A stretch of 48,786 nucleotides of DNA, from the NCBI RefSeq assembly GCF_026627925.1, contig NZ_JAPNLE010000008.1:1-48786 (forward strand), read 5' to 3'. Positions 1 to 48,786 of the stretch are shown here, one piece after another. Numbering within the stretch: the stretch's first letter is position 1; each line of letters begins with the position of its first letter. This DNA is from Cupriavidus sp. D39. Lineage in GTDB: Bacteria; Pseudomonadota; Gammaproteobacteria; Burkholderiales; Burkholderiaceae. Under the pieces are notes generated by a model. The model did no database searches. It had not been told where the DNA came from and saw only the letters and a list, made by a program, of their open reading frames with translations. A program made the position numbers and the translations under genes.

Positions 1-2
1 TC

Positions 3-86
3 GGCGCGACCCGGGCAAAGCAGCTGCTGGACACGTCCGAGGTTCACCGCGACATACAACGCGTCTTTCTCGACGCAGGAGTCTAA
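3..86 (+). CDS. C-terminal end of an unidentified upstream protein (partial)
   Basis: The reading frame is open from the left edge and ends at a TAA at 84-86, five bases before the next start codon. The visible tail ends in FLDAGV. Only 27 residues remain, too few to assign a family. The close spacing to the DUF1173 gene suggests one transcript. Identity cannot be decided from this fragment. Confidence 0.45.
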   Translation, partial: GATRAKQLLDTSEVHRDIQRVFLDAGV

Positions 87-90
87 AATC

Positions 91-1302
91 ATGCCGCAAA
101 TCCGAATTGGCGCCGAGGAGCACGACCTCAACGACGTGCAGGAACACCCCGGCCGCTACTCGCGCGTCCTTGAAACGGCCAAGATCCGGCCGGGCTATGC
201 TGAGTGCGGTTGCACCACCAGCCGGCCGCGGCCTCGGGTCGTGATCCGACGCCACCGGGACATCTTCCTGCTCGCACGCTGGCCCGATGAGGCCCATCTC
301 CATGACAAGGCATGCCCGTTTCACCGCAAGCAGGGGCAGAGCGGGAGGGCAGGCACGTCACTCGATGCGTTTCGGCAGGACGATGGTATCCACGACATCC
401 GGCTGGATCTCTCCATGGTTGTCAGCTCCAAGTCCCCGGCTCGGCCGAAGAGCGCGGCGACCTCGCCGAAAGCAGCCCGAGCACAGCGCCGTAGCGCCGG
501 CCTGTTAGCGTTCTTGGAGTATGCCTGGGAGCGCGCCGGCCTCAATGTCTGGCCTGGCTCTGGTCGTCGAAATTGGAGCGCCTTCTGGTCGCATCTCACG
601 ACTGAACTGGACGGTTGCCGCATCAATGGCAACGCCGACGAGACGGTACTGCACGTCATGCAGCCGTGGCATCCAGATCGCAAGGAGCAGATCCTGGCCG
701 ACCTTGCCGCATTCCAGGCGCGACTCGCACCGACGCCAACGACAACGCCACGCGGCGTCGTCATCGGCGAAATCGACAGCATTGGCCTGAGCAAATTTGG
801 ATACCAGCTGATCCTTCGCCAGAGCAGGAATGTCTACTATATGTCCAAGGCCCTGTACGCCAAGCTGTGCGAATCCTATTCGCCCGCTGTATCGGCAATT
901 GGCCAACCCGAACGTCGCGCGATCGCGGTCCTCGCCGTGGAACTGACCGCGAGCGGAAACCGTAGCGTCGTCGACATGGCTGCCTTGCTCGCGAACCGCG
1001 ATTTCATCCCCTGTGACTCGTCGTTCGAGGTCGAGATGGCTGATCACCTTGTTTCCCACGGCCGGGCATTCGAGAAGCCGGTACGACACGTCGACCGGAA
1101 GGCCGTCCACCCGGACTTCGTCCTGAGCGACTGCGCCTCCCCCACGGTCATCGAGGTGCTTGGCATGTCCGGCAACGCGGTCTACGACGCGCGCCAGGCT
1201 GAGAAGCGGGCCTACTATCGGCGGGAAGGGATCGCCTGCATCGAGTGGACACCGTCGGCACAGCCCCTGGCGTCGCTAGTCCTGCCCCCAGCTGCCCAAT
1301 AG
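91..1302 (+). CDS. DUF1173 family protein
   Basis: This 403-residue protein resembles the DUF1173 family carried by conjugative plasmids of proteobacteria. The N-terminal part has a paired-cysteine motif (ECGC near residue 40). It is followed by a segment with an aligned Arg/His-rich strand and a further Cys near residue 75 (DKACPFH), as in a metal-binding site. The C-terminal third (PDFVLSD, then TVIEVLGM, then YYRREGIACIEW) looks like a PD-(D/E)xK-type fold, with an acidic residue, a spaced Glu and a Lys/Arg-rich helix. That is inference; no function is established. It starts at ATG 91 directly after the preceding stop and is followed 4 bases later by the next gene, so the cluster is probably cotranscribed. 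The family call is fairly good; the nuclease-like fold is a guess. Confidence 0.6.
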   Translation: MPQIRIGAEEHDLNDVQEHPGRYSRVLETAKIRPGYAECGCTTSRPRPRVVIRRHRDIFLLARWPDEAHLHDKACPFHRKQGQSGRAGTSLDAFRQDDGIHDIRLDLSMVVSSKSPARPKSAATSPKAARAQRRSAGLLAFLEYAWERAGLNVWPGSGRRNWSAFWSHLTTELDGCRINGNADETVLHVMQPWHPDRKEQILADLAAFQARLAPTPTTTPRGVVIGEIDSIGLSKFGYQLILRQSRNVYYMSKALYAKLCESYSPAVSAIGQPERRAIAVLAVELTASGNRSVVDMAALLANRDFIPCDSSFEVEMADHLVSHGRAFEKPVRHVDRKAVHPDFVLSDCASPTVIEVLGMSGNAVYDARQAEKRAYYRREGIACIEWTPSAQPLASLVLPPAAQ

Positions 1303-1306
1303 GACC

Positions 1307-1654
1307 ATGCCTGAAGAAGCTCAAGTCCTCTCAGACCCGCTAATCGCCCAGGCCCTGGCCATCGTACAAGCCAATCGCGCCGGATCGATCCCCCTGCTGC
1401 AACGCCGGCTGGCTGTCGACCCGCTGACAGCCGAAGCGCTTTTGCAGGCCATAGCGAAGGAGACCGGCGTGATTCAACGGCTTCCTGGCGGCGTGTACAC
1501 CTACACGCCGCCGGCCATCGCCAGGGAACTCGACGCATTGCGCGCCTTCGCCAGACAAGCACTGTCCGCGTCTCAAGACCGCCTTCTGGACAACGCTGCA
1601 TTGACTGCGCTGGCGGCCGCACATGGTCTCGCGCCTCAGGTCGACGAAGCTTGA
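1307..1654 (+). CDS. Stand-alone FtsK-gamma-like winged-helix protein
   Basis: A 115-residue protein. Residues about 10-55 resemble the gamma domain of FtsK/SpoIIIE: an opening helix (ALAIVQANRAGS), then LLQRRLAVD and a recognition helix ending in TGVIQRLPGG. In FtsK this winged helix reads oriented KOPS sites, but here it stands alone without a motor domain. The rest (about 56-115) is helical and has no recognised motif. It follows the DUF1173 gene by 4 bases and probably shares its mRNA. A DNA-binding role is inferred from fold resemblance only; it could equally be another winged-helix adaptor. Confidence 0.5.
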   Translation: MPEEAQVLSDPLIAQALAIVQANRAGSIPLLQRRLAVDPLTAEALLQAIAKETGVIQRLPGGVYTYTPPAIARELDALRAFARQALSASQDRLLDNAALTALAAAHGLAPQVDEA

Positions 1655-1705
1655 CACCGAGGCTCGGGCGCTACGCTTGTGGAGGACAAAACTCTGAACG
1701 CAAAA

Positions 1706-1981
1706 ATGGGCTACATCAATCCGCTATTCCAATTGCCTGCAGCTGATAGCTTGCGCCGCCTCCCGCTCGAACAACGGCGCGCGATTGCATTGGTGTTTCG
1801 CCAGCTACGAGATCAGGCCAACACGGAGGCAGAGCAGGCGTGGCGCCGACGCAAGGGACCGATGGCCGCCTATTGGCGATCCGTGGCCACCTACGCCCGC
1901 CATACGGCGCACGTCCTTGAGCAGAAGACGGCCACCGCGGCCCCCGAAGACACTTCCCAACGACAATCGTCCAATGGCTGA
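1706..1981 (+). CDS. Small conserved-looking hypothetical protein
   Basis: This 91-residue soluble, helical protein begins MGYINPLFQLP. The frame could be extended to a GTG at 1679, but ATG 1706 gives the more natural N-terminus. A GGAGG lies at 1681-1685, about 20 bases upstream, which is rather far, so the start is uncertain. The body is rich in Arg, Ala and Gln and has no cysteine cluster, membrane segment or motif I recognise. Its last 8 bases overlap the start of the DUF5131 gene, indicating translational coupling. Function unknown. Confidence 0.5.
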   Translation: MGYINPLFQLPAADSLRRLPLEQRRAIALVFRQLRDQANTEAEQAWRRRKGPMAAYWRSVATYARHTAHVLEQKTATAAPEDTSQRQSSNG

Positions 1982-2942
1982 GCAAACTGCTATCGCTTGG
2001 TGCGACAGCACCTTTAATCCCTGGATGGGCTGCACCAAGGTCAGCCCGGCCTGCGACCATTGCTACGCGGAAGTCTCGACACCCGCCCGCGCCTCGGGGA
2101 TATCCTGGGGACCAACGGCAGAGCGCAGACGCACGACCGCGGCAAACTGGGGACAGCCGCTGCGTTGGCATGCGCGCCGCGCCGAGTTCGAAACGGCACA
2201 CAACCGCCGCCGCCGCGTATTCTGCGCAAGCCTGGCCGATGTGTTCGACAATGCCGTTGACCCCCAGTGGCGCCAGGATCTGTTTGAGCTGATCCGCGCC
2301 ACGCCATCGCTCGACTGGCTGTTGCTAACGAAGCGCATTGGCAATGCCCCGTCGATGCTGCCCCCGGATTGGGGCGCCGGCTGGCGCAATGTGTGGCTCG
2401 GCGCCACCGTCTGCAACCAGGCCGAGGCCGATCGCGACGTGCCAAAGCTGTTGAGCGTGCCTGCGGCGATCCATTGGCTCAGCGTCGAGCCGCTTCTCAG
2501 CAGGATCTCGCTGAATCCTATCTGGTTGCGTAGCGATCCCTTTGAGACCCAACCGCCGCGGCGCGTGGGCTCCGAACAGGTCGACTGGGTCGTCGTCGGC
2601 GGAGAGAGCGGCCCCAACGCACGGCCGATGCATCCCATTTGGCCCCGCGACCTCCGTGACCAATGCCGTGAAGCCGGCGTTCCGTTCCTGTTTAAGCAAC
2701 ACGGCGAATGGCTGCCTCTGAATGAGGTGCCGACGGAGCCTGGACGGATGGTTTATGCAAGCGACTCTCAGGGCGAGCTCCGCTCAGCCGCCGCCGCGCT
2801 CATGAAGATGGTCGGAAGGACGGTAGCCGGGCGGCACCTCGATGGCCAATTGCATGACGCCTTTCCAATCTTTCGACAACAAATGACCGAGCAATGCCGA
2901 GGGCTCCAGCCAACCGGTCACCCTTCCCACCCGCCACAATGA
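1974..2942 (+). CDS. Phage Gp37/Gp68 family (DUF5131) protein
   Basis: This 322-residue protein matches the Gp37/Gp68 (DUF5131) family of phages and mobile elements. The hallmark N-terminal motif is present: TFNPWMGCTKVSPACDHCYA, a CxxxxxxxCxxC cysteine triad like that of radical-SAM iron-sulfur proteins. Further family signatures are FCASLADVFDN, DWLLLTKR, WLSVEPLL and VVVGGESGPNARPM, then a C-terminal PFLFKQHGEW. Family members are about 240-330 residues, so this is full length. The enzyme activity of the family is not established; a role in nucleic-acid or antirestriction chemistry is conjecture. Start ATG 1974 overlaps the preceding stop and its own TGA overlaps the next ATG (ATGA), so three genes are coupled. 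Confidence 0.8.
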   Translation: MAEQTAIAWCDSTFNPWMGCTKVSPACDHCYAEVSTPARASGISWGPTAERRRTTAANWGQPLRWHARRAEFETAHNRRRRVFCASLADVFDNAVDPQWRQDLFELIRATPSLDWLLLTKRIGNAPSMLPPDWGAGWRNVWLGATVCNQAEADRDVPKLLSVPAAIHWLSVEPLLSRISLNPIWLRSDPFETQPPRRVGSEQVDWVVVGGESGPNARPMHPIWPRDLRDQCREAGVPFLFKQHGEWLPLNEVPTEPGRMVYASDSQGELRSAAAALMKMVGRTVAGRHLDGQLHDAFPIFRQQMTEQCRGLQPTGHPSHPPQ

Positions 2943-3168
2943 TTAGCAATACAAACGACTTTACCGACGAGGCAAGCATCGCGACCATTCTGGCCATCCG
3001 CGGTGCCATTCAGTTGGGCATGCGGGGCGGCCCTCAGGGTCCAGCCGGCCATTGGCTCAATGAATTCTGGCATGTCGGACAAGCTGCGGCCCAGGACGCC
3101 CAGCTCGTCTCCGGCTTTCAGCGGAAGGCCGCCCAGGAGTTGCTGGCGACGTCTTACAGCTACCTAAT
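2939..3168 (+). pseudogene. 5' part of an unknown gene truncated by the IS701-family insertion
   Basis: The frame starts at ATG 2939 inside an ATGA overlap with the preceding gene. It encodes about 76 native residues before running into the left end of the insertion sequence at 3169. Past that point the frame reads IS sequence and stops at 3226. The native part (TNDFTDEASIATILAIRGAI and onward) resembles a small helical plasmid protein but matches no family I know. Right of the IS, a frame reading DFYGALEVKPFEDPFSAGR may be its detached C-terminus. No target-site duplication could be read to prove this. Confidence 0.5.
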
Positions 3169-3184
3169 CTTACTGTGTCACAAA
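3169..3184 (+). repeat. Left terminal inverted repeat of the IS701-family element
   Basis: Sixteen bases, CTTACTGTGTCACAAA, exactly complementary to the right end. ACTGTGTCA recurs at 3192-3200 shortly inside (ACTGTGTCAATAA), a possible subterminal transposase site. Confidence 0.85.
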
Positions 3185-3255
3185 AACGACAATTACTGTG
3201 TCAATAATATTGAATTTCAGTTATAACCAAGATTCCATCGTGGCAAGAGGCGGCA

Positions 3256-4641
3256 ATGGGAAATCTGGCGGAATTCGATCGTTATATTGAGTACCTATGC
3301 GTGGCGTTGGATCATGTGGATCGAAACGTCGGATTGCAGGACTATTGTCGAGGCCTCATGTTGCCGATCCAGCGCAAGAGTGTTGAGCCTCTGGCTGCGC
3401 ATACCGATCCGCTACACGTGGCTGCCAAGCACCAATCGTTACATCACTTCGTGGCCAAGGCGGGATGGTCGGACAGTGCCGTGATGTCGCGCGTTCGCGA
3501 CTGGGTTGTGCCACACCTCGGGTTGGACAGTGGCTGCTACTGGATTATCGATGACACCGGGTTCCCGAAGAAGGGAACGCATTCAGTTGGCGTCGCGCGC
3601 CAATACTGCGGTCAACTGGGCAAGCAGGACAACTGCCAGGTGGCGGTCAGTCTTTCGCTGGCCAGCGTCCAGGGCAGCATTCCTGTCGCCTATCAACTGT
3701 ATTTGCCCAAAGACTGGGCGAGTGACCCGGTGCGCAAGAAGAAGGCCGGGGTGCCGGACGGCATGACGTTCGCGACCAAGCCGGAAATTGCTCTGGCGCA
3801 AATGCGTGAGGCGCTCGCCTCGGGCGTGCCGATGGGCGTGGTGCTGGCGGACGCCGGGTATGGCGATGAAACCGCCTTTCGCGATGGCATTACTGAGATG
3901 GGCATGCCGTATGCAGTCGGCATACGGCCGGGGACTACGGTATGGGCGCCCGGCACCGCGCCGCTGCCGCCCAAGGCATGGAGCGGTCGCGGCATACGGC
4001 CGACGAAGCTGCGTCGGGAGCCTGGACACCAACCGGTGACGGTGAAGGCCTTGGCGATGGACTTGCCGCAGCAAGTCTATCGCACGGTCACCTGGCGGGA
4101 AGGCTCCAACACTGAACTGTCCTCCCGCTTCGCCGCCGTGCGGGTTCGCCCTGCTCATCGCGACTACCTGGGCACGCAGATGCGTCCCGAGGAGTGGCTA
4201 CTGATCGAATGGCCCGAAGGAGAAGCCGAGCCGGTGAAATACTTCCTCTCTACCGGTCCGTCCGATGCCACCCTGGAACAATTGGTCTTCGTCACCAAGA
4301 TGCGCTGGCGTATCGAGCGCGACTATCAGGAACTCAAGCAGGAGTTCGGCCTCGCGCACTATGAAGGCCGCGGCTGGAGGGGCTTTCATCACCATGCCAC
4401 CCTGTGTATTGCGGCCTACGCCTTCCTCGTCGCTATGCGCCTCAATCAGAGCACCTCAAAAAAAACCGTGCTCAACCAGAAACGCCTTCCTTACCCAAGG
4501 ATTACGTCCCTCGCGGCAGCCGGACGAGTGCAGCGCCACGTGGCTGAGTCGATTTCGACGCTGCGGCTACTCATCGCTCGTGCCATTATCAACCGGCTCC
4601 GCCGGTGTCCATGCTGCTGGGATGTGAAGCTAAATTTGTGA
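3256..4641 (+). CDS. IS701-family DDE transposase
   Basis: This 461-residue transposase is uninterrupted and probably active. Order of features: an N-terminal helical domain (residues 1-90), then the catalytic core with WIIDDTGFPKKGTHSVGVAR (first Asp, near residue 97) and VVLADAGYGDE (second Asp, near 199). The C-terminal YREK-like segment is RIERDYQELKQEFGLAHYEG (catalytic Glu), followed by the family's GRGWRGFHHHATL. Length is typical for IS701. The stop codon lies inside the right inverted repeat. Codon use resembles the neighbours, consistent with recent residence in a GC-rich host. Confidence 0.9.
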   Translation: MGNLAEFDRYIEYLCVALDHVDRNVGLQDYCRGLMLPIQRKSVEPLAAHTDPLHVAAKHQSLHHFVAKAGWSDSAVMSRVRDWVVPHLGLDSGCYWIIDDTGFPKKGTHSVGVARQYCGQLGKQDNCQVAVSLSLASVQGSIPVAYQLYLPKDWASDPVRKKKAGVPDGMTFATKPEIALAQMREALASGVPMGVVLADAGYGDETAFRDGITEMGMPYAVGIRPGTTVWAPGTAPLPPKAWSGRGIRPTKLRREPGHQPVTVKALAMDLPQQVYRTVTWREGSNTELSSRFAAVRVRPAHRDYLGTQMRPEEWLLIEWPEGEAEPVKYFLSTGPSDATLEQLVFVTKMRWRIERDYQELKQEFGLAHYEGRGWRGFHHHATLCIAAYAFLVAMRLNQSTSKKTVLNQKRLPYPRITSLAAAGRVQRHVAESISTLRLLIARAIINRLRRCPCCWDVKLNL

Positions 4642-4650
4642 CACAGTAAG
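4635..4650 (-). repeat. Right terminal inverted repeat of the IS701-family element
   Basis: Sixteen bases, TTTGTGACACAGTAAG on the plus strand, the exact reverse complement of the left terminal repeat. It overlaps the last codons and the stop of the transposase gene. Confidence 0.85.
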
Positions 4651-5069
4651 ACTTCTATGGGGCATTGGAAGTCAAGCCCTTTGAGGATCCATTTTCTGCA
4701 GGTCGATTCCCCTGTTTGAGTCGGTGCCGCGGGTTATCCACGGCCGGCCAGCGGGTCGTCTGCCACGACCACGACGCTGGCCGGCGGTGGATAACCCGCA
4801 GACGAAGACCTCTGCCTGTATTGAGGAGTCCTTTGCATAAAGCGATGCATCGAGAGGATTTAGGCGGGGTGCGTGATGTCCGGGCGGTTGCCCGGGGCCA
4901 ACTCTATCCGTGCCGGCACTAGGCCGGTCACCACATACCGCATGCGCAATGCGCTGGTACCACCCCATTACTGCACGCCCCATCTAAAACTACGACTGCC
5001 CGTCGGGTAATCCTCCTACTGTCCGGGCGTGCTAACCTTCCACTCCTGTTGTCGCTCGAGGTTTGTCGT
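4651..5069. other. Non-coding stretch between the two insertion sequences
   Basis: No gene with credible codon use is seen in these 419 bases. They hold the long hairpin at 4729-4799, a smaller GC hairpin near 4888 (CCGGGCGGTTGCCCGG) and presumably the 3' end of the IS110-family element, whose boundary cannot be set by eye. Directly after the IS701 end a short frame (DFYGALEVKPFEDPF) may be the tail of the interrupted gene. Confidence 0.5.
4729..4799. repeat. Long imperfect inverted repeat (REP-like hairpin)
   Basis: Two 25-base arms (4729-4753 and 4775-4799) are complementary with a single mismatch. The spacer adds a further GGTCGT/ACGACC stem around CTGCC, giving a hairpin of about 30 base pairs. 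Each arm contains TTATCCAC, close to a DnaA-box core, in opposite orientation. IS110-family elements often sit in or beside REP palindromes, and one lies immediately to the right. It is not followed by a T-run, so it is not a simple terminator. Confidence 0.75.
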
Positions 5070-6221
5070 TCAGGTCTCCACCACTTCGCTGCCCGGCAGC
5101 TTGAGCCTTGCCCCGGCCGGAATCTCACCATATTCCAGATAGCGCCACAGGGCGATCGCCAGCCGCCGCGCCAGTGCGACAATGCCGATCCGTCGCATGC
5201 GCTTGCCGGCGAGGGCAAAGCGCTGATTGAACCATTGGCTCAACTGGCTGGCCGGCTGGAAGCGCAGCCAGCTCCACGCGAGCTCGACCATCAACCATCG
5301 GCTGCGTTTGTTGCCGGCCTTGCTGATGCCCTGCTCGACGTCGCTGGTGCCGCTTGCGTAGGGCGTCGGCGCCAGGCCCAGGCAGCCGGCAAGTTCATGC
5401 CGGTTGTGAAACCGCCGCCAGCCAAACAGTTCCTTGACCAGGGTCCATGCACTTCCCGTGCCGATACCTGCCAGCCGGGCGAGCAGTGCGATCGCGGGTT
5501 GTGCGCCGCTGCGGACCTGATGCTGCTGGAGTGTCTCAAGCGCCCTGATCTGCTTGGCTACCAGCGTTAGGCGCTCGAACTCGCGCTCAATCTCGGCGCG
5601 CAAACCTGGCAATAGTCGCTCGGCGTGCTGAGTCCACCAGCCCACCCACGCGCGCCCACCGATGCGCTCGACTCGCAGGTTGTGCAGCACCAGCAGCGAA
5701 CGGATCCGGTTGCTGTGCGCGGTGCGTTCCTGCCGCAGGCGCCCAAGTTCCCGGTGCACGCGCCGCTCATCCTCCTGCTCCGGGCTGGGGATCCGCGCAA
5801 CGGCCCACACCCGCCGTTCACCAGCGTGGTAGCGCATCAGCATCGACAGCAGCTTGTCGCTGTCGAGCCGGTCCGTCTTTGCGCGGCGCGCGCGCCGGTT
5901 GACTTCGATACTGGCCGAGTCCACGACGAGGTTGGCGATCCCTTGTTCGGTCAGCCAGCGGTGCAGCCAGAAGCCGTCACGGCCGGCCTCGTAGCAACTG
6001 CGCACCGGCGCCTGCGCGGCCAGGCCGCAACGTGCCTTGGCCCTCGTGATCGCTGTCAGCACAGATGCCGTATCCCCTGCCGCGACCGAGCATCGGCTCG
6101 GCGCGCGTACGCCGTCACCCAGCGACAGCTTCCAGCTCTTGTCACCCAATTCGAAGGCGACATACAGCCAACCGATGACTGCCGTATCCTGCCCTTGAAG
6201 GGCTGTGTCAGGCGCATTCAT
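5070..6221 (-). CDS. IS110-family transposase (DEDD recombinase)
   Basis: A 383-residue IS110-family transposase on the minus strand. The N-terminal RuvC-like DEDD domain is visible: VAFELGDKSWKLSL (residues about 27-40), where the usual first Asp appears as Glu/Asp in a diverged form, then CYEAGRDGFWLHRWL (Glu near residue 87) and KTDRLDSDKLLSMLMRYH (the two Asp residues). The C-terminal Tnp_20 domain follows: LLARLAGIGTGSAWTLVKE (HhH-like), then LAGCLGLAPTPYASG, the catalytic-serine region (GISKAGNKRSRWLMVELAW) and the tail. Length is normal and the frame is intact. Such elements work with a non-coding bridge RNA encoded in their own non-coding ends. Confidence 0.88.
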   Translation of the reverse strand: MNAPDTALQGQDTAVIGWLYVAFELGDKSWKLSLGDGVRAPSRCSVAAGDTASVLTAITRAKARCGLAAQAPVRSCYEAGRDGFWLHRWLTEQGIANLVVDSASIEVNRRARRAKTDRLDSDKLLSMLMRYHAGERRVWAVARIPSPEQEDERRVHRELGRLRQERTAHSNRIRSLLVLHNLRVERIGGRAWVGWWTQHAERLLPGLRAEIEREFERLTLVAKQIRALETLQQHQVRSGAQPAIALLARLAGIGTGSAWTLVKELFGWRRFHNRHELAGCLGLAPTPYASGTSDVEQGISKAGNKRSRWLMVELAWSWLRFQPASQLSQWFNQRFALAGKRMRRIGIVALARRLAIALWRYLEYGEIPAGARLKLPGSEVVET

Positions 6222-6300
6222 TTGCGTGCTCCTTTCGAAAAACGAGTGTCCGATTCCTCGTTTTACTCCAGGGGGCTTACCTCCGCGACCCTTACATAGT
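6222..6300 (-). ncRNA. Possible 5' leader / bridge-RNA portion of the IS110-family element
   Basis: Upstream of the transposase start, on its coding strand, lies an 8-bp stem (AAAACGAG ... CTCGTTTT, plus-strand 6240-6265 region) with a 10-base loop, followed by the ribosome site AAAGGAG before ATG. In IS110-group elements the bridge RNA is transcribed from this leader. The element's outer boundary is unknown, so this is only a location to test, not an established RNA. Confidence 0.25.
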
Positions 6301-6363
6301 ATCTAATGTCCGCGACCATTCCTTGAAGCGGCATAATCCCGGGTTTCCACCCGGATGTTCGCC

Positions 6364-6932
6364 ATGGATGGACTCATCCCCTGCGCCCACTGTGAAGGTG
6401 AGGCGCTTTTTCTTGCCGGCCGCCTGGAAGCCGTCGTCACCTGCGCCGAGTGCGGAATCTCGACGCCCCCTGCACGATGGATGAGGGCCGGGACGCCGCC
6501 TTTGCCCGCCTGCAGGCCATTTGGATCACGCGGGCGGACCATCGCCCCACCGACAAGCACAAGATTGCGGCGCTGGCGCGACAGGAGCTAACCACTTCCG
6601 ACCTCCCCTATTTCCTGAACCTGCTTGCCGCAAACAATGGGGACTGGGCCACACAGGGCCCAATCTTCGCTGCCATGGCCGCACGCCTGGCACAGCCGGA
6701 GACGCGCCTTCAGACGCTCTTGCCTGTCGCGCCCGTGCTCGAAGATGCCGGACGGTACCGAAAGCTCGTTCGCCGTGCCAGGCTGATCCGCATCGATGGC
6801 AAGCCCTGGATCCGGATCGATCCATTCGAAGCGACGGTTGCGGAACTCATCGATGAAGACCGGGAGGGGTTCGGGCTGATTGAGGACCTGGTTGCAAACG
6901 CGGTCGACCAGCTGCCGGCGGCGGCGCCTTGA
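6364..6932 (+). CDS. Zinc-ribbon (Lar-like) plasmid protein, frameshifted
   Basis: The N-terminus IPCAHCEGEALF ... VTCAECGIST has two CxxC pairs like the Lar restriction-alleviation family. After the shift the expected Lar-like continuation CTMDEGRDAAFARLQAIW is found. The rest (about 110 residues) is helical and unrecognised. The two halves lie in different frames and join if the C5 run at 6466-6470 has one more C, giving 189 residues. I treat this as a sequence error. ATG 6355 is an alternative start, but it sits in a CCGGGT/ACCCGG hairpin, so 6364 is preferred. Whether it alleviates restriction is unknown. Confidence 0.55.
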
Positions 6933-6982
6933 CATCGGCGGGCGCACGGCAAGATAGAAGCACGATCACTCCAAGAGAAACC

Positions 6983-7871
6983 ATGCTTCGCCACTTCCTG
7001 TTCGCCGGCCTGATCTCAACCGCAGCGGGCTTCGCATACGCCGACGGCTCCGCCGCATGCGGAAAGCTCTTCCTCAATTCCACTCCCCCAGCCTGGTTAC
7101 TGCACAGGGGCGCACACAGCAGCTCTGCCTCAGTAGCTATGCCGTGCTGTCGAACACGACGCTTCGAGCGCCGCATTGGTCCGCAGAACGGCTCACGGGG
7201 GATGCTGTGATGTCGGCACGCCAGCTGGCCCGCGACAGCGACTTCTACGAAGAACCACGTCTCCCCCGTCCGGCCGCGCTGCATTGGCCGACTTCGCTCG
7301 CTCCGGCTACGATCGCGGCCACCTCGCGCCCTCGGGAGACTTCGCCGACAAGGCCGGGCAGGCCGACAGCTTCAGCCTTGCCAATGTGGTGCCGCAAGAC
7401 CCGGCAAGTAACCGTCGCCTGTGGAGCCACATCGAGACGTCCGCCAGGCGGCTGGCCCGCCAGCATGGCGCGGTCTACGTCGTGACCGGAGCAGTCTACG
7501 GCCCGGCGCCGCTGCGCCTTCGAGACCGCGTGGCAGTGCCCCGCTATCTTTGGAAGGCAATCGCTATCCCGAATGCCGGCGCTGCAGCCTATATTGCACG
7601 CAATGATGGCAAGCTGCTTTACTCGGTCATCAGCATCGAAGAACTCGCCCGATTCGCCGGCGTCGATCCGTTCCCGGCGCTCTCCCGTTCTGCGCGGCAG
7701 AACGCCATCGACCTGCCACCGCCGACCCCGCACCCGGGCGAGAAGACTGGTCGCCTCGCACCCCTTGGCGCGCTCACAAAGGCTGAGTCCTCCGGCGAGG
7801 CCGAGGCTACGCGCTTTCAAGACTCGCCCGCCGCACGGTTCGTCATGGCCGTGGCCACCCTCCATTTCTGA
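6983..7871 (+). CDS. Secreted DNA/RNA non-specific endonuclease (NUC family), two frameshifts
   Basis: A signal peptide (LFAGLISTAAGFAYA, cleavage after AYA) precedes a NUC/EndoG-type nuclease. Motifs in order: CGKLFLNSTPP, LCLSSYAVLSNTTLRAPHW with AERL, then the catalytic SGYDRGHLAPSGDF (His of DRGH), SFSLANVVPQDPASNRRLW (metal-binding Asn) and YVVTGAVYG. The protein is spread over three frames. One extra C in the C5 runs at 7085-7089 and at 7263-7267 restores a single frame of 296 residues, with all family motifs in order. Periplasmic or extracellular nucleases of this type occur on conjugative elements; its role here (nutrient DNA, competitor DNA or competence) is unknown. Start ATG 6983 has AAGAGAAA upstream. 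Confidence 0.75.
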
Positions 7872-7882
7872 ATCGACTTCCC

Positions 7883-7996
7883 ATGCCACAGATCCAATCC
7901 TTCTCCCGCCTGCTCCACCGCTACCGTGGGCGCATCATCGATGCAACGGCCTTGGTCTTACTGTTCGTCTACCTCTCCTGGTGCTTTGGCAAGTAG
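7883..7996 (+). CDS. Possible 37-residue single-pass membrane peptide
   Basis: A short frame directly after the nuclease gene encodes a basic N-terminal helix (SFSRLLHRYRGRI) and one hydrophobic segment (ALVLLFVYLSWCF). No strong ribosome site precedes it, and its end overlaps the 3' end of the convergent recombinase gene. It resembles in kind the better supported small protein at 11814. Weakly supported. Confidence 0.3.
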   Translation: MPQIQSFSRLLHRYRGRIIDATALVLLFVYLSWCFGK

Positions 7997-9343
7997 CGCC
8001 TGCGAATCTTCGGTCCCCAACACCCGATACAGCTTGGCCCGCGAGATCCCGAGCGCCTTCGCGGCGCTCGCTTTGTTTCCGGCCGCCGCCAGCACCGCCT
8101 CCCTAACCTGTCCCACAGTGACGACAGGCTTTCCCAGCGTCGACATCGTCTGGAAGCTCGATAGGTAGGCGTTCGCCTTGCTGGCCCGGCTATGTCCGGC
8201 CGCGCTCACTACCCGCTCCATCGCGTCCCGGTGCGCGGCCGGGTCTAGGACCTTCCCGCCTCCCTTGACCGCAGCCGGGCGCCCGGCGATGCGTTCGTAC
8301 ATCTCTTGAAGATACTGGTGCCGCAGACCGTGGGCCGTCACGCCCTCGCCTTTCTTCGTCACCCCATGCTTCTCCAGCACCGCGTAGAACCGTCGGCGCC
8401 ACTGCTTCTGGTTGTACTGCGCCGGGATCATCGATTCGCGGCCCGGGTTCACCTGGGCTGCAACCTGCGCCGCCTCGACTAGAAGGTCATACTGCCAATC
8501 GAACTCGATCGGGACATGCCGGGGCCGGCCGCCCTTCGTCCCCTCCCGCACGAACAGCTGCCCGCTAGGCAGCAAGTCCATCCGCGGGCGCAGCCGCCAG
8601 CTTTCCTGCGCGCGCAGCCCGAACCCCGCCTCGATACGGAGCTGAAGGCCGACATAGCGATCCGTCTGGGTGATCTTCTCGATCAGCTCCGTCGCCCGTA
8701 CCGCGTTGCCCGTCCAAGACCGGTCTGACTGCGCCACATAGCTGCGCTGATAGCCCTCCGGCCGTTCCACATAGTCATCCAGCTTCCCGACCAATCCGGC
8801 CTTTCCCATCCACGCACACAGCGCGCGCAGGTGGGATAGCCGTAGCTCGACCGAGCCGACCGCCATCCCGCGCTCCAGCACCCACCGGCGCACCAGCCAT
8901 CGGATGTGCTTCTGCCGCAGGCTGTAGGGCGAGGTCAACCCGAAGCCGCCATCGTGCAGCTCCACGGCCATGCTCAGCAGAATCTGCGCCCGTTGGCGCT
9001 GGGTGGTCTGCGACAGCCCGCGTCCGCTAACCCGGGTCTCACTGTGGGCGCGATGCAGGTTCTCGCCCGCCAGTACTGCGAACTCGGATTTGAACCGCTC
9101 GGGAAGAGAATAAGCCGCCAGTAGCGGCCGAAGCTGAATTGTACGAAGCATGCCGTCTTTGCTCTGTGTGCCCGCGATAGACGAGCAACGCCAACTCGCA
9201 CCGTTGCGAGCCATCTTGGTGCGGCGCCCCGAACGCCACATCCAACCTTCCTCGCGGCGCACCACCACCGCGTTTGCTGAGTCCCCCTCAACCTGGTCCC
9301 ACTTCCCATCCTTTAGCGATAGCAACCGATCAGCCAGATGCAT
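7958..9343 (-). CDS. Tyrosine recombinase/integrase with C-terminal Fis-like HTH
   Basis: A 461-residue tyrosine recombinase. A SAM-like N-terminal domain (about 100-190, ending LRALCAWMGKAG) precedes the catalytic domain. This has FGLRAQESWRLRP (Arg I), GRPRHVPI (beta-hairpin Lys region), AHGLRHQYLQEMY (HxxR) and AAGHSRASKANAYLSS (the second His and a likely nucleophile Tyr). The last 45 residues (VREAVLAAAGNKASAAKALG then ISRAKLYRVLG) form a Fis/HTH_8-type helix-turn-helix, unusual for an integrase. The first 64 residues are poorly conserved in character; ATG 9151 (MLRTIQLRPLL) is a credible alternative start. It could integrate the element, resolve multimers or invert DNA. No att site is recognised beside it, and it is distant from pilV, so a shufflon role is unlikely. 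Confidence 0.8.
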   Translation of the reverse strand: MHLADRLLSLKDGKWDQVEGDSANAVVVRREEGWMWRSGRRTKMARNGASWRCSSIAGTQSKDGMLRTIQLRPLLAAYSLPERFKSEFAVLAGENLHRAHSETRVSGRGLSQTTQRQRAQILLSMAVELHDGGFGLTSPYSLRQKHIRWLVRRWVLERGMAVGSVELRLSHLRALCAWMGKAGLVGKLDDYVERPEGYQRSYVAQSDRSWTGNAVRATELIEKITQTDRYVGLQLRIEAGFGLRAQESWRLRPRMDLLPSGQLFVREGTKGGRPRHVPIEFDWQYDLLVEAAQVAAQVNPGRESMIPAQYNQKQWRRRFYAVLEKHGVTKKGEGVTAHGLRHQYLQEMYERIAGRPAAVKGGGKVLDPAAHRDAMERVVSAAGHSRASKANAYLSSFQTMSTLGKPVVTVGQVREAVLAAAGNKASAAKALGISRAKLYRVLGTEDSQALLAKAPGEVDEQ

Positions 9344-9694
9344 GGAAGCAATGCCATCCGACTGTCCACAGTGCGCTCAGGCTAGCTGCCTGGCGCCCGC
9401 GGCCGACCTCCCCAGTCGCATCGTTCGATGCCGGTTGGCGACGACCAGGGTTCATGCCCTGCCCGACGCCACCCCTAAACCTATGGGGGCCGATTCCTGT
9501 TGCGCATTTCTGGTGCCGGCTGCGCCTACCGGGTCGTCATCTTCAGGAGCACGTAGGACAGACCGTCATGGCCTGCACGTATTACTCCCCACCCCAAAGC
9601 CAGATCATCTCCACCGCAGTGTGTCGAGCTTCGTGATCCGTGCCCAGCCATCCGGCTGAAAGGGTGCGTGTCATGTAGGAAAAGTCCCGAACAC

Positions 9695-9841
9695 TGTCCG
9701 GTGTCCGGCTTCGGACTCGTCCTTACTCTGGTCTACTTTCACAAGTAGCCCGCTGATCGGCTTGTTATCGCGGTGTCCGGTGTCCTCACTGTCCAACACT
9801 GGCCACTTGATTTGATTGAAAAAAATGCCGGTGCATTGTCC
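9695..9841. repeat. Cluster of TGTCC / TGTCCGGTGTCC motifs
   Basis: TGTCCGGTGTCC occurs exactly twice (9695-9706 and 9774-9785), with further TGTCC copies near 9790 and 9837: six TGTCC in about 150 bases. Spacing is irregular, so these are not classical iterons. They could be protein-binding sites of a replication or recombination control region. Confidence 0.45.
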
Positions 9842-9906
9842 GGCCTGAACATAGAAGCGATCCGCACGTGTTCGTGCAGGTGCTGAGGGGTGCCGCGCAA
9901 GTGGCG

Positions 9907-9932
9907 GCGAGGTCGATGCGTCGGGGACGCTG
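9907..9932. promoter_or_regulatory. Operator-like palindrome, copy 1 (GCGTC-N3-GACGC)
   Basis: A 26-base block with the core GCGTCGGGGACGC (9918-9930) matches 23 of 26 bases at 15991-16016, where the core is GCGTC-TAG-GACGC. The palindromic arms are fully kept while the 3-base centre differs, as expected of a dimeric repressor site. It lies about 80 bases upstream of the putative parM promoter. Confidence 0.55.
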
Positions 9933-10010
9933 GGTGTGGGACAGAGAATAAGGGATGGCGCTGGACATCGCAACCGGGAAAGCGCGCGCCATTTCGAAGA
10001 TCTCGCGCCC

Positions 10011-10037
10011 TTGACAACGCTTCAGGGCAGGTAGATT
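10011..10037 (+). promoter_or_regulatory. Putative sigma-70 promoter of the partition operon
   Basis: TTGACA at 10011-10016 and TAGATT at 10032-10037, with a 15-base spacer (shorter than ideal). It is followed by the GGGGCA repeat array and then parM. The order promoter, repeats, parM is usual for autoregulated type II partition loci. Confidence 0.4.
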
Positions 10038-10052
10038 CAAAGGGTCGGCAGC

Positions 10053-10157
10053 AAGGGCACTATCGGGGCAGATTAGGGGCAGTTTGCGGGACCATCATGG
10101 CCCGCATACGGCACCGACTCAGTCCATACCGCTCAAGGGCACATCGGGGGCACTTTA
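10053..10157. repeat. GGGGCA direct repeats, candidate ParR-binding centromere
   Basis: Units of 11 bases with the core GGGGCA recur in tandem at 10065-10075 and 10076-10086. A related GGGCACTATCG precedes them at 10055. A second cluster lies at 10137-10157 (GGGCACATCG then GGGGCACTTTA). The two clusters are themselves related, starting AAGGGCAC at 10053 and 10135. In ParMRC-type systems ParR binds tandem 11-bp repeats just upstream of parM, so this is the natural centromere candidate. Confidence 0.5.
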
Positions 10158-10250
10158 CGGACCCGATACGCCACCCGAAACGCCCAGCGCCCTATGCGCA
10201 CGCGGACCCTTCCGGCCGACGACTCTCATCACACAATTGGAGCAGCAAAA

Positions 10251-11253
10251 ATGAAACTCGGTACGGTCGCGGTCGACGTTGGCTATGGAAACACGAAATT
10301 CGCTTACGGCATGGGCGCCGAGACGGTCCACCGTATGTTCCCGTCCCTCGCGCCGCCGGCATCGGCGAACACGCTTGACTGCGAACGGCGGCGGCTTCTT
10401 CAAGGCCCGCGACGTCGTCAACGTCATGGTCGAGGGCAGCCATTATGAGGTCGGCCCTGACGTCTCAATCAGCACGGCCTATGGCAACACCGGCCGCACA
10501 CTGTCCGAGGACTTCGTGACCACGCCCGAATACGCTGCGCTGCTAGGCGGCGCGCTCCACTACACTGGCGCAACCGAGATCACGCAGCTGATGCTGGGCC
10601 TGCCGGTTCACACCGTCCAGAAATATGCCGCCTACCTCAAGGAGCGCTTCTGCGGACGACACGACTTCGGCCAGGGGCAGGTCGTCGTACATAACGTGGT
10701 GGGACTGCCCCAGCCGCTGGGCTCCCTTGTCACGTTCATGCGCCAAAGCGGTAGCGCCTACGACAGCGAGAACTCTCACCTGGTGATCGATGTGGGTTAC
10801 TTCACCACCGATTGGGTTGTGGCCCGTGGCTTCACGATGGACGACCGCCGCAGTGGAGGCGTGCCTGGCGGTGCAGCCCGTATCTATCAGCAGATCGCAG
10901 CCATGATCTCCGAGCAGGAAGGCGAAACCGTCACGAGCATCGAGCGTATCGACAAGGCACTGCGCGAGAGCAAGCCGTTTCTCTTCTACGACAAGGAGAT
11001 TGCGCTCCAGCCGCTGCTGGAACAAGGACGCGCGGTGTGCCAGACCGCGGTGAAGGAAATGCAGACCCGTGTTGGTCGGACCGAGGACATTCGCTCGATC
11101 GTGCTCACCGGTGGTGGTGGCTCCCTTTACTTTCCGGCGATCCGGGCTGCGTTCCCACGCACCCGTATCGAAGTGCTCAAGTCTCCGTGCTTCGGCAACG
11201 TCAACGGCTTCTACGAAATCGGGGCATCGCGTCAAGCACGCGCTGCAGCTTGA
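10251..11253 (+). CDS. parM: ParM/StbA-type actin-like plasmid segregation ATPase (one frameshift)
   Basis: An actin-like ATPase of the ParM/StbA family, about 333 residues. N-terminal phosphate-1 loop VAVDVGYGNTKFAYG (residues about 6-20), then YEVGPDVSI, LGGALHYTG and LMLGLPVHTV. The phosphate-2 loop is LVIDVGYFTTDWVVARG and the adenosine motif region is SIVLTGGGGSLYFPAIR. ParM filaments push sister plasmids apart through the ParR adaptor. The first 42 codons are in a different frame from the rest. Removing one base (one T at 10375-10376) restores NTLTANGGGFFKARD, so here the error is one base too many, unlike the other shifts in the window. Start ATG 10251 follows GGAGCA. Confidence 0.85.
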
Positions 11254-11267
11254 ATGGGACGGTCGCG

Positions 11268-11740
11268 ATGGACAAGCTAACGATCAAGTTGACGTTCACG
11301 GAGTTCGACAATCCGGAACTGATCGACCATCTCACCGCGATCGAGAGCGCTCGCCATCGCGCCCGTGCGCTCCGGCGTCTGGCGGAGATTGGACTGGCGG
11401 CCCAACGCATGGGCCTGCGATTGCCACCCTCCGGATTGCTTGAGGCTTCGGCGCCGAGCGTTCGCGCCACCCATGCCCAGGCCACGCGAGCGCCTACCAC
11501 TCCCAAGCCCGTGCGGGAGAGCTTCGAGCACGTCGCCATCCCCTCCACGCCGCCCCTCGCGCCCTTGCCAGCACCAACGCCGGCACCAGCGCCGCCCAGC
11601 ATATCGGCGGTCGTTGCCGCAGATCATCAATGGGCCGACCGTCAGCCTACCTGCCGGACACGGAGCAAGCAGGTGCCGAGGCCGGACTACCCGCGACCGC
11701 GCTCCTCGATCTCAACAACGCGATGAGTCGGTTCTTCTAG
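11268..11740 (+). CDS. ParR/StbB-like adaptor downstream of parM
   Basis: The gene starts 14 bases after parM and encodes about 157 residues. The N-terminus (KLTIKLTFTEFDNPELIDHL, then LRRLAEIGLAAQRMG) has a beta strand followed by two helices, as in the ribbon-helix-helix DNA-binding domain of ParR/StbB. The middle is a Pro/Ala-rich linker (PLAPLPAPTPAPAPP). In the given frame the gene ends at 11726 with an unnatural Arg/Ser-rich tail. If GGG at 11632-11634 had one more G, the tail would become AEAGLPATALLDLNNAMSRF, ending at 11740, which looks like a ParM-contacting peptide. The assignment rests mainly on position and domain shape. Confidence 0.5.
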
Positions 11741-11752
11741 CCGGCTTGCGCC

Positions 11753-11780
11753 TTGACACGGTTCGGCTGAACGATAGACT
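11753..11780 (+). promoter_or_regulatory. Sigma-70-like promoter for the 43-residue gene
   Basis: TTGACA (11753-11758), a 16-base spacer, and TAGACT (11775-11780). It lies 33 bases upstream of the small gene at 11814, and nothing else starts nearby. Confidence 0.55.
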
Positions 11781-11813
11781 GAATCCAATCACCGCCAACT
11801 TTTCGGAGGCCCA

Positions 11814-11945
11814 ATGTTCGACTACCTCGCATCGCTCGACTACGACAAGATGGGACGCCTCTGGGCTGCGGCCGGCGCGGCATGGGCACTCTACGAATGC
11901 GCCCTCATGCTGGGAAAGGCCTGGCTCGCCCGCACGCGCGGATAG
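11814..11945 (+). CDS. Small 43-residue membrane-associated protein
   Basis: A short gene with all its signals: promoter at 11753-11780, GGAGG ending 4 bases before the ATG, and a strong hairpin terminator 18 bases after the stop. It encodes MFDYLASLDYDKMGRLW, then a moderately hydrophobic helix (AAAGAAWALYECALMLGKAW) and a basic tail ARTRG. I do not recognise a family. The self-contained transcription unit argues that it is real; function unknown. Confidence 0.6.
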   Translation: MFDYLASLDYDKMGRLWAAAGAAWALYECALMLGKAWLARTRG

Positions 11946-11962
11946 TTCTCCCGATCCTAGAA

Positions 11963-11999
11963 ACGACAAAAGCCCGGCAGATGCCGGGCTTTTGTCGTC
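11963..11999. terminator. Bidirectional hairpin terminator
   Basis: A perfect stem of about 17 base pairs (core AAAAGCCCGGCA/TGCCGGGCTTTT) with a 2-base loop, an A-run on one flank and a T-run on the other. It can end transcripts from both the 43-residue gene and the leftward gene at 12013. Confidence 0.85.
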
Positions 12000-12012
12000 A
12001 TGATCGTCGTGT

Positions 12013-12225
12013 TTAGTGCACCGCTGTAGGCTGCACACAGAAGGCAAATGCAGCGTCGAAGCTATCCTCCGTGCGCTGGAACTGTTCCGCACGGTTGGGT
12101 CCTCGGCGGTAGACATAGAAGCTCTGCGCCTCAGACTGGCTGGCGGCCTGTACGTCGCCGTCCGCTGTGGTGCGCATTGCACGAATGGCCAGGTGGCCAA
12201 CAAAAACAGTGAATCCCTTCTGCAT
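12013..12225 (-). CDS. Small hypothetical protein at the end of the primase operon
   Basis: This 70-residue soluble protein starts MQKGFTVFVGHLAIRAMR with GAGG eight bases upstream. Later parts read FYVYRRGPNRAEQF and DSFDAAFAF. No family is recognised. The frame could extend to 12324, but the internal ATG with a ribosome site is preferred. It is the last gene before the bidirectional terminator and about 100 bases after the primase. Confidence 0.4.
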   Translation of the reverse strand: MQKGFTVFVGHLAIRAMRTTADGDVQAASQSEAQSFYVYRRGPNRAEQFQRTEDSFDAAFAFCVQPTAVH

Positions 12226-12327
12226 ATCGACCTCGCTCAGAGAGCTGCCCGCAGACGGATTCGCCCCGTGGGCGAACCCACAGGGCAGTGTTGGAAATAA
12301 GCGCACCGACGTGCGCGGCTTCAAGAA

Positions 12328-13399
12328 CTATGAGATGACCAATCCTGGCGAGCGTGCGGCGATCCCGCGCAGGCTATAGGCCGTAGCCCATTGGTCACAA
12401 AAATCGGTTCCGCGAACCAGTGGCCGATGCAGCACCACGGTGAAACCCTCCGCGCGGAGCCGGCGCTGCAACGTCAACGCATCGGCCATGCCAGGAGACT
12501 TCCCGGTCTTTGCGTCGATCTGATCGAAGTCCGCAAAGATGTGCACCGTGTGGATACCAAGTCCTGGTGGAACGACGAACTGGCTCAGCATTACACGATT
12601 CAGGCAAGACCAGACCGGCACCCCATGCAACATGTAGGCGCCGTAGGCCGTTTCCAGCCCCTCAGCGACGCCAATCACTCCGTCGACTGGCGCCATCAAC
12701 CGCACCGCCCCGCCCGCTAGGGGAGCGCGCTAACCTCGTTGCGCTTGTTATTCAGGATCTCACCGGCAGGGCAAACGATTGTGGCTTTGCTTGGCTTCTC
12801 GGCATCCAGATAGGTCCGATGCAAGGTAGCCATGCGGCCATCCGGTAAGGTGAACCGACAGACAAGCGCCCAATAGGTATCGAGCACATTCCCACCATGC
12901 CAGTACTCCAGCTGCGCCAGACGAATTGCCGTAGACGGTGCCACATCCAACCCTCGGACACGTTGGCTCAAGTAAGACATGGCACGATCGCCGGGGCGCA
13001 AGGGCTGCGCACCTCCCCAGATCCGATCTAGACGAGCTGCGGCCTTCGCGGGATCCAACCGACGACGAGGTGCAACAGCGGGCAGTGCGCGATCGCGCTG
13101 CGCCACCGGTGCAGGCATACGCTCCCCTCGATTTCAAGGGCCAACTGGATGAAAGACATGCCAGTGAAACGGCAAATGAGCTGAAGCCCATCTCCCGCCA
13201 TCGGGCTGCCATCCTTGCACTTGCGGCAGACCCAATCACCACGGCCCGACTTGTTGTCGTACGTGAAGCGATCTGTGCCACCACAGATGGGGCAAGGACC
13301 AGGATTGCCGGTCAAGCAGCTGACTGGCAGCTGGTACTGCAACAACAAGGCCTCCCACTGCGCGGGAGTCCAATTCGCGATTATCTTTCGCAATTTCAT
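12328..13399 (-). CDS. Zinc-ribbon/Toprim plasmid DNA primase (two frameshifts)
   Basis: Three frame segments form one primase of about 357 residues. N-terminal zinc ribbon: CPICGGTDRFTYDN then WVCRKCKDGSPMAGD (Prim_Zn_Ribbon type). Middle domain: RLDRIWGGAQPLRPGDRAMS, YLSQRVRGLDVAP and ALVCRFTLPDGRMATLHRTY. C-terminal Toprim domain: GVAEGLETAYGAYMLHGVPV (catalytic Glu), VHIFADFDQID (the DxD) and the final helices. One extra C (minus-strand G) at 13124-13127 and one extra G at 12720-12723 join all parts without loss, so it is likely intact in nature. It would prime the complementary strand after conjugal transfer or during replication. Start ATG 13399 has GGAGA upstream. ssb in the same operon supports the role. 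Confidence 0.8.
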
Positions 13400-13558
13400 G
13401 GTGATTTCTCCAGATGGGAGGTTGGGTCGATGCCTGAGACAGGCAGAGGAACGCTTGCTCAAGGCACGACCCGGGCGGCCAGATCGTGTCTTCAGCATGA
13501 CGAGCTACCACTGGGAACAGACAGACGAGAGCACGCTTCTGCGTGCCGTAGCGATGCG

Positions 13559-13590
13559 CCACGAATGCCGGCGTATGCCGGTATTCGTGG
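13559..13590. repeat. Inverted repeat between ssb and the primase gene
   Basis: CCACGAATGCCGGC and GCCGGTATTCGTGG around a GTAT-type loop, with one mismatch in 14. There is no T-run on either side, so it is more likely an mRNA-processing or attenuation hairpin, or a protein site, than a terminator. About 240 bases around it (13400-13638) have no gene. Confidence 0.55.
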
Positions 13591-13638
13591 GCTAAACAGT
13601 CAAATCAGCTTACTTAATGATACGTTTAGAGCACTAAA

Positions 13639-14169
13639 TTAGAACGGTATATCGTCGTCCATGTCCTCAAAACCATTGGACGGAGCAGGAGCAGATTGCT
13701 GTCGGCGAGCACCGCCGCCCTGTTGGCCGCGAGCGTTAGCACCGGCGGCACCGGTCCCACCATTCCGGGCACCGTATCCGCTATTCCGGCTCTCACCCCC
13801 ACCATGCGAGTCGTCTGCGCCGCCACCATTGCTCTGGCGCGACCCCAGCATCTGCATCTGTTCAGCCACGATCTCCGTGCTGTACTTCTCCGCGCCCGCC
13901 TGGTCGGTCCACTTGCGCGTGCGGATGCGGCCCTCGATATAGACCTGGGAGCCCTTCTTCAGGTACTCCGCTGCGATCTCGGCCAACTTGCCGAAGAATG
14001 CGATGCGATGCCACTCGGTCGATTCCTTCATCTCACCGCTGGTCTTGTCCTTGTAGCGATCGGTCGTGGCCAGGCGAATGTTGGTCACGGCGTCACCGCT
14101 GGGCAGATAGCGGGTCTCGGGATCCGCTCCAAGGTTGCCGACAAGAATGACTTTGTTGATAGAGGCCAT
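13639..14169 (-). CDS. ssb: Single-stranded DNA-binding protein
   Basis: This 176-residue SSB begins [20 protein letters not shown]. It has the OB-fold motifs [55 protein letters not shown] and [16 protein letters not shown] Gly/Asn/Gln-rich flexible tail follows, ending in the conserved acidic tip DMDDDIPF that binds partner proteins. Size and order match bacterial SSB exactly. It coats single-stranded DNA in plasmid replication and after conjugal entry. A strong GGAGGG site precedes ATG 14169. It lies between an unknown gene and the primase in a leftward operon. Confidence 0.97.
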
Positions 14170-14187
14170 AGGCCCTCCTTTGAAGTG

Positions 14188-14939
14188 TTAATGAATGCGG
14201 GACACAGACCAGAGCCATTTGTCCCAAAAGATTTGATTGCCCGTGGCGTCGAGCTTCGGTTCCCCGTTGCCGCGGAACGCCTGCACCTTGACCTTTCGCA
14301 ATCGCTTGATGCGAACGGAGTCACCCACCTTGCAGCCGGCTTCCGCCAGCGCGTCTTTGAGGCCTTCACCGTGAAGACTGCGCTCGCCTGAAGGGGTCTC
14401 CAGCCACACCGTGAATGATTCGTAGGATCGACCAGGTTTCTTGCGATCCGGATAGGTGGCCAAGCCCCAACTCTTGAGCGTTCCGCCCGCCTCGGCGTGC
14501 CTTGCATCGCCGGGGCCAGACTCCGCTCTCGCAGTCGGTGTCGCCGGCCGCGTTGGCGTCGGCTCCGTCCTCGCCGCAGGGCATCCCTCCTGGCCTTTGC
14601 GCGAGGAAGCATGCTGTGAAGCACCCTCCGGCACCTTGCCTGCCCTCACAGCAAGCTCAACGGCTTCGCCAAGAGAGAGGCCCTGGCTCACTGATACCAG
14701 CTTCCAGTAGGGAACCACCAAAGGCAGCAGCTTTTGACCGAAGTCAGTAGTGCCGACCACGCGCTCGAAGGTCGCAACAAAATGCGCGACGCCAGAGGCC
14801 TCCTTGCGAAACAGGTGGGGGTGCCACCGATTGCCAACTGCGCCTCGTTCGACGCACCAATACCGACACGAACATCCTTGGTAGCGGGTGTTGGCGAAGT
14901 GCCCAACAAGGCTTCCAACATCGTTCTGAGGAATCGCAT
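14188..14939 (-). CDS. Hypothetical protein with a TraI/TraC-type C-terminal domain (frameshifted)
   Basis: About 250 residues after correcting one frameshift. The C5 run at 14817-14821 (read as C on the minus strand) needs one more base, turning the sequence into GGTPHLFRKEASGVAHFVAT and joining both halves. The C-terminal 90 residues (YPDRKKPGRSYESFTVWLET, HGEGLKDALAEAGCKVGDSV) resemble the small beta domain found near the C-termini of plasmid relaxases and primases (KSPNYFVxxET-like). The N-terminal half is unknown. A linker rich in Pro/Ala/Thr joins them. ATG 14939 has GAGGTG upstream. It lies directly before ssb, so a role in handling single-stranded DNA is likely but unproved. Confidence 0.5.
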
Positions 14940-14949
14940 GTTCGTCACC

Positions 14950-15378
14950 TCATACCAGCGTGCCTCGCGACAGCAGCCGAACCTCGCCGAGGTCCCGCGC
15001 TAGCCGGGGATTGTTGAGGATCACGTCCTGCATCGTCTCGGGGTCGATTGCGTTGACGGCGCAGACATAGCGGTATGGCAGTGCGCCGTCCCACATCTCG
15101 AAGATCCACCCAAGCGTCATGGCGTAATCCTCATGGTCGACGGCACGGTTGGTCATGCGAGCACGGAGCATCTCTGCGCAGTCGAGCAGGGACTCCGGCA
15201 TGTTGTCGCCGCGGCGACTGTCACACGCGAGGCCGATCAGCGCGTCGACCATCTTCTCGCGCACGTCTTCATTCCAGGTGTGAGGGTCAGGAAGGGGGTC
15301 GGGGTTCTTGGCGGGAGCAACGACAGCTGACTCGCCACCAAAGATATCGAGTTGCCAGCCGATGAGATTGGCTTCCAT
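14950..15378 (-). CDS. Hypothetical plasmid protein
   Basis: A 142-residue acidic protein starting MEANLIGWQLDIFGGES, with GGAGA seven bases upstream of the ATG. Helical segments include DVREKMVDALIGLACDS and HEDYAMTLGWIFEMWDG. There are no cysteine pairs, membrane segments or nucleotide motifs. It ends eleven bases before the next gene, so it is in the same operon as ssb and the primase. Function unknown. Confidence 0.6.
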   Translation of the reverse strand: MEANLIGWQLDIFGGESAVVAPAKNPDPLPDPHTWNEDVREKMVDALIGLACDSRRGDNMPESLLDCAEMLRARMTNRAVDHEDYAMTLGWIFEMWDGALPYRYVCAVNAIDPETMQDVILNNPRLARDLGEVRLLSRGTLV

Positions 15379-15475
15379 TTTGGGTTCTCCATGCGAGCAC
15401 CCGATGGACCACCTGTCGGCGGGTAGCGGGTACCCGGAACAGGTGAGGGGCCCGCCCTCTTGACGAGGGCAGGTA
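15379..15475 (-). promoter_or_regulatory. Structured leader or intergenic RNA upstream of the gene at 15378
   Basis: Two hairpins can form: GCCCTC-TTGAC-GAGGGC near 15452-15468 and an outer CACCTGT/ACAGGTG pair (about 15409-15443) enclosing a GC-rich GGGTAGCGGGTACCC stem. They lie between two leftward genes of the operon. They may attenuate or process the mRNA; I do not recognise a known riboswitch. Confidence 0.35.
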
Positions 15476-15479
15476 TGGC

Positions 15480-15644
15480 TTAGGAACGACTGCTCGTTCC
15501 CGAGCGCGGGAAGGGTGTGATCACAGCAGACTTCGCATACTGCGGCGTAAAGCTGCGATCTTCGTCAACAGGCGGGCTTGCCTGCGACGATTTATGACGC
15601 GGTACGACAACGTCAGGAGCGGCAGGGGTCGCTTTGCTCGCCAT
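15480..15644 (-). CDS. Possible small basic protein
   Basis: A 54-residue frame (MASKATPAAPDVVVPRHKSS, then FTPQYAKSAVITPFPRSGTS) overlaps out of frame the last 32 bases of the preceding small membrane gene. Codon use is acceptable and the start lies where translational coupling would work, but no family or ribosome site supports it. Confidence 0.35.
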   Translation of the reverse strand: MASKATPAAPDVVVPRHKSSQASPPVDEDRSFTPQYAKSAVITPFPRSGTSSRS

Positions 15645-15792
15645 AGCCGGCCACCGAGTGATAGACCATCGAAACGACAACGATCACCACGAAGAACGCG
15701 ACAAGCGCGCTATGCGATGCCAGGTAGAGAACCATGACGTAGATGAACAAACGGATTGGCGACTTGATGGCGCGAACGAAGAAGGATTCCAT
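15613..15792 (-). CDS. Small 59-residue membrane protein
   Basis: The sequence begins MESFFVRAIKSPIRLFIYVM and has two hydrophobic stretches (IRLFIYVMVLYLA and ALVAFFVVIVVVSMVY) that could form a hairpin of membrane helices. GGAGAG lies seven bases before the ATG at 15792. It is the first gene of the leftward ssb-primase operon, so it is expressed from the divergent control region at 15793-16408. Function unknown; entry-exclusion or mating-pair roles are mere possibilities. Confidence 0.5.
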   Translation of the reverse strand: MESFFVRAIKSPIRLFIYVMVLYLASHSALVAFFVVIVVVSMVYHSVAGYGEQSDPCRS

Positions 15793-15990
15793 GGTTTTCT
15801 CTCCAGAAAACAGATTGCAGTGGATGTCCTGGCGACGGCCAGGAAAGTTCGATGCTCAGAAGAGCAAGGAATCCTTCAAACGACAAAGCGCTTGCGTCAT
15901 GCCTAGGCATCACGCAAGCACGCTGAGGCGTGGCGGGGATATCGGAAACCGGTGATGCCGGCATCCAGAGGGCAAGGGCGTGGTACCCCT

Positions 15991-16016
15991 GCGAAGTCGA
16001 TGCGTCTAGGACGCTG
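15991..16016. promoter_or_regulatory. Operator-like palindrome, copy 2 (GCGTC-TAG-GACGC)
   Basis: It matches the block at 9907-9932 in 23 of 26 bases, with the inverted arms GCGTC and GACGC kept. Both copies lie in long control regions, upstream of the partition operon and between the ssb-primase and regulator operons. A shared plasmid repressor is the simplest explanation. Confidence 0.55.
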
Positions 16017-16071
16017 ATGTCCCTTCACTCTACATCGTGTTGGGTCCGACTATTCCGCAGAAAGCTCTCAG

Positions 16072-16115
16072 ATTTGTGCGGTCTTTTCGGGGAATAGTGT
16101 CAATCATGATTAACG
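16072..16115. promoter_or_regulatory. 44-bp shared regulatory element, copy 1
   Basis: It is identical in 37 of 44 bases to 35362-35405. Invariant parts are ATTTGTG, GGGGAATA and AATCATGATTAACG, the last holding the perfect palindrome AATCATGATT (16102-16111). On the minus strand TTGACA reads out of the palindrome, so the element may include a leftward promoter. CAGAAAGCT just left of it (16058-16066 region) is the complement of AGCTTTCTG found beside the other copy. Confidence 0.65.
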
Positions 16116-16329
16116 CATGACGGGCACCTCTTCTTTTACGACAGATATAAATCCCACTTAAGTCGGCCCCCAACTGTAGGGTTAAACCCCTAAACATTAG
16201 AGTCATTCATGCCGATAGCTGCTAGTTCTTGGGCGTCTTTTCGGGCCTAAAGCGATGCAAAAGATCGGAGCTTTCACCGCGCACAACCGCGCCCTGCTTT
16301 CGTACTCTTTCACTCGCGACACGCCGCCC

Positions 16330-16360
16330 TTGACAAAAAAAGTTCGGGCTAGGCTAAGGA
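16330..16360 (+). promoter_or_regulatory. Putative promoter of the coiled-coil/FlhDC-like operon
   Basis: A perfect TTGACA at 16330-16335 is followed by an A-run. The best -10 candidate is TAAGGA at 16355-16360 with a long 19-base spacer. The weak -10 and non-ideal spacing would suit an activator-dependent promoter. Confidence 0.35.
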
Positions 16361-16408
16361 CTACGCGCACCTTTGCGCAGATAACGACAATTGGAAGAAA
16401 CAACGCGG

Positions 16409-17620
16409 ATGACCAAACCTAACCAGCAGGAGATCGCCCGGCGCCAGCCTCAGCTGCCCCCGGCCTTCGAGTTCCCCATCACCAATGAGATCGACCGGGT
16501 CACGCACGAGCTACGAGACACGTTGCGCGGCCAAATTAGCGATGAAACGATTGAAGCGATTGTCCAGGCCACGCGCGTGGTTCGCGGCTCGATCCAACGC
16601 ATCAAGACCGAACACGTCACTATTGGCGGCCAACTCTCGCTGATTGACAATGCCTTGACCGATGATCTGATCATGGCCCTCGGAGATAATCGCGGCGCTC
16701 GCAACAAGGCGCACACCCTGTTCTATGTGATCGCCGAGAAAGCGTTCGACCTCAAGAAGGCCAGCGCACGTATCTACATGTCTTCCTATCGGAAGTTTCT
16801 GGACGAAACCGGTGCCCTTTCGACATTCAACCAAGGCGAAATGGCGATCCTTATAAGGTCCGACATTACCCTGGATGAAGTCGACCTTCTCGTGGAGGAG
16901 AAAACCAAGAACCCGAAAATGAAGCGGTCAGAGATCCGCCCATTTATCGAGAGACTTCGCGCGAAGGAAATTGAGATTCAGGATGTTCAGAACAAGCTCG
17001 AACTGGCCGCCAATGAGTTGGCCGACAGCACGGCTGAGCATTCCGAAAAGGATTTCGAGATTCGCCGCCTGCGCGAGCAGATCACACAGTTGAAAGGCGA
17101 ACGGCAGGAAGCCGAATCCGCCCTCTCCTCCAGCAAGAACGATCTTTCTCGCGCCAATTCCGCCTTCAGCCGGTTACAGATGGCGATCGATGAGACCGAG
17201 AAGGAAAATCAGCGCCTGAAGGAAGCGGTCGCAGTCTCCAACGCCAAGGGTAAGCAAGGTACCCAACCCAATACGGTTGAGATTATTCCGCCTGGCTATG
17301 CGAGCCTGGAAGACGCGCTCACAGCGATGAATGAGCGCATGTCGGTGGCGAAGCGAGAAATGGATAATCTCCTCGCAGAACGCGCCCGACTGGAAGTTGA
17401 GGTACGCGACGCAGAAACCAGACTCGCGTCGAGTCGCGACGTACATAACGAGTTGACCCAGCTCCTAACAGATTTTGAGCGCCTCATTTCTTCGTTCTCT
17501 GCACTGCAGCTTACCGTTCAGCTTGAAAACAAGAAGGACATGTATCGGTCAACGTTTGAGGTGCTCGCGGGTTTCGCCAACCGCTTGAGCAACGACTTGC
17601 AGGCCTACATCTCCAAATAA
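16409..17620 (+). CDS. Coiled-coil protein of unknown function
   Basis: A 403-residue protein. Residues about 1-180 are a globular helical domain (EFPITNEIDRVTHELRDTLR, DDLIMALGDNRGARNKAHTL, ITLDEVDLLVEEKTKNPKMK). Residues about 185-280 and 310-365 are long coiled coils (AKEIEIQDVQNKLELAANEL, FEIRRLREQITQLKGERQEA). The shape recalls KfrA-like plasmid proteins or chromosome-organising proteins, but the N-terminus lacks a clear helix-turn-helix I could name. ATG 16409 is used; a TTG at 16391 is possible. It lies 22 bases upstream of the FlhDC-like regulator and is probably cotranscribed, so it may help that regulator or bind the same control regions. Confidence 0.6.
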   Translation: MTKPNQQEIARRQPQLPPAFEFPITNEIDRVTHELRDTLRGQISDETIEAIVQATRVVRGSIQRIKTEHVTIGGQLSLIDNALTDDLIMALGDNRGARNKAHTLFYVIAEKAFDLKKASARIYMSSYRKFLDETGALSTFNQGEMAILIRSDITLDEVDLLVEEKTKNPKMKRSEIRPFIERLRAKEIEIQDVQNKLELAANELADSTAEHSEKDFEIRRLREQITQLKGERQEAESALSSSKNDLSRANSAFSRLQMAIDETEKENQRLKEAVAVSNAKGKQGTQPNTVEIIPPGYASLEDALTAMNERMSVAKREMDNLLAERARLEVEVRDAETRLASSRDVHNELTQLLTDFERLISSFSALQLTVQLENKKDMYRSTFEVLAGFANRLSNDLQAYISK

Positions 17621-17642
17621 ATAATCGCGTCGAGAAAATATA

Positions 17643-18823
17643 ATGATCATTAGCCAGGGTAGCAACACATTCAACGGACTGAAACTCTCCCGCATGACAC
17701 AGGATCGCATTCGATCCGCGAACTACTATTTGACGGACTTCTTGACGGAAGCCCTCGGTTCGCATCGGGACTTTGAGCTGACGCTGCGTGTCAGCAAGAA
17801 GAACCTAGACTCGATTCGCACCAATGAGGCAGCCTACCGGGACCTGATGGGGACCCCCTTCCTCGTGGTGACACCCACGCTCACGGAAGTAAACGACTGG
17901 AAGAGCCTGACCGACCATACCACCAGCACACTGGCCATCGACAAGCTGCGCAAGGACACCCCCAGGCTCAACGGCCAAGATCAGATCCGGTTGTTCTACA
18001 ACAACCGGCAATACCTGTGGATGCTGGTCGAGCTGCTTCATACCAGCGTCCTTGCCGCCCCCTGCTCGGCATCAGCCAGGAACTGGCCGACTACCTGCGC
18101 AAGGTCCCCCAGCACGTGCTGGATCTCGGAATCGCCCAGGTCGAGTTTCCGATCTTCCGGTGGCGGATCTCCAGCAAGCTCTTCTGGACTGAGTATCAAT
18201 CAGACCGTATCAGCCCAGAGGCGCTGGCGCATTACTTCTTGGCGTCGACGCCCATTCGGGCCGATCGCCTGGAGCACAAGCACTCATGGTCCAATTTGCG
18301 ACTGCACCGATACCAGTCGAAGGTCTACAGCGAGATGCTGATTCGGCAGCACTGCCGCGCTTCCACTGTTGGCTCCCTGCTCGCCATCAGCCTGACGACC
18401 AGCCGCCGCCTTTACATGGACATTCACGGCGTCTCGTCACCTAGCGGCAAGGTACCCAGCTCCCTGAATTGGTACTTCGAGGCCCCAACCTATCGTCAGC
18501 AAGCAACGATGATGGTCTCGCTGTATCGGATGGCCCTGGCCACTGGCTCCAACGTCCCAGCCGCATTCATTGCAGCCTTCGACATCATGCAGAGCCTCTT
18601 CGGATCTGATCTCAAGCTGACTGCGGATCGCGCCTGCCACATCTGCCGAGCGATGGCGTCCAGCGCGGAAGTCGAACTGGCGCCTTGCCGGATTTGCAGC
18701 ACGCCATATCTGATCGCAAACACTGGCCCTCGGATCGAGCTGTCTCACAACTTCGCGTGCCCGAGCTGCTCTGCCTCCCTCAGCCATCAGACCGTCGCGA
18801 AACGCAAGCGGCGCGATAAGTAG
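17643..18823 (+). CDS. Single-chain FlhD-FlhC-like transcriptional activator (one frameshift)
   Basis: About 393 residues after adding one C to the C5 run at 18058-18062 (codon about 138). Residues about 118-185 resemble FlhD: NNRQYLWMLVELLH, then LLGISQELADYLRKVPQHVL and VEFPIFRW, parallel to the E. coli FlhD core (YLLLAQRL, LGINEEMA, LPQMVKLAE, CHFRF). Residues about 232-393 resemble FlhC: LLAISLTTSRRLYMDIHGVS, then SPSGKVPSSLNWYFEAPTYR, a zinc site C349, C352, C373, C376, and a basic tail AKRKRRDK like FlhC's VKRRKL. FlhC and FlhD are normally separate. Residues 1-117 are extra. FlhDC-type pairs (AcaCD, SetCD) switch on transfer genes of IncC and SXT elements, so this is the likely master activator here. 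The FlhC part is well supported; the FlhD part is my alignment by eye. Confidence 0.65.
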
Positions 18824-18890
18824 TGGGTCAGACCGAAATCTGTACTTTCCATTAGAATCGGCGCTTTTGCCCTAATCGTCAGGACATTCG

Positions 18891-19250
18891 ATGAGCACGA
18901 TATCCACCATTTATGTTGGCGCGGCACAGGACTGGAACTTGGTTTTGTACGTTTCCGCCGTGCTCACGGCGCTTCTGGCTCGCAAATGGAAGCGGAACAT
19001 CCTGCTCTGGGCCGCGATCGGATTCCTCGTGCCGTATCTCTCGATAGTGATACTCCGCGTGGTGGTGGCCCGAGCGACGCCGACACTCAAGAAGTATCTC
19101 GACGCAAATCCAGGTTGCTCCACTGGCCATGGCGTGGCGTGCAGTAAGTGCGGTTCCCGAAGTATTCGGCTTTGGGTCCGCGAAGGCGTCTTGTCCAACG
19201 AGAAACAGCATCTCTGCAACCATTGCGGCACGCATCTCTATAGCACCTGA
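18891..19250 (+). CDS. Small membrane protein with a C-terminal zinc ribbon
   Basis: This 119-residue protein has two hydrophobic helices (LVLYVSAVLTALLA and NILLWAAIGFLVPYLSIVIL) joined by a basic loop RKWKRN. A cytosolic zinc ribbon follows: CSKCGSRSIRLW ... LCNHCGTHLYST. The two CxxC pairs are 29-30 residues apart. No family name is recognised. It follows the FlhDC-like gene by 67 bases; a TAGAAT box at 18853 could provide its own promoter. A sensor or regulatory role is conceivable but not shown. Confidence 0.6.
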   Translation: MSTISTIYVGAAQDWNLVLYVSAVLTALLARKWKRNILLWAAIGFLVPYLSIVILRVVVARATPTLKKYLDANPGCSTGHGVACSKCGSRSIRLWVREGVLSNEKQHLCNHCGTHLYST

Positions 19251-19456
19251 ACCTCCGCTCCGGAAAAGTGTTGCTGCCCCCCACGAAGTGGGGTGAAGGA
19301 TGGCCGTCGCATTGCCGTTTACACCGGTTTAGGGGTTCTGTATCGGCGCCATTTCGCTAACTACCGCGCCAACTTGACATCGCTTGGAACCACGTAGGAT
19401 GGACTTATGCGATCCGAGGGCGGGCCGCAATGTTCAACGTTTAGAAGGGAAGAAAA

Positions 19457-20281
19457 ATGCAAAATAAGATCAAACTGTCTCTCTCCGCGATCTCGGTCGC
19501 TTCGCTCCTCGCACTGGCAGCCTGCGGTGGCGGTGGCGACGGCGGTGGTTCGTCGACCCCGGCCGCAGTCACGCCGGCACCGCCGCCCCCGACCATCGTG
19601 GTGCAAGGCTCCGCGCCGGCTGTCACCGCGGACCCGATGGCCGTGATCTTCGTGCCGCAGACCGAGACTTCCACCAAGTCCGTGCTTCAGTCGATCGCTT
19701 CCAACGCTTTCCCAGGATCGCTGCAGAAGGCAACGGCCGAAGGCGCCTATAAGCAGATCGGGATCGATGCCAACAGCCTGATCTCGCTGACGACCGGTAA
19801 GATTGCCGACGTGGCCGGCAATGGTGATTTCGCTATCGGTCGCTGGACGGACGGTTCGAGCAGCATCGGGAACATGAGCGTGAACCAGGGTGCGCACTAT
19901 GTCGTAGGCAAGCCGCTAAAACTGCAACAAGTTCTCGGACCAAACAAGACGCTGGCTTGCTCTTTGGCGGCCAGCACGAGCCCCACTGCCGTGTCCGGCA
20001 ATTTCGGAGCCGGTAAGGTCAACGGAGCAACTGCCACCATCGATCTGATCGGCCCGATCCTTAATGCGGCAAATCTGGATATAGCCATCGGTTCCGATTC
20101 CCATGCTTTGGCGGCAATTGGAACAACGGCAATCACAGGTGTGTCGGCCTCTAACGGCGTCCTCCTGCATGTCGAAACACTTGGCACCGACCAAGCTAAG
20201 CCGCTCATCGCCATCGGCTACGCCATGCCCACGCCGTCCAGCGGCGACGTGACCGGGGTGGTGGTCCTGCAATGCCAGTAA
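19457..20281 (+). CDS. Putative lipoprotein of unknown function
   Basis: A 274-residue exported protein with a lipoprotein signal (SLLALAAC, lipidated Cys at about residue 22), then a Gly/Ser-rich and Pro-rich spacer (GGGGDGGGSSTPAA). The mature domain is rich in Ala, Gly, Thr and Ser (IGIDANSLISLTTGKIADVA, GNGDFAIGRWTDGSSS). The composition resembles beta-rich surface proteins. The GAAGGGAAG ribosome site and the strong terminator at 20299 support it. It lies between the regulator region and pilV, converging on pilV. It might sit on the surface with the pilus, but no link is shown. A CCCCAC-GAA-GTGGGG hairpin at 19279-19293 precedes it. Confidence 0.65.
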   Translation: MQNKIKLSLSAISVASLLALAACGGGGDGGGSSTPAAVTPAPPPPTIVVQGSAPAVTADPMAVIFVPQTETSTKSVLQSIASNAFPGSLQKATAEGAYKQIGIDANSLISLTTGKIADVAGNGDFAIGRWTDGSSSIGNMSVNQGAHYVVGKPLKLQQVLGPNKTLACSLAASTSPTAVSGNFGAGKVNGATATIDLIGPILNAANLDIAIGSDSHALAAIGTTAITGVSASNGVLLHVETLGTDQAKPLIAIGYAMPTPSSGDVTGVVVLQCQ

Positions 20282-20298
20282 GGTTTGAAGCATAGATA

Positions 20299-20329
20299 GC
20301 AAAAGAGCCGGCTATGCCGGCTCTTTTGC
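20299..20329. terminator. Bidirectional hairpin terminator between the lipoprotein gene and pilV
   Basis: A perfect 14-bp stem GCAAAAGAGCCGGC/GCCGGCTCTTTTGC with a 3-base loop TAT. The T-run in the right arm and the A-run in the left arm let it stop both convergent transcripts. Confidence 0.88.
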
Positions 20330-20344
20330 ATTGGAACGCCTGCC

Positions 20345-21589
20345 TCAGCCTCCGCTGACACTGCAATCGCCAAGGTCCCGTGCAATAAAACTCCGGGTCG
20401 AACCGTTCGCGTAGGTGATCGTGTAGACCCAACCCGAAGCGTTCCCCCACGGGTCTCCGCCAAACGGCGCCGAGCTGCACGGATGATACCAAGCCGTAAA
20501 GTCGGCTATGCCCGTACCCCCTGACGCCGCCCGCCAAACGCCGGACTGGCACGACAGAATCTTCCCGTTCGGATCGCTACGGATTGCGCCCTGAGGATCG
20601 CCGCAGCCCCACCCGTCATAGACCTGCTGGCCACCGCCGGTCGATGGAACGACAGCACCGGATGCATACAGGTATCCATTTGCGACAACGTTGCCAGCCG
20701 AGGCAACAACATTCGCGGAGACGGCATTGCCTTGCACTGTCCCGACGGCGACGATACTGCCATTGGACTGCACGTAGTTTCCGTACACACCATTTGCGCT
20801 CGCATTCCCTGCGACCGAAGCATCGCCATTCGAACGTAGGGCGCCTCCGGTCACGGCGCCATTCGCCGATACCGCTCCATTTGACTGCAAATTCCCAACG
20901 GCATTCATCGCCTGGTTGTTCGCGTCCATTGGACCAGTCAGGTTCAGGGAGCCATCGCGCTTGTAAAACTGGTTCATGCTCTGCGCCAGGAGCGACGTGT
21001 TGCCTACCCGCATCATCAGCACACCCGCATTGCTTCCAGACAGGGGATTCGGCGCCGACCAGCTCGCGGCCATCCCGGTAATAACCGCAGGGCTCTCCGC
21101 GTAGGACACGCCAGCATCTACGCCAGCGGCCGCGACAACCGTAGCCATCTGATCGGTACGAACGTTGCCGCTGGCATCACGGTATGCCGTGGTCGAGTAC
21201 ATCGCTCCGGGGATGGTGCAATTTGTCAGACCCGCACTGCAGTTGGTCGGCACCAGGTCCACGCGAAACGACAGCCCGAGCGGGCTAGTGTCACTGAACC
21301 CGATCGGCAGCAACTTCAGGTTGATCAGATCCTGCACCGTGGGGTGAAGCGGGCTAGCGACGGTCGCCGATACACTACCCGCATTGATCGTCGTCGGCCC
21401 ATTCGGACTGCCGGCGAGCAACGTCATGTTGTCGAAGACATAGGTATTGACGGCACTCGCCACGTTGGACATGTACTGGCCAGTACCGGCGGCCAACGCG
21501 TCGTCAATGAGGTTGTTGGTGTTGTGAATCATCACAGCAGCGCCAATCGCCGCGACGGATAGTTGAAGCGCCGCTTCGGTCAGAAACAT
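20345..21589 (-). CDS. pilV: PilV-type minor pilin / tip adhesin of the thin pilus
   Basis: A 414-residue PilV. The N-terminal helix begins MFLTEAALQLSVAAIGAAVM, with the key pilin Glu at position 5 counted from the initiator Met. No prepilin leader is encoded upstream, because TAG directly precedes the ATG. The middle holds Ser/Asn/Gly/Val-rich degenerate repeats (GNLQSNGAVSANGAVTGG). The C-terminal part has the IncI PilV signature KILSCQSGVWRAAS and then a disulfide-type adhesin head with paired cysteines (WYHPCSS, LGDCSVS). In IncI plasmids PilV decides recipient recognition. Here there is no rci gene and no inverted 19-bp repeat, so its tip is fixed, not a shufflon. A GGAGG site precedes the ATG. 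It is the last gene of the operon. Confidence 0.85.
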   Translation of the reverse strand: MFLTEAALQLSVAAIGAAVMIHNTNNLIDDALAAGTGQYMSNVASAVNTYVFDNMTLLAGSPNGPTTINAGSVSATVASPLHPTVQDLINLKLLPIGFSDTSPLGLSFRVDLVPTNCSAGLTNCTIPGAMYSTTAYRDASGNVRTDQMATVVAAAGVDAGVSYAESPAVITGMAASWSAPNPLSGSNAGVLMMRVGNTSLLAQSMNQFYKRDGSLNLTGPMDANNQAMNAVGNLQSNGAVSANGAVTGGALRSNGDASVAGNASANGVYGNYVQSNGSIVAVGTVQGNAVSANVVASAGNVVANGYLYASGAVVPSTGGGQQVYDGWGCGDPQGAIRSDPNGKILSCQSGVWRAASGGTGIADFTAWYHPCSSAPFGGDPWGNASGWVYTITYANGSTRSFIARDLGDCSVSGG

Positions 21590-21610
21590 CTAGCCTACCT
21601 CCAAGTAGAA

Positions 21611-21637
21611 CGCCGCCCTGAATGAGGCAGGGCGGCG
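21611..21637. repeat. Intercistronic hairpin between pilS and pilV
   Basis: A perfect 10-bp stem CGCCGCCCTG/CAGGGCGGCG with a 7-base loop. On the leftward mRNA it lies after the pilS stop and just before the pilV ribosome site, with no T-run. It would protect the 3' end of pilS mRNA and lower pilV expression, as fits a major versus a minor pilin. Confidence 0.7.
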
Positions 21638-21715
21638 GCAATACCAACAACTATGCCAGCAGAGCCGGTGTCGCTGACCGGCATAAACTCACCAAAACTC
21701 GATAGCTTTCGGCGG

Positions 21716-22351
21716 TCAGGCAATGTACAGGTCGATGGTATTGCTGCCACCCGAGCATGACACCTTGCTCGGGTCGACAGCGCCGCCCACTGCCTTGATG
21801 GTCGTCCCGTTCACGACGATCTTGCCGGCACTGCCTTGGTATGACGCGACGATGGCGATGCATGCGGCGTCGGGCTGCTGCGGGACGGACCATTGCAGCG
21901 AGTCGTTCGCGCTGAGCAATTGGGCGGCGGTCACTGTCAGCTTGCCACCGCCGGGCTGCAGAATGATGTCGGAGCCGGTCTCGGTCATCGTGGTCAGATC
22001 CTTGAATACACCGTTGCCCATCAGTGCGGAAATGCTGACCTTGCTGTACTGGCCGCGGTAGCTGGTTTTGACCTTCCCGATGACCCCGTTCAGCTCAGTG
22101 GTCAACTGCTGGACTTGGGTATCCGTCTGGTTGCGCGAGAACAGCACCAGGATGGCCACCAGCGCGAGGCCTGCCAGCAGCAGGTAGAAGCCATACTCAT
22201 CCAGTACCCCGCCCCACTGGCGGCGGGTACGGCGATTGCGGCTGCCCTCCGGCATACGGCGCACATCGCGCACCGGTTGCGCGCCCAAATCCGCGCCCGA
22301 TTTGTCCATCTCTACCTGTTCCAGGCCCGTGTCTTTCTGCAATGCGTTCAT
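21716..22351 (-). CDS. pilS: Type IVb major prepilin PilS
   Basis: A 211-residue prepilin with a long 47-residue leader rich in Arg (RNRRTRRQWG). Cleavage between G47 and G48 would give GVLDEYGFYLLLAGLALVAI, placing the conserved Glu at position +5 ahead of the assembly helix. The rest is a pilin globular domain, with Cys pairs (DAACIAIVASY and SKVSCSGG) for the usual C-terminal disulfide loop. Leaders are normally shorter, but type IVb PilS leaders are long. No prepilin peptidase (PilU) gene occurs in the window, so the host PilD or a gene outside must cut it. The gene lies between pilR and pilV. Confidence 0.85.
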   Translation of the reverse strand: MNALQKDTGLEQVEMDKSGADLGAQPVRDVRRMPEGSRNRRTRRQWGGVLDEYGFYLLLAGLALVAILVLFSRNQTDTQVQQLTTELNGVIGKVKTSYRGQYSKVSISALMGNGVFKDLTTMTETGSDIILQPGGGKLTVTAAQLLSANDSLQWSVPQQPDAACIAIVASYQGSAGKIVVNGTTIKAVGGAVDPSKVSCSGGSNTIDLYIA

Positions 22352-22370
22352 GTTGGTATTCCTCGTTGGG

Positions 22371-23593
22371 TTAGGGTTGTTGCGTCTGGGTGGGAATCGG
22401 GCGCTTGCCGCCCATAGCCGCCATGGCGGTGCGGGATTTCATTTCCTGCGCCATGAAGGCCGGCATGAAGGCAAGCGCGGTGATGATCACGATCAGGATG
22501 ATCGTTGCGCGACGATTGAAGCGCGACGCGCGCTGTTGCATGAGCTGGGGGTCGTCTTGAGCAGGTCCTCCGACACGGTGTGAAGCATCTTCGACAGGTC
22601 GCTTTCGTACTCGGCGATGTCCTGAATCCTGTAGCTGGTATCGCGGTCAAACAGACCCGTATCGAACACCTTCCCACCCTCGTTCGGCGCATATTCCAAG
22701 TTCAACTCGATGCGCTCGATGTGATACGCCAGGTATGGGTAGGCATTGGCCCGCATCAGCACCAGGCCGTCCAATAGGTTGCGTGCATCCCCACCGAACT
22801 TCTTGGTCACGGCCGAGAGACCGGCCAGAAACTGGGCGCTTTGGAATCGACGGAAGAAGTCGAACGCCAGCATCCTGCGGTCCAGCCACCCGCGGTAGCG
22901 CCCCACATAGCGGGTCAGGGCCCGAGCCACCCACACGCCGGCGGCGACTTCGGCAATCACGAGCAACCATCCCCAGTGCCGCAGGAACGTCGAGGCGTGG
23001 TGGAAGGTCGATGCAATGGGACCGTACTGACTCACATCCAGCATTGCGCTGAATGACTTGTCGATGGCCGGGCCGATCAGAAACGCCAGGGCGCCGAGAT
23101 AGGCATGGAGAATCACAACCGTCATGACCACGCCTGCCAGCGTCATGGCAATGCCAGCGCGTGCCTCGCCAAGAGCGGTAAGGTTGCGCGACAGCGTTTC
23201 CAGGCCCTCCCGAATGTCGCCGCCTTCTTCCGCCACGGCGAGGATGGGAATGTCCTCGTCCGGAATCGTCCCCCGGAAGATCTCCGTCAACCGCGATCGC
23301 TGCATCTGCCCGTCGATCCCCTCGGACCGTGCAAGCCAGTACGCCGCGAGCACGCCTACCGGCTCGCCAACGCGCCGCGCCGCGTCCTTGGCGAAATGGT
23401 TGGAAACCGGCTCCCCCGGCATATGGAGAATCCGCTTCGCCAGATCACCGTAGTACGTCGCTCGCATGCTGCGGAAGCGATACTTGGCCCAGAACAGGCG
23501 GTCCATGAACACTTGATCGCCCGCCTTCAGCATCGGACCGCCGACCTTGCGTTGGGCCAGCCCAACCAGCCACTGTGCTAGTTTGTTGAACAT
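22371..23593 (-). CDS. pilR: Pilus inner-membrane platform protein PilR (one frameshift)
   Basis: A GspF-like integral membrane protein of about 407 residues that anchors the assembly ATPase. It starts MFNKLAQWLVGLAQRKVGG. It has two repeats of the platform fold with membrane helices (AGIAMTLAGVVMTVVILHAY, HWGWLLVIAEVAAGVWVARA) and ends in a last helix. The given frame stops prematurely in SCNSARRAS. One more base in the G5 run at 22547-22551 restores LLKTTPQLMQQRASRFN and a final membrane helix ATIILIVIITALAFMPAF up to the stop at 22371. I therefore regard it as intact. It follows pilQ and precedes pilS, the IncI order. Confidence 0.85.
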
Positions 23594-23603
23594 GCCGTTC
23601 CTC

Positions 23604-25417
23604 TCAGTGCTTTTCACCGCGCGCACGCTGGCGGGCAAGTCTGGCTTCGTAGGCGTCGAGCGAGCACAGCCGCTCCGCCTCACGCGGGTCCACCACGCCG
23701 GCAAAGACCTTGTACATGGCGACCTCGAACACGGTCTTCCCGGTGCTGTCTGGCACGTCGAAGCCGACCTGGCGCTTGCTGCGCTGGTAAGCCGCCAACT
23801 CGATGTTCTTGGCGTCGCGGATATAGGCCAGGTCCTGCTCGTCAGGCTCGAACATCTCGGCCACCACGGTCCGGCCGCGGGCGCCGTTCAGCTCCGGCAG
23901 ATTGGGACGGCGACAAAGCTCGCACCCTTGCGGGTTCCGTAGCCGAATGCCTTCGATATCGAAGCGAAAGAGGCGCTCAATCTGCTGCAGCTTCCTCGCG
24001 CCAAGGGCTTCCTTCATCGCCGTATGCCGGACGCCGCAACTGCAGGTCTTCGGCATCAATGCCTGATAGACGTAGAGATTGATGAAGCCAGGCGTGGCGA
24101 GGACACTGCGTGGAATGCGCAGTTCTCCGTCCGAGAGCCGGTCCGCCGCCGTCAGCGCACTCGGCGCGTGGACAGTCGTCAACGCGCGCAGCCCGGCGCC
24201 CGCCACGTCCCGAAACAGGCCGGCCGATTCGTGATCGCGGAGCTCACCCACCATTACAAAATGCGGGTTCATCCGCTTGACCTGGCGCTTGGCCGCGATA
24301 AAGGGATCTTCATCCCGGTTCGCACCGTCGAGCGTGCGCGACACGGAGAAGTGGTGTGTGCCATTGGCAAGCAGCTCCACCGGATCCTCGATGGCCATCT
24401 TGTTCATCCACCCCGGCTGCCGCCGCATGATCGCGTGGGCTGTGGTGGTCTTGCCTGAGCCAACAACGCCAACGAGAACAGTGCCGCCGCCGAGGTGCAT
24501 CGTATTTCGGTCGAGCAGCTGGGCCTGCTGCTCGAAGTAACCGAGGTCGTTGACGAAGTCAACTTCCACCGATTGGGCTTCTTCGCGGTGCATCCGCATG
24601 ACCGTCACATGGCCAGTGGCGCTCTGCATCGACGCCCAGCGGAATACCAGTGCCTCCCCGTCAATGCGCGTGCGAATGCTGGTCTGCTGCGGCAGGACCC
24701 GGCTGAACACGCCCTGCGATCCCCTTTTCCCTTCTGCCAGATATGGGACAGGGTATCGAGCATCACGCCCGTTTCCATCCGGAACTCCGCCGGGGCAACG
24801 AGATAGCCGTCAATGGCAAATCGAATCTGGGAATGCGTCCCCTGATCTTCCACCTCCCAGTGAATATCCGAGGCCTTCTCTCGCAACGCAAAGCGCGCCG
24901 CAGCCTCGAAGTTGTTCCAAAGCGCGCTGGCCGGGCGCCGGCGGCCGACGGTGTAGTCGGTCTCGACCCCACCGCGCGGATCGACGCTGCCACGGGAAAG
25001 GGCAACCATGACTTGCGTAGCCGCGAGGTGCGTCGCCGGCGCTGCCTGGTCATAGAGCAGGCGAGCCTGCCGCATGATCTCCTCCGCTTCGTCCGATGTG
25101 GCCATCTCCCGCGAGACCACCAGCGCGAACTTTCCGCGCACGCCCGGCCCACCCGCCGCTTCCACCAGCACCGGGCAGATCCCATGCCGCAGCGATGGCG
25201 CCATGTCCAATTCGTCGTAGAGCGTCTTGATGAAGATGGGGAGCTCGTCCACCGTACCGATCTCTTCTGCCGGCGAAGCGATCGCGGCGGCGCCAGTCAT
25301 TGACGGCCTCGAGGGCGCAGACGCGGCAAAGGCCGGCGCCGCGCCGGTGAGAACCGTCACGCCCCCGACTCCAGCGACATTGGCGTCCGCGCGGTCGCGC
25401 CTGCTGAACAGTGCCAT
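23604..25417 (-). CDS. pilQ: Pilus assembly ATPase PilQ (one frameshift)
   Basis: A GspE/PilB-type hexameric ATPase, about 604 residues. It starts MALFSRRDRADANV at ATG 25417 with GAGGG upstream, 11 bases after pilP. After a variable N-terminus come ASDIHWEVEDQGTHSQIRFA (N2 domain), Walker A LVGVVGSGKTTTAHAIM (near residue 312), the Asp box AIEDPVELLANGTHHFSV, Walker B/His box FVMVGELRDHES and TTVHAPSALTAADRL. A zinc module CSCGVRH ... GCELC and the tail complete it. The frames join if the C4 run at 24721-24724 has one more C (giving KGKGGSQGVFSR). It powers thin-pilus extension. Confidence 0.88.
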
Positions 25418-25428
25418 CGCAGCGGCCC

Positions 25429-26073
25429 TCACCGTTGTGCCACGGACGCCGGCGCCGCCGCCGGCAACGGCGGCGTCGGGACCGGAGACTGGAATGCCGG
25501 CTGGGGCATGGGCATCTGAGGCGCCGGTGGGAAGCCCGGCGTCATCCCTGGGACCTGAGCAGGCATTGGCGCGGCTTGTCTGGCTGTTGCTGCCTCGGGT
25601 GCGCCCGCCCGCCCAGACTCCAGTAGGACGGCCGCATCCTCTTCCACCAACGGGGCGAACACTTTGGTCTTGCCTCGGGCAAACGTCGTGCCGGCTGCCG
25701 AAATGTCGGCCACAGTGAAGCCGCGCCACTTCGCACCGACGCGCGCAGGATAGACCTGATCGCCCCACCTGACGTAGCTGCGCAGGTTCACAGCGCCGCC
25801 AGCAGCGCGGCCGTCGACGCCATAAAGGGCAATCGTTTGCGGCGAGCGCTCGTGCGTCTTGACCGTCGTGGCGCCAGCCGGCGCGGCGGTCAAGGTCGGA
25901 GCCGGAGCGGTTTTGGCAAGATCCTGCTCCAGTTTCTGCAGCGCAACCTTGCCATCGGCCTCGATCAGCTTCCGTGTGATCGACACGTCGTCATCGGCAA
26001 GCACCACGCCGCACGCAAGGAGTGTGAACATCGCCACGCTCGCGCGGCGGATTGTCATTGGATGAGCACGCAT
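25429..26073 (-). CDS. pilP: Pilus assembly protein PilP
   Basis: A 214-residue periplasmic protein starting MRAHPMTIRRASVAMFTLLA, with a signal peptide ending VVLA. An acidic helical part (ITRKLIEADGKVALQKLEQD) precedes a beta domain (IALYGVDGRAAGGAVNLRSY, RWGDQVYPARVGAKWRGFTV, DISAAGTTFARGKTKVF). The C-terminal tail is very Pro/Met/Gln-rich. In IncI-type pili PilP bridges the inner-membrane proteins PilO/PilR and the secretin PilN. It starts 15 bases after pilO and ends 11 bases before pilQ. Assignment rests on operon position and domain type. Confidence 0.75.
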   Translation of the reverse strand: MRAHPMTIRRASVAMFTLLACGVVLADDDVSITRKLIEADGKVALQKLEQDLAKTAPAPTLTAAPAGATTVKTHERSPQTIALYGVDGRAAGGAVNLRSYVRWGDQVYPARVGAKWRGFTVADISAAGTTFARGKTKVFAPLVEEDAAVLLESGRAGAPEAATARQAAPMPAQVPGMTPGFPPAPQMPMPQPAFQSPVPTPPLPAAAPASVAQR

Positions 26074-26087
26074 TTCAGTCTTCCTTC

Positions 26088-27429
26088 TCAGTTGCGGGCA
26101 AAGGCATCGCCCTTGACCGTCAACATGAATTTCGATTGCTTGAGGTCGGGAGCGGCGTTCAGGTTCACGGCGAGTTCGATGCTCTTCACCACGACCTGCG
26201 GACCGAATCCCTTGAACTCGCTCAGGTTGCGCAGCGGTCCGGTGATTTCCCAGGCGCCGGAGACAACCGGGTGGGTCAGGGAGGCAGCCCCTTCCGTCGG
26301 GACAGTGCCAAAGATCGCGACATCCTTGAGCTCGGCCTTGGACGCAACCGGCCAAAGGGTCTGCAATTGGGAGCCAAAGTGAACGCGCAGGTCCATCGCT
26401 GTCGGCAGCTTCTCCAGCACTGTCGCGAGCGGCGTCCGGGCTCCCACCGGCACTTGAGCGGGCACCACGGCCCTGGTGTCGCCGGACAAGAAGGTCGGCA
26501 CACCGAACTGGTCGGGCAGCGCGGCCAGAAACGTCTGGTTGGTCAGCCCCTTGGCACCCTGCTGGATCTCATACGTCAACAGGCATGTCGTCTCCGGCGT
26601 GGTCACGTCATGACAGGCGATGGTCGCGAGCGTCCAGCCGCCGATCTGCAATGGCACGGCATCGGCAAACCAGCGATACCACGACGCCATCGCGGTGGCC
26701 ACCGGCGCGACGGGCGCTGCCGCTCGCTGGGCCAGGTCCTCGGCATAACGCTCTGCGGGCGTCTTCTGCGGAGGCGGCGGGTGAAGACGCCGCTGATAGG
26801 CGTCGTACTCCGCCTTGCCATACTTCCAGCCGACCGCACCCACCAGCGCAAGGGTCGCGAGCACAAGCAACCGTTTGCGCTGGGAAGATGCACCGGGCTT
26901 CTTCAGCAGCGCGCCCGGCCCCGCTTGCGCGGCCAGCGCTTCCAGCGCAAAGGCAAATGCGTGATCCGGCGGTCGGCCGGCAGCAAGGCCATCAGTTCCG
27001 GCGCGTTGCCCACCAGCTTGAAGTCGCCGTCGCACTTCGTCGGGAAATCGGCTGAAAGCTGAGCGAGCGTCTTCTCGTCGTGCACCACCTGATCGAAGCC
27101 CACGCGGGGCGGCCTTTGACGATGCCGCAGACCAGATAGATCGGTGGCTGGCCAGGCGCGTCCAGGCGGAACACAAAGAACGCATTGGGCACGACGTCAG
27201 GGATGCGGGCCAACGTGGCGGCCCCCGAATACAGCTTGTCCTTGATCTTGGCCTGGCCGTCCGCCGCGTCCAGATAGCCCATGTGAAGCGACTGATCCTC
27301 GTGCCAGATACGCGCGGCCTTGACCTCCCGCGCAATATTGGCCGCCAGCGTCGCAGGCGCGCCGCTGCCGGTCAGCGTGCGCCACTGCATGCCGAAAACC
27401 AGCTTTTTGCCGTGGATGTCGAGAATCAT
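26088..27429 (-). CDS. pilO: Pilin accessory protein PilO (two frameshifts)
   Basis: About 447 residues. An N-terminal cytosolic actin-like/PilO domain (MILDIHGKKLVFGMQWRTLT, HMGYLDAADGQAKIKDKLY) precedes a membrane helix (RLLVLATLALVGAVGW, near 190) and a periplasmic part (PAERYAEDLAQRAAAPVAPV, YRWFADAVPLQIGGWTLATI). It is split over three frames. A missing base in the G4 run at 27106-27109 (restoring GRPRVGFDQVVHDEK) and a second one near 26966-26967 (restoring DHAFAFALEALAAQ) join it. Its ATG overlaps the pilN stop (ATGA). It links the cytosolic motor to the periplasmic part of the machine. Confidence 0.78.
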
Positions 27430-29222
27430 TGCGCTGGGGCCTCGCCCTGATCTTCAATCATCACGGTGGCCAGGACCAACGTCAGGGTGCGGGACTTCGT
27501 CGCAGTCAGAGAGCCGCCGGCGATCGTCGGGAGCAAGTCCGCGAGCGTGCGGTGCGTCATCTGGGTATCCGTCTGATCGAACGCGGTCACAATCACCGTC
27601 TGCCCGTTGCGCACAATCAAGTCTTGGGCCGGAATGCCCTTGGCAATCGTCTTTGGCACTTGCACGGACTGCTGATTCACGCCGCTACCCGAGGTGAACG
27701 TCTGGATAGGGCCGTCCAGCGCGGACTGGTCGAATGCCAGCGTCAGGTTGACGTCGTCGCGCGAAGTCGCATCCGGAAACACCGTGAGCTTGAAGCCGAC
27801 AGTACCCGTGGACGTGGTAATGCCCGGGGTACCGCCGGTACCGCCAACTGTCGATGCAGCCGGCGTGGTGGCAGACACATAGGCATACTCGCGGCGATTG
27901 TTGTACTGAGCTGCATGCCGGTTGCGCATCGCCAGCGGAACCGCCACGGACGTCGTAACGGTTCCGTACTGTCTCAGCGCAGTCACGATCGCCTGCGTGC
28001 CATTCCATCCGCCCGAGGTGATCCCGAGGCCGAAGCTGCCGGCACTGGACGAAACCAGCGACGCTGGCGAAAGCGCACTGAAGGTGAAACCCGGCACCCG
28101 GTCCAGTGCCTTGGTGAGCACGGCATTCCAGTCCATCCCAGCCTCGCCGTTGTCGGTGATCGTGAAATCAACCGTCTGGAACTTCAGATAGACCATCCGC
28201 GAGTAGATAGCGATCTGGCGACGCACGATCTCGTCGGCCGCGTCGACGGCCTCTTTCGTATCACGCAGCGTCAGAATGCCCGTGGCCGGATTGATCTCGG
28301 CGCTGCCCACCATCGACATGGCCGGCACGATGCTCTTCTTGATACCGTCCAGGTCGTCGATGTCCTTGCTCTCGGACTTCACCGCGCCATCGATCTTCGC
28401 GGTCTGCCCGGCGCTACCGCCGGAACTGCCGTTCGAACCCCGAGCGCTCTCCTTGAACTCGGTGGTAAAGGAACTAGTGCCCGCCTTCATCGGCAACTGC
28501 CAGGTCTTGGTAGTGAGGCGGTAGAAGCGAATCACGCCCTTCGAGGCGCTGTATTCCCAATTGATGCCCAGGCGCGTCGCAATCAGATCGAGCATGTTGG
28601 CGAGCGGCATTTTTTCGCTGTTCTTGAACTCAACGTTCAAGGCGCTTTCCACCAGCGGTGTCGCTTGAGCCATGCTGGGGGTGCCGCCCAGCAGGCCGGT
28701 CGGAAGCGGGGCACCAAGAGCAGGTGCCTGGCCAAGCACGGGCATCGCCTGCGGCATCGCGCCACCGGCCTGCTGGTTGCGCGACATCTGCCCGGCCTGC
28801 GACATCATGCTGCGCGGCAGCAGCATGTTGGCGGGAAGATAGACATCCGATTCGACCTTTACCGGGATGCCCGTGGCCATCGTGATGCGCTGCCCGGCTA
28901 CCGCCAGCGGCATGACACGCTCTGGAAAGATCACCCATGTGTCGACATTGTTGCGCAATGCAAGCGGGAGGGTAACGTTTCGCGCTGTCGGAACGGCTCT
29001 GCCCACGAGGAAAGGCTTGGACACTTCCTGTTCAGCCTCAACGGCGGCGCGGTCGCGGCGCATCCGGGCATAGAGCGCACCAGTCATCGCGTCACCTTGG
29101 GCCCGAGTGTCCTCGGCAGCCTGCCTGGTATCCTCGAGCAGGCGCGGCGAGACGCAACCGGCCAGTGTCGAAGATACGAGCAAGGCGGCGGCGGTGGGGC
29201 GAAAGATTCGGTTCATTTGCAT
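27426..29222 (-). CDS. pilN: Secretin lipoprotein PilN of the type IVb pilus
   Basis: A 598-residue outer-membrane secretin with a lipoprotein signal (LVSSTLAGC, lipid Cys 23). The N-terminal domains include a Met/Ala/Gln-rich linker (MSQAGQMSRNQQAGGAMPQA), the N0/STN-like segment FKNSEKMPLANMLDLIATRL, and Ser/Gly-rich loops. The C-terminal secretin channel has QYGTVTTSVAVPLAMRNRHA, the YNNRREYAYVSATT region and LTLAFDQSALDGPIQTF. It ends ATVMIEDQGEAPAQ. It forms the pilus exit pore. It starts 5 bases after the TcpQ-like gene and overlaps pilO by 4 bases. No frameshift is seen. Confidence 0.88.
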   Translation of the reverse strand: MQMNRIFRPTAAALLVSSTLAGCVSPRLLEDTRQAAEDTRAQGDAMTGALYARMRRDRAAVEAEQEVSKPFLVGRAVPTARNVTLPLALRNNVDTWVIFPERVMPLAVAGQRITMATGIPVKVESDVYLPANMLLPRSMMSQAGQMSRNQQAGGAMPQAMPVLGQAPALGAPLPTGLLGGTPSMAQATPLVESALNVEFKNSEKMPLANMLDLIATRLGINWEYSASKGVIRFYRLTTKTWQLPMKAGTSSFTTEFKESARGSNGSSGGSAGQTAKIDGAVKSESKDIDDLDGIKKSIVPAMSMVGSAEINPATGILTLRDTKEAVDAADEIVRRQIAIYSRMVYLKFQTVDFTITDNGEAGMDWNAVLTKALDRVPGFTFSALSPASLVSSSAGSFGLGITSGGWNGTQAIVTALRQYGTVTTSVAVPLAMRNRHAAQYNNRREYAYVSATTPAASTVGGTGGTPGITTSTGTVGFKLTVFPDATSRDDVNLTLAFDQSALDGPIQTFTSGSGVNQQSVQVPKTIAKGIPAQDLIVRNGQTVIVTAFDQTDTQMTHRTLADLLPTIAGGSLTATKSRTLTLVLATVMIEDQGEAPAQ

Positions 29223-29226
29223 GGCC

Positions 29227-29832
29227 TTACTGGGTCAGATCGCACTTGGTGGTCAGCTTCACGACGCGCACCATGTTGTTGGAGTGAAAGCACGGCTTAA
29301 CTTTGTAGTCGGTGAGTTCTGTCGCCTCCAAGACGTGACGCACCGCTGACTTAAAGTCGCCTTGGAACGAGTCGTTCCCCACGATCGGAAGATCCTTGTC
29401 GAGTTCCCACGGTGCGGCCGTCCACCCCGCACGGGTAGCCCACGCCTCGATCAGCTGCCGGTAGTTCCCGTCCGTCGCCGACACTGTCCAGGCGGCAGGC
29501 GCCGCAGCGTTGCTAGCCGCGACAATTGCGGACCCTGCTGGCGCCGCAACGACTTGCGACGTTGCCAAAACGGGCGGAACCGACGCGGGGGCGATATCGC
29601 TCGCAGCGGGCACCGCTGGCCCCGCCGCCTTGGGCAACTTCGCCTTCGTGTTTGCAGCAAGACGCTGCCAGCCATCGCCCTTGAGCGGCGCCGCGGGTTC
29701 GAAGTTGCCTGTTGGCTCTATGCCGAACGGCGTCGCGGACGGCACGGCCGCATGGGCACCGACACACACGCACAACGCGCTCGTGGCAAGAACAGTCCGG
29801 CTCAACCGGCGCATCTGATCAATGGGAAGCAT
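29227..29832 (-). CDS. TcpQ/PilL-type periplasmic pilus assembly protein
   Basis: A 201-residue exported protein: signal peptide (LSRTVLATSALCVCVGAHA), then an Ala/Pro/Val-rich linker and a C-terminal TcpQ domain (about 120-200). The TcpQ domain is recognised by NYRQLIEAWATRAGWTAAPW, DLPIVGNDSFQGDFKSAVRH and the terminal VVKLTTKCDL. TcpQ domains assist secretin assembly. In IncI plasmids PilL carries this domain, so this is the PilL counterpart though shorter. It lies directly upstream of pilN. GAAGG precedes ATG 29832. Confidence 0.75.
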   Translation of the reverse strand: MLPIDQMRRLSRTVLATSALCVCVGAHAAVPSATPFGIEPTGNFEPAAPLKGDGWQRLAANTKAKLPKAAGPAVPAASDIAPASVPPVLATSQVVAAPAGSAIVAASNAAAPAAWTVSATDGNYRQLIEAWATRAGWTAAPWELDKDLPIVGNDSFQGDFKSAVRHVLEATELTDYKVKPCFHSNNMVRVVKLTTKCDLTQ

Positions 29833-29848
29833 GACTTTTTACCTTCGG

Positions 29849-30307
29849 TTATCTAATGGCTTGGTTGGCCGGCGCCCCGCGCTGGAGCGTGCTGTAGATA
29901 CGGTTGATGTACTTGAGACGCTTATCCGGCGAAGCCGCGTTGTAGGCTCCCACCGCATCCCAAGTTGGCCCGTATCGATCCAGGTTCTCTCGCAAAATCC
30001 AGGCGCCGATATAGGCATTCGTGCAAGGCTCGAACAGCGCCTGCCGGGTGATGCCAAATCGGGCGAGCCTCGGCAGATGCACCGTGTTGATTTGCATCAG
30101 ACCGATATCCTCGCTGCCGTTGGCGTTGCGATTGACGGCATTGGCCCGCATCCCAGACTCGTGCTGCGCAATGCCTCGCAGCAACACCGGGCTCACCTGG
30201 TGGAACATCGCGGCATCGTCCAGGCAGTCCGCCCAGCCGAAACTCGGCCCGCAGAGGGAGAGCACGAGCGCCACTAGCGGCGACACCCGCTTGAGCAGAC
30301 GCCTCAT
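29849..30307 (-). CDS. Lytic transglycosylase (PilT/VirB1-like)
   Basis: A 152-residue exported lysozyme-like enzyme. The signal peptide ends GPSFGWA. The SLT domain has the catalytic Glu in RGIAQHESGMRANAVN, the EDIGLMQIN motif, and YIGAWILRENLDRYGPTWDA with GAYNAA near the end, all typical of IncI PilT and VirB1. It opens small holes in peptidoglycan for the pilus or secretion channel. It overlaps the preceding gene by 4 bases and is followed by the TcpQ gene. It is the second lytic transglycosylase of the operon. To avoid confusion with the retraction ATPase I give no symbol. Confidence 0.85.
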   Translation of the reverse strand: MRRLLKRVSPLVALVLSLCGPSFGWADCLDDAAMFHQVSPVLLRGIAQHESGMRANAVNRNANGSEDIGLMQINTVHLPRLARFGITRQALFEPCTNAYIGAWILRENLDRYGPTWDAVGAYNAASPDKRLKYINRIYSTLQRGAPANQAIR

Positions 30308-31524
30308 GACGCCGCCCGCTCATAGAAGCGGACTTCGGGTTGGCGGGTCACGTTAACCGTCTTGCCGTCAGCCGTCACCATCAGACGCGCGCTGATGCCG
30401 TTGTATTTGTAGTACCGGTCCTTGTGCTCACCATTCGACTGGTTGGCCTCATCCCGCACCGACACCGCGATCAGCGATTGGCGGAAACTCAGGTAGGTGG
30501 CCCCGTCCTTCTCGAAGACGCGCTCCAGGCCAGCCGCGTTGTCGCGGGGGAACTGATAGGCAATGCCGGGCACGCGCGCGACCTCCACAGCCTTGCCGTC
30601 ACCGCGCACAGTGAACCGATCGGCGGTGTGGAACGACAAAACCTTTTCGGCTTCATTCCAATCGGTATCGATCTCGCGCCCGCCCTCCCCTTGCACCAGC
30701 AGGTTCGTCGGCTTTGCAGGGAATCGCATCTCGATGCGACCGGCCTTGTTGTCGCGAATGGCCTCCGCATTGAAGGCGGCGTTGAGCGCGGAGCCATCGG
30801 CCTCGCTGGCATCGGTGGCCGCCGCGGTGAGCTCGGGCGCTGGTGCTGCCGTCGCTGCCACCGCTGTTGCACCGGAACCCGCAATCTCCAGAGACTTGGG
30901 CGGGGTGGCCCGCAACGCGATGTTCTTTCGGTCGAAATCCACTTCTGCGTACAGACCGCGCTGCGCCAACAGGCGCTCGAGCGCCTGCACCCAGTTCTCG
31001 CCGGCCCGCGTCGCAAAGCGCAGTTCCTCGCTGAGCGCGATATCCTTCTGCGCTGTCCCGGTCCAGCCGGTCGGCGCAATGGTCTTGATCATGGGTGCCA
31101 GCGCCAAGGTGGTATCGCTCTGGCGCACCAACGCGAGGCCGTTGTGGCCGCCGATCATCGCCAGCCGGCCGATGAACCCGGTGAAGGCGCGCGGCAGGTC
31201 GCCAGTCGGATTCGCAGGCTCGCCGGTAAAACCATGGGCCCGCTTCCAACGCGCCGTGACAGCGCTCCCGTTCGCCGTGTAGCGCACCACCTCGGGCACC
31301 CCTTCGAGTACTACGTACGGACCGGAAGACTGGCCCCCTTCCGCGACGACCTGTTGCCCGGGGCGCGGTTGGATGTAGGTGCTGCTGCCGTCGTTGAAGA
31401 TCATGGCCGGCCGTGCGGCCGAGGCCGCTACTACCTGATAGTCGAAATCGAACGGATCGGTGGGTGCAGCGGCAACGGTTCCGCAAAGGAGCAGCGCGGC
31501 GGCGAAAATAATGGACTTGGTCAT
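30304..31524 (-). CDS. Periplasmic protein joining a VirB9-like and a TcpQ-like part
   Basis: A 406-residue exported protein: signal peptide (IIFAAALLLCGTVAAA), then FDFDYQVVAASAARPAMIFN and DGSSTYIQPRPGQ, which look like the CagX/VirB9 beta domain (DG.xTY motif). A TcpQ-like segment follows (RAGENWVQALERLLAQRGLY and AEVDFDRKNIALRA). An Ala-rich linker then leads to a C-terminal beta domain (MRFPAKPTNLLVQG ... PEVRFYERAAS). It lies between two lytic transglycosylases in the mixed T4SS-pilus operon. A role joining the VirB core complex and the pilus secretin is attractive but speculative. It may simply be a large PilL-like protein. Confidence 0.55.
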   Translation of the reverse strand: MTKSIIFAAALLLCGTVAAAPTDPFDFDYQVVAASAARPAMIFNDGSSTYIQPRPGQQVVAEGGQSSGPYVVLEGVPEVVRYTANGSAVTARWKRAHGFTGEPANPTGDLPRAFTGFIGRLAMIGGHNGLALVRQSDTTLALAPMIKTIAPTGWTGTAQKDIALSEELRFATRAGENWVQALERLLAQRGLYAEVDFDRKNIALRATPPKSLEIAGSGATAVAATAAPAPELTAAATDASEADGSALNAAFNAEAIRDNKAGRIEMRFPAKPTNLLVQGEGGREIDTDWNEAEKVLSFHTADRFTVRGDGKAVEVARVPGIAYQFPRDNAAGLERVFEKDGATYLSFRQSLIAVSVRDEANQSNGEHKDRYYKYNGISARLMVTADGKTVNVTRQPEVRFYERAAS

Positions 31525-32339
31525 TGGGTATGGGTCGCCGGATCGAGTTGCTTGAAGTGGGTCATGAAGCGAGCAAAGTAGGCACCGCCGCGGCTCGAAT
31601 CGGCGCTGTGGTACCAGGCGATGGCCTTCATCGCGGACCCGCTCCGTTGCAGGTTCTCCATCAGGATCGTCTCGGCCACGCGGATGTTGGTCGCTGGCGC
31701 CAGCGCCTCCCAGGGGGACGCAAAGCGTTGGCCGTGGTAGCACCAGTTGATTTGCATAATCCCGACGTCGAAGTCGCATCGCCGGGCGGCAAGCAGGCGG
31801 TTGACCGTCGCGTGCGCATCCTCGCGGGTGGCGAAGAACATGCCGCGTCCGGCAACGTTGAGCGTCCAGGGCCAGGGCCGGCCGCGATAGGCCGACTCGT
31901 TCATGGCAATGCCCGCCAGAATCAGCGGGTCCACGCGACGGCTCATGGCCGCAAACGGTGCAGCCTTCGGTGCGCAAGCCCAGCCGCCACGACGCTCGAC
32001 CATCGCCTCTTGCGCGGCCTCGGTCAATTCGGTCGGCCGCAGCCAGCCCTCACCGGCAAACACGCTCGCAAGGGGTACCGTCTTTCCCTCCCGGACAATC
32101 TCCGGGCCCTGCGCGCCGCCAGCCTCGATCTGCGCACCGATCAGCTGGGCGGACCAGCCTAGGAAGCGCTCCAGCCCGCAGTACAGCACTGGCTTACCGG
32201 GAAGGCTCAGCAGCCGTGCGGCACCATCCGCACGCACGACCACCGCGGTCGGACTGACAATCGCCTCGATCGTTGCCGCGTGCGGGATGGCAGGCGTCGC
32301 CGCGAGCGCCGTCGCTAAGAGGCATGCGCGCTCAATCAC
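31521..32339 (-). CDS. Lytic transglycosylase with an N-terminal OB/SNase-like domain
   Basis: About 272 residues starting at GTG 32339, which overlaps the virB10 stop (GTGATTGA). After the signal peptide (LLATALAATPAIPHA) a beta-rich part (ATIEAIVSPTAVVVRADG, LPGKPVLYCGLERFLGW) resembles a nuclease/OB-type fold. The SLT domain follows, with catalytic Glu in LAGIAMNESAYRGRPWPW, FDVGIMQINWCYHGQRF and IRVAETILMENL ... AIAWYHSAD. It is a VirB1-type muramidase for the secretion channel. No in-frame ATG would fit the N-terminal signal, so the GTG start is well supported. The OB-like domain call is an inference. Confidence 0.75.
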   Translation of the reverse strand: MIERACLLATALAATPAIPHAATIEAIVSPTAVVVRADGAARLLSLPGKPVLYCGLERFLGWSAQLIGAQIEAGGAQGPEIVREGKTVPLASVFAGEGWLRPTELTEAAQEAMVERRGGWACAPKAAPFAAMSRRVDPLILAGIAMNESAYRGRPWPWTLNVAGRGMFFATREDAHATVNRLLAARRCDFDVGIMQINWCYHGQRFASPWEALAPATNIRVAETILMENLQRSGSAMKAIAWYHSADSSRGGAYFARFMTHFKQLDPATHTQ

Positions 32340-33561
32340 GGTAGGGCTCCAAGACCATGTCGTGTTTGACCTGCACGAGCATCCTCTGGCCCGGCTCGGT
32401 GGTGATCGTCGGCCGGATGTTCTGGTTGCGATTGAGGATGGTCTGCGCGGTCTGCGCCGCAACCTGCCCGGCGGTGTTGCCGTAGGTGGTCAGTCCCCCC
32501 GGCGTCGCTGTGGTGGCCGTCGCCGTGTTGTTGAATCGCTGCTCCAGGAAGCCGATGATCACGGCACCCGAGAAGATCTTAAAGAAGTGATTGTTGACGT
32601 CGCCGCTAATGCCGGCGTAGCCGTTGGTGTCCGTACCCTGCATACCCAAGAGAGGCACAACCTTGCCATTCGGCATCTGCATCCGAATGAATGCCGCGAG
32701 CAAGCGCTCCTGCCCGATGGCGATGTCTGGGCTATAGGCGCCGACCAGCGTCGTGCCGGCCGCGATCACCTTGCAGGTCCCATCTACCGTGTCGTACACG
32801 TCCTGATCCACCGTCGCGCGGAACTCACCTGGCTTGTCCGAGTTATTACCGCCAACGAAGGTGGCCGGGATGACGAACCCGCGGCTCAGCGTGCACTTCG
32901 GCAGTACGCCGGAGAAACTGGTGCGCAGGGTTTTCGTCGCCGACGTCTCGTTCAGGAACTGCCGGTCGCTAGATACCGTCGCAGGTTCCTGGCCCGGGGG
33001 CACACCCACGCCGCCGGCGCCCGCCGCCGCTGCCTGCTGCATTGCGCGCATCTGCGCGGGATCATCAGGCAGGCCCGATAGGTTCGCCTGACCCGAAGCC
33101 CGCGCATTCTTCAGCTGACCAGCACTTTTGAAGATGGGCGCTGTGAAGAGCGCATCTTCGTTGCTCTTCTTAGACAAATTCTCGCCACCCTGACTCTGGC
33201 CACCGCCACCAAAATCCTGTGCGGTCAGGATGGGTGCCTTGCCTGCCGGCTCGTTCTGTTTGCCGGCAAGCACCTTCTGGCGCGCAGCCTCGGCGCGAGC
33301 TTCTTCTTGCTGCTTGCGGATCTCCTGGTCCAGGCTGTTGCCCTGTTCCGACGCGGAGGTGCGGTCGCGCAGCCGCGCGGCCTTTTGTTCTTCAGCCTTC
33401 TGCTTAATCTCCGCATCACTGCGGCTCTGGTAGTAGTACCCCAGCGTGCCGACGACAACCGCCGCCACGGTCGCCAACGAATAGACGATATTGCGAGGAA
33501 GCTTCCCCTTGGTCGCGCGAGCCTGCGCGTCAGTCACGTCCTCGACTTGCGTCTTCTTCAC
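32332..33561 (-). CDS. virB10: T4SS outer core protein VirB10/TrbI
   Basis: A 409-residue VirB10. Order: cytosolic N-terminus (MKKTQVEDVTDAQARATKGK), membrane helix NIVYSLATVAAVVVGTLGYY (residues about 24-43), a coiled, Glu/Lys/Gln-rich periplasmic region and a Pro/Ala linker. The conserved beta-barrel domain has CTLSRGFVIPATFVGG, VDQDVYDTVDGTCKVIAAGT, ALLAAFIRMQMPNGKVVPL-type strands (QERLLAAFIRMQMPNG), the antenna region HFFKIFSGAVIIGFLEQ and IRPTITTEPGQRMLVQVKHD. It spans both membranes and carries the energy signal to the outer-membrane pore. It lies between virB9 and the transglycosylase. A C6 run occurs here in frame, so not all long runs are shortened. Confidence 0.93.
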   Translation of the reverse strand: MKKTQVEDVTDAQARATKGKLPRNIVYSLATVAAVVVGTLGYYYQSRSDAEIKQKAEEQKAARLRDRTSASEQGNSLDQEIRKQQEEARAEAARQKVLAGKQNEPAGKAPILTAQDFGGGGQSQGGENLSKKSNEDALFTAPIFKSAGQLKNARASGQANLSGLPDDPAQMRAMQQAAAAGAGGVGVPPGQEPATVSSDRQFLNETSATKTLRTSFSGVLPKCTLSRGFVIPATFVGGNNSDKPGEFRATVDQDVYDTVDGTCKVIAAGTTLVGAYSPDIAIGQERLLAAFIRMQMPNGKVVPLLGMQGTDTNGYAGISGDVNNHFFKIFSGAVIIGFLEQRFNNTATATTATPGGLTTYGNTAGQVAAQTAQTILNRNQNIRPTITTEPGQRMLVQVKHDMVLEPYRD

Positions 33562-33572
33562 CTTGGCCCCCT

Positions 33573-34463
33573 TCAGAACAAGCCGAGCAGCCGGCGGCGA
33601 CCGCGTTGCACAGTGACTTCAGCATTGCCCGAGCGCAGCACCACGTTCTCCGCGAGACGCTGCAGCACCAGGAACTCACCACGGCGGATGAAGTTCGCGA
33701 CGACGAAGTCGCTTCCGTCCTTCACCAGCGCGACGGGCCAGTCAGCGCCCTTGGGAATGCGCATCCAGATCGCCTTACCATCGTCAAAGACTTGATCGGG
33801 ACGGAATTCGGCGTTGCCACCCACCGAGTAGTCGAAATTCAGCTTGTCCGGGGAGACACCAAGCGAAGGTTGCGTAGCCTGGTCCGGCTCTGCGCCGCTT
33901 ATTCCGGGCGCATCTCCGCCCCGAGCCTTCACCTTCGCCATCATCGGCTCTGGCACGTTGAAGCGGACCTTCTGATAGAACATGCCGCCTAGAGGCGACG
34001 AGACCAGAGTAAACTCGTAGCTACGCTTGTTCGTGTTCACCGAGAGCGTGTTCACGAGGCCTGGCGCATGCGGGCGCAAATAGATGTGGTTAATGCCGTC
34101 GGTGTCATAGCTCCACCGAACGTTCTCACCCCAGGCCGGTTCCGAGGCTATCGTCTCCCCGGCGGGGAATTCGATCGTCGTCGTCTTGAGCGGCGCCGAC
34201 AGTACGCGGAAGATCTGGTCCTGGCTGTACGTGAAGACCACGAGACGCGAGTCCGCCGGCAGCGCGACCGGATCGGCACCGCCATTCAGCGGATTGAACG
34301 GGTTCATCGCATCGCTGATATCACCAACGCCGAGCGGCGGTACGCCACCGAGGCCTTTGCGCGCCACCTTGTCGGCGGCAAAGCCCAACGGTGACGAGAG
34401 AACGAGAGCGATGCTGCCGGCGATGGCCAGCGACGAGAGTCGGTTACGCATGAGGGAATCCAT
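33573..34463 (-). CDS. virB9: T4SS outer core protein VirB9/TrbG/CagX
   Basis: A 296-residue protein with a signal peptide (SSLAIAGSIALVLSSPLGFA). The N-terminal domain has SRLVVFTYSQDQIFRVLSAP, IASEPAWGENVRWSYDTDGI and LRPHAPGLVNTLSVNTNKRS (the R.P...N..V.T..R signature), with YEFTLVSS. The C-terminal CagX beta domain has LNFDYSVGGNAEFRPDQVFD, DGKAIWMRIPKGADWPVALV and FVVANFIRRGEFLVLQRLAE. It forms the outer-membrane ring with VirB10. No separate VirB7 lipoprotein was found in the window. It starts 5 bases after the virB8 stop. Confidence 0.93.
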   Translation of the reverse strand: MDSLMRNRLSSLAIAGSIALVLSSPLGFAADKVARKGLGGVPPLGVGDISDAMNPFNPLNGGADPVALPADSRLVVFTYSQDQIFRVLSAPLKTTTIEFPAGETIASEPAWGENVRWSYDTDGINHIYLRPHAPGLVNTLSVNTNKRSYEFTLVSSPLGGMFYQKVRFNVPEPMMAKVKARGGDAPGISGAEPDQATQPSLGVSPDKLNFDYSVGGNAEFRPDQVFDDGKAIWMRIPKGADWPVALVKDGSDFVVANFIRRGEFLVLQRLAENVVLRSGNAEVTVQRGRRRLLGLF

Positions 34464-34468
34464 GATGT

Positions 34469-35176
34469 TCAGACGCCGGACTTCTGAAGGGTAAAGAAGA
34501 CCGGGTGTACGCCAAATGGGTTGGGGCCCAGAATGGCCTCGCCCGTGGGCGGCTTGATCTGGTAGCGCACGGTCAGTGCATAACGAGTGGGCTTAGGCTT
34601 GCGTCCCTCTTCCACCGTGGTCGTAACAAAGTCGACCACCACCGTGCTATCCGGCAGTACCGAGACATTCGTCACCTTCGGCTCACGCGTCAGACCAGGC
34701 GATGCGCTCACCGCCTTGACGGGTTCATCGTCGACGACCCAGTCATCGAACTGGCCTCGCGCCGCACCGATCATCTGCTCCTTGACGGACCGCAGACTCT
34801 TCGACATCCGCGAGTCCTCGATCTTCTCCGTCAGAATCGGCTCGATGGTGAACCAGCGCACCACCAAGTCCTTGAATGCGGCTTGGATCGCTACGTTGCT
34901 GGGCTGGTACGCCTCCAGCTCACGCACGACGGGCTTGCCACCGGCGTCCGCCGAGACACCGAACGCGCGCACCTGCGGTTCAGGCGGCTGGCGTGTGAGG
35001 ATCGCGGCCAGCGCGACCACGACCAGTCCCAACGTGGCAAGCTTCCAGTGATTGCGCTCGACTGAGAGTCGCGTCGTACGGTCGAAGATCACCTGATCGC
35101 CGCTCTCTCCGGCATACATACCGGGGGCCGGGGACAGTGCGGTTTTGGAATCGGTCTTTCGGGAAAGCAGTCGCAT
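34469..35176 (-). CDS. virB8: T4SS inner-membrane protein VirB8/TrbF
   Basis: A 235-residue VirB8/TrbF: a short cytosolic N-terminus, one membrane helix (HWKLATLGLVVVALAAIL, about 43-60), then the periplasmic NTF2-like domain. That domain has ELEAYQPSNVAIQAAFKDLV, RWFTIEPILTEKIEDSRMSK, SLRSVKEQMIGAARGQFDDW, VTNVSVLPDSTVVVDFVTTT and TRYALTVRYQIKPPTGEAI. It ends GVHPVFFTLQKSGV. It organises the inner-membrane complex. It is the first gene of the leftward operon, read from the divergent control region 35177-35611. The start ATG is preceded by no strong Shine-Dalgarno, in keeping with activator control. Confidence 0.92.
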   Translation of the reverse strand: MRLLSRKTDSKTALSPAPGMYAGESGDQVIFDRTTRLSVERNHWKLATLGLVVVALAAILTRQPPEPQVRAFGVSADAGGKPVVRELEAYQPSNVAIQAAFKDLVVRWFTIEPILTEKIEDSRMSKSLRSVKEQMIGAARGQFDDWVVDDEPVKAVSASPGLTREPKVTNVSVLPDSTVVVDFVTTTVEEGRKPKPTRYALTVRYQIKPPTGEAILGPNPFGVHPVFFTLQKSGV

Positions 35177-35256
35177 GAGGCGTCCTATTGGATGCCGCTA
35201 ATTGAACCAGCAATTGCTACCCCACCGGCCGTCAAAAGCTATGTGATATTCAACAG

Positions 35257-35271
35257 CTTTCTGGGTAATTT
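35257..35271. promoter_or_regulatory. AGCTTTCTGGG box upstream of virB8
   Basis: AGCTTTCTGGGTAAT matches AGCTTTCTGGGGAAT within the 44-bp element at 35362-35405, except at one base. It sits about 85 bases upstream of virB8. The complementary form CAGAAAGCT is found next to the other 44-bp copy near 16060. Likely the same factor binds all three. Confidence 0.5.
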
Positions 35272-35361
35272 CATTCTCGTACCTCCGTCGCACGATCGGT
35301 CGTGTTCGCCGGTCCGGATATGACCATCAGAGGCAATCATGCAAGACCAGAAAGGCGACAT

Positions 35362-35405
35362 ATTTGTGTGAGCTTTCTGGGGAATACTGTGAATCATGAT
35401 TAACG
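35362..35405. promoter_or_regulatory. 44-bp shared regulatory element, copy 2
   Basis: It is identical in 37 of 44 bases to 16072-16115 in the same orientation, including ATTTGTG, GGGGAATA and AATCATGATTAACG with the palindrome AATCATGATT (35392-35401). It lies between the divergent T4SS operons. Candidate site for the FlhDC-like activator or for a repressor. Confidence 0.65.
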
Positions 35406-35611
35406 GTCATCCCGAAACGCAATCGGGAGTCTGGGCTTCGCAAGTCCGTTAGCCGGCCTGAAGGGGTGCGCACAAGGTCGTGACCCGATCCGCAGCCAGC
35501 CACGGCGCGGGGCGCGGCACAGCCCTCGTTTCCGATATTCTGAGAAAACTCGCGAAAATCGTAGAGCTTTCGACGCTCACGTCATCCGGTAGCGAATCAA
35601 CAATAGCGGGC

Positions 35612-36664
35612 ATGTCTACCCATGCCTTCGACCACCCCGCACTACAGCTGAGCCAACTGGAAGACAGTGCCGTCGGCATGTTCTTCGAGTCGCTGTCGCC
35701 TGTTCGTCCGTACATGGAGTCCTCCGAGGTGGCCGAGGTCATGATCAACCGCCACGACAGCATCTGGATCGAGCGCAGGGGCCAGCTGCTCAAGCTCGAC
35801 ATCAAGCTCGATCCTGCCATGGTCGAAGGCGCCGTCAGATCGCTCGCCTCGTCCGTGCAGAAGTCGGCTGTTAGAGGAACGCACCAAGGCATCATCAACG
35901 CCGGTCATCAAGGCTTGCGCATTGCAGCGGTGATGCGACCGACCGCGATCGACGGCCACGCGCTGAGCATCCGACGCCATCGCGACACCAATCTGACCCT
36001 TGCCGACTACGTCAGGATGGGCGCCTTCTCAGCGGCCGTCGCAAGAAGCCGCGAAGCCGAAGCCCCGATTTTCCCGCCCGGCGCGGTGGACGACGAGGTC
36101 ATGCACGCGCTCGCAGGACTGGTTCGCCAGCGCAAGAGCATCCTCGTCGCAGGCGGTACCTCCTCTGGCAAGACCACCCTGCTTAACGCCCTGGTCGGCG
36201 AAATACCCGACACCGAACGCGTGATCACCATCGAGGACACGCAAGAGCTCAAGCTGAGCGTGCCTAACTCGGTACGGCTGCTCAGCAACACCGACAAGCA
36301 GGTCACGACGCAAATGCTGGTCGCGCTCAGCTTGCGGTTTCGGCCAGACCGCATTCTCGTTGGCGAGGTGCGAGGCGGCGAAGCCTTCGACTTCATTCAG
36401 GCACTGAACACCGGCCACGATGGTGGCATGGGGTCCCTGCACGCAAGCACCGCCCGCTCGGCGCTCTCGCGCCTGGAGGGCATGGCCATGCTCGGCATCC
36501 CGCCAGGCTCCCGCTGGGAACTCAACGATATGCGCAAGCTCATCGCCGAGTGCTTCCACTATGTGGTCCACATGCGGCGCACCGGCGAGCTGCGTCACCT
36601 TTCCGAAGTCCTGGAAATTCAGGGGTTCGACGACAACAACTACGTACTCAAACGGGTCTTTTAA
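35612..36664 (+). CDS. virB11: T4SS ATPase VirB11/TrbB
   Basis: A 350-residue traffic ATPase. The N-terminal domain has MESSEVAEVMINRHDSIWIE, LASSVQKSAVRGTHQ and SIRRHRDTNLTLADYVRMGA. The ATPase core has Walker A ILVAGGTSSGKTTLLNAL (near residue 181), the Asp box VITIEDTQELKL, Walker B/His box RFRPDRILVGEVRGGEAFDF and the His motif GSLHASTARSALSRL. It energises pilus assembly and DNA transfer. ATG 35612 (MSTHAFDHPALQ) is preferred to the GTG at 35480, because the added 44 residues look random. It opens the rightward transfer operon, ahead of virB2, in an order unlike Ti (where it comes last). Confidence 0.93.
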   Translation: MSTHAFDHPALQLSQLEDSAVGMFFESLSPVRPYMESSEVAEVMINRHDSIWIERRGQLLKLDIKLDPAMVEGAVRSLASSVQKSAVRGTHQGIINAGHQGLRIAAVMRPTAIDGHALSIRRHRDTNLTLADYVRMGAFSAAVARSREAEAPIFPPGAVDDEVMHALAGLVRQRKSILVAGGTSSGKTTLLNALVGEIPDTERVITIEDTQELKLSVPNSVRLLSNTDKQVTTQMLVALSLRFRPDRILVGEVRGGEAFDFIQALNTGHDGGMGSLHASTARSALSRLEGMAMLGIPPGSRWELNDMRKLIAECFHYVVHMRRTGELRHLSEVLEIQGFDDNNYVLKRVF

Positions 36665-36681
36665 CCAGGAGCTATTGACCT

Positions 36682-37026
36682 ATGTCCTTTCGCAACTCCC
36701 TTAAGGCAGCGCAGAAGCAGTTGGCCACACCGCCCGGTGTCGCGTTGTTGCTGCTCATGGCCGTCGCTACTCCGGCTGCTGCCGCTGACGCCAGCTTTCT
36801 GTCCGGTCTCACCAACACCATTTGCGGGATTGCAAGCTTCTTCAACACCACGTTCCTGTTCGTGGCCGGCCTGATCATCATTGTGCTGGCCGCGATTGGC
36901 ATCGCCAACGCCGAGTCGACCATCATGAAGTTCGTCTCGTTCGCAGGGGTTGGTATCGGCATCGCGGCGGCGGCTGTCCCCATCCTCAAAAACTACGGCA
37001 TCGGCGCCGCGTGCTCCGGATTCTGA
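36682..37026 (+). CDS. virB2: T4SS pilin VirB2/TrbC
   Basis: A 114-residue prepilin: a long signal (GVALLLLMAVATPAAAADAS, cleavage after AAA), then a hydrophilic start (FLSGLTNTICGIASFFNTTF) and two membrane helices (LFVAGLIIIVLAAIGIANAE and MKFVSFAGVGIGIAAAAVPI). A short tail with Cys follows. Size and layout are those of VirB2, the conjugative pilus subunit. It lies 17 bases after virB11 and just before virB3. Confidence 0.88.
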   Translation: MSFRNSLKAAQKQLATPPGVALLLLMAVATPAAAADASFLSGLTNTICGIASFFNTTFLFVAGLIIIVLAAIGIANAESTIMKFVSFAGVGIGIAAAAVPILKNYGIGAACSGF

Positions 37027-37027
37027 C

Positions 37028-37357
37028 ATGCGCAGCCACCACGTCAGCCGCTCGCTTTCTCTTCCGCGCATGATCGGTGGCGCGGTCCGAGGCATTGCCA
37101 TTGCCAATGGCACGATCACGGCATTGCTGATCTACGTCACCTATAGGGCCGGTTGGCAGTTGCCCGTGGCGGCATTGGTCTTCGGCATCATGGTTCACGG
37201 CCTGCTGCGCTGGATCACCACGCGGGATCCGTGGTGGAACCAGGTCCTGAACGTCTTCAATCACTACGGTGACGTCTACGATTCGATGCCGTGGCATGGT
37301 CGCATGCACGCCCGGTTCCGCCGTCCCTACGGCTTTGATAGCGACCTCCCATGCTGA
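37028..37357 (+). CDS. virB3: T4SS membrane protein VirB3/TrbD
   Basis: This 109-residue inner-membrane protein has a basic N-terminus (SLSLPRMIGGAVRGIAIANG), two hydrophobic helices (TITALLIYVTYRAGWQL and PVAALVFGIMVHGLLRWITT) and the C-terminal VFNHYGDVYDSMPWHGRM. It is the usual partner of VirB4. ATG 37028 is directly after the virB2 stop, and its end overlaps the virB4 start (ATGCTGA). Confidence 0.85.
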   Translation: MRSHHVSRSLSLPRMIGGAVRGIAIANGTITALLIYVTYRAGWQLPVAALVFGIMVHGLLRWITTRDPWWNQVLNVFNHYGDVYDSMPWHGRMHARFRRPYGFDSDLPC

Positions 37358-39802
37358 AGCGCCGCCCCTCCAGGAAATCGCTCCCTGGCTCACCCCTTTT
37401 ACGCCCGAGCTTGTCCTGAACAAGGACGGCTCACTGCTGGCAAGCTACGAGTTCACGGGTATTGACGCGGATGCGCCAAACGCCAGCGATATCAGTTCGG
37501 CAAGAGATCAGCTTGACCAGGCCTGTCGCTCTTTCGACAGCCGGGTGACTGCGTGGTGGCGGTTGCGCCACCGTCGCACTAAGCGATACGTGGGCGGCGA
37601 GTTCGCGTCTCCGTCCGATGCGCGCATTGACGAGCTGAACCGGCAGCACATGACGACCGGGAAGTACTTCACGAACACCCATAGCCTGCATCTGGCCTAC
37701 ACGCCGGAAAACGGGATGGATAAAGTGTTCGACAAGATGAGCTACCACATGACCGTTGGAGGTCGGGCGTTTGTGCCAGCGGCGGTAGAGACGACGAAGG
37801 ACATTCTGCTGGCTCGCAACGCATTCGCCTTCGACGTCGAGAGGATGAGCGCGGACGCGAAGCGCTTCGAATCGATGCTGGATGCCTTCAAGGGCGGGGC
37901 CGTCCGACTGGGGCTGAAACGTCTGGTTCTGCAGGACGCGCTGGCCGAACTCCATCAAACCGCCAACCCGACTGTGCCTCAGCGTCGCATCCGCTATCCG
38001 ATGACGTTGCTCGACACGCACCTGACCGAGTCGGAAGTCACGGCCGGTGCGGAGCGGCTGATCTTCGAGTCCGCGCATGGCAAGCGCTATGGCGCCATCG
38101 TCGCTGTCAAGGAGTGGCTCGGCTTTCAGGAGGCGGCCCTTGATGTGCTGACCCAGATCGATGCCGAACTCGATATCTGCCTGATGTTCCGGTTCCTCGA
38201 CACCGCCAAGGCGACGAAGCACATCGAGGCCGTCCGTCGTTTCTACAAGATGGCTGCCTTCAACGTCTGGTCGATCATCAAGCAGTATGCATCGAAGGAA
38301 GAGCCGGAGAACGACGAGGGACGTGAGCAGCTCGCCAAGGAGGCCGGGGCGGCACTGAAGCGTCTGACCGCGGAAGGCCAGCAACATGGATTCGCCAACA
38401 TCTCCATCATCGTCTACGGCGACACGGAGAATGAGCTTGAAGACTCCGTCAGCGAAGTGGTGGGCGCGCTGACGAACGCGGGATTCGGGTCGATCCGGGA
38501 GAAGGCAAATCTGATGCCTGCCTGGAACAGCACCCTGCCCGGTCGCTGGGACAAGCAGCGCCGGCTGCAGTTCGTTGAGACGCCCGCCCTCTCCGACATC
38601 GCGCCGGTCCGAGCCGTCCACAATGGTCCGAGCTTGAACGGTTGGCTCACCGACAAGGCCGGCATCGAGATCCCGCCGCTAACTTGCCTGCCCACGCGCT
38701 ACCGCACCGCGCAGAACCTGGACCTGCATCAACCAGGCGGCAACGGCCACCTGCTCATGCTCGGCCCCATCGGCGCCGGCAAATCGGTGATGCTGAACTT
38801 CCTGATGTCGCAGGCTGGCAGGCAAAAGGCGCGTCGCATCCGCTTTGACAAGGACCGCTCCACCCGCATCACCACGTTGCTGGGTGGGGGCAAGTTCATT
38901 GATATCACTGGCGAGACCCAGGCCGCGACGAAGGTCAATCCGCTTGTGCTGGTGGCAGATCCCGCCAATTTCTCGTACCTGGTCGAATGGCTCGGTCTGG
39001 CGATGGAAGACGACGAGTTTCGGCTCTCCCCCAGCAGCGCACCGATATTTTCGAGGCTGTGCAGATCCTGTCTCGCTATCCGCGCGAGAAATGGACGCTG
39101 ACTCACCTTTGCACCTTGCTGCATTCAGACCTGCGCGAGCGCCTGCAGATGTGGACCACCGGCGGCCAGTATGGGCACTTCTTCGACAACGTGGAAGACG
39201 CCTTCGACGTGAGCGACGACCTCGCCATCGAGATGGGATCCCTGATGGAGAAGTTTCCTGCGGCCGCCGTGCTGTTCGTGGACTATGCCTTCTACCGCAT
39301 CAAGCAGACGATGGATGGCATCGCGCACGTCGTCATCGAGGTGGAGGAAGCCGGCTTCTTCTTTAAGAACAAGAACGTCTATAGCCGCCTGGAGAACTGG
39401 GTCACGACGATCCGCAAGCTTAACGGCGCGATCCGCATGGCGACCCAATCGCTGCGGCAGATCGTCCGTGTTGCCGACTTCGAGATCCTCAAGGACAACA
39501 TCGGCTCGCTGATCTACCTGCCGAACAACCAGGCCCTTACGGATACCGATCTCTATTGCGACACCTTCGGCCTGACCCGCGATCAAGTGAAGATGATCAA
39601 TGATGCCGTCCCGAACCGCGACTACCTGTTGGTGACGCGATCGCAGACCCGCATGCTGCAAACCAATTTTTCCGACGAGATGATCGCCATGCTGCGCTCG
39701 GACGGATATGCCCAAGCCGTTCTAGACAGGCACATGGCATCAGGCGAACCAGGCTGGCAACAACGCTATGTGCGCGAGATCCTCGCCCGCACTGGCAAGT
39801 AA
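37351..39802 (+). CDS. virB4: T4SS ATPase VirB4/TrbE (two frameshifts)
   Basis: An AAA+ T4SS motor of about 817 residues. N-terminal CagE-type domain: EIAPWLTPFTPELVLNKDGS, LLASYEFTGIDADAP, AAFNVWSIIKQYASKEEPEN. ATPase domain: Walker A LLMLGPIGAGKSVMLNFLMS (near residue 471), Walker B FPAAAVLFVDYAFYRIKQT, RKLNGAIRMATQSLRQIVR and a C-terminal DYLLVTRSQTRMLQTNFSDE. The natural start MLKRRPLQEIAPWL lies at ATG 37351 overlapping virB3. It is reached only if the C4 run at 37364-37367 has one more C. A second missing C in the C5 run at 39028-39032 joins EFRLSPQQRTDIFEAVQIL. With both corrected it is intact. VirB4 drives pilin assembly and substrate transfer. Confidence 0.92.
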
Positions 39803-39816
39803 AGGAGATTCTCACC

Positions 39817-40569
39817 ATGATCAAACGCATGACTGCCGCTGGCATCCTGGCGCTCGCTATGGGGTCCGCTTCTATGCCGGCATTCGCAAGCGGCTGGCCA
39901 GTCTTCGACGCGGCCAACTTCCTGAAGAACACACTGACAGCTGCTCAGGCCCTGAAGACCGAGGTGTACGAAAACACCAACATCGCCTACCAGTACAAGA
40001 TGATGTTGAATCAACTGACGCAGGCCACAGGTCTCGACCCTGCCGCCCTGGCGGAACAGGCCAATGTCATCAAGGCCGACATCTCCAAGCTTGAGGAGTA
40101 CGGCCAAACACTGCAGTCCCTCTATGGTGGCATTTCGGAAAGCGCCGACTTTCTTGCGCGTGTCCAAAGTCTTGTGGTTGTGTCTGGAAAGACGCCTGAA
40201 CAATGGTTCCAGGACCAACGTACGCTAATCGGCAATGGCGACAAGGCAGCTAAGCAGCTCTTCTCCATAGCTAGAAAAATCGCGGGTAACAATCAGTCTC
40301 TGGCGAAGCGACGGGCAAAGATCCAGGAAGACATGACACTCTCCCCTACCGCCCAAGCGACCGCAGAAGCGACGAATCACATGCTCGACGTGCTGGCCAG
40401 CCAGAACAGCGACGTGCTGCAGCTCATGAGTGCCAAGGCGCAGTCGGATGCCACGAAGGACCAGAGGGCACTAGCCGCCGACACCGAGGCCACGAACGTG
40501 ACGCAGCAGATCCAACGCGATCAGGAAGCCCAACTCAACAAACTGCGCCAGACGGTGTTCAAGAACTGA
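39817..40569 (+). CDS. virB5: T4SS minor pilus protein VirB5/TrbJ
   Basis: A 250-residue exported protein with a signal peptide (AAGILALAMGSASMPAFA). A helical mature part follows: WPVFDAANFLKNTLTAAQAL, ENTNIAYQYKMMLNQLTQAT, ISKLEEYGQTLQSLYGGISE and QATAEATNHMLDVLASQNSD, ending in Gln-rich coils. These are hallmarks of TrbJ/VirB5, a pilus-tip or adhesion subunit. It starts 14 bases after virB4 with AAAGGAG and shares its last base region with the next ATG (TGATG). Confidence 0.88.
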   Translation: MIKRMTAAGILALAMGSASMPAFASGWPVFDAANFLKNTLTAAQALKTEVYENTNIAYQYKMMLNQLTQATGLDPAALAEQANVIKADISKLEEYGQTLQSLYGGISESADFLARVQSLVVVSGKTPEQWFQDQRTLIGNGDKAAKQLFSIARKIAGNNQSLAKRRAKIQEDMTLSPTAQATAEATNHMLDVLASQNSDVLQLMSAKAQSDATKDQRALAADTEATNVTQQIQRDQEAQLNKLRQTVFKN

Positions 40570-41681
40570 TGCGTACCTTTCGAGCCCCTGTCATGCCGTC
40601 ACGCTTCGCGCGTCTGCTGCTCGCCGCCTTCGCGGCTGTCCTTCTCAGCCTGTGTGCTGGTGCCGTATTCGCGCAAAGCGAAACCGTGGATCTTCCCGGG
40701 ATAGGAACGCCATCCGGCGGTGGGTCGACCGATAGCGGGTCGGGGAGCGGCACGCAACCCGGTAACGGCAAGTCGGTCTATATCTCCCCGCCGGGAACGG
40801 TTGCGGAAGGGCTCGGAAAGGCTGCAGGGAAGATTCAGGGTCTGCGAAGCGGGCTTTCGGCGGGCGCACTCAGGCTTAGCGATACGGTCCGATCCGAAGC
40901 AGACAAGCTGGCCTTCGCCTTGGGCGTCATCACACTTGTCCTGGCCGGCTTCCGCTTCGCGGGGACTGGGGACGCCACCGCTGCCTGGACGGATCTGTTG
41001 GAGGAATTGACCCTCATTGGGATCTTTGCCGCGATCTATGTCGGCTACGACCAGTTCGGGCCGGGGATTTTCGAGTGGTTCAACGCCTTAGCCACGCGGA
41101 TCAATGGCGCAGAGGTCACCCCAGGCGCGAGCATCATCACAACGGCCGGGAAGCTGTGGGATTCGTATGTCAGGATCGCCACGAGCGGATTCAGCCTAGA
41201 GAACATTCTGAAGTCCATGGTTGCTGCGATCCTTCTGTTCCTTGCCTTTCTGGCCTGTGCGTTTGCAGCGATTATCTTTTACTTCTTCACGATGCTTGGA
41301 GAGTTGCAAGTCGCGGTAGGCGTGGTGGTCGGCCCGATCGCAGTAGCGCTAGCCTTCTCATCTTTTACGCGTCGCTACTTCACGGCATGGCTCGACTACA
41401 TGTTCAGCGGTTCGCTGTACATCGTTGTCGCAGCGATCATTTCCCGTCTCGTGACAACCACGTTGGACTCCACGCTCGGCACTGTCAATGCTGCAGGCAC
41501 CGACACGATGGCGGCCGGCGTGTACGCATTGGCTATCTCCATCATGCTGATACTGATTTCTCTGGAAATCCCCGCTATCGCTGGCAAGCTGTTCGGCACA
41601 GGCGGTGGCGTCTCGGGCGGCGGTGCGCTGCGTGCCGCGGGCCGCGGTGCCTGGAAGCTCGGCGGGAAGATGGTGAAGTGA
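40569..41681 (+). CDS. virB6: T4SS channel protein VirB6/TrbL
   Basis: A 370-residue polytopic inner-membrane protein. The N-terminal signal/helix (RLLLAAFAAVLLSLCAGAVF) is followed by a Gly/Ser-rich spacer (GIGTPSGGGSTDSGSGSGTQ) and then about five membrane helices: FALGVITLVLAGFRFAG, LTLIGIFAAIYVG, AAILLFLAFLACAFAAIIFY, VGVVVGPIAVALAF and VYALAISIMLILISLEIPAI. It forms part of the DNA path through the inner membrane. It ends 2 bases before the TraI_2 gene. Confidence 0.88.
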   Translation: MRTFRAPVMPSRFARLLLAAFAAVLLSLCAGAVFAQSETVDLPGIGTPSGGGSTDSGSGSGTQPGNGKSVYISPPGTVAEGLGKAAGKIQGLRSGLSAGALRLSDTVRSEADKLAFALGVITLVLAGFRFAGTGDATAAWTDLLEELTLIGIFAAIYVGYDQFGPGIFEWFNALATRINGAEVTPGASIITTAGKLWDSYVRIATSGFSLENILKSMVAAILLFLAFLACAFAAIIFYFFTMLGELQVAVGVVVGPIAVALAFSSFTRRYFTAWLDYMFSGSLYIVVAAIISRLVTTTLDSTLGTVNAAGTDTMAAGVYALAISIMLILISLEIPAIAGKLFGTGGGVSGGGALRAAGRGAWKLGGKMVK

Positions 41682-41683
41682 AC

Positions 41684-42958
41684 ATGCATACCCCAATGAC
41701 CACCGGCGAGCTTCTGACGGCGCACCAGGCGCGCACCGACCTGATCCGCCAGTACGCCAACGAGGCCGAGCCGGCGGTATTCGCGAAGAAGTGGACCGCG
41801 ATACTGGAACGGTGCGCCGTCTGGTTCTCCTCGATGCCGCTACGTCCTGAAGAGCACGCGGAGCCGGGTGGCGCGTTCCGTGCCACGGTCGAGGTGGCCT
41901 ACTTCGCCATGCGCCTGTCGGGTGGCCAGAAGTTCGGTGCGGATAAGCCCTCCGAGCAACGTCGTCGCCTTGAGCCGCAATACCTGCACGCCCTCTTCCT
42001 CGCAGCTTGCTGCTCCAGACTGGACGAGCCTTGCAGGCATTTCCAATTTCACCGCGCGGTTGACGGCGCCGAATGGCTGCCGGCACTGCACGGCGCCTTT
42101 GGTCCATGGCTGGGCGATGGCAGCTACCGTGTGACACGCCGTGCGGCGACGCTACCCGTCGAACGCATGCGAACTGCCCTTCTCGCCCGCGAGATTCTCG
42201 GCCAGGACATCCTGGCCAGCCTGGACAGCGAAGTGCTGTCGGAGCTGTTCGCCGCCATCAACCCCGAACCTCGACCGGTCACGCTCGAATCGCTGCTGCA
42301 CAAGGTGGTCCGACTTGCCGTCGACGCCACCACCAGCTTTGAGCTGAAGGCGCGTCGCGCGGACTTTGCCCCGGTGGGGACGCCGGCACCGTCGGCGGAC
42401 CTGCTCGCTGCGGGATCCCTGCCCCAGGAGTCGGTGAAGGCTGTTCCGGCTGATACCCCGCCCCATGCCGTGGTCCCTCCGACCGAGAGCGCCGCAGCCT
42501 CTGTCATCAGCCTCTTTGCAGCCGCTGGCGCCAAGGGGACTCCGGCATCTGAAGCCCGTGACGCGACCCCTCCGCAAGATCGCCCCAGCCCGCAAGAAGT
42601 ACCGCGTAGTGCTCAGCCAATGCAGCTGGATAGTGGGCGCAGCCTCCGTCGCGGCTCGGATGAATCCACCGCGCCCGAAGGACTCGCAGACGTCCTCGGG
42701 AATGCATCTAACCTGATGCGCGAGTTCTTCCTCGCGTTGGCGCAGGACGTTACAGCGGGGAAGGTTCCGGTGACGTGGGCGGGCAACCGGCTTGTCTTGC
42801 CAAAGCGGGCGCTGGGCAACTATGGGCTGTCTAGCGACACGCTGATCGAGAGCCTAAAGAAGCTGTCCTTTCTGGCGCGAGTCCAGGGCACCGATCTCGT
42901 GCTGACCGAGAAGATCAGTGGCGTTCTCGCATCGCGCCCGCCGGTTCAGGAGCCTTGA
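41684..42958 (+). CDS. TraI_2 (MobH-like) protein lacking the relaxase metal motif
   Basis: This 424-residue protein has the two-part layout of TraI_2 relaxases of SXT/ICE type: an N-terminal TraI_2 domain (about 15-240) and, after a Pro/Ala/Ser linker, a TraI_2_C winged helix (REFFLALAQDVTAGKVPVTW, AGNRLVLPKRALGNYGLSSD). In active MobH proteins the first domain carries HHH..GGL.RHSLEVA and a later HD-GK pair. Here the matching text is LRPEEHAEPGGAFRATVEVA (only H58 kept; Ala at the second His) and LAACCSRLDEP (no HD). It is also shorter than active members (about 600-700). It is thus probably a non-catalytic relative or an accessory factor. It directly precedes the TraD coupling protein, as MobH genes do. 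Confidence 0.7.
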   Translation: MHTPMTTGELLTAHQARTDLIRQYANEAEPAVFAKKWTAILERCAVWFSSMPLRPEEHAEPGGAFRATVEVAYFAMRLSGGQKFGADKPSEQRRRLEPQYLHALFLAACCSRLDEPCRHFQFHRAVDGAEWLPALHGAFGPWLGDGSYRVTRRAATLPVERMRTALLAREILGQDILASLDSEVLSELFAAINPEPRPVTLESLLHKVVRLAVDATTSFELKARRADFAPVGTPAPSADLLAAGSLPQESVKAVPADTPPHAVVPPTESAAASVISLFAAAGAKGTPASEARDATPPQDRPSPQEVPRSAQPMQLDSGRSLRRGSDESTAPEGLADVLGNASNLMREFFLALAQDVTAGKVPVTWAGNRLVLPKRALGNYGLSSDTLIESLKKLSFLARVQGTDLVLTEKISGVLASRPPVQEP

Positions 42959-42960
42959 GC

Positions 42961-44817
42961 ATGCGCCATTATGTGAACCCCTTTCGGCCGATCTTCGAGA
43001 TGCGAGCCGCGACCGGGTGGCTCGGTGCATTGGTCCTGCTGCCATTGTCCGGGATGCCGCACTGGGGATACTTCGCCCTGCTCTGCCTGGCTGCATTTTC
43101 CCTGCGCGCGGCGCAAGTCTGGAAGGCCCTGAAGTTCCGCATGGCCATCTCCACGAAGTGGCTGACCAAGATCCGCATCGAGAACCTTCTGCACACCACG
43201 GCACAGATGCGGCGCGATGAAGACGCCATGTACCTTGGCACCGGGTTCGAATGGACACAGCGTCATTGCCAGATCGCTCACGACATCCTGCGGATGCCCA
43301 CCAACGACATTCCCGGCTTGCCGAAGTGGCTTCCCAAAGAGGTGGCCGCCGTCATCGAGAGGCAATTTGCCCCGGCGAATGCATTACGGGACCGGTCTCC
43401 GCAGGGCAAGTCCTGGATCCACGGGATGGAGCCGAAGAAGGTGCACGTCCCTCTCCACTACAAGGCGATGCCGGGCCACACGGCTGTGGCAGGAACGACC
43501 GGCAGCGGCAAGACCCGCACCTATGAGGTCATTTGCACCCAGGTCGTTCACGATCCGAACGACATTTTGATTATTGTGGACCCTAAAAATGACCGCGAAT
43601 GGAAAGAGCGCGTCGAGCGCGAATGCGCCCGCGCCGGCCGAAAGTTCCTGTACTGGAAGCAGGCAGCGCCATCCGAGTCGATCCGCCTCAACCCGCTAGA
43701 AAACTGGTCGCAGCCGTCGGAAATCGCCAGCCGAATTGCCCAACTGCTGGAAGAAGGACCTTTCCGCGACTTCGCATTCCTCTTCATCGACCGTGCCGTC
43801 AAGGGCGAGCTTTACGTCGGTGACAAGCCGAACCTGCGTTCCATCCTGAATTACGCGCAAAGCGGCATCAACAATCTGCTGGACCGCGCTCTGCGTCGCT
43901 TCTTCGCGGAAATGGGATTCACCGCCTGGGAGGACGAGGCGGGATCCTACATGCAGCAGGTCGGGCAGCGGCCCGGCGGGACGCTGATCGAGGCAATGGT
44001 TCGCTTGTACACCGAGCGGTACTTCAACGTCGGCCGCGGGCACGAGTCCATCGACGGCCTGGTCGGCACCTTTGTCCATGACCGCGACCACTACATGCGG
44101 ATCATCGCCTCGGTCCTTCCGCTCCTGCAGATGCTTGCCACAGGGGAGACGGGGCTCATGCTCGCCCCCAAGGCGGACGATTTCACCGATGACCGTGAGA
44201 TTTGGGACATCGACAAGGTAATCAAGCAAAAGGCAGTTCTGTTCGTCGGCCTGGACTCGCTCTCCAGCAGCATCGTCGCGAAGGCCATCGCCTCGATGAT
44301 CCTGTCCGACGTCGCGTCGGTGGCCGGGGCCATCTACAACTTCTACGCCAAGCCGCCTAAGGTTGTCCTGGTCATCGATGAGGTGGCAGAAGCGATCAAT
44401 GAGCAGGTGATCCAGATCCTCAACAAGGGCCGCGGCGCAGGCTTCAATGCCCTGGTCGCCTTCCAAAGCCGCTCCGATTTGGAGGCGAAACTGGGAAACG
44501 CAGCAAAAATGATGCAGGTTTTGGGGAATCTCAACAACCAGATCATCTTACGATTGGAAGACACGGACACGGCCCAGTGGTTCTCGGACAAGGTTGGGGA
44601 AACGGCGATTCAGAACATCACCACCACCAGCAGCACGAGCACTGGATCCGAGGCACATATCGGCGAGTTCAACGGGTCGGTTTCGCGTTCGACGCAACTG
44701 GAAAAGGCGCCGCTTATCCCGACTCAGCTGATCACTATGCTGCCCAACCTGCAATATTTTCTGCGCATCTCTGGTGGATCCGTCTACCAAGGCCGGATTC
44801 CCATCATCGAAGGATAG
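42961..44817 (+). CDS. traD: T4SS coupling protein TraD/VirD4 (SXT/ICE type)
   Basis: This 618-residue coupling ATPase has two N-terminal membrane helices (GWLGALVLLPLSGM and WGYFALLCLAAFSLRA). Then come MPGHTAVAGTTGSGKTRTYE (Walker A, near residue 180), ILIIVDPKNDREWKERVE and ESIRLNPLENWSQPSEIASR. A Walker B-like IDGLVGTFVHDRDHYMRIIA region follows, then KVVLVIDEVAEAINEQVIQI (Walker B) and KGRGAGFNALVAFQSRSDLE. Near the end are NLNNQIILRLEDTDTAQWFS and PLIPTQLITMLPNLQYFLRI. It hands DNA-protein complexes to the channel. The TTG at 42955 is an alternative start. Confidence 0.92.
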   Translation: MRHYVNPFRPIFEMRAATGWLGALVLLPLSGMPHWGYFALLCLAAFSLRAAQVWKALKFRMAISTKWLTKIRIENLLHTTAQMRRDEDAMYLGTGFEWTQRHCQIAHDILRMPTNDIPGLPKWLPKEVAAVIERQFAPANALRDRSPQGKSWIHGMEPKKVHVPLHYKAMPGHTAVAGTTGSGKTRTYEVICTQVVHDPNDILIIVDPKNDREWKERVERECARAGRKFLYWKQAAPSESIRLNPLENWSQPSEIASRIAQLLEEGPFRDFAFLFIDRAVKGELYVGDKPNLRSILNYAQSGINNLLDRALRRFFAEMGFTAWEDEAGSYMQQVGQRPGGTLIEAMVRLYTERYFNVGRGHESIDGLVGTFVHDRDHYMRIIASVLPLLQMLATGETGLMLAPKADDFTDDREIWDIDKVIKQKAVLFVGLDSLSSSIVAKAIASMILSDVASVAGAIYNFYAKPPKVVLVIDEVAEAINEQVIQILNKGRGAGFNALVAFQSRSDLEAKLGNAAKMMQVLGNLNNQIILRLEDTDTAQWFSDKVGETAIQNITTTSSTSTGSEAHIGEFNGSVSRSTQLEKAPLIPTQLITMLPNLQYFLRISGGSVYQGRIPIIEG

Positions 44818-44826
44818 TACGCCGAC

Positions 44827-45333
44827 ATGCAATCAAGTCTGTTCCGCGCAGTGGTCAAGCAATACAAGCTGTCGCCGAAGCTCTCGCCGGCGTTCACGGT
44901 GTCCCCCGAACTGATCGACGCGTGCAGCCGTGTTGTCGACTACATCGGCCTCAACTTCTGCATCCGGGAAGAGCCGTTGGTCAAGGAAATGCTGGTCGAT
45001 GCCATCCAGTCGTACCGGGCCGCGCGTAAGGCCGGCGACGCGAACATCGCCTTCATGCAAGGCCTGTTTTCGCGCTCGCACGAGCTCTACGAGAAGCGAT
45101 ATGCCGCCTTCAAAGGTGAGAAGTACAACGTCTGGTATCCATACAACGAGCCGATCCCCGTGTTCGAGGCAAGGCAGGAACCTGGCTATGTATGCCGGGT
45201 TGTCGACGAACCCTGCCCGGGCGTCGTGACGCAGCGCAGCGCCGCCTTTCAGCTCGCCGCCCGCGTGCTGACTGGTCACACCTTCCGCCGCTACTTCGAG
45301 GAATACGATGTCGCAAAGTTCTATGCTCAGTGA
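44827..45333 (+). CDS. Hypothetical transfer-region protein
   Basis: A 168-residue soluble protein starting nine bases after traD (MQSSLFRAVVKQYKLSPKLS). Segments: ELIDACSRVVDYIGLNFCIR, EEPLVKEMLVDAIQSYRAAR, ELYEKRYAAFKGEKYNVWYP. Cysteines are scattered and no domain is recognised. Its end overlaps the next gene by 26 bases. Position after traD suggests a role in substrate selection or an accessory of the coupling protein, but nothing in the sequence proves it. Confidence 0.55.
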   Translation: MQSSLFRAVVKQYKLSPKLSPAFTVSPELIDACSRVVDYIGLNFCIREEPLVKEMLVDAIQSYRAARKAGDANIAFMQGLFSRSHELYEKRYAAFKGEKYNVWYPYNEPIPVFEARQEPGYVCRVVDEPCPGVVTQRSAAFQLAARVLTGHTFRRYFEEYDVAKFYAQ

Positions 45334-45625
45334 GATGGGTGTGTCCCTCCGCTACGCCGTGGAGAGCGTCCGGATGTTCCCGGTCAAGCTCGCGAGCCGC
45401 TTGTCCGGCGTGGCGTGGGACGACGCTGCAGGCATGCAAGCGTGGATTCGTCAGGACATGGCGGCCGAGAAGCGTGGCGCCATTCCCGAAGAGTTCCGTT
45501 ACGGCCGCGCAGCATTCTGCTTTTCGCTCATACGCCTGTCGCTCGTGAAGCCCAGGCATTTCTGGGGTGCCGTTGGCTCGCTGGCCGTACTGCCCATTCT
45601 CCTTCTCCGCCAGTGGGTGCTGTGA
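45308..45625 (+). CDS. Small membrane-tailed hypothetical protein
   Basis: 105 residues. A hydrophilic N-terminal part (LRYAVESVRMFPVKLASRLS and AWIRQDMAAEKRGAIPEEF) leads to one C-terminal membrane helix (WGAVGSLAVLPILLLRQWVL). GAGGAAT precedes the ATG. It overlaps genes on both sides, so it is translationally coupled between the unknown gene and the DUF4400 gene. Function unknown. Confidence 0.5.
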   Translation: MSQSSMLSEMGVSLRYAVESVRMFPVKLASRLSGVAWDDAAGMQAWIRQDMAAEKRGAIPEEFRYGRAAFCFSLIRLSLVKPRHFWGAVGSLAVLPILLLRQWVL

Positions 45626-46242
45626 TGGCAGGAAGCCGATTTGCCGGGCATATCCGCGTTTGGTTGCTCGCCGCACCCCTGATGCTTTGCGTGCTCGCAC
45701 CCATGCTGCCGGAGAGCGAGCGCTTCGAGATTGGCGCCGACGAGCAGACCTCTGTCGAGGCCGTCCTGGGTGAAGTGCGCGCCTCTGGCGCCACAGGTGC
45801 CGCGAATGAGCGGTTTCGTGCGTGGTTCCTCGACTCTGGGTTGTTGCGCTCTTCGCTGTCAGGTTCAGCGTCCAGCTCCGCCCTTTCGGACGCTGGTGCG
45901 TCAGACCTCGGGAGGCGATGGGTGCGCAACTTCTGGATGACCATCTATCGTGCGCTGTATCGGGCAGCCGTCGCACACACCTGGGCATTCGGCACCATCG
46001 TCTTCCTGATCGCGATGCTCAACGACGGCGCCGTTGCCAGGCGCATCAAAGCTTCTGCCGCCGGATTCGCGAGTCCGCTCTCCTTTCACCTCGCCGCGCA
46101 CGGCTTGCTGGTTACGTTCGGCATCGGCGCGTCAGCGCTTCTGGTTCCCGTGCCGCTGCTCGCTTACTACTGGTCGGCTGCGGCACTTCTGGTCGGGGTG
46201 CTTGGTTGGCGTCTTGCAGCCTCATTCCACGTCAATCGCTAG
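45625..46242 (+). CDS. DUF4400-like integrative-element membrane protein
   Basis: A 205-residue membrane protein with the DUF4400 / PFL_4697-family layout. Helix 1 is VWLLAAPLMLCVLAPML, followed by a periplasmic segment (NERFRAWFLDSGLLRSSLSG). Then WVRNFWMTIYRALYRAAVAH, helix 2 (FGTIVFLIAMLNDG) with VARRIKASAAGFASPLSFHL, and helices 3-4 (GLLVTFGIGASALLVPVPLL, AYYWSAAALLVGVLGWRLAA). Genes of this family stand just after traD in SXT/ICE-type and GI-type elements, as here. The ATG overlaps the previous stop (GTGATGG). Confidence 0.7.
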   Translation: MAGSRFAGHIRVWLLAAPLMLCVLAPMLPESERFEIGADEQTSVEAVLGEVRASGATGAANERFRAWFLDSGLLRSSLSGSASSSALSDAGASDLGRRWVRNFWMTIYRALYRAAVAHTWAFGTIVFLIAMLNDGAVARRIKASAAGFASPLSFHLAAHGLLVTFGIGASALLVPVPLLAYYWSAAALLVGVLGWRLAASFHVNR

Positions 46243-46304
46243 CTTGCTTCGCCCTTTTTTGCATTCAATTCGCGGACCCTATACCGCACCAACGGAGAAC
46301 CTAC

Positions 46305-47168
46305 ATGACCACCGCAGAACATATCGACATGATCGACGATGCAATGACCCTGCCGGCCGAGGTCGCCCTCTCCGGCGACCATACCTCCACAGCCGGAACT
46401 TCGGAGTTCACCGAAGCGGGCCAGCTTGAGCCGGGTTCGGTCGAGCATGAGCTTCAAGAGATGGTCGATGCGGCGGACTCCCTACGCAAGGACGGTGTGA
46501 TCTCTGCCGCCGACGCTGAGAAGAAAAAGGCCGAAGTGGAGAAGACTCGCAAGCTGTTCCGCGAGCTGCCGCCCGAGCAACGCGCGGCCATCGTCAAGCG
46601 CCGCCGCGACCTGGGTCTGCAGATCCTGAACCGCGAGCTCGCCGGTGCCGCAGTGGTGGCAGTCGACCTGAAGCTGAACCACACACGGCTCCGCCCGCTG
46701 TTCCTCCAGTCGTGGCCCTACCTAAACCGGATGAGCCTGAACCTGCAGCGCTTCGGTGCGGATACGTTCAGCCGAAGCGAACTGACTACCGTCAACGACT
46801 TCCTCGAACGTGAGCTTGCCAAGCTTGAGGACTACGTCGACGAGCAATTGCGCGTGGCGAAGGCTTACTGCGAGATGCGCGAGGCGGAAATGAAGGCGAA
46901 GAACGACATCATCTTCCGGCCCACGGTTACCCGGCCGTCGTTGGAGATGGAGATCCAAGCGTACTCACGCTTCTCGCTGCGCGCGCTGCAGGTTCTGGTC
47001 AACTTCGACAAGACGATGGATGAGTTTGATTTTATGGTGTGGAACGGAATCCGTGATCAGTCCGACGTCAATGACCAGGTGAACAGCTTCCTGCGCAAGT
47101 TCCAGCCGCTGGCGTTGCGTAGCTACACCACGCACTTGAAATTGATGACGACGATTCGCGGAATCTGA
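46305..47168 (+). CDS. ICE protein of the PFL_4669/DUF1845 (AcaB-like) type
   Basis: A 287-residue soluble protein with a disordered acidic N-terminus and a charged helix (DAEKKKAEVEKTRKLFRELP). The main domain has LRPLFLQSWPYLNRMSLNLQ, RFGADTFSRSELTTVNDFLE, RELAKLEDYVDEQL, RPTVTRPSLEMEIQAYSRFS, LRALQVLVNFDKTMDEFDFM and a terminal helix. The order 'LF.W.....LR..G' then 'RPs..e..i.a..s.la..lL...D..md' is that of the PFL_4669 family, which includes AcaB, the ribbon-helix-helix activator of acaDC in IncC plasmids. If correct, it could control the FlhDC-like gene. The match is by eye and moderate; a structural role in transfer is also possible. Confidence 0.45.
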   Translation: MTTAEHIDMIDDAMTLPAEVALSGDHTSTAGTSEFTEAGQLEPGSVEHELQEMVDAADSLRKDGVISAADAEKKKAEVEKTRKLFRELPPEQRAAIVKRRRDLGLQILNRELAGAAVVAVDLKLNHTRLRPLFLQSWPYLNRMSLNLQRFGADTFSRSELTTVNDFLERELAKLEDYVDEQLRVAKAYCEMREAEMKAKNDIIFRPTVTRPSLEMEIQAYSRFSLRALQVLVNFDKTMDEFDFMVWNGIRDQSDVNDQVNSFLRKFQPLALRSYTTHLKLMTTIRGI

Positions 47169-47182
47169 CGGCTGCTTGCTCT

Positions 47183-48786
47183 ATGACTTCCTTGCTCGAC
47201 CAACTCAATCCATCCCAACGGGAAGTCGTGGAGATGCGCCGACACTGCGTCGCCGTGGCGTGCCCTGGTGCTGGAAAAACCAAGACCATCGCCACCAAGG
47301 CCGCGATGCTGCTGGCCGAACCCCATGCCACGGTCGGCGCGGTGACATTCAGCAAGGATGCTGCGGTGGAATTGCGCAACCGCATTTTGGCCTTGGCGGG
47401 TCCTGGCGCTAAGAGGCGGCTGGTGGCGGGAACCTTCCACTCCCTCGCCTACAAGCAGCTTGGGCAAAAGTCCGGGAAGCGCCCCGATATCACAACCGAC
47501 GGGGATCGGCTCGCCATCCTCTCTCAGGTACTCCAGGACAACGGACTAGAGTGGAAGGTAGAAGATGCCGTTTCCGTCATTGAGCGTCTCAAAGCCGATC
47601 TTTCCAGTCCCCCGGCAGGAACCATCGAGGCACAGCTCTTCGAAGCGTATCAAAACGCCTTGGAGCGCAACGGGCGTGTCGATTTCCAGGACCTCCTGCG
47701 TCTCGCTGTTGATGGGATGCAGCGTGGCACCATCGCCCCCTACCGTCTCACGTATCTGCTTGTCGATGAATATCAGGATTGCGATAGTCTGCAAACCTTA
47801 TGGACTGCTCAACACGCTCAAGGGGGCGCGATCGTCACGATCGTTGGCGACGACGATCAGAGCATATATGGCTTCAGGAACGCATGCGGCTCTAAAGGCA
47901 TGGAGGCGTTCATCACGCAGTTTGACGCTCAGCCAGTTGTTCTTGGGCAGAACTACCGCTCCCATTCTGAGATTCTGGCCACGGCCGACAAAGTCATCCA
48001 GAATAATCGTGACAGAATCCCGAAGACGCTGGTGGCGCACCGAGGCCCTGGAGGCACGGTGGGATTTCAGCGATTCGATGACGAGTACGCGGAAGCCGTT
48101 GCTGCGATAGAAGCTCTGACACCGGTATTGCGGCAGGGGAAGACTGCGGCGGTACTCGCGCGAACCAACAGAATTCTCGATCCGGTGGAGGCGGTATGCC
48201 GCTCGCACGGCGTCAAGTATTACCGAGCTGCCGGGCGCTCGATACTCGATCGGCCTGAAGCGGCGTTGATGGGAAGCCTGCTCGAATTGATCCAGAAGAC
48301 GAAGGCAACTGGCCTCGATTCACTACTCGGCTACGCAGGTCTCAGATCCCATGATCTTCAGCTAGTGCACGAGAAGTCTGGGCCGATGCCCCAGTTCGAT
48401 GATCAACCGAAGAAGAAAGATCTCGTGGCAATCGGCATTTCGGAAGATGCTGCGGACAAGTATCGCGACCTGATAAAGAAGCTCTCTGAGTGGCGCTCGC
48501 TGTGCGAGCGCCAGTTCTTCTCTCTCGTCCTCGATGGGGTACGGGAATGTATGCTCCAGTGGGCAATGAAGGACCAGGGTAAGCGAGCAATCAACACGAC
48601 CTACGACATCTTGTCTCGACTCAACGGGCCATTCTCTGATCGCTTGGAATTCCTGCGGCGCGCGAACAATGAGCCTACGCCGGATGCGCTCGTGCTGACT
48701 ACCATGCACGCGTCAAAGGGAAGGGAATGGTCGGCCGTGGGTGTGATACGAGCCGAGGAGACTGTGATACCAGACGATGGCAGCAC
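47183..48786 (+). CDS. UvrD/Rep-type (SF1A) DNA helicase, partial at the right edge
   Basis: An open frame of 534 residues with no stop before the window ends. SF1A motifs: Q-motif LNPSQREVVE, motif I VAVACPGAGKTKTIATK, Ia GAVTFSKDAAVELRNRI and AGTFHSLAYKQ. Then motif II YLLVDEYQDCDSLQTLW, III VTIVGDDDQSIYGFRNAC, IV VVLGQNYRSHSEIL and V LTTMHASKGREWSAV. Short accessory 2B parts are seen (TGLDSLLGYAGLRSHD). It lies 14 bases after the AcaB-like gene. Plasmid and ICE UvrD-like helicases can act in replication or transfer-strand handling. The start ATG 47183 is well placed ahead of the Q-motif. Confidence 0.93.
   Translation, partial: MTSLLDQLNPSQREVVEMRRHCVAVACPGAGKTKTIATKAAMLLAEPHATVGAVTFSKDAAVELRNRILALAGPGAKRRLVAGTFHSLAYKQLGQKSGKRPDITTDGDRLAILSQVLQDNGLEWKVEDAVSVIERLKADLSSPPAGTIEAQLFEAYQNALERNGRVDFQDLLRLAVDGMQRGTIAPYRLTYLLVDEYQDCDSLQTLWTAQHAQGGAIVTIVGDDDQSIYGFRNACGSKGMEAFITQFDAQPVVLGQNYRSHSEILATADKVIQNNRDRIPKTLVAHRGPGGTVGFQRFDDEYAEAVAAIEALTPVLRQGKTAAVLARTNRILDPVEAVCRSHGVKYYRAAGRSILDRPEAALMGSLLELIQKTKATGLDSLLGYAGLRSHDLQLVHEKSGPMPQFDDQPKKKDLVAIGISEDAADKYRDLIKKLSEWRSLCERQFFSLVLDGVRECMLQWAMKDQGKRAINTTYDILSRLNGPFSDRLEFLRRANNEPTPDALVLTTMHASKGREWSAVGVIRAEETVIPDDGS

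Follow-up and report, generated by a model that had tools for sequence, protein, structure and literature searches.

FlhDC is a two-protein activator in which FlhD and FlhC are separate chains, and the cysteines of FlhC bind zinc. In the flagellar FlhD4C2 complex, two internal and two peripheral FlhD subunits form, together with FlhC, a six-membered ring that is needed for function, with FlhC binding the DNA and a Zn-Cys cluster named for this subunit (PMC3510510, available text). The related pairs AcaCD, SetCD, SgaCD, AqaCD and AsaCD activate, or are proposed to activate, conjugative plasmids, SXT-type ICEs and SGI1, and AcaD of IncC plasmids is described as a weakly FlhD-like protein of 22.8 kDa (PMC4207636 for both and PMC4542580 for the former, in their accessible parts). 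A further FlhDC-like ICE activator is BisDC of ICEclc; as far as the accessible part of PMC7423338 goes, BisC corresponds to DUF2857 with a predicted structure that is FlhC-like, and BisD has a ParB domain without detected FlhD. The locus described here lies in a 48,786-nucleotide stretch of contig NZ_JAPNLE010000008.1 of Cupriavidus sp. D39 (the window) and probably encodes a regulator that joins FlhD, FlhD and FlhC in one chain and has a candidate operator, which would be a new form among the FlhDC-type conjugation activators. In a literature search of limited reach, which does not establish that the fusion is undescribed, no FlhC/FlhD-type regulator was reported for the large plasmids that carry it.

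The fusion gene is located at 17643..18823 on the forward strand, as are its three parts: a divergent first FlhD-like repeat, predicted at 17691..17954 (residues ~17-104 in the numbering of the homolog at locus L008), a better conserved second repeat at 17973..18247 (residues ~111-202 in the same numbering) and an FlhC-like domain with a four-cysteine zinc site at 18308..18769, whose Cys codons start at 18686, 18695, 18758 and 18767. In the window copy, the gene consists of two ORFs, 17643-18341 and 18017-18823, with a frame switch near 18,060, inside the second repeat. This break was left unmended and the two pieces were searched separately; they matched the family alignment over residues 5-140 (E=2.6e-44) and 140-390 (E=4.5e-114).

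The C-terminal half of the fusion has the FlhC fold. The Pfam FlhC profile (PF05280) scored 33.7 bits on the window's second piece, above the cut-off of 27, and matched all 38 homologs at E up to 1, three of six homologs searched singly scoring 21.6-23.4 bits, under the cut-off. The four zinc-site cysteines are invariant, each position being conserved in 38 of 38 homologs, and they align with cysteines of the FlhC structures 8j56_C and 2avu_E. The FlhC-like zinc domain recognised in the initial annotation is thereby borne out.

The FlhD fold is present in the second repeat. The Pfam FlhD profile (PF05247) had no match on the window's own pieces, the first of which lacked any significant Pfam match, and it matched six of the 38 family members at E up to 1. 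Its best score, 19.1 bits (E=0.0016), came from the P. sabiae homolog and fell short of the 27-bit cut-off. A search of the family profile against 177,635 PDB sequences gave three matches up to E=10, of which one was FlhD (E=0.0017) and the others were FlhC. When residues 105-204 were compared with 36 FlhD sequences using hhalign, the score was 39.6, against 25.9 for the best of 100 column shuffles, and residues 116-185 aligned with FlhD, in agreement with the earlier alignment of this segment to the FlhD core. The fusion thus shares with FlhD4C2 (E. coli 2avu; C. necator 8j56) the FlhC fold, the zinc site and the FlhD fold of the second repeat, as well as the D-before-C order.

Fusion of these domains is nearly universal in the family. 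A tblastn search with the C-terminal piece retrieved 48 plasmid records from Cupriavidus, Burkholderia, Paraburkholderia, Caballeronia and Robbsia, and an alignment search retrieved 46 genome-contig loci. The two FlhD repeats and the FlhC domain lie within one ORF in 45 of the 46 genome-contig loci (L052 being the only split homolog), in all six plasmid loci and in all 15 loci of relatives, so the homologs keep in one gene both the FlhC half and the FlhD-like half, whose similarity to FlhD was found by profile. Plasmids pMOL28 (WP_011239915) and pHG1 (WP_011154251) carry the fusion, annotated as 'FlhC family transcriptional regulator'. Among 60 genomes, including its own, a full-length fusion was found in 15 others, all from the same genus, which contributed 35 relatives to the set. 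Across 369 genomes of the class, nine had a match at E up to 1e-9, own genome included, and no further fusion was found, the remaining matches covering the C domain. Separately, 34 of the 35 same-genus relatives have an FlhC-type match, and no chromosomal FlhC was found in the 97.8% complete genome studied here.

The initial annotation had placed the FlhC-like domain in frame behind the FlhD-like segment, which is the arrangement of the homologs' single gene, but the window copy changes frame near 18,060. This change could mark a dead or dying copy, in an element no longer under the control of the fusion, and frame splits also affect two other genes of the window (22389-25984), namely T2SSF, at its end, and the one in the pilus-ATPase position (named from gene order in homologous plasmid loci), as well as virB8 on contig C1 of the same genome. 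However, the same type of break occurs in several unrelated genes on two contigs, which points to an assembly error as likelier than decay; moreover, the homologs of the fusion are intact. A dead copy is, on this evidence, unlikely.

The fusion is linked to conjugation genes, as expected from the earlier assignment of the window to a conjugative element. Directly upstream, and probably in the same operon, an ORF on the forward strand (16391..17620) encodes a coiled-coil protein of ~400 residues with no specific Pfam family, just weak coiled-coil-type matches. In six of six annotated plasmid loci, the fusion is immediately preceded by a hypothetical gene 371-427 codons long, and in the two loci tested, it is homologous to the window's coiled-coil gene (36% and 26% identity). 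The presumed targets are the virB8-virB9-virB10 operon on the reverse strand (32332..35176; Pfam VirB8, CagX and TrbI) and the gene for a virB11-type ATPase on the forward strand (35612..36664; PF00437), for which homologs place the start at 35612. They are followed on the forward strand by further conjugation genes identified with Pfam, virB4, virB6/trbL, a TraI_2 relaxase and a coupling protein (37269..44817), and the window also carries integrase, pilin and weak secretin genes. We take the relaxase to be of the MOBH type. All 40 listed of the 48 fusion plasmid records are among the 59 records with a VirB8 of the window type (compared by eye), and on pENH92, the fusion and VirB8 (385816 and 402812) are about 17 kb apart, much like in the window.

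A candidate operator was found by comparing the region between the divergent virB11 and virB8 genes in the window with its counterparts on nine Cupriavidus plasmids. These regions vary greatly, and, besides gene-adjacent stretches, common to all of them is a conserved 28-bp dyad, GAAAGCT-N4-AAAATCG-N3-AGCTTTC, with half-sites GAAAGCT-N14-AGCTTTC. Allowing up to 3 mismatches, the virB8-proximal dyad lies 57-61 bp from the ATG in 10 of 10 regions and the virB11-proximal one 38-40 bp before the gene in nine of 10, the distance being 68 in the unannotated KK10; when each of the 20 sites is read in the direction of its gene, they have a common AAAATCG core. The window's candidate operators (no strand assigned) are found upstream of the coiled-coil/fusion operon (16248..16275, 2 mismatches), with its end 57 bp before virB8 (35234..35261, 1 mismatch), in the middle of the divergent virB8/virB11 region (35350..35377, 2 mismatches) and 40 bp before the virB11 start taken from homologs, oriented toward that gene (35544..35571, 1 mismatch). 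A weak candidate ahead of the pilus adhesin gene (21683..21710, 3 mismatches) could be due to chance. Overall, the window contains seven sites with up to 3 mismatches, compared to 1.49 expected, a number reached in none of 100 shuffles.

The dyad is also conserved upstream of the fusion. We collected 52 loci around it and dropped four with short upstream sequence; in the remaining 48, a dyad with at most 2 mismatches was present within 3.6 kb upstream in 39, counterparts of the window site at 16248..16275, and absent from nine, whereas a single locus had one within 3.6 kb downstream. Spacers of 8-21 other than 14 gave at most five of 48 loci and 59 shuffled half-sites at most five, in a set whose loci are mutually related, a relatedness shared by the controls, and of which at least four sit on plasmids also used for motif finding. 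In whole plasmid records, five fusion-bearing Cupriavidus plasmids had 16, 7, 4, 7 and 5 sites (2, 2, 1, 2 and 3 when the pattern was reversed), the first of them containing part of the region twice, and three fusion-bearing Burkholderia plasmids had 10, 12 and 9 (reversed 3, 1 and 3). The single plasmid tested that has VirB8 and no fusion, from B. cepacia, had none (reversed 0), and keeps a 3-mismatch dyad at the virB8 position, as does one fusion-bearing plasmid. The distance of 57-61 bp is characteristic of Cupriavidus: four Burkholderia plasmids have the site 151 bp before virB8 (two of them with 1 mismatch, the other two with 3), and in P. sabiae, where the fusion is present, the 1,500 bases before virB8 contained no site even with 3 mismatches allowed. 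Genome-wide, the dyad is weakly specific at up to 2 mismatches (20 sites vs 12 for the reversed control in own genome), and six sites with 0-1 mismatch are located on contigs C1, C6 and C8.

Two more transfer regions were observed at C1:247001-286000 and C6:364001-402500 (L153-L156), and parts of them share 88-89% identity with the window. The dyad is present in both, with no fusion gene in the stretches examined, and the whole-genome search placed the fusion on C8 only. The dyad also occurs at a hypothetical-hypothetical-bactofilin operon on pHG1 (312533), pENH92 (347713) and pMOL28 (101874), just inside the annotated start on the first two; its position at the start of this operon on three plasmids suggests that bactofilin takes part in transfer.

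Instead, the dyad could serve the neighbouring coiled-coil protein or a repressor as operator, with the fusion acting elsewhere. The linkage arguments hold equally for the coiled-coil protein, because each of the six annotated loci has a similar-sized gene next to the fusion, and a repressor, too, could act from sites located 40-60 bp ahead of start codons. Nevertheless, the FlhDC family is known for activators that use long dyad sites, and the half GAAAGCT-N4-AAAATCG resembles, by eye only, the E. coli FlhDC half-site AAYGSSNNAAATAGCG (PMC9962212, accessible part). We consider this assignment of the dyad quite unlikely. The candidate dyad of the fusion has an AAA core in common with the FlhD4C2 site, though the candidate is shorter, 28 bp compared with the 42-44 bp given for FlhD4C2 in the text available, and it differs from the AcaCD core site, GCCCAAAATGGGC.

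The 117-residue extension noted at the N terminus by the initial annotation is present, but this description under-reads it, as the full-length model and Foldseek point to a second FlhD-like domain as its most likely identity. The full-length model (pLDDT 89, pTM 0.89) has seven elements that recur in the same order at an offset of 94-96 residues, and it retrieved FlhD in Foldseek at E 6.6-9.1. Modelled alone (pLDDT 70) and compared with 350,542 chains, repeat 1 gave eight Foldseek matches, the top four being the FlhD chains 8j56_B, 1g8e_A, 2avu_B and 8j56_E, with E-values of 2-4. Conserved residues follow the same periodicity: Asn27 and Asn121 (38/38 each) are 94 positions apart, and Trp86 (38/38) and Trp182 (37/38) are 96 apart. 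An FlhD-FlhC fusion preceded by some other, unrelated helical domain, such as one for sensing or dimerisation, would account for the failure to detect FlhD by sequence in residues 1-118, where hhalign gave no match (P 0.17), the pooled FlhD profile scored 14.1 against a shuffle maximum of 16.7, and Pfam found no FlhD in the N-terminal parts of six homologs; likewise, the alignment of repeat 1 with repeat 2 did not stand out from shuffled controls, 4 of 100 of which scored higher. Against such a domain stand the shared order and spacing of the predicted elements, the FlhD chains as top matches of the isolated segment, the equally spaced Asn and Trp residues and the likely tandem FlhD in AcaD, a related activator. 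Hence, we consider an unrelated domain improbable and keep to a predicted first FlhD repeat.

AcaD offers a parallel for this arrangement. The protein (~201 residues) scored 31.6 bits with Pfam FlhD, over the cut-off and in two stretches, and both of its halves matched the pooled FlhD profile (N half 28.7, shuffle maximum 14.5; C half 53.5, shuffle maximum 15.8), so AcaD of IncC and Vibrio plasmids (L118:1501-2106 and L117:1501-2103) looks, from its sequence, like a tandem FlhD. When the N halves of two AcaD proteins were run by themselves, Pfam gave no FlhD match, and no statement of a tandem FlhD in AcaD was found in the available text of the cited literature. The AcaD profile had matches in three of 369 genomes, with one repeat each. 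Like the AcaCD, SetCD, SgaCD, AqaCD and AsaCD pairs, the fusion is of the FlhDC type, is carried by mobile elements and is a putative activator, and AcaD and AcaC have a faint sequence relation to the fusion (hhalign P 0.02-0.03). In contrast, acaD and acaC are separate genes overlapping by a few bases, whereas the fusion is one ORF, and the gene neighbours of AcaCD (PMC4542580) differ from those of the fusion.

We consider it rather probable that the product is a single-chain FlhD-FlhD-FlhC regulator whose chains act as half rings, bind the dyad and activate conjugation with positive feedback. One chain would represent half of an FlhD4C2 ring, with one peripheral FlhD, one internal FlhD and one FlhC, a reading that fits the better conservation of the repeat adjoining FlhC. 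Two chains could then pair through FlhC, rebuilding a ring of four FlhD and two FlhC, and the DNA would be held by the zinc/basic region of FlhC. In this model, the fusion would bind the 28-bp dyads upstream of the virB8 operon, the virB11 operon and its own operon, switching on the conjugation genes and reinforcing its own expression. For the single-chain FlhDC master activator first proposed, the single chain stands, with one ORF in 45 of 46 loci; the activator role, supported by the candidate operator, is one we infer, together with chain dimerisation, the identity of the dyad-binding protein and activation rather than repression. FlhD4C2 has separate flhD and flhC genes, whereas here everything is in one chain, with FlhD predicted twice. 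We lean slightly towards the view that mobile elements fixed the 4:2 stoichiometry twice, as the AcaD-type FlhD-FlhD and as a Burkholderiaceae FlhD-FlhD-FlhC half ring that homodimerises on a new 28-bp operator for megaplasmid transfer (pMOL28, pHG1). A natural single-chain FlhDC would show how the ring is built with fixed stoichiometry and would be a simpler protein for structural study of DNA binding, and the fusion and its dyad form a testable regulatory circuit for the conjugation of large Cupriavidus and Burkholderia plasmids.

FlhD4C2 serves flagella and the fusion is linked to conjugation; that it is a displaced flagellar master regulator, as its FlhC and FlhD similarity might suggest, is extremely improbable given that no flagellin, FlhD or FlhC other than the fusion was found in its own 7.74 Mb genome (97.8% complete) and that all 40 listed fusion plasmid records also carry the VirB8.

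The closest relatives found for the C domain are two-gene FlhD-like/FlhC-like pairs from the same class (L120-L125, L131 and L132; hhalign score 159, P 4e-25, 10 sequences). Unlike the fusion, they are separate genes with one short FlhD each (~98 residues). The FlhD-like ORF is plain in these eight loci, L130 has an incomplete one and L129 showed none, the FlhD of L127 is ordinary-looking, and L126 was left out of this survey. An identification of these pairs as BisDC was dropped, because BisD and BisC carry other domains (PMC7423338, accessible part). The fusion itself resembles BisDC, as an FlhDC-like ICE activator, and BisC in its FlhC-like predicted structure, and had no Pfam match to DUF2857 or ParB at E up to 10. 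In a further locus (L138:6589-11255), an FlhD-like/FlhC-like pair is encoded directly before ParA, a 553-residue protein and DUF2857, a layout of the ICEclc control-region type.
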